A DNA stretch of 64,000 nucleotides from Medicago truncatula. Taxonomy: Eukaryota; Streptophyta; Magnoliopsida; Fabales; Fabaceae. The position numbers and the translations under genes are program-made. Numbering within the stretch: position 1 is the first letter of the stretch; each line of letters opens with the position of its first letter. This document shows, one piece after another, positions 1 to 64,000 of the stretch. Location of the stretch: positions 29,818,755-29,882,754 of the forward strand of contig NC_053048.1 in NCBI RefSeq assembly GCF_003473485.1, written 5' to 3'. A model generated the notes under the pieces. That model was given only the letters and a program-made list of their open reading frames with translations. It was not told the origin of the DNA and made no database searches.

Positions 1-147
1 TGCAATGGTTCCTAACGGCAATGTCAAGAAACTAAATAGAACATCGACAAAGTCTTTCCCAGCCTCAGCAAATAAGACTTTGTTGGTTTCTTTTTTCACC
101 AGAAGTTTCAATCGCACTCGCCTCTCTGTTGGAGCAGTAGCAGCCAT
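1..147 (-). CDS. DUF674 protein, first 49 codons, runs off the left edge
   Basis: The reverse strand reads from an ATG at 147 (context ACCATGG) for 49 codons to the window edge without a stop. The product begins MAATAPTERRVRLKLLV and contains KVLFAEAGKDFVDVLFSF followed by LTLPLGTIA. This is the N-terminal block of the plant DUF674 family and matches residues 1-45 of the complete gene at 10014-11705 closely, including the MAAT start. Function of the family is not established. It is transcribed away from the other DUF674 copies. The rest of the gene lies outside, so whether it is intact cannot be judged; this part has no lesion. Confidence 0.85.
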   Translation of the reverse strand, partial: MAATAPTERRVRLKLLVKKETNKVLFAEAGKDFVDVLFSFLTLPLGTIA

Positions 148-330
148 GGTAGAAACTAGCAAACAATTTTATAATGCAAATTAATATATTAAAACAAGCG
201 AACTACATGAGGCAATTCACCCCAAACAAAAGAAGAAAAAAGGCCAATAAAGTAGGCTACGCCTACAACCAACAAAAACAAAAATAAAAGAACATAACAT
301 CTACAAAGAGACCTCTATAACATATTTTAG

Positions 331-462
331 AGGGTTGAGTTGTTCAATTGGTTTGAGGTATGAGATAAGAATTAAGAATTTAGATGTCCTGGGTTCAAAC
401 TCAGACAAAGGAGTAAATATTAATCTAAAAACTAAATACTAACATATGTCGTTCAAAAAAAC
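331..462 (+). repeat. SINE-like tRNA-derived repeat
   Basis: A tRNA-like head (GAGTTGTTCAATTGG, A-box-like) is followed about 55 bp later by a B-box-like CTGGGTTCAAACTC and an A-rich tail near 455. This order is typical of plant tRNA-derived SINEs. No clear target-site duplication was found. Confidence 0.4.
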
Positions 463-869
463 AAAATACAAAGAAACCATCCAAAATAAACAATGGAAGC
501 AATAGAAACAACAACTATCATATTCGTACATCTTTATTTTTCATACACTCATTCAACAATTGATTTTCTCCATTCATCAAATCGCTAACATATCATGTCT
601 ATCACATCACTCTCAAGGTGTAGAATGAATATCGGATGTCTATTAAATTATTTCTTAAAAACAAATACAAGGGGAAAACACTCGCAAATCAAACCAAAAA
701 CAAAACTTTAGAAGGGTTTAGCACGGTACAAGATAAAATGCACTTAAAGCCTACGGGTAATGGGTGAAATATTTTGTTCAATAGAAAAACAAAAGAAAAT
801 GTGTTTTAATTAAATCTAATGGACTATTATAAAAGAAATTATGGTGAGAAATATTGAGTATAATAAACT

Positions 870-1085
870 AAGAGTATGTTTGGATTGACTTGTTTTTGAA
901 CTTATGAAATATTGTTTATGTATATAAATAAGCTTTTATGTTAATTCATAGGTTCTCACTAACAAAAATAGTATTTTCATAAACTGTTTTTTCATAAATT
1001 ACCTTGACAAACTTGTGAATAATACAAAAAGCCTTATTTATTTTCATAAGTTGTTTTGTATAAGCTAATTTAAACGGACCCTAAA
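870..1085. mobile_element. MITE with imperfect terminal inverted repeats
   Basis: The left end AGTATGTTTGGATTGACTT and the reverse complement of the right end, GGGTCCGTTTAAATTAGCTT, match imperfectly as terminal inverted repeats. The interior is AT-rich and noncoding. The 'GTTTGGATT...' type of end recurs in legume MITEs. Superfamily was not decided because no clean target duplication was found. Confidence 0.5.
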
Positions 1086-2072
1086 TACTTTGAGAATAAT
1101 AGAAACAAAAGAAAGTATATTTCAAATCTTGCAGGCGAATAATTTTTAAAATTGCAACATCCACAGATAAACAAACAAAGCATGCAATAATTATCATCTT
1201 GCATTTTGCGGTAAATCAAACAACCGAATTAAACCAAACCAAATATCACCGTTTAGTTTGGTTCGGTTTTACTTCTAAACACCTTTCAAAACCAAATCAA
1301 ACCAAGTCAATCCTATAAAATCGAACCAAACCGAAGCTTTTAATCTTAATATTAGGCTTTCGAAAAGTCCAGCTTGGGACCTAAAAAAACCTATACCTAA
1401 AAAAGTCTATGATATGCTACAGGCCGCTAGGGCTTGGATTTAACCTTGCAAAACCTAGATCCGTCTAACCTATTTTTGCTGCCAATCCCAACCAACAAGA
1501 GTCAATCAATCCAAATCCATAAAGTAGTTAACATGAAACCATAACAAAGGGAAGAAAGAATAATGAAAATTATTGTAGAAAAAAATGGTTAAAAAAGAAA
1601 AAGAGACAGTGAGGCGGCACCTGTTATGAGAGGGTTGGGAAAGGAGACTCAGCGATGGAAGTAAGTAATGGTTTACGAGGGAAATAGGTTTTTGATTTTC
1701 AATCATTATCATTTTCTATTTAAATCTTTATTTGCCTAAAATAAAAATCGAACAATCAATCAAATTGATTTCAGACTGATTTTTCGGTACAAATAAATAA
1801 TCTGAATAACTAGTTGGAGATTCTGTGCAGTAAGATCATGGGCCGCTGTTAGCTCCTAAAACTTTTCAAAACTAGTTAGGGTGTGTTTGGTAAAAAAAAG
1901 TTATAAGCTAGCTGATGGCTGATAGCTGATAACTTATAGCTGAAAAGTTAGCTGATTAAAATTAAAAATGTTTGGTAAAATTAACTGTTAAAGTGACTAT
2001 AAATATAAAATGACATAAAAGGACATGCTTATTTAAATTTTTTTAGGCAAAGCGATGAGGGAAATGTGGGGG
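1086..2072. other. Intergenic, degenerate repeats only
   Basis: No gene is supported. An 'aaccgaaccaaacc'-rich patch (about 1220-1340) and a 'gtgtgtttggt...agctgatag' stretch (about 1878-1960) look like decayed ends of DNA transposons. The minus-strand reading frame at 1506-1712 has low-complexity composition and no recognisable domain. Confidence 0.4.
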
Positions 2073-2661
2073 TTTTTAAATTTGCTTATTGGAGCTTATC
2101 TAATGGTATTAGCAATTGTGAGATTGTTTGAAATAGTTTATAAAACAAATGATGGCATGTCTATAAGCTCTTCATGATAGTTTATAAGGTCTTGCTAATC
2201 GGTGTCTCCGGGGCACTGGTTAAGCATATCATAGAAGAGAATTATTATCATAAATGGAAACTGTTTTTGACTTTTTTATAAATTAATTATACTGAAATGC
2301 ATTAACTACTATACAATTTTCTTTTTCATATCCTTAACGAGTACTCCAGAGGAACCGGTTAACATTTCCCTAGTTTATATTAACAATTTGATTTTATTTT
2401 ATCTTAGGTTATAGAAATAAGCACTTGATGTGAATGAAGTTGTGAAAAGCAATGTATGATGTTATTAATATAGCTCAATGAATATTTGCTTCCAAGCGCA
2501 ACTGAAACCTGGTTAATTAATAAAAATGGTATACAAACCTTATGACGAATCATCGTCAACCCTTGGGTTACCTAACTGTTGTTAATTTCTTCATTGTCAA
2601 GCACTATTTTTAAAAGCAAACTTTTTAACGAGTTATGAGTTATTAATATAACTCTTTTTTT

Positions 2662-2798
2662 GTCTAGAAGTCCTAGCTCAACTGGCAAATACCGAAATTG
2701 CAAGGCCGGACGTCGTAACCCGGGTTCGAACCCGGGACCTCACAGTTGTGTGTGAGTTTATTTTCAGTGGATTACCACTTCATCTAAGACCAAAAAAA
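2662..2798 (+). mobile_element. tRNA-derived SINE with target-site duplication
   Basis: The head CCTAGCTCAACTGGCAAAT (A box) and GGGTTCGAACCCGGGACC (B box) mark a tRNA-derived SINE with an A-rich 3' end. It is flanked by direct repeats ATATAACTCTTTTTT at 2646-2660 and 2799-2813. The orthologous position in the second promoter copy (near 8100) lacks the element, so it inserted after the duplication or was private to this copy. Confidence 0.85.
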
Positions 2799-3180
2799 AT
2801 ATAACTCTTTTTTGGTTACTAGTTCCAAGAATTCAAACGTACTAACTTCACACAGTTACTAAAATACTGCATCCGTCCATTTTCCCATTTTTATTATTGG
2901 GAAATGCTAACTTGTGTCTTCTAAGGTACAAGTTAATGAATCAATTATAAAAATATTTTATTTAAATGCGTGTATTATATTTAATCTTTAACCTTTTCAT
3001 GAATTGAATGCACACAATTTTAAAAAATATTTCTTCTTTTAAGTTTTTTAACATGTGTCCTAAGGGCACAAGTTAACACTACGCACAAGTTAACACTACC
3101 CTATATTTTTTATTTTACAAGATTTTCCCATTTTTATAAAAGTAGTTAATGGATATTATTATTGCTAAAAAAAAGAAGAC

Positions 3181-3482
3181 TTAATTGCACTTTTGACCCT
3201 ATCTTTCTAAAAGTTGCGGCTGTGGACCTCTAACTAATTTAAATACAAAATAGTCCCCTATGTTTTGATTTTTTGGCAGTTTTGGACCCCAGTTCATTGT
3301 TAACTCGGTCAACGTTGACGTGACACCCTAAGTGAGGTGTCACGTGTCAATTTTTTTTTTTTTGCCTTGGAGATCCAAAACTGCCAAAAAATCAAAACAC
3401 AAGGGACTGTTTTGTATTTAAATTAGTTAATGGTCCATAACAACAACTTTTAGAAAGATAGGGGTCCAAAAATGCAATTAAA
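3181..3482. mobile_element. Fold-back MITE in the orphan promoter
   Basis: The left arm begins TTAATTGCACTTTTGACCCT and the right arm, reversed, begins TTTAATTGCATTTTTGGACC; the complementarity extends about 100 bp inward on each side. The empty site is seen in the second promoter copy near 8455. The interior is noncoding. Confidence 0.75.
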
Positions 3483-4289
3483 CCAAAAGGTCAGTGGATG
3501 TTATGACTTATGCATTCATTTTATATGTTGATTTTTTTTCTTCTAAACTACTCTTTGTATATTAATACTCTCTTTCCCTATCCCTGTATATAAATCAAGT
3601 GAATTTAATTTGCAATCCCACTATCGACTCTTTATATATGAATGCTCCAAACGTTTATCAAACTTACCCTCAACATAAAAACTCCAAACTTCTCAATTGC
3701 TAGTTCTTACCAACTTACCATGAACGCTTGATTCGAATATTTTGTATGTTGCACCTGAAAATAAAGACCTATGTGATATATATCTAATCAAGAAACTGCA
3801 AAGAAAAGAAACGACGTCAATACACAGTCAATCTTTTTCTTCCAAATTGAGCTGAATTTTAAGATCAAAACTGTAGCTTGGGAAAATGACATATGTGGTG
3901 GCGGTGCTGGCCTAGTGAACGATTGAGAAGGTTCCGGTGGATCATTTTGACTTTTCCCTTTACCATATCACATTCCTCCAATCAAATGCCTCATAAACTA
4001 TGCATCTAGGAAAAAAATTATATTTGAAAGAAGAAAAAAGAGAAGGGCATGTGTTTCAATCAGATTATAGTAACATAGCTAAAATAGTATTCTTAATCAG
4101 ATCATATATATGATGACAATGTTTACTTTTCTGTTTCTGTGCTGAAGCTGTAACCTTGAAGAAATTGAAATTCTCATGGTAAGCCACATTCGAAGATGCT
4201 TTGTAATGTTTGAAAATGATAGTATAAATTACCCTCCATTTTTATACTAACATAATCAAACATAATGTTTGATCACCGACAATGACAAC

Positions 4290-4515
4290 ATTTTTTTTGT
4301 TACAATGCCTCCATACTCCTCTCTATCTTTCTCAAAATAATTGTAATTTTCAATATCTAAACTTCATGCGCCATCACACGATAGGAATGATATGTGATCA
4401 TATGTTAATATATAATCACATATCATTCCCATCGTTCGGAAACCCATGTCGGTTATATATTGGGTCACGGTTATTTTGAGAAGAATGAAGGGAGGATGGA
4501 AACAATGTAACAAAA
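4290..4515. repeat. Long imperfect palindrome (about 105-bp arms)
   Basis: The segment from TTGTTACAATGCCTCC (about 4298) to GATATGTGATCATATG (about 4404) pairs with the reverse complement of about 4405-4515 (TTGTTACATTGTTTCC ... GATATGTGATTATATA). The loop is nearly absent. It could be a MITE or a fold-back transcript source. No coding function is supported. Confidence 0.6.
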
Positions 4516-4559
4516 GAATGCTACCATTCATTCTCAATGCCTTAGCCGCTTTTTCCATA

Positions 4560-5487
4560 TTCTTGGGGTTGGAGGTTCATAATAGGACCCACAGTTGAAG
4601 ATGGCTATTAACTTTATCTTTTTAATGCCTTCTTTCATATTGTGGTAAGTACTTGTCAAATAATTTCATTTTTACCCTGCATAACTAGTTATTTCCCCCT
4701 CTAAATTTATGATATTTCAAAAATATTGATTAGAAATAATATATATTTTGTATTTAATGGTGTATTTATTTCTTAAGTTATATTTTATTTTGATGTGACA
4801 ATTACAACTGAAAATGGATTAATTATTGTGTAAACAGTCATTTTAATCATTGAATATGTCTACCGTTATTGTTAAAGTTCTTGAATTAGCGAAAATTACA
4901 TAAGCATCCTTAAACATGCCACTCGTAAGTCAATATGAATCTCAAATGAGTTTTTGATTTGTTAGTTTGATACTTTACTGTGCTTTTCCATTAGTCGGAT
5001 TAATCCATCAAATTAAGAGCAGGAGATATTCTCAAGAATGCTTTTGTAATTTTGATGTATTCAACAATGTCTCGCACATATAGGGACCAAAATTAACATT
5101 TACTCTTATTCAATTTTTTTTTGTTACGATATATTTACTCTTATTTATAATGAATTTTATGAAAAATAGAATGCTCAAGTTTATAAGAAATGAGTTATAT
5201 CTCAAAATGCGATCGACTCGTACCTTCATCGTCTTTGTTGTCTTCCTCATTGCTATCCTTCCCCATGTTACTATTGTTTAGGTTCTATTTTCCCTTCTTC
5301 TATTGTTTTTTCTCAAAATCCAAACGTTCCCTTAATAGAAACAGTTTTCATTATTCTTTCTTTTACTTTTGTGTCTGCATTGTTACTCATTTTGTTTTTT
5401 TGGAGTTTCCGCTTCTATGTGAAATGTTGCTCATATTTTCAGTAGCTATGTTTGCGTTTGATGTAAACGTACTTCTTAATGGCTTAC
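4560..5487. other. Intergenic, nothing recognised
   Basis: AT-rich sequence without a supported gene. The plus-strand reading frame at 5190-5510 is Phe/Ser/Leu-rich low complexity and resembles no known protein. Confidence 0.4.
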
Positions 5488-5542
5488 ACTCCCTCCGTTT
5501 CAAAATATAAGCAAAATTTATTTTTTAGGTTCATTCATTTAA
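5488..5542 (+). repeat. Truncated Stowaway-like MITE end
   Basis: CTCCCTCCGTTTCAAAATAT is the consensus-type end of Stowaway-like plant MITEs. No matching right end is present; it abuts the CACTA end at 5543. Confidence 0.45.
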
Positions 5543-5880
5543 CACTATAAGAAACATTACCTTTTGCCAGGGGCAAAATCCATGTCAAAAGGACAAACTC
5601 CCTGGGAAACGCGACATTTGTGAGGGAAAAAGCCAGGGGCAGACGCACTCGCAAAAACACTCATCGCAAACAGGGGCTACACCCCTGGCAGAAAAACGAG
5701 GGGCTGAACCCCTGGTATATCGCCAGACTTTCTCCCTGGCAGAACCCCTAGCATGTTCCCTCACTTTCGTCTGCAGCTTTCCTGCACCTCTAACTACGAC
5801 TCTGACTGAAGTGACTGACGGAAAGCAAGTCAGAACAGCAAAAAACCAGGGACATGCGAGGGGTTTAACCCCTGGCAAAG
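5543..5880 (+). mobile_element. CACTA (En/Spm) transposon 5' end with subterminal repeats
   Basis: The sequence starts CACTATAAGAAAC, the terminal motif of CACTA elements. About 330 bp of unusually GC-rich DNA follow, carrying many copies, in both orientations, of CCAGGGG / CCCCTGG, which are transposase-binding-type subterminal repeats. No matching right end was found downstream. The antisense reading frame across it is an artefact of this repeat. Confidence 0.7.
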
Positions 5881-6130
5881 GTCCTTATTTTTTTTTTAAA
5901 AATATTATATTTATCAAAAGGAATTTTTTATTAATTAATAAAATATATTTAAATTAATTTAAAAATCGATTTTTTTTTAAAAATTGTTTTTGAAATACAA
6001 TTAAATGGTTAAAAAATCAATTTAATTAAAAATATATATTTAAAAAAAATTAAAAATATTTTTAAAACACAATTAAATGCATATAAATAAAGTTTAGTCA
6101 CACAAACACTAATAAGTGTACTTAATAACG
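5881..6130. repeat. AT-rich block, repeated after the LINE
   Basis: The stretch about 5985-6095 (TTTGAAATACAATTAAATG ... AACACAATTAAATGC) recurs at about 6983-7095. The two copies bracket the LINE fragment. Confidence 0.5.
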
Positions 6131-6918
6131 TACTGGCTTATGGAGCCCTTTGATGGCTGTCTTTGATATTAATGTCAGCTTTCCAACCAATGTGTTTGCT
6201 ATCCTACAACACCTGGATCAGCAGCAAAAGCAAACTTTCAGTGTGACCTTTGGAGTATTTGGAAGCATCGAAACAATAAGGTATGGAACAACATCACTGA
6301 TACAACTCAAGATATTTGTGCTCATGCAAGTTCTCTTCTTACTAGCTGGAGGAATGCTCAAAATATTCGACATCCTAGTCCTCAGAATCCTTCCATCCCG
6401 AATGATTTGAAGTGGATTAAACCAAGTTCCGATAGGTTTACTTGTAATGTTGATGCATCCTTTTCTCAAGCTCGGAATCGGGTTGGTATTGGTGTTTGCA
6501 TTCGAGATGAAGAAGGTCGTTTTGTTTTAGCCAAGACTGAATGGATGACTCCGCTCCTTGATGTCGATTTGGGTGAGGCTTTGGGTTTGTTATCAACAAT
6601 GCACTGGGTTCGTGATCTGCAACTAGGTATTGTGGACTTTGAGATTGACTCCAAAACTGTGGTAGACAGTCTTTATGGTAGGAAAAGTGGTGTCTCTAAT
6701 TTTAGCGCAGTTATTAATGATTGTAGACGTCTGTTAGCTTCTGATTTAGTAACCTCTGATGTGAGGTTCATTCGGAGACAAGCCAACGAAGTCGCTCATA
6801 GCTTTGCTAGAGTGGCTTTGCGTCATGCTAGTTTCCATATTCATATTAGGATTCCATCTTGTATCTCTACTATTATTTTGAATGAAATGCAATAAATTTC
6901 TTCTTGTAAAAAAAAAAA
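6131..6918 (+). mobile_element. L1-like LINE, 5'-truncated ORF2 end with RNase H domain
   Basis: The reading frame ending at 6895 carries the motif LWSIWKHRNNKVW (from about 6251), which precedes the RNase H domain in plant L1-like LINEs. The RNase H-like part follows: FTCNVDASFS, VGIGVCIRDEEGRFV, EALGLLSTMHW, FEIDSKTVVDSL and QANEVAHSFARVA. A putative preceding part (VFAILQHLDQQQKQTFSVT) is one frame off; a single base lost near 6248 explains this. A poly(A) tail at about 6908-6918 ends the element. It is 5'-truncated, so it lacks endonuclease and reverse transcriptase and is not autonomous. The RNase H frame itself is open for 162 codons, which suggests fairly recent insertion. Confidence 0.85.
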
Positions 6919-7532
6919 TATTACAAACCGTGCAGGAAAATAAATATTGTGCCGGGAAGCATGGAAAACCTCCCAAAGTTTACTTTGAAATACAATTAAA
7001 TGTTTCAAAAATCATTTTAACTAATAAAATATATTTTAAACAAAATTTAAAATTAATTTTATAACACAATTAAATGCTTATAAATAAAACAATATTAACA
7101 CATGCATATATTTCATTTTGTCACAAAAAAAAAACTTGCATATATTCTATAATAATTTAAAATATCATCTCAATAACATCCAACATATATCTATCTAACA
7201 TTTATATATTTAAATTTCGAATAAAAAAAATGAAAAAAAAAACTGTTTTCTCTAATTATTCAGTTTTAAAAATAATTTTCTTTAAATTAACTCAAAATAA
7301 CAGTATTATTTTACAATTTTTTTCTCCAGTTTTAATTAACATTTTCCCTAATAAATTTTTTCCTTCAGTGTTATTAACAAAAAAATTGAAAAAAAAAAAT
7401 ATCATAATAGTATTATTTCCTTAACATTATTATTTTCCATTTTGTCTAAAAAAAAATTAGAAAATATATTTAAACATAATATAAACAGATCTTGCAACAT
7501 TTTCCTTAATCTAATTAACTTAGTTGTATTTA
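6919..7532. other. Very AT-rich intergenic DNA
   Basis: Low-complexity A/T runs and the second copy of the 'ACAATTAAATG' block (about 6983-7095). No gene is supported. Confidence 0.5.
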
Positions 7533-8491
7533 AATTTGCTTATTGGAGCTTATCTACCGGTATTAGCAATTGTGAGATTGTTTGAAATAGTTTATAAAGC
7601 AAATGATGGCATGTCTATAAGCTCTTCATGATAGTTTATAGGGTCCTGCTAATCGGTGTTTTCGGGGCACTGGTTAAACATACCATAAAAGAGAAATATT
7701 ACCATAAAAGGAAACTGTTTTTAACTTTATTATAAATTAATTACACAATTTCAATGCATTAACTACTATACAATTTCCTTTTTCTTATCCTTAACGAGTG
7801 CTCCGGGACACCGGTTAACATTTTCCTATTTTATATTAACAATTTGATTTTATTTTATTAAGTTATAGAAATAAGCACTTGTGATGTGAATTAAGTTGTG
7901 AAAAGCAATGTATGATGTTATTAATATAGCTCAATGAATATTTGCTTCCAAGCGCAACTGAAACCCGGTTAATTAATAAAAATCGTACACAGACGACCTT
8001 ATGACGAATCATCGTCAACCCTTGGGTTCCCTAAGTGTTGTTAATTTCTTCATTGTCAAGCACTATATTTAAAGCACACTTTTTAACGAGTTATGAGTTA
8101 ACCATTCCAAGAATTCTTTTTTGGTTACTAGTTCCAAGAATTCAAACGTACTAACTTCACAGTTACTAAAATCTGCATCCGTCCATTTTCCCATTTTTAT
8201 TTCTGAGCAATAATGCTAACTTATGCCTTAATGAATCAATTATAAAAATATTTTATTGGAATGCGTGTATTACATTTTATCTTTAACCTTTTAATAAATT
8301 GAATGTACAAAATTTTAAAAAATATTTTTTTTTTAGTTTCTTAACATGTGTCCTAAGGGTACAAGTTAACACTACCCTTTATTTTTTATTTTACAAGATT
8401 TTCCCATTTTTATAAAAGTAGTTAATGGATATTATTATTGCTCAAAAAAAAAAAAAGTTAGTGGATGTTATGACTTATGCGTTCATTTTAT

Positions 8492-8783
8492 TATCTCCAT
8501 CTCTAATTATAAGACTTTTGAGAATTTTTTTTTGTCTCTTTTTATAAGATCCATTTGCTATTTCCAACTACATTAATTATTTCTTTACATACATGCTCTT
8601 ATTTATTATTCATCTTTTTCTTCGATCAGCAATAAATAACATGTTGAAAACATAAACCAACTTTCTCTCTTAAAGGATAAATTTGTAAAAACAATAGTAA
8701 CTACAAATATATTTAATATAAATATCCACTATCTTAATTCCCGTTATTTTTTAAAAAGGGCCCTATAATTAGGGACGGAGATA
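8492..8783. mobile_element. Stowaway-like MITE
   Basis: The left end reads TATCTCCATCTCTAATTATA and the reverse of the right end reads CTATCTCCGTCCCTAATTAT, the 'CTCCGTCCCTAATTATA' type of end. The empty site is near 3525 in copy 1, where TTTATATGTTG is uninterrupted. Confidence 0.65.
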
Positions 8784-8856
8784 GTATATGTTAATTTTTT
8801 TTTTCTTTCTAACCTATTCTTTGTATATTAATACTCTCTTTCCATATCCCTGTATA

Positions 8857-9875
8857 GAGGGTATATCTAGTGAGAATGGGTAACTTATGTGAGAATGTGA
8901 GAATATATTATGAGCCCTTAGATTAAAATTGATTGGCTGAGATTAAAAAACCTCATTTAACAACATGTGTCAATCAATCTCACTCAATTCCTTCACTCTT
9001 CTTAACTATTATTCTTCTTCCTTCTGCGCTCTACCACACATCTCTGATTCCATATGCCAATTTCTGCAAATTCATGTGTTGAAGATGAACAAACACCGAA
9101 TCACCAAACTGAAAATGCTATATCAATGGATTTTTTTTTTTTTTACAGATTCCTTTTTTTATGAATAGATTATTATTTGTTATAAATTTCAGATCCCTCT
9201 TTGCAGAAGTTATCAAGAAATCTTCACTATGTAATTTGTATATGATACAAGAATGGCTCCTTTCTCTATGATTCATTCTTTGATTTTGACTGGAAGAAAA
9301 AAAAATTAAACATTTAGGATATGAATCGAGAGACATGGCAACAAGAGAAGAGGAAGAGCCACTCATACATCTACCTTTTTTTTCTTCTTCTGCCTTTTAC
9401 AAAATGAAATTATTTAGCTTCCAAACAAATTTGATTGAGCTTAAGCTTGATAATACATGTGAAAAGCCACTGTAGCTTGGAGGACTTATGAAAAACACCA
9501 TGGTTTTCTAGTTGCTGCGTTAATTTCAATCTGATGTAGTTGAAAAAAAAAGGTCTATAACTGACATTGATTGAGATAATAAAAAACCATTGCAATGGTT
9601 TTAGAAGATTTTTGTGAGAAGATTTTAATCTGAAGAGCTTTTGAAGGAATAATAAGGGTTAAGGTAGATACTGAAACGTGAATGATAGAAGTGAGTGAGA
9701 GAACAAAGGTGTTACGGTTGGAGAAGATGAATAGTAATGGTTCATGAAAATTGATTAAATAGGGTGAGACACATGTGAAGCTTTTTAATCTGGTTCATTC
9801 ATTTTTTATCTAAAGGTTGGTAAGTGTTCTCACAATTCTCACATAAGTTATCTATTCTCACTAGATATGTCCTCT
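8857..9875. mobile_element. Non-autonomous Mutator-like element, 1.0 kb, 9-bp TSD
   Basis: Terminal inverted repeats start GAGGGTATATCTAGTGAGAA (left) and AGAGGACATATCTAGTGAG (right, reversed) and continue for about 50 bp through AACTTATGTGAGAAT. A perfect 9-bp duplication CCCTGTATA lies at 8848-8856 and 9876-9884, and copy 1 shows the single-copy target (near 3583). A 9-bp duplication with long inverted repeats fits Mutator-like elements. The interior has no recognisable transposase, so it depends on another element; it could be a captured host fragment. Confidence 0.8.
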
Positions 9876-9924
9876 CCCTGTATATAAGTCAAGTGAATTT
9901 AATTTGCAATCCCACTATCGACCC

Positions 9925-9933
9925 TTTATATAT
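9925..9933 (+). promoter_or_regulatory. TATA box of the DUF674 gene
   Basis: TTTATATAT lies about 80 bp before the ATG at 10014 and is kept in the orphan copy near 3632. It also argues that the upstream in-frame ATG at 9936 lies at or before the transcription start and is not used. Confidence 0.6.
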
Positions 9934-10013
9934 GAATGTTCCAAACGTTTATCAAACTTACCCTCAACATAAAAACTCCAAATTTCTCAATTGCTAGTTC
10001 TTACCAACTTACC

Positions 10014-11705
10014 ATGGCCGCTACCACTACTCAAACAGAAGAGCATGTGTCCTTAAAACTTCTGTTGAGCGAAAAGGGTGACAAAGTACTGTTTGCAGAA
10101 GCAGGGAAGGACTTTGTGGATGTTCTCTGTAGCTTCCTAACAATGCCTTTAGGAACCATTGCTAGACTTGTAGAGAAGGAATCTAGCATAGGGCCAGTTA
10201 CCGTTGGTTGTCTAAACTCACTCTATCGAAGTGTGGTTGATCTTGATGAAGATTGTATGAGTAGTCATACAATCAAACAAATGCTGCTTAAACCAACTAA
10301 CTTTGCAGAAGATTATTGCAACACTCTTGAACTTAACATCGAAGACACTCCGCCCAGTAAGTACTTCATGTGTAACAACTACAAGAGTTCCTACTGCACT
10401 CATGATTTTGCCTCATCAATGAATAAAGATATAAAGAATTGTTACTGTGGGTGTTCAATTTCCTTTCTAGTTTTTCCTGAACAATTCGATCAAGGATTTG
10501 TTAACGATGTTGCTACTTTTGTAATAACCGATGATCTGATTATCATGCCAAATTCTATTGACTACGCAAGTTTTGGGCTTCTCCAGGAATTTGGAATAGA
10601 AAACACAAGTTCGGTGAAGGAAATGATTCTTAAAGTCACTATAGAAAAGGTTTTGCATTTTAATTTCTATTCCCTAAATGATTGTTTCTGTTTGTATTTT
10701 CTATCTCTTGATTGCTTTTTTTTATATCTAGCTCTACAATGCCCTCTCATAATTTTTTATTGATTATGATTGCTAATTTCCTACTTCTATTTCATATAGG
10801 TACTTGATTTGTTAAAATGTTCTTTGTTGTCGAAGTCTACTTTGACCGATTTCTTTTTAGGAAAGAAACCATCCCTTGAGGTTTCCAGGTTTTTCTCGTA
10901 CGATGTTGAAATTGGTGGTAATATCCAAATCAATCTGAAACTAGTTATAAGAAAATCTGATGGCAAGATTTTGTGTGCTCAAGGGGAACAAGATTTTGCA
11001 GACTTGCTTTTAAGCTTTCTTACTATTCCTTTGGGAGGAATTAGTCGTATATTAGGAGAAAAAATTTATTTGGGCAGCATTAATCGATTTTACAAGAGCA
11101 TAGCTGATTTAAATGAGAATAAATATTTCATATCTGAAGATGCCAAGAACCGGATTGTTGATCCTTGCATCTTCCCGCTTTTAAAATTAAGCAAACAAAT
11201 ATTTCCAATTCTTGAGCGTCGTGTTCATGAATATTATTGGTACTACAGTGGAAGTAGTCTCTTTGTTCAATTTTCCAAACCTGGTGAGGATAAGAGTTAT
11301 GCTGGAAAGTTTAAGAGAATAAATTTTTCTAACATGGCAAGTCATGAAGGTTATGTCAAGGGTCCAGCTATGTATGTTGCTACTGATGATTTGGCCATAG
11401 CACCCTTGTCTCCAATTTCTGCATTAGGTTTACTTAACCGATTGAAAACTCCTCTTAAGGATTTGAAGGAAAAGCATGTCACCATTGGCGTCAAGGAGGT
11501 AAGAGTGATACTAGCTAGTAGATTTTTCTTTAGTTCACTTTTTAATGCTTTTTAATTGTTCATTTGTCGACTATTTAACAATGACTTATATTTACCTTGC
11601 TTCTTGTTGCAGTCTCTCAACATATTGAAGGCTGCTTTAACTTCAACATCTGCACTTACAAATGGTCTAGCTCACCTTTTAACTGAAGTTAAGGAGGAGA
11701 AATGA
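10014..11705 (+). CDS. DUF674 family protein, complete, three exons
   Basis: Exons are 10014-10649, 10800-11498 and 11613-11705. All introns are GT-AG (AAG|GTTTTG, TAG|GTACTT; GAG|GTAAGA, CAG|TCTCTC) and phase 0, giving 475 residues, normal for the family. DUF674 has two repeated halves and both are visible: KVLFAEAGKDFVDVLCSF with LTMPLGTIA (residues about 25-60) and KILCAQGEQDFADLLLSF with LTIPLGGIS (exon 2). A Cys-rich patch in exon 1 (MCNNYKSSYC and CYCGC) could bind metal. The family's function and location are unknown. Start chosen at 10014 because the context ACCATGGCC and the protein start MAAT match the partial gene at 1-147. Exon 3 encodes a final 30 residues starting SLNILKAAL. No lesion is seen. 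Confidence 0.9.
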
Positions 11706-12097
11706 GAAAAGTATGCATTTTGTTGTTTGTTTTAAGTTTATTAGAGAAAGTTTGCAATGGACAACGATACAAGAACTTTAAGTTTTCAGTTTTTTATATT
11801 TTGTTTGATTTTGAATTCTACCGTTATTTACTTGAGATGTGTTAGTTTTATTGTGTCTTGAATTTTGAATGGCATCTTCTCATTTTCCTTTCTTTTATAT
11901 GTAACGTCAGTTTTCCAATATTTGCAGTTTTTCATATTCGCGTCACTGTTGCATTGCTTGTGTTTATATTGATTTGGTATCTAAAGTCCTTAAAAGAGTT
12001 CGATTAGAGATTACACATCCAAGATATCCAACTTGGTGGTTTAAATAGACTTCACTTACATTTTATATTATTTTACACTGTTTAATTGTTTAAACAG
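11706..12097 (+). other. 3' flank of the DUF674 gene
   Basis: AT-rich sequence with T-rich runs that likely includes the 3' UTR. No separate gene is seen. Confidence 0.4.
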
Positions 12098-12105
12098 ATT
12101 AACTA

Positions 12106-12411
12106 GAGTCAGGATCCGTTGACACTATCGGATTCGTTGACACCAAATCTCAACCGTGTATTTTGTTTAATCCAAAAGTCCATAGCTAATCTACGTCTCT
12201 ATTTCGTGAGTATCATTTCTCTCACTCACACACTATTAATGTTCAGTCATTGCAAAAATCAAATTAAAAACATTGTTTGCCATGATATTCTTCGTCTACA
12301 TCTCCTTTCCCTCTTGCCTCATGAATTGCAGCACCGAAGATTATTTTTTTACCAAATTCATGATAACCATGGTAATTTGATAGGAATATTCATGACGTTG
12401 TATCGTTCAAA

Positions 12412-12449
<38 letters not shown>

Positions 12450-12730
12450 TTGTATGATTTTGATAAATTGGAAAACTCTTTAAATTAAATTGGGGCCAAT
12501 TTCTCAAGTCAAGAGAAAAAACAAGAATTACTTTTACAAGGTATGAATAGAGGTAATCCTGTAACTGAGAGATATGAGAGAACAAACAAACTTTCAGATC
12601 GGGAGGAAAGTGTTTGGTAAGCAGTAAATCAAGTGAAAAAGGCTCACGATAATAAGTTTAAGAAACAATTATGTGCCATTTGGATTAAAAAATACACGGT
12701 TGAGATTTGGTGTCAACGGATCCTGGCTCA
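12106..12730. mobile_element. TIR transposon, non-autonomous, 8-9 bp TSD
   Basis: Left end GAGTCAGGATCCGTTGACAC and reversed right end GAGCCAGGATCCGTTGACAC begin matched repeats that continue through CAAATCTCAACCGTGTATTT (the left end has an extra 18-bp partial duplication). ATTAACTA flanks it at 12098-12105 and 12731-12738. The size of the duplication fits hAT or Mutator; the ends do not decide. It contains a (TA)n run at 12416-12444. No transposase. Confidence 0.75.
12416..12444. repeat. (TA)n microsatellite
   Basis: Uninterrupted TA repeat inside the TIR element. Similar runs lie at 27066-27094 and 44575-44602. Confidence 0.9.
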
Positions 12731-13157
12731 ATTAACTATATTTTCTAAATATTCATATTATTCAATAAAAATTCTAAAATAGGGCATACTAAATTTTAAA
12801 AGGTTCTACTAAATCTACGATAAGTCAAATTTTAATTTTATATTAACTTTAAAATCCAACAAAGCACAAAGCATCTGTGTTGTGCAGGGCAATGATTGTC
12901 ATTGAAGGACACTTCCAAAATATGAAATACCGTGCTTGTTCTCACACATGGTGTCTTTGGCACAGTTAAGACACCGAAACTACTGATTTGCATGCTCTTA
13001 GGATACTCATTAGCATTATATTTTCTACTACAAAAAGTATAATGAAAAAGAAGAGAAAAAAAATCTAATGTGGTAGGTCTATTTTTAGATATGACCGAAC
13101 ATCATTATATAATGAGATTAAATTCAAATATGTTCTACAATGGCCTACTTAGGATAG

Positions 13158-13159
<2 letters not shown>

Positions 13160-13195
<36 letters not shown>
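13160..13195. repeat. Poly(T) run of 36 bases
   Basis: Single homopolymer; could be the tail of a minus-strand retroposon, but no body is recognisable beside it. Confidence 0.9.
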
Positions 13196-13196
<1 letters not shown>

Positions 13197-13372
13197 AGTA
13201 AGCCTACTTATGATAGTTGTTTATATGAGATTGTGCATCTACATCAATGTCAAAAAGTAAGGTTTCTTAATACTTGATCAAGGGATAAGAGAAGTAAGAA
13301 AATAAACCAAGGTTTAGTTAGGCAGATATAAATGTACAAGGCATACATAGCACCCTTGATACCTCCTTGACA

Positions 13373-14356
13373 CCAATGAAGACAACCTTTTCTGTCAAGT
13401 TACTAGGCGGAGTTTTCACACGATTGAGAAGAGAAAAAGCTGAACTAAGAGACATTGGTTCAACAACCAAATCATTTTTAACCATGAACAACGCAGGTCC
13501 CTTGACATAACCTTTTCTTGATTATCCTTAGATGATTTGGGATCAACTAATTTCAACCTTGTACAAGTTTCATTTAAGAATATTGTAAACCCTAAATCCA
13601 GAAGTTATACATAATTGATCATGAATGATACTTAATTGATAATATCTGCTTGATAATACAAGGATCAATATATAAGCCTGCTCATTACTTCATCCGACAT
13701 GAAATATTTGTATCCATCCAAATCAGATATGCTCTTGTACAAAGAATCTATGCTGCCAAGAGAAGAATTCCCTCCTAGCATGCGTACAACTCCCTCCAAA
13801 GGAAATGTGATAAAACTGAAGAGGAATTAAGTCAGCAAAATTTTCTTCCCCTTGAGGAAACAATATCTTACCATCTGTTTTTCTCAAAAACAATTTCAGC
13901 TTGATTTGGTTTCTACTATTGTTTGGAACATCACTAGTGGAAAAAATTGTCCCTTCAAGGATTGATTTCTTTCGTAAGAACATATTAGTCAAAGAAGACT
14001 TTGGAGAGCAAATAATATTTTAATAGATCCAACATCTGTTTAGACTACAAAACAATATAAAGTTAATGACATATAGTCAAAAAGTGGAATAGAAAACTTA
14101 AGAGCATTGCACGAATTTGGCTCGTAACTCGTAAGTTAACGAGGATACTCGCCACTTATTTAGCATCATTTCAACAGAAAAAATTGAATAACTACAAAGT
14201 GAAAATATGTGATGAAGTGGTATATGTGATGAAGTGTAATGACATATGTTCCTAATGGTAAGTTAAGAAGCTACATAGAACGTCGACAAAATCTTTCCCT
14301 GCCTCGGCAAACAAGACTTTGTTTGTCTCTTTGTTCACCAGAAGTTTCAACGACAC
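13373..14356 (-). pseudogene. DUF674 pseudogene
   Basis: Reading the reverse strand, remnants appear in DUF674 order: exon 1 start (VSLKLLVNKETNKVLF, then AEAGKDFVDVLCSFLT) at 14356-14260; exon 2 start after a CAG acceptor (LDLLKYYLLSK) near 14030; NQIKLKLFLRKTDGKIL and ENFADL at about 13920-13830; LYKSISDLDGYKYF near 13730; and GYVKGPALFMVKNDLVVEP to IGVKE at about 13512-13373. The first nine codons are missing, one base is lost after CSFLT, most of exon 1 is deleted, and exon 2 has frame changes and stops. Exon 3 was not found. It is a dead relative of the gene at 10014-11705. Confidence 0.85.
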
Positions 14357-15919
14357 AAATATACAAAAAGTAAAATGCATCACTACTGAAGTTAAAATAA
14401 TACAATGGTCAACACTCAACAAATTTAATAAGACAACAAAGTTTCTAAATTTTCGCGATTAACTTAAGGGAATCCTATATTTAGAGACGGAGGTAGAACT
14501 TTTAAAAAAACAATAAACAAAGTTGTTCCATTAACACTACAAATCATATATAACAATATGCATAACAGGATTAAAAGTTCACTTTTTTACTGTTTTTAAA
14601 TTTGAAGGTTCTTGGATGGAACATTTGAATTAGGTATATATTGGCTGTTAAAAGTAACTTGTAGAAAGTGTTAAGTACAAATTGGAAAAGATGCTTACAA
14701 TGTTGAAATTGTTATTTATTTAACAAATGCATACAAAGCAATACTTGGAGGGTTCACTTCACATGTTTGAGAGCAATAAGTACAAATTGGAAAAGATGCT
14801 TTCAATAGTGCTTATTTTAGCAATGAAACTTGCTCCTCCGTTTGAGTTGTAACAGTAACAAGTAGCAAAGGAGAAATATAAAGGTATATGCAAAACTTGA
14901 GAAAAAGTGTTTCAAATGAATGTAATATTGCAAGACTTCCATTCAAAGCATTCATAGATAATGATATTGCAAATTCACTTTAATGTGGTTATTATCTAGC
15001 TTCTTTTTATAGATCGATACATTGAAAAAAGATATCACATATTCACACAAAACTTTAAGACTGGTATATATTGGTCATAACATTTACATATTGCTCAACA
15101 ATTTCTCTTATATATAATGTGGGATTTTAACTCACAGCAAAAATGTTGTGTTCAAATAAAGAATAAAGCCATTGGATACAGTGAGAAATGAGACAAATAG
15201 AAACAAAAGAGTTATAAAGATAGGCACACACCTGTTTGGATGGAGTTAAGATGGAGTACGTAGAACAAGGGAAAAAGGTATTTCCAAGACTAGACCTAGA
15301 TTGCAGTGGGGAAAGAGAGAGAATAGGCCTTTTTTGTTATTCATTTATATTTATGTAAAACAAGAAAAAATTAAAACAAAGGAAAATCTAACATATGTCT
15401 CCAAACACTCTTTAAAGACCATAAATAATAAATATTTATGAAAATTTGTGTATTTAATATATCACATAGAAAATCAAAACAATCAAAATCGTGTTAAGAC
15501 GATGAAATCACGCAAACAAATGAAAGAAAATTAAAAATATATATAAATGACTTATGCAACTAAGAGATCAAAGAAAAACAATTTGGATATGTGATTTTAA
15601 GTTGAAATTGTCCATAAATCATTTTTTTTGGTAAATCAAGAAGAATGAAAATGATAACAACTAGGGTTTAGAAATGAACAAATCCTTTTTGTGCTTGATT
15701 ATTTCTCCATTTTTTATTTATCATTTAAACTAATTTATTAATTTTGTAATATTATGAAAATTATCAATTAAAAATTTGTTAATTCTTATAAAAATAAGAA
15801 TAATTCATAACAATAAGAACAATATTTGAAAATTAATAAAAAAAACCTTATTTTAACTAAATAATATTGAGTTTTAATGTATCATTTTTTCTTTCAATTC
15901 TATCATTCATTTAATTATG
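14357..15919. other. Intergenic, no gene seen
   Basis: AT-rich. Contains a Stowaway-like remnant near 14460-14500 (TTTAGAGACGGAGGTAG) and a near-repeated phrase 'AAGTACAAATTGGAAAAGAT' at about 14670 and 14780. Confidence 0.4.
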
Positions 15920-15920
15920 G

Positions 15921-16205
15921 GTTAATAGGTCTTTACCCCCTGTAATATAGGTCATTTATGGTTTTCCCCCTGTAAAAATTTTATTTTGATTCACCTCCTA
16001 TAAAATATATTTTTTTGATTCACCCTCTAATAGGCCAAACAAAAACCTATTTTATTTTATTTTTTCAAGAAATTTTCGTTTTTGTTTGGCCTATTAGGGG
16101 GTAAATCAAAACAAAAATATTTTACAGGGGATAAATCAAAATAAAAATTTTACGGGAGGAAAATCGAAAATGACCTATATTATAGGAGGGTAAAGACCTA
16201 TTAAC
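15921..16205. mobile_element. Fold-back MITE
   Basis: Arms GGTTAATAGGTCTTTACCCC and its reversed partner GGTTAATAGGTCTTTACCCT extend inward through AATATAGGTCATTT and the purine/pyrimidine blocks, covering almost the whole element. Noncoding. Confidence 0.75.
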
Positions 16206-16530
16206 CATTTATTTTTATTTTTTTTTATCATATTATGATCTTAACAATAATAACATAAATACAAGCACGTTATTGCAATCTTGATGCAAGTAATATACAA
16301 AAAGGGTACGCTCTTTTCGGCTGGATATATTTTTTCTTTTTTTCCTTCATTTAAACAACTTTACTCATTTTTTTATTTTTTTTTTGGTCTAGAACTTTAC
16401 TCATTTTTATAGTCTAATTTATATTATCAATTAGAAAACAGTTAAATCATATTGAAATATAAATAATCAACGACAACAGAAAGAACAATCACAATAACAA
16501 TATTAAATACTATAAAAAAACTTTTATAAA

Positions 16531-16662
16531 ATTTTTTTTTTTTAGGTCAGGTAACCTAATGGTTAGAATTTACCCTTTTTAAGTGAGGTGATCGGGATTC
16601 AAACATCAACCCCTACATATAACAATACATGTCCCTAACAACTGAGCATAGCTCACGTGGAT
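16531..16662 (-). mobile_element. tRNA-derived SINE-like element
   Basis: On the reverse strand the order is an A-box-like GAGCTATGCTCAGTTGTTA, a B-box-like GATGTTTGAATCCCG, and an A-rich tail (T-run at 16531-16543 on the plus strand). The same layout occurs at 42055-42141 and 57487-57576. Confidence 0.6.
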
Positions 16663-17851
16663 TAAAAAAATATTATGTTTTGATGGGAATTTTTTTTTTC
16701 ATCATCAAGGTAACGGGCCACATAAGTATCTCAAGTTAAGGAGGGGTTAATGAGGGAAAGTTCCATCTGACGTAACAATAATGATAAACCCACACACCAT
16801 AATATTCTTCTTGCTTATCAATGATGATAAAACCAACATGGTATGGTGAATTGAATCGTTGGTCCATCCATGTGATTGAATGATTCTTATTGATTGTTAC
16901 TTCATTCTATATGGCATTGTTTGTTATTTTTCGTTTTGCGATGTCTATTCAAACTGAATTATGTTTATAAGAATGATTTATATATTATTTATTTTTTTTC
17001 GCTGTCATCTTTTTATTTATTTATTTATGTATATAAATAAATACATCATTATTTATTTTATTGACCAAGCAACTGAAGTTCTTTACTTTATATTGAACTA
17101 ATTAACACCATCATATTTTTTCAAGAATTTACTAAATTCGAAGGAAAAAAAAAAGACACAAGGTTCAAATGCAAATTAAAACACCCAATTCAAAGGTGCT
17201 CCTTCAAATAATTCACAACGAAGTACTTTTTTAGTTATATGTTTGAATCCACAATCTTCAACTTCTTATAACTTAGCTCATACCAGTTCAGCTCTCAAAC
17301 TCTCCAAAGTGTAAACATGATTGGTTCACGACAAAATATATTTCGCCTTATAAGCATGCAGATATTTAAACCCCATGAAAAAAAATTAATTAAGTAATTT
17401 ACCATTAAATAATTAAAGGTTTGAGACTATCAAACAAAAGTTTATCTTTTTCCAACAACAACCCATCAGTGACCTGCATCTAGTCATGAAGTCCAGCTTA
17501 AAATTTTCCATTACAATAACACTAAAATGAATGTAGTGTTGGATAAGTGATTAAATGGTGATACACACACCAAAAATGTTTTCTTTACACAATTAGGTAA
17601 AACCCTGCTTATTCAATCATTCCAATATGTCTCAGGATTTTTCCTTTACTAATCTTACTTATAAAATAGATCATACCTTTATACAAATTTATAAATTAAG
17701 AACATAAAAAGTATTACAACAGAGCTAATTTGCAACAAACATTTGAATATCTCTCTCAGAAAGTAATAATGAATTCTTATCAAAATAGCGAGATGAACAA
17801 AATATTCTTATTCATATTTTTTAAGTTTAATTTGATCTTTTAATTAAAATG
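16663..17851. other. Intergenic, no gene seen
   Basis: AT-rich DNA without a recognisable gene or repeat boundary. Confidence 0.4.
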
Positions 17852-18196
17852 TAGGTTAAATTTCACTTTTCGCCACCTAAGTTTTAATAAAATGTTGCGA
17901 TTTTGGCCCCCTATTAAAAAAATGAAAATTTTATCTCTTAATTTTACAAAACGTTGTTGAGAAGACGCCACGTGACCCAAAACAATGGGCCGAAATTGCA
18001 ACTATTTGTAAATATAAAGGGTCAAAAGAGCTTATTTCCTAAAGATGGAGAGTTAAAAGAGCATATTTCCATAATGTTAGAGGGTCGAAAGAGCATATTT
18101 CCCTAAAGATAGAGGTCAAAATTTTTATTTTTTTAATAGGGGGTTAAAATCGCAACATTTTAAAACTTAGGGGGCGAAAAATACACTTTAACCTAT
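17852..18196. mobile_element. Fold-back MITE with internal tandem repeat
   Basis: Arms AGGTTAAATTTCACTTTTCG and reversed AGGTTAAAGTGTATTTTTCG are complementary through about 100 bp each. Between them, about 18008-18115 holds three tandem copies of a roughly 35-bp unit with the core AGAGCATATTTCC. Noncoding. Confidence 0.7.
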
Positions 18197-18221
18197 GTAT
18201 ATTTTTTTAAGAGGCATATAT

Positions 18222-18400
18222 TTTTTCATATATGGCTTAAATGAAATTTTGATCCCCCTATTTACATATGTTTTGAATTTTAAACCCCCTATTTCTAAAA
18301 CCTGCTTTTTGGTCCCCCAATTTCGAAAGTCATTGAAAATTTATAGTCCCCTTCTTTTTTAAGTTATGTGGTACGTTCATTAATGATGTAGCATTGAGTT
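18222..18400. repeat. Half of a fold-back MITE
   Basis: TGGCTTAAATGAAATTTTGA followed by CCCCCTATTT blocks resembles one arm of the fold-back elements in this window; no matching arm follows. Confidence 0.35.
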
Positions 18401-18542
18401 AGCATCAGTGAGCTAGAATACAAAGTCACATCTATAACTTCCATGAAAATAGAAAAAGAAAAATATCAAATTAATGGGTGACCACACAATTATTAAATTA
18501 CAACTCATGAATTTTTCTAGAAGAATCTCATGGTAACATTGC

Positions 18543-18843
18543 TTAATGACATTCACATACACCTATTTTTCTTTCAAAGGGAGAACTTGCAAACAAATAA
18601 CACAATGGTTTCTTAGGAGGAGAGCACATATACTCTGGACAATCAAAATCTTCTGTACATAAAAAAGTCGCTGTAAAAAAATAGAATAAAACGATCTTAC
18701 TAAAATGAAATTAAATATTATTTAGGAACTAACTAATAAAATTTGAGAAGTATAAACAATGACTTACATTCATCGTTCATTGCAACGATAGATACAGAAA
18801 GAAAGATAATCATAGTACAAATAAATTTCACAATTTTAGCCAT
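18543..18843 (-). CDS. NCR-type peptide, six cysteines, two exons
   Basis: Exon 1 is 18843-18768 and exon 2 is 18670-18543; the 97-nt intron has a T|GTAAGTC donor and a TTTTTTACAG acceptor, phase 1. The product has 67 residues. Residues 1-21 (MAKIVKFICTMIIFLSVSIV) are a late-nodulin/NCR-type signal peptide. The mature part has C-x5-C-x4-C-x7-C-x14-C-x-C and ends CECH. Known role of the class: secreted into infected nodule cells and delivered to symbiosomes, where the peptides act on bacteroids. The mature part is acidic (TEDFDCPE). It differs from the five four-cysteine genes at 27-45 kb and could also be called defensin-like. TATA (ATTTATA reversed) lies 46 bp upstream. Confidence 0.85.
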
Positions 18844-18888
18844 ATTTATCCCTTTTTGCATGTAAGAGAAATAGAGTATTGGTTTATC

Positions 18889-18895
18889 ATTTATA
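18889..18895 (-). promoter_or_regulatory. TATA box of the six-cysteine NCR gene
   Basis: TATAAAT on the reverse strand, 46 bp before the ATG at 18843, the same spacing as in the other NCR genes. Confidence 0.6.
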
Positions 18896-19081
18896 ATTTA
18901 TAAAGCTCATCATCTCCCTATACACATTAAATAGATTTTAGCGCTGATGGAGATGTAAAATACCTTCTTAAAGTTAGAATAATTATTAAATGTCTCTTGA
19001 ATACGTCAAAGTGTTATGTTTTATTTTAAGACTACTTAGTAAGGAGTCCACATAAAAACACTTTTTATTAAATATATTTTT

Positions 19082-19160
19082 TTTTTTTGAATGGTTGGAT
19101 TTTGAACTCCAAACCTTACATATATTATGCATTATTCTTACCAACAGAATTAACCTCATT
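19082..19160 (-). mobile_element. SINE fragment
   Basis: Reverse strand shows GCATAATATATGTAAGG, then a B-box-like GGAGTTCAAAATCC and an A-run, matching the 3' two-thirds of the SINE at 57487-57576. The A-box end is degraded. Confidence 0.45.
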
Positions 19161-20630
19161 AGAACATTATTATTAAATGTATATTAAGTAATGTTGTGTT
19201 TGTCTTTTTATCACACTCAGTAAATAGGTCTCAAAAAAATTAGTAATCATAATAATCAATTATTTTATAATTTTTCATGACAAAAATGGAAAATGACCGT
19301 AGAGAAATAATTTTGTTGGATTTCACTTAATACCAACAAATGAACTAGTGTGTTGACAAGTAGTATCCATAATAGAGTTCGTCTGCACAAGGATTATCTA
19401 GTTTCATGTGGACTACTGTGATTATGATTAAGATGTTTACAGTAAAAGGGGGAGAGAAAAAGGGGGTGGGGTGCTAAAATGGTTGGTTTTAAGTCCTTCA
19501 GGGAGAGAGACACGAATAAGTCATGTCATATTTCTAAGCCAATTGATTACTTTACTTTAATACCCTTGAACAAAATATCTAGACCAATTTATTGGTCAAT
19601 AACTCTCTTCAATGGTTACTCATCCCTAATGTCTAAAGTGGTCCAGTTACTGTTGAAGGTTCAAGAACACCAAAATAAGTAATAATTATCATTAGTTTAT
19701 GTCTAAACCTAATTAATAATTGAAAAGTTAAAATAGGTCAAGGCAACAGTTAGGGTTAGTAATCATTGTAATCTAAATTGATTTATGAACATCTATCAAT
19801 CCATAAAAAGAATGAAAAACAACAACAATAAACGAATCAATCGACATAAATTCATAGAATTGTTTAAAGTTACATAATCGAACAATTACAAGGAAGTTCC
19901 TCTTTCATGACCTAACCTAGAGAGGTTTACCTGCTCATATATTCTAAACATATGCAATTATATACAAATAAGAAAGCATGAGAAAAGGACCACTAGCTCA
20001 TTGCTGATTCCTTGGCTCTAGATGGCTCTAGTCGCTCTTATCACTTGAAAATCACGTTTTTGGCTTTGCCATCTTGTCAAAAGGTATTTTTCTACTAACC
20101 TAGGGGTCCAACATTAATAGGCACTCATTTCCCAAAAGTTTTATTGAAATTGGTTCATGATGCGAGCCTAAATATTGTGATGCGAGATAGGCAATGAGCA
20201 CCCCTTTAAGCATGTCGTTCTTTCTCGCGATATGGAGCTCAAAGACTGTGAATCTGTGATCTTAGACAGGCAAAGGCGATCAACTTGATTTCCAATGTTA
20301 TTCTTACGATGTGGGGCTCATAGCTTATGATGTGAGGTAAGCAAAAGTTAACTCCTTGATTTCTTCATTCGTTGCGCCACATAGCTTGGTATAGAGGATC
20401 TTAAGTTTAATCCTTTATATAGAGTACAATATATTGTATATATTCTAATGTATGTAACTTTATTCAGAGAATACTGGTCCTTTATATAGATATTACCATA
20501 GTCTCTGGCTTTGACCAAGTGTAGCGGCCAAACTTTGTTTACTTAGAATTTTCTGCGCACTACGCGCATTAGAGCATCTTAATTGTTCTCATATATGCTT
20601 TGTTATCATCAAAACTTAAGAGCTTATGTT
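19161..20630. other. Intergenic, possible LTR-type leader sequence
   Basis: No gene supported. About 19690-20060 resembles about 28680-29020 in layout and phrases (CATGACCTAACCTA), suggesting a shared old repeat, perhaps an LTR leader. Confidence 0.3.
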
Positions 20631-20639
20631 CATTAACCA

Positions 20640-21117
20640 ATTTTGGTATAACACGATTTTCCATGACGCAGTCCGTCTCCGATTTGTTCAGTCCATTTAT
20701 AAAGATGTTGAAGTGGATTTTTCCAAGCTGGTTCAAACGGGGTCAGTGTAGTAGATTTCCAAGCACAGTTAGAGGATTTGATGAATGACGTAACGAGAAT
20801 CTCCGAACCTCTTATGATTAATTTTTTTATCATTGGATTGAAGAGGTAATTTGCGACGAAAATTACAATTCCATCGACCCCCAACTTTGATCGAAGATTT
20901 TGCGATAACTCCTGCTTATGAGGCCCGATTGGAGGATAACCCATCCCGCAAAATATCTTGGAACTATAACCCAACTCACACCCTAAGCCAAAACACCACT
21001 TCCTCCAACACTTCAACTAAAAATAACTCAAATTTGATCCCAACCCCAACCCATTCCTTGACCTCAAACACAAAACCACAACGTTACGATATTTTCTCTC
21101 GTGAGAAAACCGTATGA
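20640..21117 (+). mobile_element. Ty3/gypsy LTR retrotransposon fossil, gag remnant
   Basis: Segments read ISEPLMINFFIIGLK and ATPAYEARLED-like text in the order seen in plant gypsy gag proteins (assembly around 20770-20940). The remnant is short and broken in several places, with no neighbouring pol. Old insertion by appearance. Confidence 0.55.
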
Positions 21118-22205
21118 TCAAAATGAGAAGAAACTAGTTTGTAAACTTTGTTTTGTGAAACGTTTGAGAAAATATCATTTATGATCATAATGCCTTGAAG
21201 AGAGTTGTTTCTTTGTGTTGAGTTGTTGAAAAGATTATCCTTTTGAAAAGACAGAGGGTCGAAACATCCATTTTGTGGGAATGGTTTGTTTTTGTTTTTT
21301 AAAAATTTCTTGTTAGGAAAGAAATATTGGTTAATTCCTTTAGAGTTTGAAAAATTGGATAGCTGAAAAAATGACCAAAAGTAATATGCATGAAGTTTTG
21401 GAAATTTGTTTAGGATTAAAAAAAAAATTTAACTTCGTAAATATTAGGCAATGACATGTTAAAGTAAATCTTATAAATGGTGAGAATTACCTCCGTGTAT
21501 AAACATATTGTCCGACCATCATATATCTAATGCGTGGCTCTTTAATAAACCCTTGTGTCGAGGATTAGATATTTAGAAGTGAATATAATTGATGGGTGAT
21601 CGAATATAATGAACATGATAGCACTTTGCCCACTAGACATTGGATGAGACTCTAATATCATATTAGAATCGTGGTTGAACCTAACACAATTCCGCAAAAT
21701 GAGAGGTTGACTATGTATTTTCTCTAAATCAATGTTAGATAAAGTGTCACAAAAGTTGTAAAAAAATAATTGTTCAAATATCATTTATCTATTTTTGTAT
21801 ACATATTTATTTTCCATTCAAGATAAAAATTAATATGCCAACTTGCAAAATCGACACCATAACGAGTTTGAGAAAAGTCAAGCCATTGAACATGTCTTTT
21901 GTGCCTCTCGTTTGGAAAATGTTTACTAAATCATAGTATAGCATTTTTCAAATTTCTGAATAATTTGACCGGATTATTCTTCTTTTTTTTTTTTTTTTCT
22001 TTTTTTCTTTTTCTTTTAAATGTGCTTCCATATAATCTTATATACAATATGTATTATATTCCTTAACAAAAAATGTACTATATATTCCCTCAAAAAAAAA
22101 AAAATGTATTATATATAAATCTACTTTAATAGTTTATTTTTTTGACAAACTTTATTTATTATAAATAAATTGAAAACATCCCTTAATTAAATCTATAACT
22201 ACATA
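21118..22205. other. Intergenic, no gene seen
   Basis: AT-rich with pyrimidine and poly(A) runs around 21980-22110. The minus-strand frame at 21542-21784 has no recognisable domain. Confidence 0.4.
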
Positions 22206-22430
22206 ATTAGTAAATTGGAATATGAAAGAAAAATTACATGTATACAATGTACAAGTACATCCCCAATATTAAAATAAATAAAATTGAAGGTAACTATAAT
22301 GACTACTATTAGTGAATAATCATCCCTAAATATATATATACCCATCTAGACCTGTACCACACTAAATAAAAACCAAACTTTGCCATGAATAGAGTTTAAC
22401 AATCCTATAGGCCATTGTTTTGAAATTTAC

Positions 22431-22712
22431 TTAACATGCACCCATTCCTCCTCCAGCTCCACCTCCTCCTGCTCCACCTCCGCCACCGTCAAATGCTCCC
22501 CCACCAACACCAATACCACCAGCACCACCCCCAAAAACTACTGCATTGTGAGCGCGATGGTGGTGGTGGTTATGATGGGTAAAACCTCCACCTCCACCAC
22601 CACCACTCCCATATGCTGGCCGGCCTCCCATTAGTCGGCATAACAAACTCAGAATTGCAACTAAAACGAACATGCTTACAGCTATTATGATAAATATCAC
22701 GAATGGTTCCAT
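22431..22712 (-). CDS. Short membrane-anchored glycine-rich protein A
   Basis: Single exon, 93 residues. Residues about 4-27 (FVIFIIIAVSMFVLVAIL) form one transmembrane segment or uncleaved signal anchor, then CRLMGGRPAYGSG and a glycine-rich tail. Residues about 43-55 are histidine-rich (THHNHHHHRAHN), which could bind metal. The protein ends GGGMGAC with a C-terminal cysteine shared with its paralog at 24624-24986. A TATA box on the reverse strand (TATAAAA, about 22767-22760) lies 48 bp before the ATG. It belongs to the broad class of plant glycine-rich proteins; nodule-specific members are known in Medicago, but a nodule role here is only inferred from the neighbouring NCR genes. Confidence 0.8.
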   Translation of the reverse strand: MEPFVIFIIIAVSMFVLVAILSLLCRLMGGRPAYGSGGGGGGGFTHHNHHHHRAHNAVVFGGGAGGIGVGGGAFDGGGGGAGGGGAGGGMGAC

Positions 22713-22759
22713 CTCTCAAATATTGTTGTATGCTAATAAATCCTCCAACTACTTAAACA

Positions 22760-22767
22760 TTTTTATA
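22760..22767 (-). promoter_or_regulatory. TATA box of glycine-rich gene A
   Basis: GCTATAAAAATG on the reverse strand, kept in the paralog's promoter near 25034-25041. Confidence 0.6.
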
Positions 22768-22800
22768 GCATTTTGCAATAGGGCTGACTTTTCGTCATAT

Positions 22801-24385
22801 AATTCTTTGGTTTACTAGTCAATACGCGAAGGAGTTTGACATTTAATAAGTTAGTTTATTGTTTAAGACAAGTAACTAGTTAAGCACACGTTGCATACTG
22901 GTTTTAGAGGTTGGATATATTAATACTTTTGATCAATATTGACCAAAAACTCCGTCGTATGTGGTCAAACTTTGACAAATTACTATAGGCTAAATCAAAC
23001 ACCGTGTACAATCACATAATTTTCTTGCACGCAAGGTCTCCATAAGCATACAATTTTGGTGCAAGAATATCACTCATTTTTTCCTCCCTCTTGTCAAATA
23101 GCTGGGAGCCACAATTAATGTCTTATAGTCTTAGGTGGAAAACTCCAACTTTGTCTTTCATTTTGGAACCAGCAAAAACTCAACAAGCTCGTCTCTTCAT
23201 GTCTTTATAATCAAATTTTCGACATGTTTATTATTGTTGTGCGAGTGTAAATTTATTCAAGTATCTAAAAGTTTACCTCAATTATTAGTGGTATTTTATT
23301 GCAATAATCAATCAAAGACAATTAAAAAATTCTTATAATCCTCATATGTTTACCATCAAAGATGTCAATGTACAATCTAAAATATTTGATTAAAAGTTTA
23401 CCTCAATTATTTAAAAGTTTACCTCAATTATTTTGACGTATATATGCATGTAGTTTTTCCAAACTCCAAAATTAATAGTTAGCTTTAATATTTAACTATT
23501 AATTGTTTGTTTTTAAGAAAAAAGTAATATAAAATTTTAAGTTTTGGGGCATTTTGCACATAAGTGCAAAACTTCAGGGGGGTATTTGCAAAACGTCATG
23601 TTCACTAACAGAAAAATTTGATGGAGGGGGTAAATTGACTAACGTTGTGAAATTTCAGGAGGGTAATTGAAGTTTTGTTAATTTCAGAGGGGTAATTGAT
23701 GAAACTTACAATTTCAAGGGGAAATTGACTATTTCCTCCACTATTAATCCTCAATTTTTTTATTGCCAATAATTAATTGCCAATAGTAATCTCAATGCAA
23801 TGATCAAATATTGATAATAAGTACTATCAGACAATTGAAGCCTTTTACATCATCATTATCCATCGGAGAACAATGATAAATAATCCAGTTAAAAAACCAA
23901 TAAACGAAACTGTCGCATCACTTGAATGGAATCGAACAAAATACCTAAAATAAAATAAAATTTAGGGTTCATGCTAAAAATAAAGAGAACCAAATATGGA
24001 GACACACCCAAGCATAAATCAATGACTCAAGAGCACTCATAATATTCTCCTTTTTTTTAAATATTAAAATTATACTTCCTCCTTCTCAAATTGTCAGAAA
24101 AAATTGTTGCTTTGGTGGCTTCATCTGTTAATCCTTTTGTTTGGATCTGGTTTGGTTTTAAAAGAGCCACTTCTTGCCTACTATCAATTTTGCAGGATTC
24201 TCTTTTATGGGAGATTTGTGGAGTCCAAGATTTGTGGTGCAGGCTGCTTGTTTTCAGAATTAGATGCTAGTCCATGGCTTGATGCTAAGAATGTCCTTTG
24301 TGTTTGGTGTTGTCTCTCCTTAGCTTCCTTCCAATGGTGTTTTGTTTTGTTGTTCTTTATTTAGATTTTCTTTTAAAGTTGTGCT
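22801..24385. other. Spacer between the glycine-rich paralogs
   Basis: No gene supported. Contains tandem 18-bp repeats (TTTACCTCAATTATTTAAAAG, about 23390-23430), a half fold-back MITE (about 23540-23735, GGGGGTAAATTG blocks) and an unassigned open frame at 24104-24364 rich in Trp, Cys and Leu that matches no family I recognise. Confidence 0.4.
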
Positions 24386-24623
24386 ACTGTAATGTATACA
24401 ATGTACAAGTACAACCGCAAAAAATTAAAAGAATGAGAAGTATTACATTATATACTACCAGTATCAGTGAATTATGATATTTCCATCTATATGGCCAATC
24501 ATACCGTCAAAGAATAAATCAATATACCTATCTCGTGTGCACTGCCCTAAATAAAAATCAACCCTTGCCATGCATAGAACTTAGTAATTTAATAATCCTA
24601 TAGTCCATTGCATTGGAATTTTT

Positions 24624-24986
24624 TCAACATGCACCAACTCCTCCAGCTACAGCTCCTCCCACACCACCGTCAAAAGCTCCACCGCCACCGTCAAAAGCTC
24701 CACCGCCACCGTCAAATGCTCCACCTCCTCCGCCACCATCAAATGCTCCACCTCCGCCGCCAAATTCTCCCCCACCATTGTCAAATGCTCCATCTCCGCC
24801 CCCACCATCTTCACCTCCACCTCCTCCATCAAATGCTCCACCTCCGCCATCAAAACCTCCACCTCCGCCACCGCCACCGCTTCCATATGCTGGCCGGACT
24901 CCCATTGCTCGGCACAACAAACTCAGAATTATAACTAAAACGAAAAAGCTTACAGCTATTATGATAAATATCACGAATGGTTGCAT
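24624..24986 (-). CDS. Short membrane-anchored glycine-rich protein B
   Basis: Single exon, 120 residues. The N-terminus MQPFVIFIIIAVSFFVLV is nearly identical to paralog A and forms a transmembrane segment; LLCRAMGVRPAYGSG follows. The tail is an expanded repeat of the unit AFDGGGG (about nine copies, with E/D variants), where paralog A has a His-rich stretch and plain glycines. Both end G-x-GAC. The acidic FDGGGG array makes this tail negatively charged, so the two proteins have diverged in charge after duplication. TATA lies about 50 bp upstream. The plus-strand proline-rich frame over the same bases is an antisense artefact. Function unknown; cell-wall-facing or membrane-associated structural role is typical for such proteins. 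Confidence 0.8.
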   Translation of the reverse strand: MQPFVIFIIIAVSFFVLVIILSLLCRAMGVRPAYGSGGGGGGGGFDGGGGAFDGGGGGEDGGGGDGAFDNGGGEFGGGGGAFDGGGGGGAFDGGGGAFDGGGGAFDGGVGGAVAGGVGAC

Positions 24987-25033
24987 CTCTCAAATGTTAT
25001 GGTATGCTAATAAATCCTCCAACGAATTAAACA

Positions 25034-25041
25034 TTTTTATA
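25034..25041 (-). promoter_or_regulatory. TATA box of glycine-rich gene B
   Basis: GCTATAAAAATG on the reverse strand, as in copy A. Confidence 0.55.
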
Positions 25042-25462
25042 GCACATTTTTATAAACTATGATCAATATTCAATATCGACAAAGACTCGGTTTTAAGTGG
25101 TCAAACTTTGAACAATTACTCCAATCAAATTATTTTATTTTTTTTTACAAACTACTATAGGCTAAATCAAACACCGTTTACAATCATTGAACTTTTTCTT
25201 TAATGGTAATTTTATTTTTGTAATTACGATTCCTTTTGGTAATTTATTTTGCTACGTCAGACATATGCTTAATACCATGTTATTTAAAAAACTAAATCAT
25301 GCCACCACTTGTAGGGCCAAACATATATGGATTGAAACCAAAATTACAACAAGTGCGATATGTGAGAAACTAAAATATTTGATTAAAACCTTAATCTACG
25401 GCAATATATAATTTCTATGGGTGATTAAGTTAAAGAGAAAATCAAACCCTTATTTAAACCTT

Positions 25463-25757
25463 AATATACGGCATTAAATAATTTTTAGTTTTTCTTAATA
25501 ATGTGCCAAAAAAATTATTATGGGAGAAATTGACGAAAATTTTCTAGACCTTTTATTTCTAATAATATGTCTCACTAATATTAAAAATATCGGTGATATT
25601 TATCATCCAAAAAATTGGGATAATTTTCGTAATTTATTTTTATGTAGGCCCATTATCAATAACAAAGATTAATTATGTAGGCCTATTATTAAGAAAAACT
25701 AAAAAAAAAATTTGGCACATTATTAAGAAAAACTAAAAATTATATAATGCCGTATGT
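25463..25757. mobile_element. MITE-like element with 47-bp inverted ends
   Basis: The left arm (25463-25510, ATACGGCATTAAATAATTTT ... AATGTGCCAAA) and the reversed right arm (25711-25757, ATACGGCATTATATAATTTT ... AATGTGCCAAA) are nearly identical. A further partial copy of the start lies at about 25389. Confidence 0.65.
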
Positions 25758-25759
25758 TG

Positions 25760-26185
25760 ATATAATTTATTTTTACGCTATTGAATTATGTCGTTTAATT
25801 TTTCTTGGCTTATGCACCATGAAAACTCTCCAATGCTAAATCTTAAACACAGTTTGGGACGGCTTAGATTATATAATTTGAATTGTTTCTAAAGTGTTTG
25901 GATTATATAATCTGAACCGTCTCGTATCGTGGATGATGGCGTTACACCAAAAATTAGGAAGATTTGTGGTGTGTTAATTGAGTTTTAAAGGATAAAGACA
26001 TTCCTTTTTGACCCAATTTACAATCTTGGGATATTATATGGCTATAATAGTCTTTCATTCTTTAACATTTTCATTCATTTTGCACTTCTCATCCATTCTC
26101 AAAATTTTCTTTCTCTTGTTTAGATTGCAGTGGTTTATGATATCATGTTCGTTGCTGCTTGCTCATACAATCCCTGAAATTGCTT
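25760..26185. other. Intergenic, no gene seen
   Basis: AT-rich; the reading frame at 26008-26193 is hydrophobic low complexity with no recognisable signal beyond that. Confidence 0.35.
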
Positions 26186-26343
26186 TGATATGAATTACAT
26201 ATTCATTTTAGTGGTTAGGGATCGTATCATAGTCAGCAGAGACCTTTGATATCAATTACATCATCACTTTTTTTTTTTTAGTGGTTTGGGATCGTATTAT
26301 GGTCAGCAGAGACATTTGATACCAATTACATATTCATTTTCAG
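26186..26343 (+). repeat. Tandem repeat, about 66-bp unit, 2.4 copies
   Basis: Units start at about 26186, 26248 and 26318 (partial) with the shared core GGTCAGCAGAGACATTTGAT / AGTCAGCAGAGACCTTTGAT. Noncoding. Confidence 0.75.
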
Positions 26344-26524
26344 GATTTCAGCATGGTTCAAATTATAGAATCCGAGCAAAAGGTATTTTGGAATCCAAAC
26401 AAAGGATATTTTGGAAGAAAAAATTAGGACGCGTGAGAAATCCATAGGGTGGAAATATTAATAGCGCAACTGTTATTTTGATAGAAACTCTTGAGGGGGT
26501 AAATATTCAAGTCACTCGCGTTAG

Positions 26525-27062
26525 CAGTTGTTTTTCTTAGCCTACGTAGCTCAAAAGGTAGACAGAACTGAAGCAGTTTGCTCTAGCGATAAGAGTTATA
26601 CTATATCGGGTCACCTAGTAACCTCTCAACTCAACTGGCATTCGGTTTGGGTCTTTTATCCATACGATCACATATATGTCAATTAATGTAAAAAATATTA
26701 TGATGATATTAATTCACAAATAAATGTGTTGTCGCATCTTTAATTCATTATTCATATAACTATTTTTTTTTCTTTCAATCATATATTATTATTGTGTCTC
26801 TTTTTGGATCATTCCCTCTCTATTACGAAAGGTTAAAGATAAATAAAATGATAAATTTTGATGATCTTCATGATTATCATAAGAGATCTTTATAAAGGTT
26901 AAATAATATTTTGAGTGGAAAGGAAAATTTATTGATATCATCAGCTTATATGTCTAAATTACACATGTCTTGTATGGGATTTTAAATCAGTCTTATAAAA
27001 TTACAAATTCAAGTTCTAATCTCTGAGCTCACACTACTTAGACAATAAATATATTTTTGAAT

Positions 27063-27097
<35 letters not shown>

Positions 27098-27347
27098 GCG
27101 GAAAGGATGATTTATTAATAATAATGGCATGAATGTCCATATTACAACTGTCTTAGGTGAAATTTAAATTTTGTCCTTTAATGTTACAAATTCAAGCTCT
27201 AACATTTGAGCTCACACCTCTTGCACAATAAAAAAAAAATATTGATTGGAGACATTTAACACTAATTGAAATTTTATAAATGGCCTCTTGAACCTCATAA
27301 GAGCTAAAATCTATTTAATTGATGTTATCAAAGAAGAATATTTTATT
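26525..27347 (+). promoter_or_regulatory. Upstream region of NCR gene A, shared with genes B and C
   Basis: About 26755-27395 is homologous to about 32960-33314 and 36655-37075. It contains CTCTT (26798-26802) and AAAGAT (26835-26840), the two motifs long reported in nodulin promoters; both are too short to prove function. A (TA)n run lies at 27066-27094. Confidence 0.45.
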
Positions 27348-27354
27348 TATAAAG
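27348..27354 (+). promoter_or_regulatory. TATA box of NCR gene A
   Basis: TATAAAG, 48 bp before the ATG at 27396; the same heptamer precedes genes B and C. Confidence 0.65.
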
Positions 27355-27395
27355 AGATAAAAAACTTCTATTAATCACATGTGAAGGAGGAAAAC

Positions 27396-27655
27396 ATGAC
27401 TCAAATTATCATGTCAGTTTATGATTTCATCATCTTTGTTTCTCTATTTCTTGTTGTAACCAATCCTGGTATGTCATTTTTTACACCCTTTTCAAATTTA
27501 TCTTTTACACAATATTATGTTACGTAATTGTATAATTCCTTTTTTTCTTTTTTGAAAATGCAGAAAATTCTTGTGTTACTAACGATGATTGTCCAGAGGC
27601 GGTTTTCTTTGTAACTTTTAGATGCATTAAAAATATTTGTGTACGCATTAGATAG
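27396..27655 (+). CDS. NCR peptide A, four cysteines, two exons
   Basis: Exon 1 is 27396-27468 and exon 2 is 27564-27655; donor G|GTATGTC, acceptor AAAATGCAG, intron 95 nt, phase 1. The product has 54 residues. Exon 1 encodes a 24-residue late-nodulin (PF07127-type) signal peptide, MTQIIMSVYDFIIFVSLF and on. The mature peptide starts near ENSCVTNDDCPEA and has C-x5-C-x10-C-x4-C, the classic NCR spacing. Its net charge is about zero. Class role: nodule-specific secreted peptide acting on bacteroids. It is the first of a five-gene cluster of the same design (27.4-45.6 kb). Confidence rests on signal peptide, splice sites and cysteine pattern agreeing. Confidence 0.92.
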
Positions 27656-27965
27656 CAATAAACATATTGTTAGAGTTCAGTACCTTGAAGTTTATTTTCT
27701 TAATATACTTATGTTTCATAAAATTTATGACAAAATGTTTATTTTCTTACCATTTCAAATTTAGTAAATAATATCTTTTAAACATTACCATGTTTATGAG
27801 TTAGGATTCTCAACTATTATTAAAAAAAAATAGAGAAGCCTATCACTATAGTGTTAGTGTATTGATTATCGATATAGCAATTGTACTAAATCGTTATTGT
27901 GTAGTATAATTTATAAGTTTGTCATCATAAGAATTGTAAAATTTCTACTCAGCCAATATGATTAT

Positions 27966-28345
27966 GGGTAAATACTTCTTTTCGTCTCTGTAATATTAGT
28001 GAATTCCGGTTTTAGTCCCTATAAAAAAAAAAGATTTAGATTTTGTCCCTATAATTTCATATTCTTCCATTTTTTGTCCCTCATTCCACCACGTAAGCAG
28101 AATCTGCATACATGACACGTAAAATGAGGGACCAAAAGTGAAGGAATTTGAAATTACAAGGACCAAAAGTGGGAGGAATCTAAAATTACAAGGACGTAGT
28201 TTATGCAGATTCTGTTGACTTGATGAAAGGAGGGACCAAAGGTGGAAGAATATGAAATTACAGGGACAAAATCTAAATCTTTTTTTTTTCAGGGACTAAA
28301 ATCAGAATTCACTAATATTACAGGGACGAAAAGAGGTATTTACCC
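27966..28345. mobile_element. Mutator-like fold-back MITE, perfect 9-bp TSD
   Basis: GGGTAAATACTTCTTTTCGT and reversed GGGTAAATACCTCTTTTCGT are the ends; arms extend through most of the element. TATGATTAT is duplicated exactly at 27957-27965 and 28346-28354. Noncoding. Confidence 0.85.
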
Positions 28346-28354
28346 TATGATTAT

Positions 28355-31310
28355 AATTCAGATGTTTTAATTGTGCGGTTGCACTTAGCAATGATTGGTT
28401 CACTTTAACGAAGTAAAAACAATTAAAAGGGAGATTAGGTCATGTTTGACTTCCTTCTCTTTGGCAACTTGGTAATCGGGTCCAAGGCCTACAATTGTTT
28501 ACTTAGTTTCACGGGGATCTAACAAAAGAGCTAAACCCAATGTTTTGGTACTTAATTCGATTCTTCTATAACAACCCATTAATATTTTAGATGAGTCTGT
28601 GGCCATTGATAGTTTCACCGTGCGTTAAAACTCTTGTGATAAAGACGGTAATAGAATATATCTAAAGTTATTGTAGATTGAACAATTAATATTAGGTCAC
28701 ACATCAAAAGCTAGGGCTAGTAGCCATTCAAGACCTAGATAGATTTATTGACATTCTTAAATGCATAAAAATCATCGAGAACATATATTAACTAAATAAA
28801 ACTAAGTAACTCAATTGTCTTTAAAGGTACTCAACAATTACATGGTTCAAGCAACTACAAAAAAGGTCATCTACATGACCTAACCTATAAAACTAGCTAC
28901 ACATGACAACTTAAGATAAACAACATATGTAAAAACATACATGAATAAGGGATCACCGTTTGATGATTACATGCCTCTGAGATGTTTATGTCGCTCAATG
29001 CCTTCCAAAATCGTGTTTTTCCGCTTTTAGATCGTTAAAAACTGTTTTTTCACTGAAATATGGTGTTCCTATTTATAGCTTTGTGTTCCCCTCAATTTAT
29101 GGAAAAATTTGTGCAATCGTAAATCTACCAGTGGAGAAGCACGTCTGTATTTATCTCTGTTGAGCGACGAATCTCAAAGCGTATATCTCGCATGTTCCAA
29201 CATAGACTCCCTTTTTTTTCTTCATTCCTTGTTTAATTTATCCTCACTGAAACATCTAGAGTTATTATACACCAATAGAGTTCTTGATATATCCTCTATA
29301 CAATATAACACGACTAAATAGTTGTCTGGTTTGGGTGATTTATCATGGTTTCAATGTCTTGAATGCTAACCACTCCTTCCATGATCCCTCCCTCGATTTG
29401 ATAGAATACTCACCTAAATCATATAGACACAAACTAACATGACGTTAAAATAACTCCTAATAATTGTTAAGTATATGATATGGCATGCCATCTTTACAGC
29501 CCCACACCTTAATTGTTGCTTGTCCTCAAACAATATACTTGTAAAATAAAACTCTAGTAAAATAACAAAACTCATTGGATGATAAAAATTCCAAAAGTGT
29601 TTACCTCATCAAGTAATGGAGCCAACAATTTATGTTGCATTCTCCTGATCAAAATACTCAAGATCTCCAAAATTCAATCTAGTACATCCAACAAAATCAC
29701 CACACACATAATAGCTAAAACATAATTTTTTTCTCAACCTCACTCGTCCACGAAATCATTGAAAAATGGTAATCACTCTGCCGACACATGCATTCCACTT
29801 AATCATACAACTTGAAGACATTCAAAACTCAAATTTAAGTTGTTACAAAACACACACTTTTGGAGGACTTTATAGGTTATAACTTGACTTAGGTAAATGG
29901 TGGATAAATTTGAGAAAGTAAGTTAAAATTGGAGTTAGATATCCACTACATATTATTCTATACAACAAACCAATAGTTACTAAGCGATTTTGAAAATCAA
30001 AATTTGTAGAAATATAACTTTTTTTATAAAATAAGTCTCGAAATAGCCATGTCAATATACTACATATATCTTCATCAATACATAATCTCAAAAATCTCCA
30101 ACATACATAAAAATATAACATCAAAGACTGACCCCATAAAAAGATAACATCAAAAACTTTCTTGTCTTTTATTTAGTTGTTTTATTTATGTTCACTGCTA
30201 ACACGATGTTCTAAACATCTCATTCAACAACTGTTATATGTACCTGGTGTTGGAACATCGCATAGAACATTATGTTGCTAGTGCGCCAGAATTTCAAAAC
30301 ATAATTCACATGATTTGGATGTCATATCACCCTAACATAATAATCAATGTATCAACACTCAACAATTATCATGTTTCTAACACCAATTATAAGTTATCAA
30401 ATCAAGAAAACTCATTCCCATAAAGTTCGTCTCAGTTTATGAAAATTAGCATTTTTCGATTATTCCTTCAAAATCAAAGTAAACAAGTTCAAACGCCTCA
30501 ACCAAGTATATACACAGTTCACATAGAGCGCAGTAGCATATACATAAACGTTTCATAGGCCAATTCCGATAAATTCTGAAATTTTGCAAAGTTCGTATCG
30601 TTTTGTCATTTTACCAAAGAATTCCAATTTTCAAAGTAAAACCAAGTTTAAGTTCATGATTACCATCCAAAACATTTTTATAAGTCATAACTACAGTAGA
30701 AAACCTAGTCCTACCCTTTTACCTTGAGAAAACGAGTATTCGGAAAAATTATGTGTTCTTGACATTTTTCACAATGTTTGATACGATTTCACAAAACCAA
30801 GTTCAATCTAACTTATTTGATGTTTCCAAAGGTTTAGAAATCTTAAATACAGTTAAGTACATCAAAAGAATCAATTTAGCACAGCCGGAATCGACCCCAA
30901 GTGCCAGGAACAACCCAAAACATGGGTGGCTGCTCTGTGTAACTCGCCACAATGAGTTACACCATAACAGGTCACACTGTTTTGGTTGTTCCCTCTCGGG
31001 AACTTCCAATTTTTCACCTAAAATCCCCATTTTTGATCCCCTTGATCCCAAATCCGACCCCAAAACTTGTACATTAGTTTATAAACATCAAAAGACATTC
31101 AAAATAACAACAAACATAGAATCATAACACCAATTCACCTTAAATTCATCATCTAGTTCATTTTCACGAAAAAACAACATTTTTCTCATTTTCATTCAAA
31201 CTTCATAAACAACCACACCAATTCAGATGTTGCTTCTTCTTGTCTCGCTTCTCTAATGTGCCCTTATGTCAATTTTATAGATTTCATCTTCTTTCATTCC
31301 TATACGAGCT
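28355..31310. other. Intergenic, no host gene seen
   Basis: AT-rich. About 28680-29020 resembles 19690-20060. About 30237-30300 shares a phrase (CTGGTGTTGGAACATC) with 38168-38230. The frames at 29109, 29870, 30238 and 30753 show no domain or signal. Confidence 0.4.
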
Positions 31311-31319
31311 TATGCACAT

Positions 31320-31690
31320 ATGCTATAAGTTGTATATTCATTATTAAACCACATAGCTATGTCCCTGAGATTCACATCGATTAGGGCTTTAACAGATGCC
31401 AGAAAAGGTCTCCCAAGTAAGAGCTTTGTCTCCTATTTATCTTCAATCTCTAAAATGAGGAAATAAACTTTAAACTTAAGACGATCCACTTGTGAAATTC
31501 CACCTTTAACTTTACCATGCGGTTTCACAGAAAATATGTCTGCTAAGCCAACAACTATGTAGGTATGCTTCTCCATAAGACCAGACATTTTCTTGAATGT
31601 TGATAAAATCATAACATTAATACTTAAACTTATATCACACAAAGCTTCTTCTATATAAATTTCCCTTATCCATATCATTACAAAAGATCT
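31320..31690 (-). mobile_element. Ty3/gypsy fossil, aspartic protease region
   Basis: Reverse-strand text around the family's protease signature (IEEALCDISLSINVM, then LLGRPFLASVKALI) identifies a gypsy pol remnant. It is short, broken, and has no LTR beside it that I can pair; looks old. Confidence 0.6.
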
Positions 31691-31699
31691 TGAATCTAT

Positions 31700-32955
31700 G
31701 TTCAGATTATTACCTCTTATAGAGCAATATCATTGTAGTCGAACCCAAAATGGTGTATCAAGAGCGTTGCACGAACATCAACATCTATACTCAGTCTACA
31801 TAAATAAAGTCCTTTCATTCATAAAGCTAATTGGGTCAAATGCAAGATTAGGGAGATAATGTAAGGTTTTTCAGAGTTAGGGGATTAGTGATTTAAAAAA
31901 TTTGAATGGTGTTTCAACACAAGGGTTAATTTTATAAAACTACTTGTGCACATTGTAACTTGCATGTTTCATAATTCCACTTAAACATATCTTATCTTAT
32001 GGGGTATCGTTTTCATAAAAAATACATTATATCTTATGGTGTACCAAGTTTCTCAAATTCATGCAAGTGTGAAGTACGATCGCACCGCCAATGCATACAT
32101 AAGTCCTACTTATTTAATTCAATTTGTCGTCAATTTGTTTGTATGTGTATGACCTTGTAGGTTCTCGTCACATTGATAGTAATATTAAATTACACATTTA
32201 ATATTATTAACAATGAGAAGTATATAAAGAAACATCATTGTTATCCAAGTGACAAGAATGTCATGTGGTCTGAAAAAATATTTATGTGATAATTATCATG
32301 TGTATAATTACCTTTTTTCTTCATGACTATATGGAACAAAAGACATCGGTAGTGTTACCTTTGTCCAAATAAATATTTGGCCCCATATATAGTACTCCTA
32401 TTATGTTATAGGGGAAAAATTAAATCTAGGTTACTCATGCCCGGCAACATAATTCAGGGAGTGCCTTCAACCGACTTTATAATTATTATTTTACATACAT
32501 AATGTTTAAACAACAAAAAAACACTCAAATTTACAACTAGTGATCGTAGTGACTTTAGGTCAAAGTATGTCATACAACACTATCATTATGATAATATCTT
32601 ATGACATTTTATATGACACTATGTATTATTCTCATGGTGGTCATTCTAGTATAAATATTATTCATATTGTTAATACCAACATGAGGATTTTGATATCTCA
32701 TATCCATTAACTATGAGATATGACCATAAGTTTACTCGGTTAATAGTCTATGTTCATTAATGGTATTTCACTTCATAGTAAAGCTTGACTACGAATACTT
32801 GAAGTATAACGTCCATATAATTAATGGGGTCTCAAGATTAAATCACCTAATGCCCAGTTAATCAGACTAACTATTTTAGAGATTGTTTTTTTACTTTGAA
32901 TAAATGTAGTAAATAAATAAATTTTTGAAGTTTAAACATAAAATTATTGGCCTCT
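31700..32955. other. Intergenic, nothing recognised
   Basis: AT-rich, no gene or clear repeat ends seen. Confidence 0.4.
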
Positions 32956-33265
32956 AAGGCTTGCATCAACATCATTATTATTTTGTCTATTTTGTAATTT
33001 TTCCATATCTATTACAAGAGGTTAAAATATAAATAGAAAATGTATAATGAATTTTATCAAAAAAATAATGTACTTTGATGATCATCAAGATTTTTATGTG
33101 AGATTTTTAATAAGGTCGAATGATCCATTGAGTAAGCTAAAGAGGTTACACAAAATATATTGATTAGAGATATTCAACATTAATTTTAAATTTATAAATA
33201 ACTTCTTGAAACTCCTAAAGATTAAATACTGTTTAAATAAAGTTAATAAAGAATAAAATTTTAAT

Positions 33266-33272
33266 TATAAAG
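33266..33272 (+). promoter_or_regulatory. TATA box of NCR gene B
   Basis: TATAAAG, 49 bp before the ATG at 33315, inside an upstream region homologous to those of genes A and C. Confidence 0.6.
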
Positions 33273-33314
33273 CGATCAATAAGATTCTATTAATTACAAG
33301 CAAAAAAGGAAAAT

Positions 33315-33573
33315 ATGGCTCAAATTCTCATTTTTGTTTATGCTTTCATCATCCTTTTTTCTCTATTTGTTTTTTTTACCAGTGGCGGTATGTCATTTTT
33401 TAAACCATTTTAAATTTTCAAATTTAATTATCTTATACGCAATATTATATCACCTTAAATAATAATCTTTTTTCTTATTTTAAAATGCAGCTATTCCCTG
33501 CGGTACTCGTGATGATTGCCCAAAGACCACTACATATATGTGCTTTAATAACATTTGTGTACTCCTTAGATAA
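33315..33573 (+). CDS. NCR peptide B, four cysteines, two exons
   Basis: Exon 1 is 33315-33387, exon 2 is 33491-33573; donor G|GTATGTC, acceptor AAAATGCAG, intron 103 nt, phase 1. The product has 51 residues: a 24-residue signal peptide (MAQILIFVYAFIILFSLF and on) and a short mature peptide containing CGTRDDCPKTTTYMC. Cysteine spacing is C-x5-C-x7-C-x4-C; the middle loop is three residues shorter than in genes A, C, D and E. Net charge is about +1. Same class role as gene A. The upstream region aligns with genes A and C, so promoter and gene were duplicated together. Confidence 0.92.
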
Positions 33574-34875
33574 TGTATATTATTTAGATATTTATATATA
33601 AATTAGTTAATCATGGTTTTTAAATTTATGACTTAATTTGGTAGAATTTGTTACCAACGTATTACCAAATAAGATTTGTTACCAACATGTGCCAAATAAG
33701 ACTTCTTCCTAATTATTGGTTACTTTTAATTTGAGTTTCTTTTTGTTATTAGTTGTTTTATTGAGCTGTACTCTTTAATGTAGATATCCAAAATTTTCTT
33801 GTCTTTTGAGCTTTGGCCTAATCCAACCAATATATCTTTTGTAATTTGTTATTTTAATTATTAAATAAATTTAGGAAAATGCTGGTTCTCGCAACTAAAT
33901 TTAGGAACATACGTGGCTTACTAACACTTGCTGCCATGTCTCGAAACTTGTTTACTTATATGATATCTTTTTTTTTTTTTAAGGATACTTATATGATATC
34001 TGTCATTAGAATTATGAAAGAATTTAAACTTAAAAGACATAAGCTTTTAATAAAGAGGATTACATCAAAACATATACTATTTATATCATAGTCAAAGGTG
34101 TAAAAAAATAGTTGTACAAATATCATTTCTCTTTCAAAATATACATTAATTGATTGTCCAAATAATACAACAATCCTTGTCATGCATGCTACACTGATTT
34201 CTCCATCATACGCTGGAAACGTTAATGTGATTAAAGCTTAATTGGTTAGTTATATAATAACTATATAATCTTCCTATTTCAAATATACTTTTACCTATCA
34301 CCCCATGTATAGCTTAATGTGTCGCACATAACAATAAATCTATTCTATTCTCTAACCTCTTGTGTTTCACACAGTTATAGCTAATAGAATGAAATTATAT
34401 TTTTATAGACTGTGTGATTGAAAACCTAGCTTATAAATGGTTGTTTAATGTTGGAAGATAGAATACACCCAGTTGATCCCCAATTAAGAATACACCCACT
34501 TAATTACAATAGCTGCCACTTCTTTCATCGCAATTTCGTTTGAAGCTATCTTCATGATTTCATCTAAAGAGAATGGGAAGATTTTTCACTTTCAATCACA
34601 TTAATTCTTCCATGATAGGTACACCAAAACCATTGTTGATGTATATACAAGAACGAGATCTAGGTTATTCCATTTTTTTTTATCTTTCTTTTAAGGCTAT
34701 AAATTTGTGCATCAATATCATCCAATGTGTTTCTTCCTTGCAAATGACTTTGACGCTTCAGATCTTCATTTTGCACGCAAATGTTGCTACCTAAGATGGT
34801 GCATGGGGAGTGTTACTATTGGTTACCTCCATAAGCCATTATCACTGAGAGTACTTTTGGTCCAACCTCAAATTT

Positions 34876-35154
34876 CAAGGATGAGTTAGGCCTCCAATTT
34901 TAATATGGTATCAGAGCCTGTCGATTTCAAAAGCCACCTACCGATTCACGTATTGGGAAAAACTCATGTCCCAAGCCCAAAGAGTAATGCTGGGCGTGCG
35001 GCCAATTCACGCACCAAAGCCCAAAGAGTGTTGGGCGTGACGGGGGTGTATTGGGAAAAACCCATGTCCCACATCGGATAGATAAGACTCTTGATAAGAG
35101 TTTATATAGAGGAAGTAATCTCCACCTGATGAATCGGTTTTTAAGGACGAGTTA
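34876..35154 (+). mobile_element. TRIM-type LTR element fossil, copy 1
   Basis: Partial left LTR end, primer-binding-type TGGTATCAGAGCC (34905-34917), internal part with GCCCAAAGAGTGTTGGGCGTG, and a right LTR starting TGTATTGGGAAAAACCC at 35047. Noncoding LTR kin; left LTR mostly missing and the copy is diverged, older than the copy at 41066-41396. Confidence 0.7.
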
Positions 35155-35480
35155 TGTTGGAACAAAATGTGTTTAACATTAACCCTTAAGAGTTTTGATG
35201 ATAACAAGGTATTAAAAATTGTCAATTGGATATGCTAATATTATAGACAAAAAATTGACATCAAAGCTAAAAATCACCAAAAGACCTCACTTAGTTATGA
35301 TATTACTTAAATTCACATAAATTCTAAGTGTTCATAAAAGTTGTTTTGGTAGTAAGATCGGGAGTAAAGTTCACAAAGTTAGAGAAACTTGTGTTGAGAT
35401 TAGATTTGGATAGCTATCATATACTTTTTATGCTTCAGATATAACTCCACTTATCCCTCAACATACACCTCCACTCCTAT
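35155..35480 (+). mobile_element. LTR retrotransposon fossil, LTR start (copia-like)
   Basis: Begins TGTTGGAACAAAATGTG directly at the end of the TRIM copy, then a phrase (GAGTTTTGATGATAACAAGG) common in plant copia LTRs. Truncated; right boundary uncertain. Confidence 0.4.
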
Positions 35481-35789
35481 ACGACGCGAGATTCATTGAA
35501 CCAATTGACTTCTCAGGCTCAGTGGCAAAATAGCTTATTATTTCAACGACATACACTCGGAATTACTCATGAAATAGACCTAACCATTTTTTTCAGAGTT
35601 ATAGCACCTATACATGACTTAAACCATATCTTTTAGATAATAAGATAATTCCTTGCTCATACTACATCAAAAGTTTGGTTGTGGAATGCTCGTCGGAAAA
35701 AACATTCAGAATAGAGTTAAACCAAATATTACATTGAAAGTATAAATCATATACAACAATCAGGAGTACTACATAGAATCCTAGCTATT

Positions 35790-36240
35790 TACATGTAATC
35801 CAAACGTACACTAGTTTAGTTACCCATGGAGAGCATAACTAACAAGAGACGGTTGATTATTGATGTTGGAGAAACATCAACAAGCTTGAATCCAATTTAT
35901 AGTTACAAGTGATAACTCAAAATCTTGATTACACAACCTATTTATAACGTAAGTTCGCTAGGCGAGCACCGAATCTTTCTTTAATGGAGGGAAAAGCGAA
36001 CTATCTTCTGATAATTTCTAAAATCGCCTTAGTTCGCCTAGCAAACCAACTTTGACAAATCTTCCTGGAACTCACTATTTTGGCTCACTTTCACTTCAAT
36101 GCAGTTCGCCTAGCGAATCAGGTTTTTTTTTCAAATGCCTTTGAAATGATCTGGATTTGCTTTCAACGAGTGTACTTGCATCATATTGCTCCGTTCCAAT
36201 CTAATCATGTCCAAAATCTAAAAAAGGTGTGAGAAATAGA
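35790..36240 (-). mobile_element. LTR-like fossil
   Basis: Reverse strand shows repeated GCTAGGCGAAC motifs, a TATA-like GTTATAAATAGG and a pyrimidine-rich leader, as in plant LTRs. No partner LTR was found, so a solo LTR is possible. Family not decided. Confidence 0.35.
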
Positions 36241-36654
36241 ACGTAATAACTTTTTGGCATAATTTGTAATGTAAAATATATGTACATAGAATAAGGGATT
36301 TTTACATTAGATTACTTACAAAACAAGTCGCTATAGAAAATAACTTTATTTTGGCACTTATAAATATCATAAGCAAGTGTCTCTTCGATTCGAAATGGAT
36401 GGAGACTCCCCAAATAATTGGATTAGCCCCACAATTTGAGGATGACTCGACGACACATGACCTAATCTTAAAGGTAATGCTTATAGATGTTGAATGGAAT
36501 CGTTGAAAAGTGTTAGGTCTTCTAGAATACATGCGACATTTATTTCAGGGATGATGTTACATTGTTTAAATTTTGTCAAATAAATAAAAAAATCATGCTG
36601 TGGTGCTTTTAGTTTATAATAAATACGTTTTTACCTCTTCAATGATTTTTTTAA
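36241..36654. other. Intergenic, nothing recognised
   Basis: AT-rich sequence; the minus-strand frame at 36302-36532 has no family resemblance. Confidence 0.35.
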
Positions 36655-37030
36655 GGATCCTCAATGAATTATTATTTATACAACTAACTTTCTTCATAAT
36701 TCATTATGGTTGTGTCTCTTTTGGTTTTTTTTTTTCCTGATTTATGATGAAAGAACAAATGATAAATAAAAAATATAGAATGAAGTTCAATACAAATAAA
36801 TAATCAACTTTGATAATCATTTAAAAAATTATGTGAGATTTTACTAAAGTTAATCAATCAATTGAATGAACTAAAGGGGTAAAAACCACATATTAATCTA
36901 AGGCATTTAACATTAGTGCTAATTTTATAAATGGCTTCTTGAAACTCTAAAGGTTAAAAACTATTTAATTGAAGTGAACAAAGCATTCAGGAAATTTTTA
37001 CTTTTCTTTTTAGGGAAGGAAATTTCTACT

Positions 37031-37037
37031 TATAAAG
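37031..37037 (+). promoter_or_regulatory. TATA box of NCR gene C
   Basis: TATAAAG, 45 bp before the ATG at 37076; CTCTT occurs further upstream near 36715. Confidence 0.6.
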
Positions 37038-37075
37038 CCAAAAAAAAATTCTATTTATTACATGGAGATGAAAAT

Positions 37076-37345
37076 ATGACTCAAATTCTCAAGTTTATTT
37101 ACACTTTAATCATCTTTCTTTCTCTATTTCTTGTTGAAACCAACAGTGGTATGTCATCTTTCACACCATTTTCAATTTTTCAAATTTATCTTACATACAA
37201 TATTAATCAACTTTTAAAAATATATTATTTTTTCTTATCTGGCAATACAGCTCCGAAACCATGTGTTACTGTTAAGGATTGTCCCAAGACGGTTTTTCCT
37301 ATAGGTTATAAGTGCATTAAAAATCTTTGTATACTGGTTATATAA
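37076..37345 (+). CDS. NCR peptide C, four cysteines, cationic, two exons
   Basis: Exon 1 is 37076-37148, exon 2 is 37251-37345; donor G|GTATGTC, acceptor CAATACAG, intron 102 nt, phase 1. The product has 55 residues: a 24-residue signal peptide (MTQILKFIYTLIIFLSLF and on) and a mature part with PCVTVKDCPKTVF and C-x5-C-x10-C-x4-C. The mature part has five lysines and one aspartate, so it is the most basic of the cluster; cationic NCRs such as NCR247 are known to be antimicrobial in vitro. The intron is a multiple of three and open in frame, so an unspliced transcript would still code through. The upstream in-frame ATG at 36974 precedes the TATA box and is not the start. Confidence 0.92.
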   Translation: MTQILKFIYTLIIFLSLFLVETNSGMSSFTPFSIFQIYLTYNINQLLKIYYFFLSGNTAPKPCVTVKDCPKTVFPIGYKCIKNLCILVI

Positions 37346-37525
37346 TTATAATGTAACAATATACTTTTTTTTTGTTACTGTAACAATATACATATGATGT
37401 ATGCTATTTTGATCTTTAATATATTAATAATACATAAATGTTAAGATTAAATATTTCTTTTATCAATATTCAATTAAAACCTAGTAGATAGTGTTTTTTA
37501 AGAAACGTCATTTTGATGGTGACAA

Positions 37526-37692
37526 CTAGGGTACCCATGGAAGAATGGTGGATAATTTACCCCAACCAATACACATTAGCCACATAAACACATTTTTAAG
37601 TGGTATCCATGAACTATCTTGACCCCACCAACAAATTGCTCATTTTCATTGGTTGGTGGGTAAATTACCCACTATTCTTCAAAGGTAATCTA
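37526..37692. mobile_element. Small MITE with about 45-bp inverted ends
   Basis: CTAGGGTACCCATGGAAGAA and reversed CTAGATTACCTTTGAAGAAT start arms that match on through GGTAATTTACCC and CAACCAAT. Located 180 bp after NCR gene C. Confidence 0.65.
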
Positions 37693-38805
37693 GAAAAAAT
37701 CTATTTTGATGAGTTAAGAATCATATTTGAATTGCCAAATTTGAATTGCCATTTTCCCTCCCTTAAAGCCATAATAAATTCGACCCTCCATTCAATGCTC
37801 ATATTTTAATCTTCTCCCAATACACAATTAATGCAAGGCAACGAGGATATTGGCTCTCTCTATATAGTGGCCAAACGCACCTCTTAGTCTTTGCCATTCT
37901 CATACAAACCTTTTGTCCTTTCAATGAGCTGTAGCATCATGAACAATTCCATTTTGTTTGGATGTGATGTGTGCTGCCATAACTATATGATTTCCTTCCA
38001 CTTGAGTGCTAGATACAATTTGAATGGTATATGAAGAACATGTTTTTGTTGGCGTGCAATGCAATTTTGTGGGTTGATTATATTTGATCCTTTATGTATA
38101 ACGGTGAGAATTTCGTGGGTTGATTTTAAACATTTTGATGAGTATTGTCCACATTATCCGTGTTTGTGCGTCTGGTGTTGGAACATCACATTGAACATTT
38201 TAAAGCTAATGTGCTTGAATTTCAGCGTATAAATAAACACTTTAAGGAACAATAATAACTTTGATAGTAAACATAAGTTTAAAATGTACACATATAAAGT
38301 AGTATAAGCTAGAGTGAGGAACAATAAAATCGTAATAAGGTGCAAAACATAGAGGGGATCAGATCATAAAAGATAAAAATAATAAGTTAGGATCACAACC
38401 AAGTATAGTGTAGGTGGTCCTAAAAATAAAAGAAAAAGCTATAAAACTGTTTTTCTCTAACAAAAAAGTGGCTCTGAGTTTTACCATGTAGAAACAGACA
38501 CCAAGTGACTAAGAAAAAAAATTCTCACCTAGTTTATATGAAATAACTGTGCCATTTTAGTCGTGTGTTTAGTGTGTTTTTAAAATATAAATTCTCAAGT
38601 GTACCCTGAGAACAAAGCCTTTAAAATATAAATTTTGAATTTTTCTTGAAAAAAGTACTTATGCTAAATTGTGCTGCTAGTCTTGATTGTTTTTATTGCT
38701 TGAGCACAAGCAAAGATTCAAACATGGGGAAATTTGATAAGTAATAATTTAGTGTGTTTTTAGCATTTGAATTCAATAATATGTGTGGAGCTTTGGTGTT
38801 ATTTA
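37693..38805. other. Intergenic, no gene supported
   Basis: AT-rich. A TATA-like CTATATAGTGG near 37860 precedes only a 31-codon frame (37938). Part of 38168-38230 repeats 30237-30300. Confidence 0.35.
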
Positions 38806-38809
38806 TAGC

Positions 38810-39400
38810 TATTTTACTACAAAATATTAGTTTTAATTTTTAAGACAAATAATGAAGAAAAGGAAGAATTTTTAAGACCAGGAAACTGAGCACGACCTTG
38901 TGCATGTGCAGAGAAATTAAAGAAGATAGGTGCGCCCTTCAAGCAGAACTGTGCGCCTTCTGAACACAGGAATCTGAAAAGTTGTAAAAGAACATGACTT
39001 GGAGCATGACCCCTAAGCACGATCGTGCGTCATGTGCAGTCAGAAAATGGTTGTTACAAACTTTTCCAAATCTATATTTTAAAGATTGTAAATCTAATTT
39101 AATATCTTGTCTGTGGTTTTAGAGTTTAGACTATAAATAGGCCCCATATCAGATTTTAAAAGTATATTGGAACACTTGTATTCTTACTCTAAAGTTTAAA
39201 GCAAAGTTTTTCAATGTTCTAAGTTTCTAGTTCTTATTTTTCTGAGCTTTATATTTATCTTTACATTTCTGCTCTTTATATTCTTGCTTTTTAAATTTCA
39301 AGTTGTTTATTTTCATGCCTTTTAATTTCATTTCTTTACATTTTAACCCCTTGTCTACTGTGATCATGAGTTAGTAGCTCTTCTTGTCTCGGGATTGCGA
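38810..39400 (+). mobile_element. LTR-like fossil, probably gypsy
   Basis: Features of a plant gypsy LTR: inverted GCACGATCGTGCG-type motif, CTATAAATAGGCCCC (about 39131), a T-rich leader with TCTTTACATTT repeats and CATGAGTTAGTAGCTC. No partner LTR seen; looks like a solo LTR or truncated copy. Boundaries approximate. Confidence 0.45.
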
Positions 39401-40320
39401 GAATAATCAAATAATTTGATCCATATACAAACCCAATGCTAGACTCTATTATATATGAAATTGTTTTCTAATCTATTCTCATCGTTTTTAAATTTGATAT
39501 CTAATATTAAATGAAGAACCGAAAAGTGAAGTTTAATATTGATATTGAATCAAATTTTATATATTAAACAAAAAAAACGAGATGTCAAGTTTGATATTGG
39601 AATAAATTAGACAAATCTCTCAAAAAATCTACAAAGATAGGTTTGACTGCTTTTGGGATAATAAGGTTGTGCTCAATGGGTCTTAGTTCTACCATGAGAA
39701 TAAACTTCATTATTGTTAAGATGCGTTCATGTATTCGGAGAGGAAACATAATATATCAATTGAATGTCTTGTCCTTAGAACTATTTCATTATTGAATAGA
39801 GAAATAGATAGGAAATGTAATGGATTAAACATTAAGATGAAAATTTCAATCCCACGACTTTTTTTTATATCTAAATTTCAAACCAAACAAACTTATTCCT
39901 TTTCAACTAATCAAAATAGAGAAATAGATTGGTAATCACATAAACACCATGTGGATTGAAACACTTTTTATTATTCAATAAAATCGTACAATTTCGGAAA
40001 CCTATCCGTGTTGCATTTGGAAGAAGGTAAATTAGGGGTGTTTACCTAATTAGAATATCAAATGTGCTTTGTGATGCATGTGACATTGTTGTTAGCGATA
40101 TATCCTATGAGGAATCCAAGATATGAATACTTCCATACTATGATAATACACTTTTGAACTCATAATAAAAATTGAATGGATAGAGAAACATAAATCAAAT
40201 TTTGAAGTAATTATAAAAATACTATCAGTATGGTCTACACATAACATTATATACTTTGAGGTAACATAATTACTTTTAAACTTAATTGTTTTTAAACTTA
40301 TTTTTTCAAGTGTAACCAAA
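39401..40320. other. Intergenic, nothing recognised
   Basis: AT-rich; the frames at 39729 and 40092 show no domain or signal. Confidence 0.35.
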
Positions 40321-40325
40321 AACCC

Positions 40326-40594
40326 TTAGTTATACAACTTAAGCTTACAAAAATTATTAATGCACTTATGAATTATGGGTAAAATCTTTGGTGGACAATC
40401 AGCATCTGTAGCACAGGGAATGCGATCTGCATTGTCAAATAAGAAAAATAAATTTTTTAATGAAATGAGATATAATATAGTTTATAAGATAAATTAGTAA
40501 ATGTTGGGAAAAATTACATACCACCATTTATTAGAATAAAAAATAGAGAAAGAAATAAAATCAAAGCATAAACAAACTTCAGAATTTGAGCCAT
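40326..40594 (-). CDS. NCR peptide D, four cysteines, two exons
   Basis: Exon 1 is 40594-40522, exon 2 is 40426-40326; donor G|GTATGTA, acceptor CAATGCAG, intron 95 nt, phase 1. The product has 57 residues: a 24-residue signal peptide (MAQILKFVYALILFLSLF and on) and a mature peptide beginning DRIPCATDADCPPK. Spacing is C-x5-C-x10-C-x4-C with a short basic tail (KLKLYN); net charge about +2. Same class role as gene A. First of two genes on the minus strand; it converges with gene C, so the cluster includes an inversion or inverted duplication. Confidence 0.92.
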
Positions 40595-40637
40595 AAATTT
40601 CCTCCTTTGCATTTAGTAAATAGAATTTTTTCGATCT

Positions 40638-40644
40638 ATTTATA
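40638..40644 (-). promoter_or_regulatory. TATA box of NCR gene D
   Basis: TATAAAT on the reverse strand, 44 bp before the ATG at 40594. Confidence 0.6.
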
Positions 40645-40859
40645 AGTTCAAAAAAATTTCTTTGTAAACTTCAATCAGATAGTTGTTAGCACTTAGAAAT
40701 TACAAGAAGACATTTATAAAGTTAAAATTAATGTTAAATGTCTCGAATCAATTACCCTTTAGTGCACTCCATTGATCAATTAACCTTAGTAATGAAATAA
40801 ATTTGTTGTATAAATTTATTAGGAAATTTGTTGTATAAATAATGTATAATAAATTTATA

Positions 40860-41060
40860 AATTAAAGGGTTAAATACGCTTTTTGTCTATTTAAATATAA
40901 AAACTTTCAATTTTAGTTTCTCTAAAATTGTATTTCAATTTATGATCCCTCTAAATTTTATGGTTTCAATTTTAAAAACTTTATTTTTACAAAAGTTCAT
41001 ATTTCGTGTTCCAAATAGATTTTTTTTACAACATATAATTGGCAAGACATAAATATTATT
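40860..41060. repeat. Half fold-back MITE
   Basis: TTAAAGGGTTAAATACGCTTTTTGT and the following T-rich 'TTTCAATTTTAG' blocks resemble one arm of a fold-back MITE; the opposite arm may be at about 41570-41700 (GGACTAAAAATT). Not resolved. Confidence 0.3.
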
Positions 41061-41065
41061 AGGTT

Positions 41066-41396
41066 TATATTGGGAAAAATCCAAGTCCCACAACGGATAG
41101 ATAAGACTCTTGAGAAGAGTATATAAAGATGAGGCAATCCTCACCTTACAAGCCGGTTTTGTAAGGATGAGTTAGGCCCCAAATTTCAACATGGTATCAG
41201 AGCTTGTCGAATTCAAGGGCCGCCTAAACCTATTCACGCACCAAGCCCAAAGAGTGTTGGGCGTGAGGGGGTGTATTGGGAAAATCCAAGTCCCACAACA
41301 TATAGATAAGACTCTTGATAAGAGTATATAAAGAGGAGGCAATCATCAACTTACAAGCCGGTTTTGTAAGGATGAGTTAGACCCCAAATTTCAACA
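41066..41396 (+). mobile_element. TRIM-type LTR element, both LTRs present
   Basis: Left LTR about 41066-41188 and right LTR 41272-41396 (about 125 bp each) are nearly identical (CAAGTCCCACAAC, GACTCTTGA, AAGAGTATATAAAGA, CTTACAAGCCGGTTTTGTAA). The primer-binding-type TGGTATCAGAGC follows the left LTR at 41189, and GCGTGAGGGGG precedes the right LTR. The internal part is about 80 bp and codes for nothing, as is normal for TRIMs. High LTR similarity suggests a younger insertion than 34876-35154. Confidence 0.85.
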
Positions 41397-41399
41397 AAT

Positions 41400-42040
41400 A
41401 ATGTAACTATTTAATCTTTAAAACTTATTGATTTATTATCTATAAATTCATGTTGAAGATTAACTTATTAAATTTAAGATTAAAAGTTAAATTATTGAAT
41501 TATTGTTATTTTATCGTCTTATCAAAGATATGTCATAAGAAAAAATTTGTTGTAAACATGAAACATGAACTTTTAATTTGTAAAAAACGAGGGACTAATA
41601 TTAAAAATAGAAAATTTACAAGGACCGAAAAATCGAAGAAACTTTTTGAGGTACTAAAACAAAAAATTGGTAAATTTATATGGACTAAAAATTTTAAGTC
41701 CTTTTCAATGCTTGGGCATCGCTTAATGGTTTGTTTTAGCACACCTTGTGCTAGAGGAGTTTCTTTTGGTGTTAATATATATTCCATTTTTGATTGTTCA
41801 AAAAAAAAAAATATTTAAAACCTAAAATAAATGTACCATAAAATGATTTCTTGACAATTTTTTTTTAAAATATAATATATTTATAGGAAAATCAAGTCTC
41901 ACATATCTTAAAGATAATGTGGGCCTAAAGTTTATCTTAAAGATAATCTGGACCTAAAGTTTAAAGAGAGAGGCACTCCTCACCAAAAGGATGATTTAAG
42001 CTAAATATAAAAACTCAACATGGTGAGTACAAACCATATG
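41400..42040. other. Intergenic, no gene supported
   Basis: AT-rich; the plus frame at 41450-41818 is Lys/Asn-rich low complexity. A tandem phrase (AAGATAATGTGGGCCTAAAG) repeats near 41910 and 41940. Confidence 0.35.
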
Positions 42041-42054
42041 CTCAAATATGTGAT

Positions 42055-42141
42055 GTTTTTTTAGTGGTATCCAGGGTTCGAATCTCGGGCCTTGAATACA
42101 TAATGCATTGTCCTTATCAACTGAGCTAAGCTCACGGAACG
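42055..42141 (-). mobile_element. tRNA-derived SINE, 13-bp TSD
   Basis: Reverse strand: CCGTGAGCTTAGCTCAGTTG (A box), AGATTCGAACCCTGG (B box), short A tail. TCAAATATGTGAT is duplicated exactly at 42042-42054 and 42142-42154. Confidence 0.9.
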
Positions 42142-42939
42142 TCAAATATGTGATCTAACAAAGAACAACCATGTTAGAAATTGTAACACCATCCAATCAA
42201 AATTAAAATAAAATTGAAACGCCATTAAATTACGCATCTAGGAATATAATAATATAACATTGTTCCCTGTATAGAAAATTTAGAGCAAACTCTAGAATCA
42301 AGTGGAAAAGTCTCATCGCAATATATAAAATAATATTAACAGTACAATACTAGGATTGAGTTACATGTAAACGAACTCATCAGTTCTGCAAAATAGGAAA
42401 TGCATAACTACCCAATAGTAGCTAAGAATTTTAAGATATTTTCTAGGACTAATCATATTTTCTTCTATCACATTGAATAATGATATAAACTTCTATCATG
42501 AAAAACAAATGATCATGGTGGGATGCAATTATATCTCAATGGTCTCCCAAAAGAGGAAATAAAAAACAAACATCTTTTGTGACCGCGGAGTTAACAATTC
42601 ATTCCTATTAGAAAATTAAATGTGAGAATTCTAATGATCTAAACCTAAAACAGAAAGCATTGGCATAACGACTGGGACACATTTCTTTGACACCAGGACT
42701 TGTCATTGAACATTAACTACATTGGTTTGATTGATAATTGATTAACTCTGTGGGTGGATATCATTTGGGATTTTTTTTTTTGGTAGTGTTACAATGTAAC
42801 GAGACAAAAGAAAAAGAAAAAAGAGAGTAAGCGCCGAAATTAAGTTCCAAGCTTATCTTTCATATCATCTGAGATTTACCATTGCCTATTATCATCTAAC
42901 ATTTACCACGGAAATCAAGTAAATTATCATATCCTAATT
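42142..42939. other. Intergenic, nothing recognised
   Basis: No gene or repeat ends seen. Confidence 0.35.
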
Positions 42940-44040
42940 CCACAAAAAAGGCTTACCCTTTTTTTCTTCCACCAATAGTTTGAATCTTAAGTCAACTGTC
43001 ATGACCATATCCACTAAAACCCTAGCAAATCGGTGTTCCTACCCCACTTGCAATGCCAAATGTACTTGCGAAAAGTATGATTGTTCCCACACCCCCACCG
43101 GTGTTGTTCAAGTGGGCGGTGATATTTTTTGTGCTATGTCAAAAATTACGCTTTTCCTTGAAGCCAACCTTTCCTTTTATACTAATAGGAACAACCTTGC
43201 TTAAACCGCCCGACAATTATTATTCGCCCATGTGCGAGGCACACGGTTTCCCTAAGTCATCAAAGGATCTCCCTCATTTATGACGACGAGGGTATAGAAC
43301 TATATATCATATGATGGTCCAGCAAACAATATTTTTGGCCTCCAATACTCTTGAAGGAGGCAATAAATCTTCACCCAAACTTGAGCTGAATTATTGTTTT
43401 TCAAGCTAGGGTTAAAATGAACCGAGGCAAAAAGTTTCACCATACATGGGTTCAAACTCCATGGACCAATAGATCTAACCTTCTAAGCATCTTCAAGAGT
43501 TGAAAAAGAGAACTCGTATAACCCATTCTCTAAAGAAGTGACACCCCTCTTCCGAGATCTTTCTAGTGTACCTTTAGCTTTTCACGCAAGGTATCAACCT
43601 TCAAAGGAGGTGACCCTTTTGGCTAAACAACTCTTCCATGCAAGTTGTGTTTGCATGTTTCTACTCCAACTAATTAGTATTCATCTTATGGGATAGTTAT
43701 TGAGAAACGTTCGCCTTTAACCACCGATTGTCGAAGCTAACTCAGGAACATCACAAACTGAATTACACGCTTGTGCGAACGTACGTTGAGGTTTTGGTGT
43801 AGGCTTTTTTGGTACAATTGTTGTAGGTTTTGGGATAGATGTGGATGAGTCTAGGCATAACAAAGGAATTGATCGTTGAGAAGCCTTCCATGGTAAAGAT
43901 GACGGTGGGTTAGGTTTATAAAGACTATAAGATCAACAAGGTTGTTCACGGGAGTCGCATAATCAAATGATTTATATAACTCTAATAATTCAATCTGGTT
44001 TACCAAGGGCAAAAACACTTGATGTTTGTTTACACAAGAA
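42940..44040 (-). mobile_element. LINE ORF1-like (DUF4283) fragment, broken
   Basis: Reverse-strand segments match plant LINE-associated DUF4283 proteins: GLYEFSFSTLEDARKV, SIGPWSLNPCMVKLF, AQVWVKIYCLLQEYWRPK and ILFAGPS (about 43530-43310), then, in another frame, RFARVLVDMVMT and LRFKLLVEEKKG (about 43050-42960). At least two frame changes and internal stops separate the parts. The zinc knuckle and ORF2 were not found. The cysteine-rich plus-strand frame at 42980-43204 is antisense to this. Confidence 0.75.
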
Positions 44041-44078
44041 TACGACCAGAAGCAAAAAGTACCATGGAATTTTTTTTA

Positions 44079-44443
44079 GGCTAAAATATGGTTTTGGTCC
44101 CTGCAAATATGCCTCGTTTTGGTTTTAGTCCCTGCAAAAAAAATTTGTTGTTTTTGGTCCCTGCAAATATGTCTCATTTTGGTTTTGGTCCCTGGCTCCA
44201 CTTTTGTGATAATTTGCACACGTGTCACATGATGACTTAACCATTTATTAGAGAAATAGTCCCTGCAAAATCTTTTGATTTTGAAAAAGGTCCCTGCAAA
44301 ATATTTTGTTTTTGGAAATAGTCCCTGCAGGGACTATTTCCAAAAAAAAAATATTTTGCAGGGACCAAAAACAACAAAAAAAATTTGCAGGGACTAAAAC
44401 CAAAACGAGACATATTTGCAGGGACCAAAACCATATTTTAGCC
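44079..44443. mobile_element. Mutator-like fold-back MITE, perfect 9-bp TSD
   Basis: GGCTAAAATATGGTTTTGGT with its exact reversed copy at the right end; arms with repeated GGTCCCTGCAAA run through most of the element. TTTTTTTTA is duplicated at 44070-44078 and 44444-44452. A common legume repeat type. Confidence 0.85.
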
Positions 44444-44452
44444 TTTTTTTTA

Positions 44453-44570
44453 TCTACTCGCTCAAACATTCATGAGAGATAAAGTTGTGTTTCCCTAGCA
44501 TACCAATTCATTTTAAATGGAAAATTAAATGGATATGGGTGAAACACCCATATATAATAACAAGATATTA

Positions 44571-44606
<36 letters not shown>

Positions 44607-45342
44607 TTGATAAAGTTGGTTATTACTACACTTTATATAAAATTCAAGAGCATTACTCTCCCCATTCAAAATGATTGATTATAAGTTTAACGTCGTTGTC
44701 TTGTCAAATGTAGAGTAGAGATCATCATCATTTCTTAAAAAGATTATCAATACGTCTATTTTGTGTATAAATGTCCAATTAATATCCCCCGTTTTGAATA
44801 TTTATATATGTATATGCTTTATACACTCTAAAAATGTATTAAAATGTCTATCCATTTCTTTTATTGTATGTTTAGAATCCTAACTCTCAATATGTATGGC
44901 AGTTCTTGAAGAACGTTATCTACCAGTTCTCAAATAGTGACAAATGAAATTTCTTGTCTTTTTTTTTTTTTTTGAGCAGAAGAAAATTCTTGTCTTAAAT
45001 TTTATGCATTATAAACATATTAACGATCTTTTGAAGAAATAATTAGAGTGTAGATGCATCACAATGAAAATTGACTTCCCGACAAAAGTTGATTCTCCAA
45101 ATTTGTCTCTTATCAATTGTAGCACCATAATAATTTATTCATAAATATAATACAAAAAATATAAAAATACAACAAAGAGTTTGGGCAACTGCCTCGTTAA
45201 AAACCTTATCGGCTAAACCAAGTGGGAAAAAAGAGTGCAGTTTTATAACATAACAAGCAAACAACAATTAGAAAACCATAATTAACTAATTTATATATTG
45301 CAAATTTAAATAACATATATCATATGTATATTGTTACATTAT
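44453..45342. other. Intergenic, no gene supported
   Basis: AT-rich, with a (TA)n run at 44575-44602 and a phrase near 45190 (ACTGCCTCGTTAAAAACCTT) that recalls a widespread plant repeat motif. Confidence 0.35.
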
Positions 45343-45593
45343 CTAACGAATGAGGACACAAACCTTATACATACACTTATAATATTCAGGTGGAACTGCC
45401 ACAGGACAATCTGCGGTAGTCTCGCAGGGAATTGCTACATTGTAAAATAAAAAAGGAAATATTACAAAAAGGTGATACAATAAATTTGAGAATTAAAAAA
45501 TGCTATGAAAAATAACATACAGCCATTGATTACAACAAGAAATTGAGAAAGCAATACGATGAAAGAAAAAACAAACACCAGTATTCGAGCCAT
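45343..45593 (-). CDS. NCR peptide E, four cysteines, two exons
   Basis: Exon 1 is 45593-45521, exon 2 is 45434-45343; donor T|GTATGTT, acceptor CAATGTAG, intron 86 nt, phase 1. The product has 54 residues: a 24-residue signal peptide (MARILVFVFSFIVLLSQF and on) and a mature part with SIPCETTADCPVAVPP, spacing C-x5-C-x10-C-x4-C, net charge about zero. Same class role as gene A. Exon 1 ends on T instead of the G used by genes A-D, changing the junction residue to serine. Last gene of the cluster. Confidence 0.92.
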
Positions 45594-45640
45594 TATTTTT
45601 CTCCCTAGCATGTAATAAATAGAATATTTTTACCACGTAT

Positions 45641-45647
45641 TTTTATA
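45641..45647 (-). promoter_or_regulatory. TATA box of NCR gene E
   Basis: TATAAAA on the reverse strand, 48 bp before the ATG at 45593. Confidence 0.6.
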
Positions 45648-45659
45648 CGTAAATTTTTC

Positions 45660-46980
45660 ACTTTGTCTCTAATTAATATTTCATTTGTAGTTTTTAGTTG
45701 ACTCAATTAACCCCATATCCTTTGGAAAAACGATCATCAAAGTTCTTTGTTTTTTTAATAAAATTAAATATTTTTTTATTTATCTTTTAGCTTTTCGTAA
45801 TAGATAGAGGAAAACACAAAAGACACAACAATAATAAATACAAAAAACAAAATATCACTTGTATAATAAATGAATCAAGAGGTAACAACATATTTATTAA
45901 TAAATTAAAAATACATATGATAATTTTCATTTGAAAAAAATTAATTTAAAATTATTACATACCTGTAATGGTATGGAGCTAAACTGCCCAAGTCGAATAG
46001 AAGTTAAGTTGAAAGGCATTGAATCCACAGTGCATGTGTAAACTAGACCTGAATACACAACCTTCCCACTATTTTAACATGTTTTAAAGAAATGTCTTTC
46101 TTAGGAGGGAAAAACATAGATAACTTATATACTTCATTAAATATTTGGGACAAAATGTTTACAATCAAAATAAACTTGTAGACATGATCCAGATTCGACT
46201 CAAGACAATGAAGGGTTAATGAACCACTTATATACTCTTCGGTCTTCCAATATACAATATTATATATAAAAACATCACCCCAAATATAAATTGAGTATAA
46301 AATTTTAATATAGTAGAGTTTAAATAAAAAGTTAGAAGTTTCTAGTAGCCATGCATGTTGGTGTGCTAAGCATGAAAAATCATCTCTACAAAATTATCCA
46401 TTACCTTCAGAGATTCAAATAAGATATATTATATTAACCTTTATCCTCAATGTCTAGGCCACTAAGCGTTTAAACTCAGCGACTTCAATATATACATACA
46501 AGGGCCTTTATGGTGCAGTCAAAAAACTGACTTTTTTAAAAAAGTTATTTTGTTTAGCCAATAGTATAACTGCCGATGTTATGTCAGCTAGTGTCATGTT
46601 GGGGGACCACTCTAAAACTAAACTTTATCCTATTACAAATCAGTCATCGTACAAAATATTAAGGGAAATTTCAGTCTTAGTGCACAAATGAGAATCAATG
46701 TTTATTTTGATTTAATCAGGGACACAATTGAAATAAGTAAATATATAATGACATATCTTATGGACAAATGCGCAATACACCATATAATATGACGTGACAT
46801 GAATTAAATACACAGATGTTCAATGATTGACCATTTAACTTCACCAGAAAAGTCATTCTCATGACTTCGCCATAGAATTTTCCATACAAATAATATGTCA
46901 TTTGATATAGACTACCATTTCAAATAGGCAACTTATTTTGATAAGTCTGAATATAATTAGGTAAGTAAGCCGTTGAAATT
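45660..46980. other. Intergenic, nothing recognised
   Basis: AT-rich DNA without a supported gene. Confidence 0.35.
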
Positions 46981-46984
46981 GACT

Positions 46985-47780
46985 TCAAATTTCTGATTCT
47001 ATAAAGGCCAAAATCGTGGCGCGATTTTGGAAGTCGTGACGCGATTTCTCTTGGCAGAATGGATTTTTTGCTGAAGGCAAATCGCGGCACAATTTAGTAC
47101 TGGCGTGGCGCAATTTGTGGATAAGGTTGTTGTACCTTGGGTCGTACGTTTATATCGTGGCGCGATTCTGACAGGCGCGGCGCGATTTCGTCTGTCACTG
47201 TGTACTATATAAGTGTTTCTTTGCAAATTTTTGAAGGAGAGGTTTTGAGAGAGAGAAACTTGGATTACAAAGGAGGTAACTTTAGGGTTGAGTGTCTTTG
47301 TAGTGAGGTTCTCTTGGGTTGGGAAACATTGTAAACACCTTGGGTAGTGAGATTTCACCATTGGAATGATCAAAAAGCTTCCTTTTGTGTTTTCTCTTAG
47401 GATTCATTGAGAGTGTGAGTGATGTGAAAAATGGGTAGAAATTAGGACTTGTTCTTTTGTAAGCTTATAAGCTAATTTCTTGTAACTCATTGTAACACTT
47501 TCATCTTAGTAGATTGGAGGGCTGCTCACTCCCTCAGATTAGGTCATATTAGACCGAATTGGGTCAACAATCTTAGTGTGTTTGTTCCTTTCTTTCATTG
47601 CTTATATTTATTGCTTTGATTATGCTTGTGGTGTTGCTCTACACTTACATTTAGGTCTGTTTTTGTTGTTGTTGCTTGGAAACACTTTATCCATTGATTA
47701 TCACTTCCTTTGCTCCACACATCTTTGTTATTCATTGGTATGATTTTGTCCGAATTCACAACATAAGTGATACCCCTCTT
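46985..47780 (+). mobile_element. LTR-like fossil, probably copia
   Basis: Repeated CGTGGCGCGATTT motifs, a TATA-like CTATATAAGTG (about 47205), then AGATTGGAGGGCTGCTCAC and GGGTCAACAATCTTAGTGTG, the layout of a plant copia LTR. No partner LTR was seen. Boundaries approximate. Confidence 0.45.
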
Positions 47781-48660
47781 GTTGAATCAATGAGTTTTAG
47801 AATAATGTCTTTAAGGTGTTGATAATAACAATGTATAGAAGAAACTCTCTAAAAAGTTTCTCTTCCTTCTCTCTAAACTCCTTCAACCCATCGTAACCCT
47901 CTCCCCTTCTAATCCATAACCAAATCCCACCATGTAGATTTAGAAGGTGGTGGTGCGATGAGATTCTCCCTTAGTTTCTTCGCACCACCGGCGCTTTGTG
48001 GAGATCCGACATTGGTAGCCTTCTTTGTCGTTGATGGCTTTGTTGTTTCACATGTTGTTGCTTCACTATGGCAATTGTAGTTTGCTTGAGTCAAGCTTTG
48101 CTGATTCAGGCTTTGTTTGATTCGAGCTTTGTTCATTCGTGCTCTGTTGATTCATGGTGATGGTTGCTGGTTTCACTTATGGGTAGTTCCTTGTTCATGT
48201 CCACGGTTTCTGGTCCGGTTTCGTTTCTTGGGTAGCTCCGATCTGTTACAGATTTGCACAGATGGGGTGAGGAGGTCACGAGTTTGGTGGTAGTAGGAGG
48301 TAACAGGTTTGGTGGTGATGGCCGGTCGGAGTTTTTGTATGGTGGTGGTGATGCATCGGTGGTTTGCGGTGGTGGTGATGAAGTGAAGGTAGCGAGGCTT
48401 TTTTTGTTGGATTGTTGGTGGTTGAAGGCAGGCACAGTATTACAAGATATTCCACCAATTTGAGAAGTATTAATACAAGATTTATGTCAGACATTATAAA
48501 TTAAAAAGGTACAGTGCTATTAGGGTTAAATATGTTTTTTATTTCTATAAATATATTAATTTTTTGTTTTTGTTCCTCTAAAAAACTTCTTCAATTTTTA
48601 GTCCTCAAAAAGTGTTCATTTTATTTTTAGTCCCTCCCTTAAAATGGTTAAAATGGAGAA
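47781..48660. other. Unassigned, biased-composition region
   Basis: Two overlapping minus-strand frames (48133-48435 and 47909-48136) are Ser/Pro/Thr/His-rich; the plus strand over 48254-48400 reads as Gly/Val-rich. I recognise neither as a gene; a retroelement leader is possible. About 48528-48630 resembles half a fold-back MITE. Confidence 0.3.
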
Positions 48661-48689
48661 GAGCCTCAGGTGTTTTCTGAGATAAGAAA

Positions 48690-49166
48690 GGACCACTTAA
48701 GTTGAAAGGAAAATTCTATCGGACAACAGTCAGACCGACGATATTGTATGGTACGAAGTTTTGGGCGGTTAAAAGCCAGCACGAGAATCAAGTAAGTGTA
48801 TTGGAAATGAGGATGTTGCGCTGGATGAGCGGTAAGACTATACATGATAGGATTAGGAATGACACCATTAGGGAGAGAGTGGGGGTAACACTTATAGTAG
48901 AAAAGTTGGGAGAAAATAGGCTTAGACAGTTTGGCATGTAGATTGAAGACTCGTAGATGTCGTCATAAGAAGAGTAGATCAAATGGAGGAGAGTCAGGTC
49001 AAAAGAGGTAGAAGAAGACCTAGGAAAATTATAAAAGAAACCATTACAATTAATTTATAGATCAATGAGTTTGATCCAAATATGGTGTATGATAGAACAT
49101 TATGGTGTAATTTTATCCGTATAGCCGACCCACTTGATAGGATAAGGTTTAGTTGTTGTTGATGTT
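48690..49166 (+). mobile_element. RTE-type LINE, 3' end fragment
   Basis: The frame from about 48702 reads [20 protein letters not shown], then [20 protein letters not shown] and [20 protein letters not shown], the C-terminal end of plant RTE LINE ORF. A base missing near 48936 shifts the frame; VRRVDQMEESQVKRGRRRPR-like text and IADPLDRIRF continue in the next frame, with one in-frame stop. It ends in a short TTGTTGTTGATGTTG tail, as RTE elements end in short simple repeats. 5'-truncated and dead. Confidence 0.8.
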
Positions 49167-49600
49167 GAAAATAGTATGTATTAAATGTAGATATTATTTA
49201 GCAATTATTAAGCCTTCAAATAATAAAGTAATATTGAATTCTAACACAAATATAATTACTTTTGAATATTCTGACTCTGATAATTTGAAGTTCGACCGTG
49301 AAGTAATTAAGTATACCCTAACACCTAACATATAATTGTTTCATCCCACAATCAAACGCGGGTTCTTCCAAACAATATGTTGACTCTTAAATTTTATTCA
49401 ACCGAATCAAGTTCAAAATACAAATTTCATTCAAAATTCGAAATACAAACGTTTACCCAAATATAGAAAACTATGATATTCCGCCAATTTGAATAGAAGT
49501 ACAACAGGATTTGTCATACAGTATAGATTAAAAGGTATAAGAATCTTATTGATATGTACAGAAAAGGTATGGACCAAGTCAATAAACCGACATTAATGGC
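49167..49600. other. Intergenic, nothing recognised
   Basis: AT-rich; includes the 3' flank of the glycine-rich gene at 49611-49916. Confidence 0.35.
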
Positions 49601-49610
49601 AACCATGATC

Positions 49611-49916
49611 TCAACCGCCACAACCACCTCCACACCCTCCGCCACATCCACCTCCACCGTCTCCATCTCCTCCGTCACCTCCACCACTGTACCCTCCGTC
49701 TCCGTGATGACCGTGATTTCCAGCTGAAGTTGTGTCAACAGGAGTCGTTGCTATAGCAGCAGTCATAAAAATCATGTTACCATCTTTGGCACCGCTATCA
49801 CCTCTATATTTTGTGGCGCTAGCTTTAGAAGCATGCATGGCCTTAAATCCTCCACCGTTCTTGTATGTGTTATTATAATCTCTTTTCTTTCCATGTCGTG
49901 AGCAAAAGTTTCCCAT
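49611..49916 (-). CDS. Short glycine-rich protein C, lipid-anchor-type N-terminus
   Basis: Single exon, 101 residues. It starts MGNFCSRHGKKRDY: Gly2 fits N-myristoylation and Cys5 fits palmitoylation, with basic residues behind, so membrane attachment by lipid is plausible. The middle has KASATKYRGDSGAKD and a small hydrophobic stretch (MIFMTAAIATTPV). The tail is GGGDGGDGDGGGGCGGGCGG-like, acidic, with regularly spaced cysteines. A TATA box (CTATATATAAAGG reversed, about 49980-49971) lies 55-60 bp before the ATG and supports this start. Function unknown. Lipid modification is predicted from motif only. Confidence 0.75.
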   Translation of the reverse strand: MGNFCSRHGKKRDYNNTYKNGGGFKAMHASKASATKYRGDSGAKDGNMIFMTAAIATTPVDTTSAGNHGHHGDGGYSGGGDGGDGDGGGGCGGGCGGGCGG

Positions 49917-49970
49917 AGCTATATGTTGTTGGGTTCAAAGATTTAGTTTCCGATAAAGCTTTCTTATCCT

Positions 49971-49980
49971 TTATATATAG
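49971..49980 (-). promoter_or_regulatory. TATA box of glycine-rich gene C
   Basis: CTATATATAA on the reverse strand, about 55 bp before the ATG at 49916. Confidence 0.65.
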
Positions 49981-50309
49981 TATAATTTATGGTCAAGACC
50001 GTGTTTACAAGAAAAATTCTATGAAGTTCTACGCAATTAATATGAGAACTAGTCGCATGACGTTATAATAACTACCTAAAGAAGCATGACTTTTTTTAAA
50101 GTCATGCTATCAAGACTTTAAAACAATTTATTTTTGTACCGAAAAAAAAAAAACAATTTATTTAGGGGAAGACTTTAACGCAATTTTTTTTAGGGGAAGA
50201 CTTTAACACAATTATCACAACACATCTCGTGTACAACACATTATCTATCAGTATTTTTTAAAAGATTATGTGTACACTGTTATAAGTTTTTTTTTGAAAG
50301 AACTGTTAT

Positions 50310-50475
50310 AAGGGAATTATAGGTTAGGCTGACCTACAGGAGCCTACGGCCTGGCTTGTTTAGTTGAGAGGCTTAGGCTTTTTAAAAAGCTAATTAGTTA
50401 AATAGATCAGGCTTAAGCTTTCAGGAAAGTCTGTTAAACCTGATAGGCCGGCCTATTAAAACATATCTATTAAAA
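50310..50475. repeat. Decayed DNA-transposon end
   Basis: AGGTTAGGCTGACCTACAGG ... GATAGGCCGGCCTATTAAAA resembles a repeated legume element with 'AGGCCTGGCC' motifs; ends not resolved. Confidence 0.35.
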
Positions 50476-50583
50476 AATATTTTTTTATATAAAAATCATT
50501 GCATACATTAAAAATAGAAAAGAAAAAAAAAATTCTCTACCTATCAATCATGTCATAGGCTTTGTTGTAACTGGCTTTTAAGC

Positions 50584-50765
50584 AGGGGTGGCAAAAAAAG
50601 TTTGTGCCCGATGGTATCCGCGGATAAAATCCATCATGGGCACGGGGCAGGTAGCAAACGGGTACCCGCAGGTGTAATAAACAACTATTTAACTATCCGT
50701 TACTTTATGGATACGGATTTGATGATACCTGTGCCCGCGGGTATCCGTACCCGTTAATAAATTAA
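50584..50765 (+). repeat. hAT-like element end
   Basis: CAGGGGTGGCAAAAAAAG is a hAT-like terminus, followed by GGGTACCCGC / GCGGGTATCC subterminal repeats. The opposite end was not found. Confidence 0.4.
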
Positions 50766-51900
50766 GTAAATTACTAAAATATTCATGTGTATATATAAAA
50801 TAGCTTGGAATGCATGTGAATTTTTGGATGTTTATTTGGATTTTAGTCTATTCTAGCTTTTATTTGGAGGTTTTTATGCTTTTTGGATGTTGGATGTTTT
50901 TATCCTTTTATTTTACTTCAAGAATTTGTATACATTATGTAAGAATCATATGCATTATGGTATGATAAATTTGGTTTGAATTATGTAAGAATCATGATTT
51001 TTGTTGGTTTATGGAAAGCAGATGTCAGGCAAAAGGGGTCCCACATTCAGAGAAAAGACTTGAAACAAAGGACATGGCGTTATGTGGTTGGTTTTATCAT
51101 ATATAGGATAGTTTTTGGAACTTATACGGTACACTCACAAAATGAGGTGTACCGGTACTCCTGCTTCATAATTTTATATATTAACGATCATTTTTTATGC
51201 AATAAATAACTATTTTTCAATATTTATATTTTATAAAACATTATTTCATAAGAAAAAACATCATTTCATTGTTTATAAGAATTATAGTAATTGTTTTTAC
51301 ATATTATCATAAAAAATAATGAATGTTCTCGATCATATCTCCTTATTTTTTATTTTATTTTTTGAGGTATATCTCCTTATTAAGAAATAATAAAGTTAGC
51401 TTGTTCAAAAAAAGAAATAATAAAGTTAGATAAATTTAGATAATTTTATCCTTAATTCAAGTAAAATCTATTTAATGCATGTTTTTATTTCTTTTAGAGT
51501 ACGTACAAAGGGAAAAACACCATATAATTGTATTAAAGTTTCTTAAAGATAAAATGTTTTGTGCTGATTGCAAACAAGAGATCTCAGAATAACAAATTAA
51601 AGAGGATTTGATTGGTAAATAAATAAATGGGATTGCATTCCTTTTCGGTGTTTTAAAGCTACCGATTTGTTTTTATCATTATCGTAACAGAATGTCAATG
51701 GTATCCTAGTTTTTATGTTAATTATCTCACAGTTTTAGTGATAATCAAATAATTTTATTGGCAAAGATTTGGCTCATTGGCTGTTTTACAGAAGCCTTAA
51801 TAGACAGATCCTTCTCACTATATATGGATGGAGATGTAAGTTGGTCTCTCACCATTTCATGAATATCAGTCCAATTCTTTCCATCATACTCATTATCACA
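50766..51900. other. Intergenic, nothing recognised
   Basis: AT-rich; the frame at 50976-51209 has no family resemblance. Confidence 0.35.
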
Positions 51901-51921
51901 ACGCGTTTTCTTCTTAAAACC

Positions 51922-52741
51922 ATGGAAAATTTGAATCTCAACGATGACGGAGCAATGAACGCCAACCATCCGGCGTTGTCCCAGGCTGAATTGCTAGATC
52001 TATGTCTCATAGGGAGGGTGGTGGTGAACAAACTGGTTCACCTATGTACGATTGAAGAAAGACTAGGGAGCATGTGGCAATCTTGGAGAAAAATTACTTT
52101 AATGTCTATGGAGGATAATAAGTATATGGTTCAATTGTTATAAGGTGATCTGGAGAGAATTTTTCATGGAAGTACTTGACTAATTGATAAAAATATGATC
52201 ATCTTGCAGAAGGTTGCTATAGGTGAAGATCCTATGGCTATCCAAATGAACACAACGGAGATTTGGGTTCAAGTTCATCAATTTCCCTTCGGCATCATCG
52301 ATACAACTATAGGAGCGTTAGTTGGAAGTCATATTGGTGGAATGATCAAGTACGATGAGGACAACAATTATGGGCCTTGGAGGAAACATATGAAAATCAG
52401 AGTGGAAATTGTTATTGAAGAACCACTCAAACAAGATATCATACTTGAACGATGAAAATAGCAGGCTCGTATTCAAATACGAGAAGTTGGGTATGTTTTG
52501 TTTTATATGTGGTTTTATTGGACATACATATAATTTTTGCCGCAAAAAATATGAAAAAGATTTTGTTAATGGTGAAAAAAGGTGAGGGCCTTATCTCCGG
52601 GAGGAGAACAATTCCTCCATTGATGGTAAATTGGGTAGCAAGTGGTTGATTCGGGGTCAGAATACAGAATGATGTATCCACCATTAATGAAGGTAAAGCA
52701 ATTTCATTTAAGAGCACGTAACGGTTTTGGAAATTTCAAAC
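51922..52741 (+). mobile_element. LINE ORF1-like (DUF4283/zinc knuckle) copy, plus
   Basis: Starts MENLNLNDDGAMNANHPALS at 51922, then LCLIGRVVVNKLVHL and IEERLGSMWQSWR; after a stop at 52141 the family pattern continues with IWVQVHQFPFGIIDTTIGAL, YDEDNNYGPWRKHMKIRVEI and EPLKQDIIL. The knuckle region (FCFICG-like, near 52500) is shifted. At least one stop and two frame changes make it dead. It meets an inverted relative at 52741. Confidence 0.75.
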
Positions 52742-53345
52742 CATATAATTTATTCTAGAGTTGTTGGGTCCACTTCTATGATTTGAATTTCCATAATTGT
52801 TATCTCCTCTTAAATGACTTATTTGACCGTCAATAATAATGGTCCCATCATTTTTTCGGCCATTGAAATTTTTATTTTGACCACCAATCAACCACTTACT
52901 AGTTACTAACTCTAGAGGAATTGTTCTCATTCCGGAGTTAAGGCAACCACCTTTTTTCTCCATTAGAAAAATCTTTCAAATATTTTTTGTTGCAAAAAAA
53001 TTCTCTATGTCCAATAGAACCACATACAAAACAAAACTTATCTAATTTCTCGTATTTGAATACCAGCCATATATTTTTGCACATATCACCTTCAAGTATA
53101 AGATCTTGTTTGAGTGGTTGTTCAATTTCAATTTCCACTCTGATTTTCACATATTTTCTCCACGGCCCATAGTTGTTCTCCTCATCAAAGATGACCATTC
53201 AACAAATATGACTTCCAACTAAAGCTCCTATAGTTGTATCCATGAAACCGAATGGAAGTTGGTGATCTTGAACCCAAATATCTATTGTGTTCATTGGGAT
53301 AGCCATATGGTCTTCACCATCAACAACCTTCTTCAACATACATAT
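52742..53345 (-). mobile_element. LINE ORF1-like copy, minus, tail-to-tail with the previous one
   Basis: Reverse strand: EDHMAIPMNTIDIWVQ near 53330-53270, a stop near 53200, then FDEENNYGPWRKYVKIRVEI, EQPLKQDLILEGD and the zinc knuckle CFVCGSIGHREFFC. The C-terminal part (GDNNYGNSNHRSGPNNSRI) ends at 52736. The N-terminal third is missing. It is a sibling of the plus copy, together forming an inverted repeat of about 600-bp arms. Confidence 0.75.
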
Positions 53346-53639
53346 GTTCGTAATTTATACGTATTGACGTAATTAAAATAACCTGCCCATTATTTATTTT
53401 TTTGAAGGAAATAGTGTGCCCATTTGAATGCTAGTTTTCTATTAAAATAATTAAAAGGTGTGATAATTCTTAAATAGTTAGTATTTTTATAGTCATTTTT
53501 AAGTAGTTTTAAGTTAAGTTGAATTAATTCAGAGTACTTTTAAAGTCAAACCCAACAAAGTTGAGAATTTTAAAAATATTCAGTTGTATTGGTTATTTTG
53601 TTTCTATTTGTCTCTAACCAAACAAATTGTTGGATTTTG

Positions 53640-54720
53640 TGTTCTGTTAATTTTTAGATTAATAAATTGAGCTGTTGGAGTGAAGTTACCCATGAAAAAT
53701 CAAAGATGAATGTTCAACACACAAGCCAAAGCAGGGCTGAACGTGTTTCTATAAGAAAAGTGCAGAACAAATTTCTCTACAACTCTTTTGGTAAATTCAA
53801 CCAGCATGATGTTGTCCCCACATGTTAAAATACAACGTAGCACCACATGAAAGGTTATAATGCATCTTATTTTATTCATGTGGTCCCACCACAACAAATC
53901 ACCTTGAGAGAAGAGGGATTACGAGAAACATTACGGTTGCAGTTTTTAGGAGACTAATTGGAGGGTGATTCAACTGGCTTTGATCATCATTCAATTGCAA
54001 TTATATGTGTAATTCTCAATTCTCTTTTAGCTTTTGACAAACATCATGAGTAGCTAATTTTCGTGTTGTTAGGGATGAGATTATCTAGATGACAACTTTT
54101 GTTCTATGATTTTCTTTTGATTATTGAAGAAGTTTATTGAATCATTTTTCTTATCTCTGTTCTTAATGTTTTTATTGCTTGGCCGCCTTTCAATTGATTT
54201 ACGGTTTATATTGTGAAACAGAAGTTGAATTTATAAACGTTTGAGATAAGAGATTCTTGCCTTTGTAATCTAAGAATAGATGCAAACCCTTGAAACCAAT
54301 TAAGAATTCTTGTTCAATCATGCATAATTCTGATCTTAAATTCACTAAGGAATTAGGGGTTATTTTAGGATTAATGATTTTGTCACTAAAGAATTAGGGC
54401 AAGAATAAATTAGAGAATTCGGTAATGATTTGATAAGTCGATTCAATAGTCATGTTCAAGTTGTTAACTCAAGATAGTCATCTGGTGAAACTCATCCCTA
54501 ACAACTTTATTATTATAAAGTTCAAACCAAATTTACTTTGCTTAATTTTCATTATTGCAATCAAACAAATTCAGGACCTTTTTGTTCAATTAAGTTATAA
54601 ATACTATTCGACAGTATAACGCGATCCTCGAGTTCGACACTCGGTCTTACCGTTTTAATTTTACTACTTGCACGATTTTCGTACACTTGTGAAAATCGCT
54701 ATCAGTATCATTTTAAATTA
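53640..54720 (+). mobile_element. LTR-like fossil
   Basis: The right part reads CGATCCTCGAGTTCGACACTC, CTTACCGTTTTAATTTTACT and ACTTGCACGATTTTCGTACA, phrases typical of the end of plant LTRs (copia or gypsy not decided). Left boundary uncertain; no partner LTR or coding part seen. Confidence 0.4.
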
Positions 54721-55930
54721 AAGCGGATAAGTGTAAATAACGGTTTTCAATTTTTAAAGGGTCTCATTTAAAATTTCCCTTTAAACCTTAAGATTTGATT
54801 GCAGGTCTTAGTTTCTGAATTTTATTGTGACATATAAGCAAGAATGTTCGTGGTGCGGGTTGATTTAGTTTTTAGGTTAAAAGTCAGTCTAATCAAAAGG
54901 TAAAAAAATTTGTGATTTGGTTTGGTTCGATTGACTTTAAAATAAAAATGAAATCAAACCAAACCAATATGTCTATCTTTCTGTTCTTATCACACTTGCA
55001 ACTATCACATCTATCATATCATTCTTTCTATATATATTTTTCTCTCAAGGTATCAAAGAGTGTTTGGGGTATCTATTGATCTTTTTTCTTTTTAGATTTA
55101 GATTTAGATTGGCTACTCTTATATGTAGTGATGTTCAAAAGTGAACCAACCCAAGTGAAAAGCTTCAAACTGAACCAATCCAAATTTAAACTGCAAAAAC
55201 TACATTTAATTTGGATGTATCCAGACCATTTTTCTGACTCAACTGCACGATTTGGTTAGGTTTACGGTTTTTATTTTACCAACCGAACTAAACCGCAACA
55301 TAAGAGAAATATTAGTTAAATTTATCTCATCCAACCTAATACTCATAGAAACTCAATAAGAACTTCTATAAAATGAAATATTTTTTCTCTTGTTAAGTTT
55401 CTTCTTTGCTTTATATATATATTGAAAAAATGTATTTATGTGCTTTAGTTTGATGCTACACACCCTTTTGCAAAAACTTGTTTATGTTAGATATATCTTG
55501 AATCATGAAAACTCAATGAGAAATCTTAGAAAATGATAATCTTAGTCTTTTGCAATTTTTTATCGGGGTTACGTTTTGGTCTATTTTTTTAATTTGGTAT
55601 ATATTGATGACAATATTGTTAGATGAAAATGAAATTGTAATGTTAGATGAAATTTCAATGGTAATAAGTTGTTTTAAACTTTTTAACTTAATTTTAATGT
55701 TAAAAACTTAACACTATATTGTGTCGAAAAAACATCAACTGAATCAATCCAAACCGCATTAAAGAAAATAAAATATTAAATAGATGTATGAAATTTAAAA
55801 GTGTTTAAATATAAGAGTGGTTTAAACTAGAAGTATTTGTTTATTAACACATGACAAGACTTTTACATTTTTTTTCTCTACATCTATATAACATGAATGA
55901 TGAATGAGATTTTACAATATAAAAATTGTT
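54721..55930. other. Intergenic, decayed repeats
   Basis: Two 'GGTTTGGTTCGATT' / 'AACCGAACTAAACCGC' patches (about 54915-54970, 55190-55300) suggest decayed transposon ends as at 1220-1340. No gene seen. Confidence 0.35.
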
Positions 55931-55935
55931 TGTCA

Positions 55936-56196
55936 TCAACTTCCTCCACCAAAATCACCCCATCCAGCTCCTCCTCCATCTCCACCATGGCCTCCTCCAT
56001 CTCCACCATGGTCTCCTCCGGCTTCCCCAAGATCACCGCATAGTGAGAAACCTTCACAGCAACTTACCAAATAAAAACTCTTTCTTCTATTCATCTTAGT
56101 TTGCTTAGAATCTTGAGGTCCTTTATAGCTTTGAGAAACATTATTACTCAAATATTTATTTTGTTTCTTCTTTCGTCCAAAGCAAAAACACCCCAT
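55936..56196 (-). CDS. Short glycine-rich protein D, lipid-anchor-type N-terminus
   Basis: Single exon, 86 residues. It starts MGCFCFGRKKKQNKY: Gly2 and Cys3/Cys5 followed by a basic cluster fit dual acylation (predicted from motif only). The middle has RRKSFYLVSCCEGFSLCGDL, and the tail repeats GGDHGGDGGGHGGDGGG before ending WGDFGGGS. The tail is acidic and His-containing. A TATA box (CTATATATTT reversed, about 56285) lies 80-90 bp before the ATG. It shares the design of gene C at 49611 (MG-x-F-C start, basic patch, Gly/Asp/His tail), suggesting an old duplication. Function unknown. Confidence 0.75.
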   Translation of the reverse strand: MGCFCFGRKKKQNKYLSNNVSQSYKGPQDSKQTKMNRRKSFYLVSCCEGFSLCGDLGEAGGDHGGDGGGHGGDGGGAGWGDFGGGS

Positions 56197-56275
56197 AATA
56201 ACCTGTTTCTGAATTCTCTATGTAGTTTTGTTTCTCAATTTTATGAAAGATTGAAATCAAAGGCATGGCCTTTGC

Positions 56276-56285
56276 TAAATATATA
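56276..56285 (-). promoter_or_regulatory. TATA box of glycine-rich gene D
   Basis: CTATATATTT on the reverse strand upstream of the ATG at 56196. Confidence 0.5.
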
Positions 56286-56289
56286 GGTG

Positions 56290-57476
56290 ATTAAAATATG
56301 GATGTATGAACAATTCTTTGTCCGTGTAAGGCTTGATCAACAATTAAAATCAGTATGTTTATTTTTTATTCTTCCAATTTTTTTGACTTGGTAGTTAAGA
56401 CTAAGAATTTTTATTTTTTCAAGAAACTTTTTTTTATTCTTTCAAGTTGGTACTACGCGATTACTTGTAGAATGTTTATGGTTAAGACTAAGAGGACAAT
56501 TAAGACCAAAAGAGGTCTTCACCATATCAATATAATGTGTATATTTAGTTTTCCAATAATTTTTATTGGATCTCTTCCGTGTAAACCGAATATTTTTTAC
56601 GTGCAACTGCAGAGACTAATATGATAGAACCACAATATATGATAAAATTCTCTCTCGGTACATATTTTTTTTAAATCTAAATATTCAAATTAAAAACATA
56701 AATATTGAAGCTTTAAACACAATAAGGGGCTTTTAGTCTCTTTGTATATATAGTGACCAAAAGCACCCTGTTATTTTAATATAAGAGTGTGACTTAAATT
56801 TAATAAAAAAAAATTATAGAACAAAGTAAAACTAATAATAAAATTTTCCAATCTTCTTAATTATTTTTATATCACTTTTACTTCTTTGTTTCTTTCAGCT
56901 GTTGTATCGAATTTTTATAGAACTAAGACATAACACGTTCACGTATTCAGGATATTGGTGGTCGTCCAATTATTATTAGACAATCCAAAAATAGAGATAT
57001 TAAGCTTGAATTAAGATCATTTGATCTTAGTCGAACACTTATTGATGTTGTCTCGACTATGTCAAACTAGGTGAAATTCCCAACTAGAGGGGAGTCGGTT
57101 AAGAGTGCGTTTGATTGATATTTTTTATGAAAAAAATCTATTTTTTTAAATAAAATTTTCACCTTTGTTGTTTTTAGGTGTTTATTTAGAATTTTTTTTT
57201 TTTTAAATATCATTTTGGACCCTGAAATAAAAAACTATTAGAAGTAGTCTTTTCACAAAACCTTTAAAAAAAAAAAATGAAGTAACATTTGAATAAGTTA
57301 AAATTCATTTTTAACTTACTCATTTATAAATCATTTGAATGGCACAAATGGTACCATGGTTTTGAAACTCAAATGCCAATATCATTGTAAATTACAAACA
57401 TTCGCATAGTCATTCTGTGTCCTTGGTTGTTGCTTTCTTGTTGCATGGTAGATAAAAGCAAAAATTTAGATTAAAG
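56290..57476. other. Intergenic, nothing recognised
   Basis: AT-rich; the frame at 56355-56624 is low complexity. Confidence 0.35.
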
Positions 57477-57486
57477 CTAATTACTT

Positions 57487-57576
57487 TTTTTTTCTTTTTG
57501 TGGTGGCCCGAGTTTGAACTCCCGACCTTGCATATATTATGCATTGTCCATACCAACTGAGTTAAGAAGACAAAAT
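57487..57576 (-). mobile_element. tRNA-derived SINE, 9-bp TSD
   Basis: Reverse strand: TTAACTCAGTTGGTATGGAC (A box), GGGAGTTCAAACTCGGGCC (B box), A/G-rich tail. TAATTACTT is duplicated at 57478-57486 and 57577-57585. Same family as 42055-42141. Confidence 0.8.
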
Positions 57577-57589
57577 TAATTACTTGTTT

Positions 57590-58850
57590 GAATAGCACAA
57601 AAGGTCTTAAACAGCAAATGCCAAAATGTCATTGTAAATTACGTTCGTATGGTCGTTGTGCGTCCTTGTCATTGTAAATTGCTTGTTGCATGGTAGGGTC
57701 GGAAATCTCTTATACCTCAAATGTGTTGCATGTAAAATTATACATCTTAGCCATGTAGGTCCGTTCTCATCATAAACTCTGCACTTCAAGTCACAAGTTG
57801 ACATATAAATCATTTTCATTGCCCCTCACCTAAGAACGTGTACTTATTGAAGATAATCACTTCAATTTTAGAATATGTGGAATTAGCAAATCACTTTCAT
57901 TAATTGTTTTTTTAACAAGTTAAAATGGAATTTATTAAGTATTATCGTTAACAATCTTCTCAGCATAAGATGTGTTAAAAAGAAGTTTTAAAGTTCAGTA
58001 CATATACAAACAAAAATAACATGCTTAACCAACGCTTAAACGTTAAAAGGATGCTGCCTCTAGCCATAAAGACCTACATAAACATTTACGATCTTTTTCT
58101 TTGGCCACAAAAAAGACATATGATTAAGCGAATTTATAGACCGGTATAATGAATTTTCTTAAAATTAAAGACCCTATTATTTCTTTCCATCCGGATGACC
58201 CAAACACAAGTAAACTAAATCTAGTATATAAAAGAACGCCTTTGAAATCAAAAACAAATAAATTTATTAATTATTAGTTCATGTTTTTCAAAATAAATAT
58301 ATCGCGGTTGAGTGACTGATACGATTTAAGCATAAGACACCCAAATGCTTGTTTTAAGTTTTAAAGAACACATTTTTCTAAAATTTATCTTCTATGAGGT
58401 TCAAGGATGGAATCTTGTCAAGTGAAATGTAAATTTTTTTACTTTTTATTTTTTCATTTTTAATAAAGAACTAAGTTTTTTTGGTTACATAATAAAGAAC
58501 TAAGTAATAACGGTTTCCTTAAAACAAAATTATTTTAATGTTGGTTTTAAACTTTCAAAATAGGTTGGGTTGAATGATAGATGGGAAAGGTAAATTCACC
58601 CTCCAAAGCTACCTAACCAACATTCTCCTCATTGAAAAAGTATTTATGTGTGAATGTAATTAATATATTCGATTCTTACCTAATTACGCAACCACGGCTG
58701 TGGCTGATGACAAAGAGCAGAGAAAGTGCAAAATCAAAAGTGTCAAGCAAAGATGGATTCCCATACAAATTTAATAAATTATTTCCAATTAGGCTAAGTT
58801 CATACAGCTTTTTTATTAACATATATAGGATGTAACCAATATATAATAAA
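57590..58850. other. Intergenic, nothing recognised
   Basis: A phrase with TGTCATTGTAAATTACGTTCG and CTTGTTGCATGGTAG at 57630-57700 repeats 57380-57450, so the SINE at 57487 lies inside a local direct duplication of about 230-bp period. No gene seen. Confidence 0.45.
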
Positions 58851-58853
58851 ATT

Positions 58854-58965
58854 AACCATTTTGCTTTTTCCTCTATTTTTTTCTTCCTATTTATGTTAAT
58901 TTTTTTTTGTCAAAAAATATTAACATAAATAGAAAGAAAAAAATAATAGAAAAAGCAAAATGGTT
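58854..58965. repeat. Near-perfect hairpin, about 47-bp arms
   Basis: Left arm AACCATTTTGCTTTTTCCTC ... ATTTATGTTAAT (58854-58901) pairs with 58918-58965 with only a few mismatches; loop about 16 bp. It could be a tiny MITE or give a fold-back RNA. Confidence 0.7.
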
Positions 58966-59640
58966 TATCATTAGTCAGCTTTATGGTGCAACCATCTATA
59001 GGTCGACCTCTTTGAGAAACTCAAATCAAAAACTAGTATGATCAATTAGTGGGATTTATTTACTAAATTGAGTTTCAGTGATCTTCAATTTGTGTCTATC
59101 TATCTTAGAATGTAGAAAAATAGAGCAAACTCGAACTTACTTCTCTCTATTAATCTAACAACCAAGGTCGGCTAACTCCAAGTGTAAGGTGGGCTATTGC
59201 ACAAAGCTTCAAAACTTGAGGACACAAATTACACCAAAAATTTTAATCAAATTGAAAATTATAAACATAATTGTATGAATAAACCTCAAATTGTTATGAC
59301 TCCAACGCATGTAAGAGGTCTAATTCTTGAAGGAAGGAAAATACATGTCTTTAAGGAATGAAGAAAGAAAAAAAAAAACACTATCAGTAATGTATAGAAC
59401 TTCAAATTTAGAACAATATATGCATATATCTAGCTCTAACCCTCTATTTATCCACTAAATTACAAAATCATCAGAGAACCCTCTCATGATTATAAACAGA
59501 TTTCATACTATCAATTCTATGTTTATATAAAAATTAAAAAATTTAACAAAAAATGATACTAAAAATATGTACATCAAGTATACCCCAACCTATTGAATTA
59601 CCTAACACAAAAAATAGCTTATGATTAAATGATGGAAAGC
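58966..59640. other. Intergenic, nothing recognised
   Basis: AT-rich DNA between the hairpin and the small gene at 59642. Confidence 0.35.
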
Positions 59641-59641
59641 A

Positions 59642-59809
59642 TCATACACAACCATGGCCGCCGCCATCGCAAGTGCACCCACCATTGCCAGAGATATCAT
59701 CACCGTCTTGTCGCGGTTTGGTGCTTAGACAACAACATAAAAGAGCCACCAACAACATGAATCCCCATGCTGTAGCCAAACCTTCTAGCCACCTCAAGTA
59801 ATTCTTCAT
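59642..59809 (-). CDS. Small membrane protein with Cys/Gly tail (E), 55 aa
   Basis: A 55-codon frame: MKNYLRWLEGLATAWG, a hydrophobic segment FMLLVALLCCCLS (residues about 17-29), a polar linker TKPRQDGDDISG, and a tail NGGCTCDGGGHGCV with three cysteines. This is the same N-terminal membrane anchor plus Gly/Cys tail plan as the other glycine-rich genes here. A competing frame (59882-59700, Lys-rich) has its ATG only about 12 bp from the TATA box at 59901-59894, too close to be in the mRNA, whereas the ATG at 59809 lies 85 bp away. Function unknown; too short for certainty. Confidence 0.6.
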   Translation of the reverse strand: MKNYLRWLEGLATAWGFMLLVALLCCCLSTKPRQDGDDISGNGGCTCDGGGHGCV

Positions 59810-59893
59810 TCTTCTTCTTCTTCTTCTTCTTACATATATATTCTTCTATGTCTCTCTTTCTTTGATCTTCAGCTCTTTTCATTACCTATTACC

Positions 59894-59901
59894 TATATAT
59901 A
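59894..59901 (-). promoter_or_regulatory. TATA box of small gene E
   Basis: TATATATA on the reverse strand; decides the start of gene E against the upstream ATG at 59882. Confidence 0.55.
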
Positions 59902-59904
59902 CCA

Positions 59905-60740
59905 CAATTAATTATGAGTTTCATGACTTGAAATCACCAAGAGGGTATGAATAATATGGTATATCTTTACCTTTTAGGGAAAGAGAATAATGATATTAAT
60001 TGGGATGATAAGGTATTTGGGTATGTTATGGAACGTAGCACATGGTATGAGCTTGAAAGAGTGCAAAAAAACATGGGGCCAACCTGTGTGATTTTTATGG
60101 TCACATCTTAGCAGCACTATTGCTCATCATCCACCTCTTATAATCCTTTAAAGGTAAAGGTTAATAAATTTGTTTTGTTATGTTCGATAAAAAGTGATTT
60201 TAATTGATTGGCATATATGCTTACAGCAAGAATCTTTTGTCATTGTCATTTTTATGGAAGAAAATTGTCAATTGTCCCTTTGAAGTCCAAACGCGTCACA
60301 CCATTAATGTACCCATAAAGATGAACAAAAGGAAGAAAATTAAAAACAACTTTTGTCTCCCTCAGAATAGAAAAGAAAAAAACACTTTTGTCATAAGAAA
60401 AAGAAAGGAAGTAAATATCACCATTTGGTCCCTCAATCAAATATTTTGTCTAAAATACTGTGATATGATGTTTTAAATGAAGTTTTTAAGAAAATTTTGT
60501 TATAATTTCATCGATGTTGAAATTTTTCCATCATCAGATTATATTCCATGACATTTAAGATTTATCTAATCATATTTTTATAGTTCAAAAATATGGAGGG
60601 ACCAAAACTGTCAAATTTTAAAATAGGGGACCAAAACTGCAAAATGGTGAAAATAGAAGGACCAGAACTGCAATTAAGTCTAGTATATATTGTCAAAAAT
60701 ATATATTTATTATGATGCTTGAACAGTCTATTGGGTCAAA
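59905..60740. other. Intergenic, nothing recognised
   Basis: A half fold-back MITE-like patch at about 60590-60690 (GGGACCAAAACTG, three times). The frame at 60204-60476 is Lys-rich low complexity. Confidence 0.35.
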
Positions 60741-60744
60741 ACAA

Positions 60745-61852
60745 CAATACAATGGAGCGGAATGAAATAGAACGGAATGGAGCGGAATGGAATAAATATT
60801 CTATTCCATTGTTTGGGTATTATACAATGGAGCGGAACAAATTACTTATTCCATTGTTTGGAAAATGAACGGAATGGAATGTGTTATAAATTTTTTATTC
60901 CATTTTTACCCGTTTAAAAAACAATATTATGTATAATTAAATCATATTATCTTTTATCAAAATAATTAATTTTTACCTTGTATTAAATTTCTTCTCCTTT
61001 TAGTTATAAAAATTGAAATTGAGAGAATGAAGTGAATTATAACTCCATTGTTTGGGAAGTTGACGGAATGGAATGTATTATAATTTTTTATTCCAATTTT
61101 AACCTTTATTTAAAAAAAAACATTAAAAATGCTTCACAATTGCTTCACATCAAAAAATGTATTATACCTAATTTAATAAAAATGCTTCACATATAAGAAT
61201 GATGCATCTAGAATATGAACTCGCTGCAAATTAAAACAAGGATGTTTTATTATCTACCTCTAATGATGAAACACAACCTTGAAGCATAATTTTCTCCGAT
61301 GGTTCAAATATTATTTAATTAAACAATATAATAATAACAGTTGATGGCTCAGTTTATAGAAAGGATTAGAAGAGCATAGTAAGCAGTAAGTTTGTTATAT
61401 GACTACTATATGGATTGAGTTTTCTTTTCTGCAAATTGTGGAACTTTGTGGTGTCACAACGAGGAACATTAAATAACTACTATGCCATAGAAGGCGTGAG
61501 GCTTTCTGGAAGAAAAAAACTGGACATAAGTGACCTAAAATACTAATTAGAGAGAGTTGTAGGAGAGAGAAACAGGAAGAAAAAAAATTTAAGTTGCACA
61601 CACGCAAGAAAAAAGAAGAAGGTGAAATAGAAAATGCAGGGATAAAATTGTAATAAAATTATTAATGTGTTCCATTCCATTGGATACACCCCAAATTGGA
61701 TGGAATGAAAAATTGGAAGAATGAGTGGTATTGGATGGAATGGGTTCCATCATACTCCATGCCATTCCATTCCTTTTTTACAAAACCAAACAATGGAACA
61801 TGGTTCCATCCCACTCCATTCCATCACTCTCCATCAATCCAAACATAGCCTA
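60745..61852. mobile_element. TIR-like element rich in GGAATGG / CCATTCC
   Basis: The left part (60745-60900) repeats GGAGCGGAATGGAAT and the right part (61660-61852) repeats CCATTCCATT, ending CCAAACATAGCC. The ends are broadly inverted but diverged. A further inner block near 61040-61090 repeats the left pattern. No transposase seen. Confidence 0.5.
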
Positions 61853-63120
61853 AATAAAAAATGCTTCAGATGAAGGCATCATGATGCCAGGAAAACAACA
61901 ATATTTGTTATGTTTACTAAAACCGAAACCACAGTACCAAAATAAAATATAAACCTGGAAATAAGAGCCATAAAAGTAATTGAAAATATCTTTAATTCAA
62001 TTCCTCACAGCAATTAAGAATTCTGAGAACTAGTATGGGTTGCAATTCCTACATTACATGATGTATCAATATTCGAATGCTTCCACTAAAGATATAATAA
62101 ACAATGAAACCAGTGTACTTTACAAAAACACGATTCCTGAACATTTACAATCTGTTGGACCAGTTGCCAGCTTCCCTGGAAAGTTCCAATCCAATTATAA
62201 GAAATTGCTCCCACTAAAAAGCAGCATACGGCATAACCTAAAACAACATTTATACCACATCAGTTGTGCATTTCGTGTTGGCATTACGGTACAACTATAA
62301 AAGAGGTACAAAGATTTGGAAATCTACAAGGTAGAATGCTGATATTTCCATAATCAAGTGTATAAAAGAATTCTGTCACACTTATACTAAAAAAATGACA
62401 CGAGCATAACAAGTTAAAATCCCAAAATAAAAAGGAGAGCGGGTCATGGTCCTAAATAAAAAATGGATGAAATCCAAGTCTCTGCAGCCTCAAGAAATCA
62501 AAATCAAACCAGAAGAAATCTACACTTTCAAGTTTTACACATCACATTAATAAGCCAAAAGTCATACTCATGAAACCCGATCCCTCTTTCAGTCACCAAC
62601 TAGACAAATTACTGGGCAGAATTTGAACAGAAATAGAGTGTTGGACACAAAAGGAAAGGAAACCACACTTTCAGCTTAATTGAAATACACATTCTTTTAT
62701 GGATCAAAATTCTGCTAAGAAATCTAAGCAAGATGATAGATAGTAAAACAATTCATAAATCCAACAGAAGGGAGAGGCAAGATGATATAGTAAAATGATC
62801 TTGAATATTTTTATAAACTGAAAGAGTGAAAACCCAGAGGAATTGAGTTGCTGTCTTGTTAAGACAGTGCTCTGTATTTTATCAAGTACAGAGAGCTTGT
62901 TTTACAAGTTGCTTACAAACAAAGCTGAAGACGCAGAACTAAATTACATTAATGGAAACAACCCTATATACAAAAACCAAGCCTTATCCTTCCCACCTTT
63001 TTAGGCTATCATATTTCATATCTTATGTCTCTTGTTACCGTGTTTCTTTCTTACCTTCTTTATACCCCCAAGCCATATCACCCTGTCCACTCATTCTGTT
63101 GGTTTCCCATCATCAATCTC
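61853..63120. other. Intergenic or distant UTR, no gene supported
   Basis: Less AT-rich than its surroundings in places. A 3' UTR of a gene beyond the window is possible but unsupported. The frames at 62040 and 62952 show no domain. Confidence 0.3.
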
Positions 63121-63121
63121 C

Positions 63122-63280
63122 CTTTTTTTTAATGGCCAAGTAATTTCATTGAAGAGCACAAAGGGGAGAACAAGAAATCCCCACCTTGGCCAAGAAAAAG
63201 ATGCACTGCTGGCTTCCCCTCAACTAATTACTCGTTTGGCAGCACCACTCTTGTTCCATTAAATTTTTTGCAACTTCTTA
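63122..63280 (-). mobile_element. LINE 3' end fragment (low confidence)
   Basis: Reverse strand ends TCTTCAATGAAATTACTTGG then CCATT and A8, the kind of 3' UTR plus poly(A) seen in plant L1 LINEs. No coding part is recognised. Confidence 0.35.
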
Positions 63281-63289
63281 TGAAATTCA

Positions 63290-63731
63290 CTTTCCTACCC
63301 ATACTTCTGTAGCTTGACACTTTTTTGTATCTCTGCCTCTGTATAAGCTAAAACTATCCCCTACCCATTGCTTTGATCTCCTAGTATAAGTATTGCCTAC
63401 AGGTCTATCATATGAGAACCTTACAAGAAAAGGGCCACCAATGAGTATCATGTTGGCAAACCCTAGGTTTTGGATAGAGCAATTAATTGAGAATTTATTT
63501 ATGACAGCTGACATTATTATACAACAATAGAAAATATGCAACTCAACAGTGTTTGGCTCGGGAAAGGAACAGTGGAGTCTGGACTATATTCTGGCTCTAG
63601 ATACCACAAAAAAATGTGAGGTAAAACTGTATTTATCATTATTACTCTACTAGAGTTACAAAGCTATGTATATATACAAGAGTCTAATGGGTTTGGGCCT
63701 AATAACTAAAGTAAACATAAAGTATTCTAAC
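63290..63731 (-). mobile_element. LTR retrotransposon fossil: short LTR and leader
   Basis: Reverse strand from 63731: TGTTAGAATACTTTATG opens a short LTR of about 130 bp with TATATATA, ending near 63605 where a primer-binding-type TGGTATCTAGAGCC follows. The sequence to about 63290 would be leader or internal region. Copia-type or TRIM-type; no partner LTR found. Confidence 0.55.
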
Positions 63732-64000
63732 AGCTTGGTTGTTGTAAGAGAGAGGAGATGGGAGGGGAGGAAAAATAAAAACTAATTTACTATTATTGCT
63801 TTGTAATAGGGAAAATAGAGAAATCTTTCACTTCTTTTTAGAGTAATTTTATAGAGGAAGATAAATGAATGCCTATGGTTAATATATTTTTAATATTGCG
63901 ATTATTTTAACAGCATAGATTGGACTACGAGAATTTATCCAACCCCCCCCTAAAAATAAAAATCCTCCTCAAATACAATTTTTTTAGTTCCCCAAATTAG
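63732..64000. other. Right edge, nothing recognised
   Basis: AT-rich with a CCCCCCCCTAAAAATAAAAA patch near 63945. No gene seen. Confidence 0.35.

Follow-up and report, generated by a model that had tools for sequence, protein, structure and literature searches.

Six intact NCR-family genes with NCR-type promoters in a 64-kb window of the Medicago truncatula genome

NCRs (nodule-specific cysteine-rich peptides) are a large, well-known family of secreted peptides with which legumes such as Medicago truncatula control the nitrogen-fixing bacteria of their root nodules. The window analyzed here, a stretch of 64,000 nucleotides of contig 7 whose first letter corresponds to contig position 29818755, was originally predicted to contain a cluster of five genes encoding fast-evolving NCR peptides with four cysteines. 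This locus raises the question whether these genes are real and intact, whether the set is complete, and whether it arose in place. Gene models were re-derived from the window sequence; start, stop, and strand were confirmed for all five two-exon genes, designated N1 to N5.

27396-27655, plus strand: NCR gene N1; exon 1 27396-27468, intron 27469-27563 (95 nt), exon 2 27564-27655; 54 aa, four cysteines, mature part pI 6.3, PF07127 53.7 bits
33315-33573, plus strand: NCR gene N2; exon 1 33315-33387, intron 33388-33490 (103 nt), exon 2 33491-33573; 51 aa, four cysteines, mature part pI 7.9, PF07127 54.2 bits
37076-37345, plus strand: NCR gene N3; exon 1 37076-37148, intron 37149-37250 (102 nt, open in frame), exon 2 37251-37345; 55 aa, four cysteines, mature part pI 9.1, PF07127 72.6 bits
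40326-40594, minus strand: NCR gene N4; exon 1 40594-40522, intron 40521-40427 (95 nt), exon 2 40426-40326; 57 aa, four cysteines, mature part pI 8.5, PF07127 82.2 bits
45343-45593, minus strand: NCR gene N5; exon 1 45593-45521, intron 45520-45435 (86 nt), exon 2 45434-45343; 54 aa, four cysteines, mature part pI 5.9, PF07127 56.4 bits

As predicted, exon 1 comprises 73 nt in all five genes, the introns of 86-103 nt are in phase 1, the frames are intact, and the peptides share the pattern C-x5-C-x7/10-C-x4-C with a middle spacing of x10, x7, x10, x10, and x10 in gene order. All donors read GTATGT, and the introns end with CAG in four genes and with TAG in N5. N2 has a single splice solution; alternative frame-keeping AG sites (one or two each) exist in four of the five genes, and each of them costs the peptide one or two of its four cysteines. 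Only N3 (36974-37345) is found among ORFs of at least 80 aa since its 102-nt intron keeps the reading frame open; the other four escape such a filter, as had been anticipated. Owing to their two-exon structure, these are another case of NCR genes missed by plain ORF filters; SPADA was written for small genes of this kind, as excerpts of PMC3924332 state.

A DNA profile built from N1-N5 revealed a sixth gene, N0 (nhmmer E = 6.9e-24). The five predicted genes are real, but the set was one short, a six-cysteine gene having been overlooked.

18543-18843, minus strand: NCR gene N0; exon 1 18843-18768 (76 nt), intron 18767-18671 (97 nt), exon 2 18670-18543; 67 aa, six cysteines (C-x5-C-x4-C-x7-C-x14-C-x1-C), mature part pI 5.0, PF07127 53.1 bits

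The N0 model chosen from 12 open splice combinations listed uses a GTAAGT donor and the acceptor TTTTTTACAG; an alternative with donor GTCATT (78 aa) likewise retains six cysteines. A signal-peptide profile including N0 is circular for this gene, and the profile built from N1-N5 without N0 was used; it scored N0 at 18.5 bits (E = 0.0012) and 20 Markov-resampled windows at 7.9-15.1 bits. The DNA-profile search also matched a displaced piece of the N1 promoter (26785-26917), and within the window and 100 kb on each side it identified no NCR genes beyond the six, although very diverged NCRs could escape it. In a genome scan with PF07127, the nearest other match among the matches listed was located at C7:30201395.

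All six proteins pass PF07127 (Nodulin_late) with 53.1-82.2 bits as compared to a curated cut-off of 30.4, and the whole-genome scan matches both exons of N3. The exon 1 product is hydrophobic and of late-nodulin type, and this putative signal peptide matches PF07127 as well as leave-one-out models, which recovered each omitted gene of N1-N5 at 29.6-43.0 bits. An NCR gene, as described in the gene-structure passages of PMC12461094, has two exons, separated by a phase-1 intron immediately ahead of the first cysteine, and a signal peptide in exon 1; this arrangement, with a putative signal peptide, was found in all six predicted models. Cysteines in conserved positions number four in N1-N5 (group A) and six in N0 (group B). 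In the PDB, the five-gene profile matched NCR169 best (7ckd, E = 0.0015, over the mature part; PMC8110993), a weak match followed by an unrelated lectin at 0.0022. A search of full texts, as distinct from supplementary tables, gave no match to the six cysteine-core strings.

Promoters were examined with NCR motifs 1-5 (PMC3613412, Table 2). The motifs were scanned over 264 kb, and the threshold was the highest score obtained in a single shuffled version of those 264 kb.

26810-27379, plus strand: N1 promoter; motif 2 26810-26850, motif 4 27246-27286, motif 5 27288-27328, motif 3 27330-27379; motif 1 below threshold
32999-33297, plus strand: N2 promoter; motif 2 32999-33039, motif 4 33164-33204, motif 5 33206-33246, motif 3 33248-33297; motif 1 below threshold
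36732-37062, plus strand: N3 promoter; all five motifs in the order 2-1-4-5-3, at 36732-36772, 36861-36901, 36897-36937, 36938-36978, and 37013-37062
40613-40747, minus strand: N4 promoter; motif 4 40747-40707, motif 5 40705-40665, motif 3 40662-40613; motifs 1 and 2 below threshold
45594-45813, minus strand: N5 promoter; motif 2 45813-45773; no motif 3 over threshold
18959-19293, minus strand: N0 promoter; motif 2 19293-19253, motif 1 19221-19181, motif 4 18999-18959; motif 5 at the expected place (18957-18917) but below threshold; motif 3 absent

Within 600 nt upstream and on the sense strand, N3 has five motifs over threshold, N1 and N2 four, N0 and N4 three, and N5 one clear motif. Counted per motif, two of the six genes exceed the threshold for motif 1, five for motif 2, four for motif 3, five for motif 4, and four for motif 5; the motifs present follow the order 2-1-4-5-3. 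The five highest-scoring motif-4 sites and the four highest-scoring motif-5 sites in 264 kb are all sense-strand sites upstream of genes of this set, and none of 2000 random 600-nt flank stretches carried at least two motifs over threshold. Single motifs 1, 2, 3, and 4 exceed the threshold elsewhere as well, examples being motif 3 (145548 and 57264), motif 1 (48551), and motif 4 (124971).

The identification as late-nodulin NCR peptides is strongly supported by Pfam and these published motifs, and weakly by the PDB match to NCR169. Belonging to this Pfam family does not by itself determine the tissue, and the genes could encode defensin-like peptides with the same domain acting outside nodules in seed, flower, or root defence. 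Yet the motifs present here are reported, in section 6 of PMC3613412, as five long motifs absent upstream of 88 defensin-like genes without nodule expression and of 33,131 other genes, and we regard a function outside nodules as extremely improbable.

The original prediction had further described strongly diverged mature parts next to a similar exon 1 and upstream DNA. Exon 2 is indeed most diverged among N1-N5, with a mean p-distance of 0.371 as compared to 0.318 for 150 nt upstream (pairwise differences 0.31-0.44 for exon 2 and 0.19-0.29 for exon 1). Exon 1 (0.247), however, is no better conserved than the intron (0.250) and therefore looks no more constrained, a comparison to be read with caution, the intron being AT-rich and compared over aligned columns only; these p-distances did not show exon 1 to be better conserved than non-coding DNA. 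Furthermore, the proposed fast evolution found no backing as positive selection: dN/dS was 0.94 for exon 1 and 0.51 (bootstrap 0.27-0.97) for exon 2, and 0.76 (0.47-1.38) for exon 2 without cysteines, values obtained from five genes, about 30 codons, and a high dS.

No lesions were seen in any of the six genes. When neutral decay of N1-N5 was simulated, splice sites, frame, and cysteines remained intact in 8.2% of the copies at 0.10 substitutions per site and in 0.5% at 0.20, as compared to five of five real genes, under the assumption of independent genes, which N1-N5 are not. These data bear on the idea that the genes are relics, namely NCR copies silenced so recently that their frames are still open through youth while transcription is lost. 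Such a fate would be in line with the loss of about 96 nt from the N5 promoter, with about 270 nt of extra DNA in that of N1, and with repeats near N2-N4 carrying what we take to be a retrotransposon-like motif. N1-N5 are nevertheless intact at a divergence at which unconstrained copies are mostly broken, the dN/dS of exon 2 lies below one, and at least three promoter motifs are retained in five of the six genes; we consider recent silencing very improbable. Because of the exact models, the PF07127 matches of all six proteins, the published promoter motifs, and the intactness relative to simulated decay, the window almost certainly contains six intact NCR-family genes, each with its own NCR-type promoter, five belonging to group A and one to group B.

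The view of the cluster as a self-contained local family fared less well. N1 has its best genomic match in N2 (248 bits), and N1 and N3 are the mutually closest alignment rows (73.3%); N1, N2, N3, and N5 fall into one weakly supported group together with three outside genes (92/95), and a single clade of N1-N5 is not rejected (AU p = 0.082). All this would suit a tandem family of five arisen in place with N0 as a more distant neighbour, an origin compatible with NCR identity. However, five of the six genes (N0, N2, N3, N4, and N5) have their best genomic match beyond the window, four of them on another chromosome, C1 (N2 311, N3 213, N4 270, and N5 125 bits). Gene orientation is mixed, and 5 label changes are needed to place the six window genes on the best tree; shuffles needed 5.4 on average, and as few in 242 of 500 cases. 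A local tandem origin is possible but appears doubtful.

Homology between the genes is confined to about -690 to +380 of the ATG, small pieces aside. Each of the 17 non-redundant relatives collected from other parts of the genome yielded an open NCR model with two exons, the best-scoring splice pair being chosen by script. Four-cysteine NCR genes of the same genome at C1:35.83-35.88, C7:14.12 and 14.31, C7:39.50, C4:30.5, and C2:29.96 Mb have about 66-77% DNA identity to the window genes over promoter and gene and open two-exon models like N1-N5, but differ in mature loops and C-terminal tails. A likely origin of the genes lies in old duplications of a roughly 1-kb unit that comprises promoter and gene and occurs in copies across the genome.

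Compared with known NCRs, the six genes look like ordinary, typical members of the family and mean little as a discovery. N1-N5 resemble the M. truncatula group A NCRs (PF07127) in their two exons, the phase-1 intron just before the first cysteine, the putative exon-1 signal peptide, and C-x5-C...C-x4-C, and the promoter motif order 2-1-4-5-3 is common to both; nothing was found that sets N1-N4 apart, whereas N5 lacks promoter motifs 4 and 5. NCR169 (DNF7; structures 7CKD and 7CKE; PMC8110993) has four cysteines like N1-N5, although the sequence match is weak, and its promoter has the motif order 2-1-4-5-3 in the parts of PMC9946822 consulted; NCR169 is essential, and nothing points to such a role for any of the window genes. 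N0 has six cysteines like group B NCRs, from which no difference was found, and in the tree it joins genes with six cysteines at C7:11.47 Mb (98/97) and C8:20.38 Mb (100/100). Excerpts of PMC8862580 give 678 annotated NCR genes for A17 Mt5.0, and according to excerpts of PMC5369179 NCRs are frequently clustered and low in large-effect SNPs.

As NCR genes, N0-N5 would be expressed in infected nodule cells; the signal peptide encoded by exon 1 would be cleaved off, and the oxidised peptide encoded by exon 2 would be delivered to the symbiosome and act on the bacteroid. By charge, N3 (pI 9.1) and perhaps N4 (8.5) may belong to the membrane-active, differentiation-driving type; N2 would be neutral, and N1, N5, and N0 would be of the weakly acidic type, to which a modulating rather than a killing role is ascribed.

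Two promoters deviate in length. The extra DNA of N1 relative to N2 is located between motif 2 and the other motifs; one search of this segment as a candidate mobile element yielded 11 partial matches elsewhere, all of them in the query interval 192-309 with 72-84% identity. It contains one inverted piece within itself.

The shorter N5 promoter was also recognized by comparison with N2, the junction being located near 45663; the missing segment comprises the greater part of motif 4 and the whole of motif 5. A motif-4 call in N5 (12.8 bits, 45789-45749) overlaps the motif-2 site and was taken as spurious. AHL factors have been reported to bind motif 4. A bolder reading, which we think unlikely, is that the group was built by repeated insertion of the 1-kb unit from elsewhere in the genome instead of tandem duplication in place, and that N5 is a natural promoter-deletion allele escaped from AHL control via motif 4, leaving neighbouring homologous NCR genes under different regulators. 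The loss of most of motif 4 and of motif 5 predicts a weak or altered expression of N5, and N5 beside four relatives retaining both motifs provides a natural test of the need for this region for NCR expression in the plant.

Scripted re-modelling of the window, which was placed at 29.82-29.88 Mb of contig 7 (genome of 42 contigs, 429.9 Mb), reproduced the original prediction of five four-cysteine NCR genes in coordinates, strands, exon and intron lengths, intron phase and cysteine spacing for all five genes N1-N5. The predicted set was one gene short: a DNA profile of N1-N5 detected N0 on the minus strand (E 6.9e-24).

27396-27655 (+), N1, four-cysteine NCR gene
33315-33573 (+), N2, four-cysteine NCR gene
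37076-37345 (+), N3, four-cysteine NCR gene
40594-40326 (-), N4, four-cysteine NCR gene
45593-45343 (-), N5, four-cysteine NCR gene
18843-18543 (-), N0, six-cysteine NCR gene

In the N0 model, a 76-nt exon 1 is followed by a 97-nt phase-1 intron, and the encoded protein has 67 aa with six cysteines spaced C-x5-C-x4-C-x7-C-x14-C-x1-C. Twelve open splice combinations were listed for N0; one alternative also retains six cysteines, with a poorer donor. No further NCR gene was found with the N1-N5 DNA profile in 100 kb on each side. Additionally, the N3 intron (37149-37250) is open and divisible by three in length, so that a transcript retaining it would encode 89 aa.

The spliced proteins of all five genes N1-N5 exceeded the curated Pfam cut-off for Nodulin_late (PF07127) of 30.4 bits, scoring 53.7, 54.2, 72.6, 82.2 and 56.4 bits, and N0 scored 53.1 bits. 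Upon leave-one-out analysis, each held-out gene of N1-N5 was recovered by the signal-peptide model at 29.6-43.0 bits; across 20 resampled windows, the all-five model did not exceed 15.1 bits. The top PDB match of the five-gene profile was NCR169 (7ckd, E 0.0015), the structure described in PMC8110993. Taken alone this result is weak, since a lectin (E 0.0022, profile positions 13-37) ranked directly behind; the lectin match, which runs from the end of the signal over cysteines one and two, was taken as chance. N1-N5 and N0 are typical members of a known and very large family, with at least 159 Nodulin_late matches genome-wide when 150 of 1198 candidates were scored. Each gene has likely been annotated before, because 678 NCR genes are already listed for A17 Mt5.0 in PMC8862580.

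A genome search with the DNA of each gene returned N2 as the best match of N1; the best matches of N0, N2, N3, N4 and N5 lay outside the window. In a tree of the six window genes and 17 non-redundant relatives, a biased sample as these were picked from top matches, the window genes needed five label changes versus a shuffle mean of 5.4. N0 clustered with two six-cysteine genes; N1, N2, N3 and N5 grouped with three outside genes (support 92/95), and N4 lay on the backbone without resolution, 11 of the 20 inner branches being open. A single clade was rejected neither for N1-N5 (AU p 0.082) nor for N1, N2, N3 and N5 (p 0.211). Homology among the window genes was mapped by a first comparison limited to pieces shifted by <400 nt and a second one free of that limit. 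It was confined to about -690 to +380 of the ATG, except for small pieces in N5, one of 49 nt at +565 and AT-rich ones near +1000; thus, either the copied unit held little beyond promoter and gene, or decay has since erased older flanks.

Among N1-N5, exon 2 showed the highest mean p-distance (0.371) and was also elevated at synonymous sites (pS 0.512 vs 0.255). The 150 nt upstream followed at 0.318, with the intron at 0.250 and exon 1 at 0.247. Nei-Gojobori dN/dS for N1-N5 came to 0.94 (bootstrap 0.44-1.88) for exon 1 and 0.51 (0.27-0.97) for exon 2, rising to 0.76 (0.47-1.38) when the cysteines of exon 2 were excluded. For 15 genes, N1-N5 plus 10 of the 15 relatives not of N0 type (L036, L037, L044, L048 and L049, with longer or odd ends or loops, omitted), the values were 0.78, 0.59 and 0.90, respectively. 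Pea NCRs are described in PMC9515463 as near-neutral in their mature parts, which the exon-2 values do not contradict, and as under purifying selection in their signal parts, which was not seen in the exon-1 values, based on few sites.

By family analogy (PMC4168050 and PMC9515463), the window genes most likely act as other NCRs do: they would be transcribed in infected nodule cells, the exon-1 signal would direct secretion, and the disulfide-linked exon-2 peptide would reach the symbiosomes and affect bacteroid differentiation. The computed pI of the mature part, cut by hand at residue 24 in N1-N5, was 6.3 (N1), 7.9 (N2), 9.1 (N3), 8.5 (N4), 5.9 (N5) and 5.0 (N0). By the limits of PMC9515463 (cationic >8.5, anionic <6.5), set there with another pI program, N3 counts as cationic and N4 as borderline; N2 is neutral, and N1, N5 and N0 are anionic.

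According to Nallu and others (PMC3613412), five motifs of 41-50 bp occur upstream of NCR genes and are absent before the other genes examined there. We scanned 264 kb with their printed consensus strings. The five best motif 4 sites precede N0, N4, N2, N1 and N3 (37.7-23.9 bits; best score in one shuffled copy, 10.9 bits), and the four best motif 5 sites precede N1, N4, N3 and N2. Five of the best six motif 2 sites precede N5, N2, N1, N0 and N3; for motif 1, the best-ranked site lies before N3 and the second before N0. Motif 3 was weaker: its sites 14-19 nt from the ATG ranked first (N4), third (N3), seventh (N2) and eighth (N1). The number of motifs above the shuffled maximum within 600 nt upstream is five for N3, four each for N1 and N2 and three each for N0 and N4; N5 has one clear motif, overlapped by a second call of 12.8 bits. 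Of 2000 random flank stretches, none held two or more motifs. Where present, the motifs follow the order 2-1-4-5-3 given for the NCR169 promoter in PMC9946822. Motif-1/2-like sites above the shuffled maximum were also seen at 48551-48591 (-), 15699-15739 (-) and 21286-21326 (-); no NCR gene was found beside them, and they are possibly NCR remnants.

Motif 2 of N5 lies about 96 nt nearer the ATG than that of N2, and the alignment showed that the stretch absent from the N5 promoter comprises most of motif 4 and the entire motif 5. As reported in PMC9946822, an NCR169 promoter without a 37-bp motif-4-like sequence complemented poorly, and AHL factors bind this sequence. By analogy, expression of N5 should therefore be weak or otherwise regulated. 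Promoter loss is also found outside N5: among the 17 relatives, seven of which were scanned over <400 nt of upstream sequence, motif 4 was above threshold in 14, motif 5 in 13 and neither in one.

Other features of the window were as follows.

22434-22712 (-) and 24627-24986 (-), two related short-protein frames, N-terminal hydrophobic stretch, glycine-rich tail ending GAC
49614-49916 (-), 101-aa open frame beginning with MGNFCS, glycine- and cysteine-rich tail
9936-11552 (+), two adjoining frames jointly covering Pfam DUF674 (positions 2-213 and 214-444)
6407-6892 (+), open frame with a 74.9-bit match to Pfam RVT_3 (reverse transcriptase-like)
34877-35172 (near N2-N3) and 41073-41396 (near N4), repeats of families D4 and D17 containing TGGTATCAGAGC

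The two related frames have a repeat in common (89%, family D5) and matched no Pfam family above cut-off. The MGNFCS protein is possibly N-myristoylated. The DUF674 frames are either two exons of one gene or a broken gene. Repeats spaced at ~5.3-5.5 kb also lie in the first 10 kb of the window, and the RVT_3 frame is probably a transposon remnant. TGGTATCAGAGC resembles a retrotransposon primer-binding site. Elsewhere in the genome, L002, L004, L005 and L008 (contigs C7 and C5), the four of L001-L008 covered by this reading, gave strong Nodulin_late matches as single intronless open frames of 57-72 aa; intronless NCRs are reported for red clover in PMC12461094.
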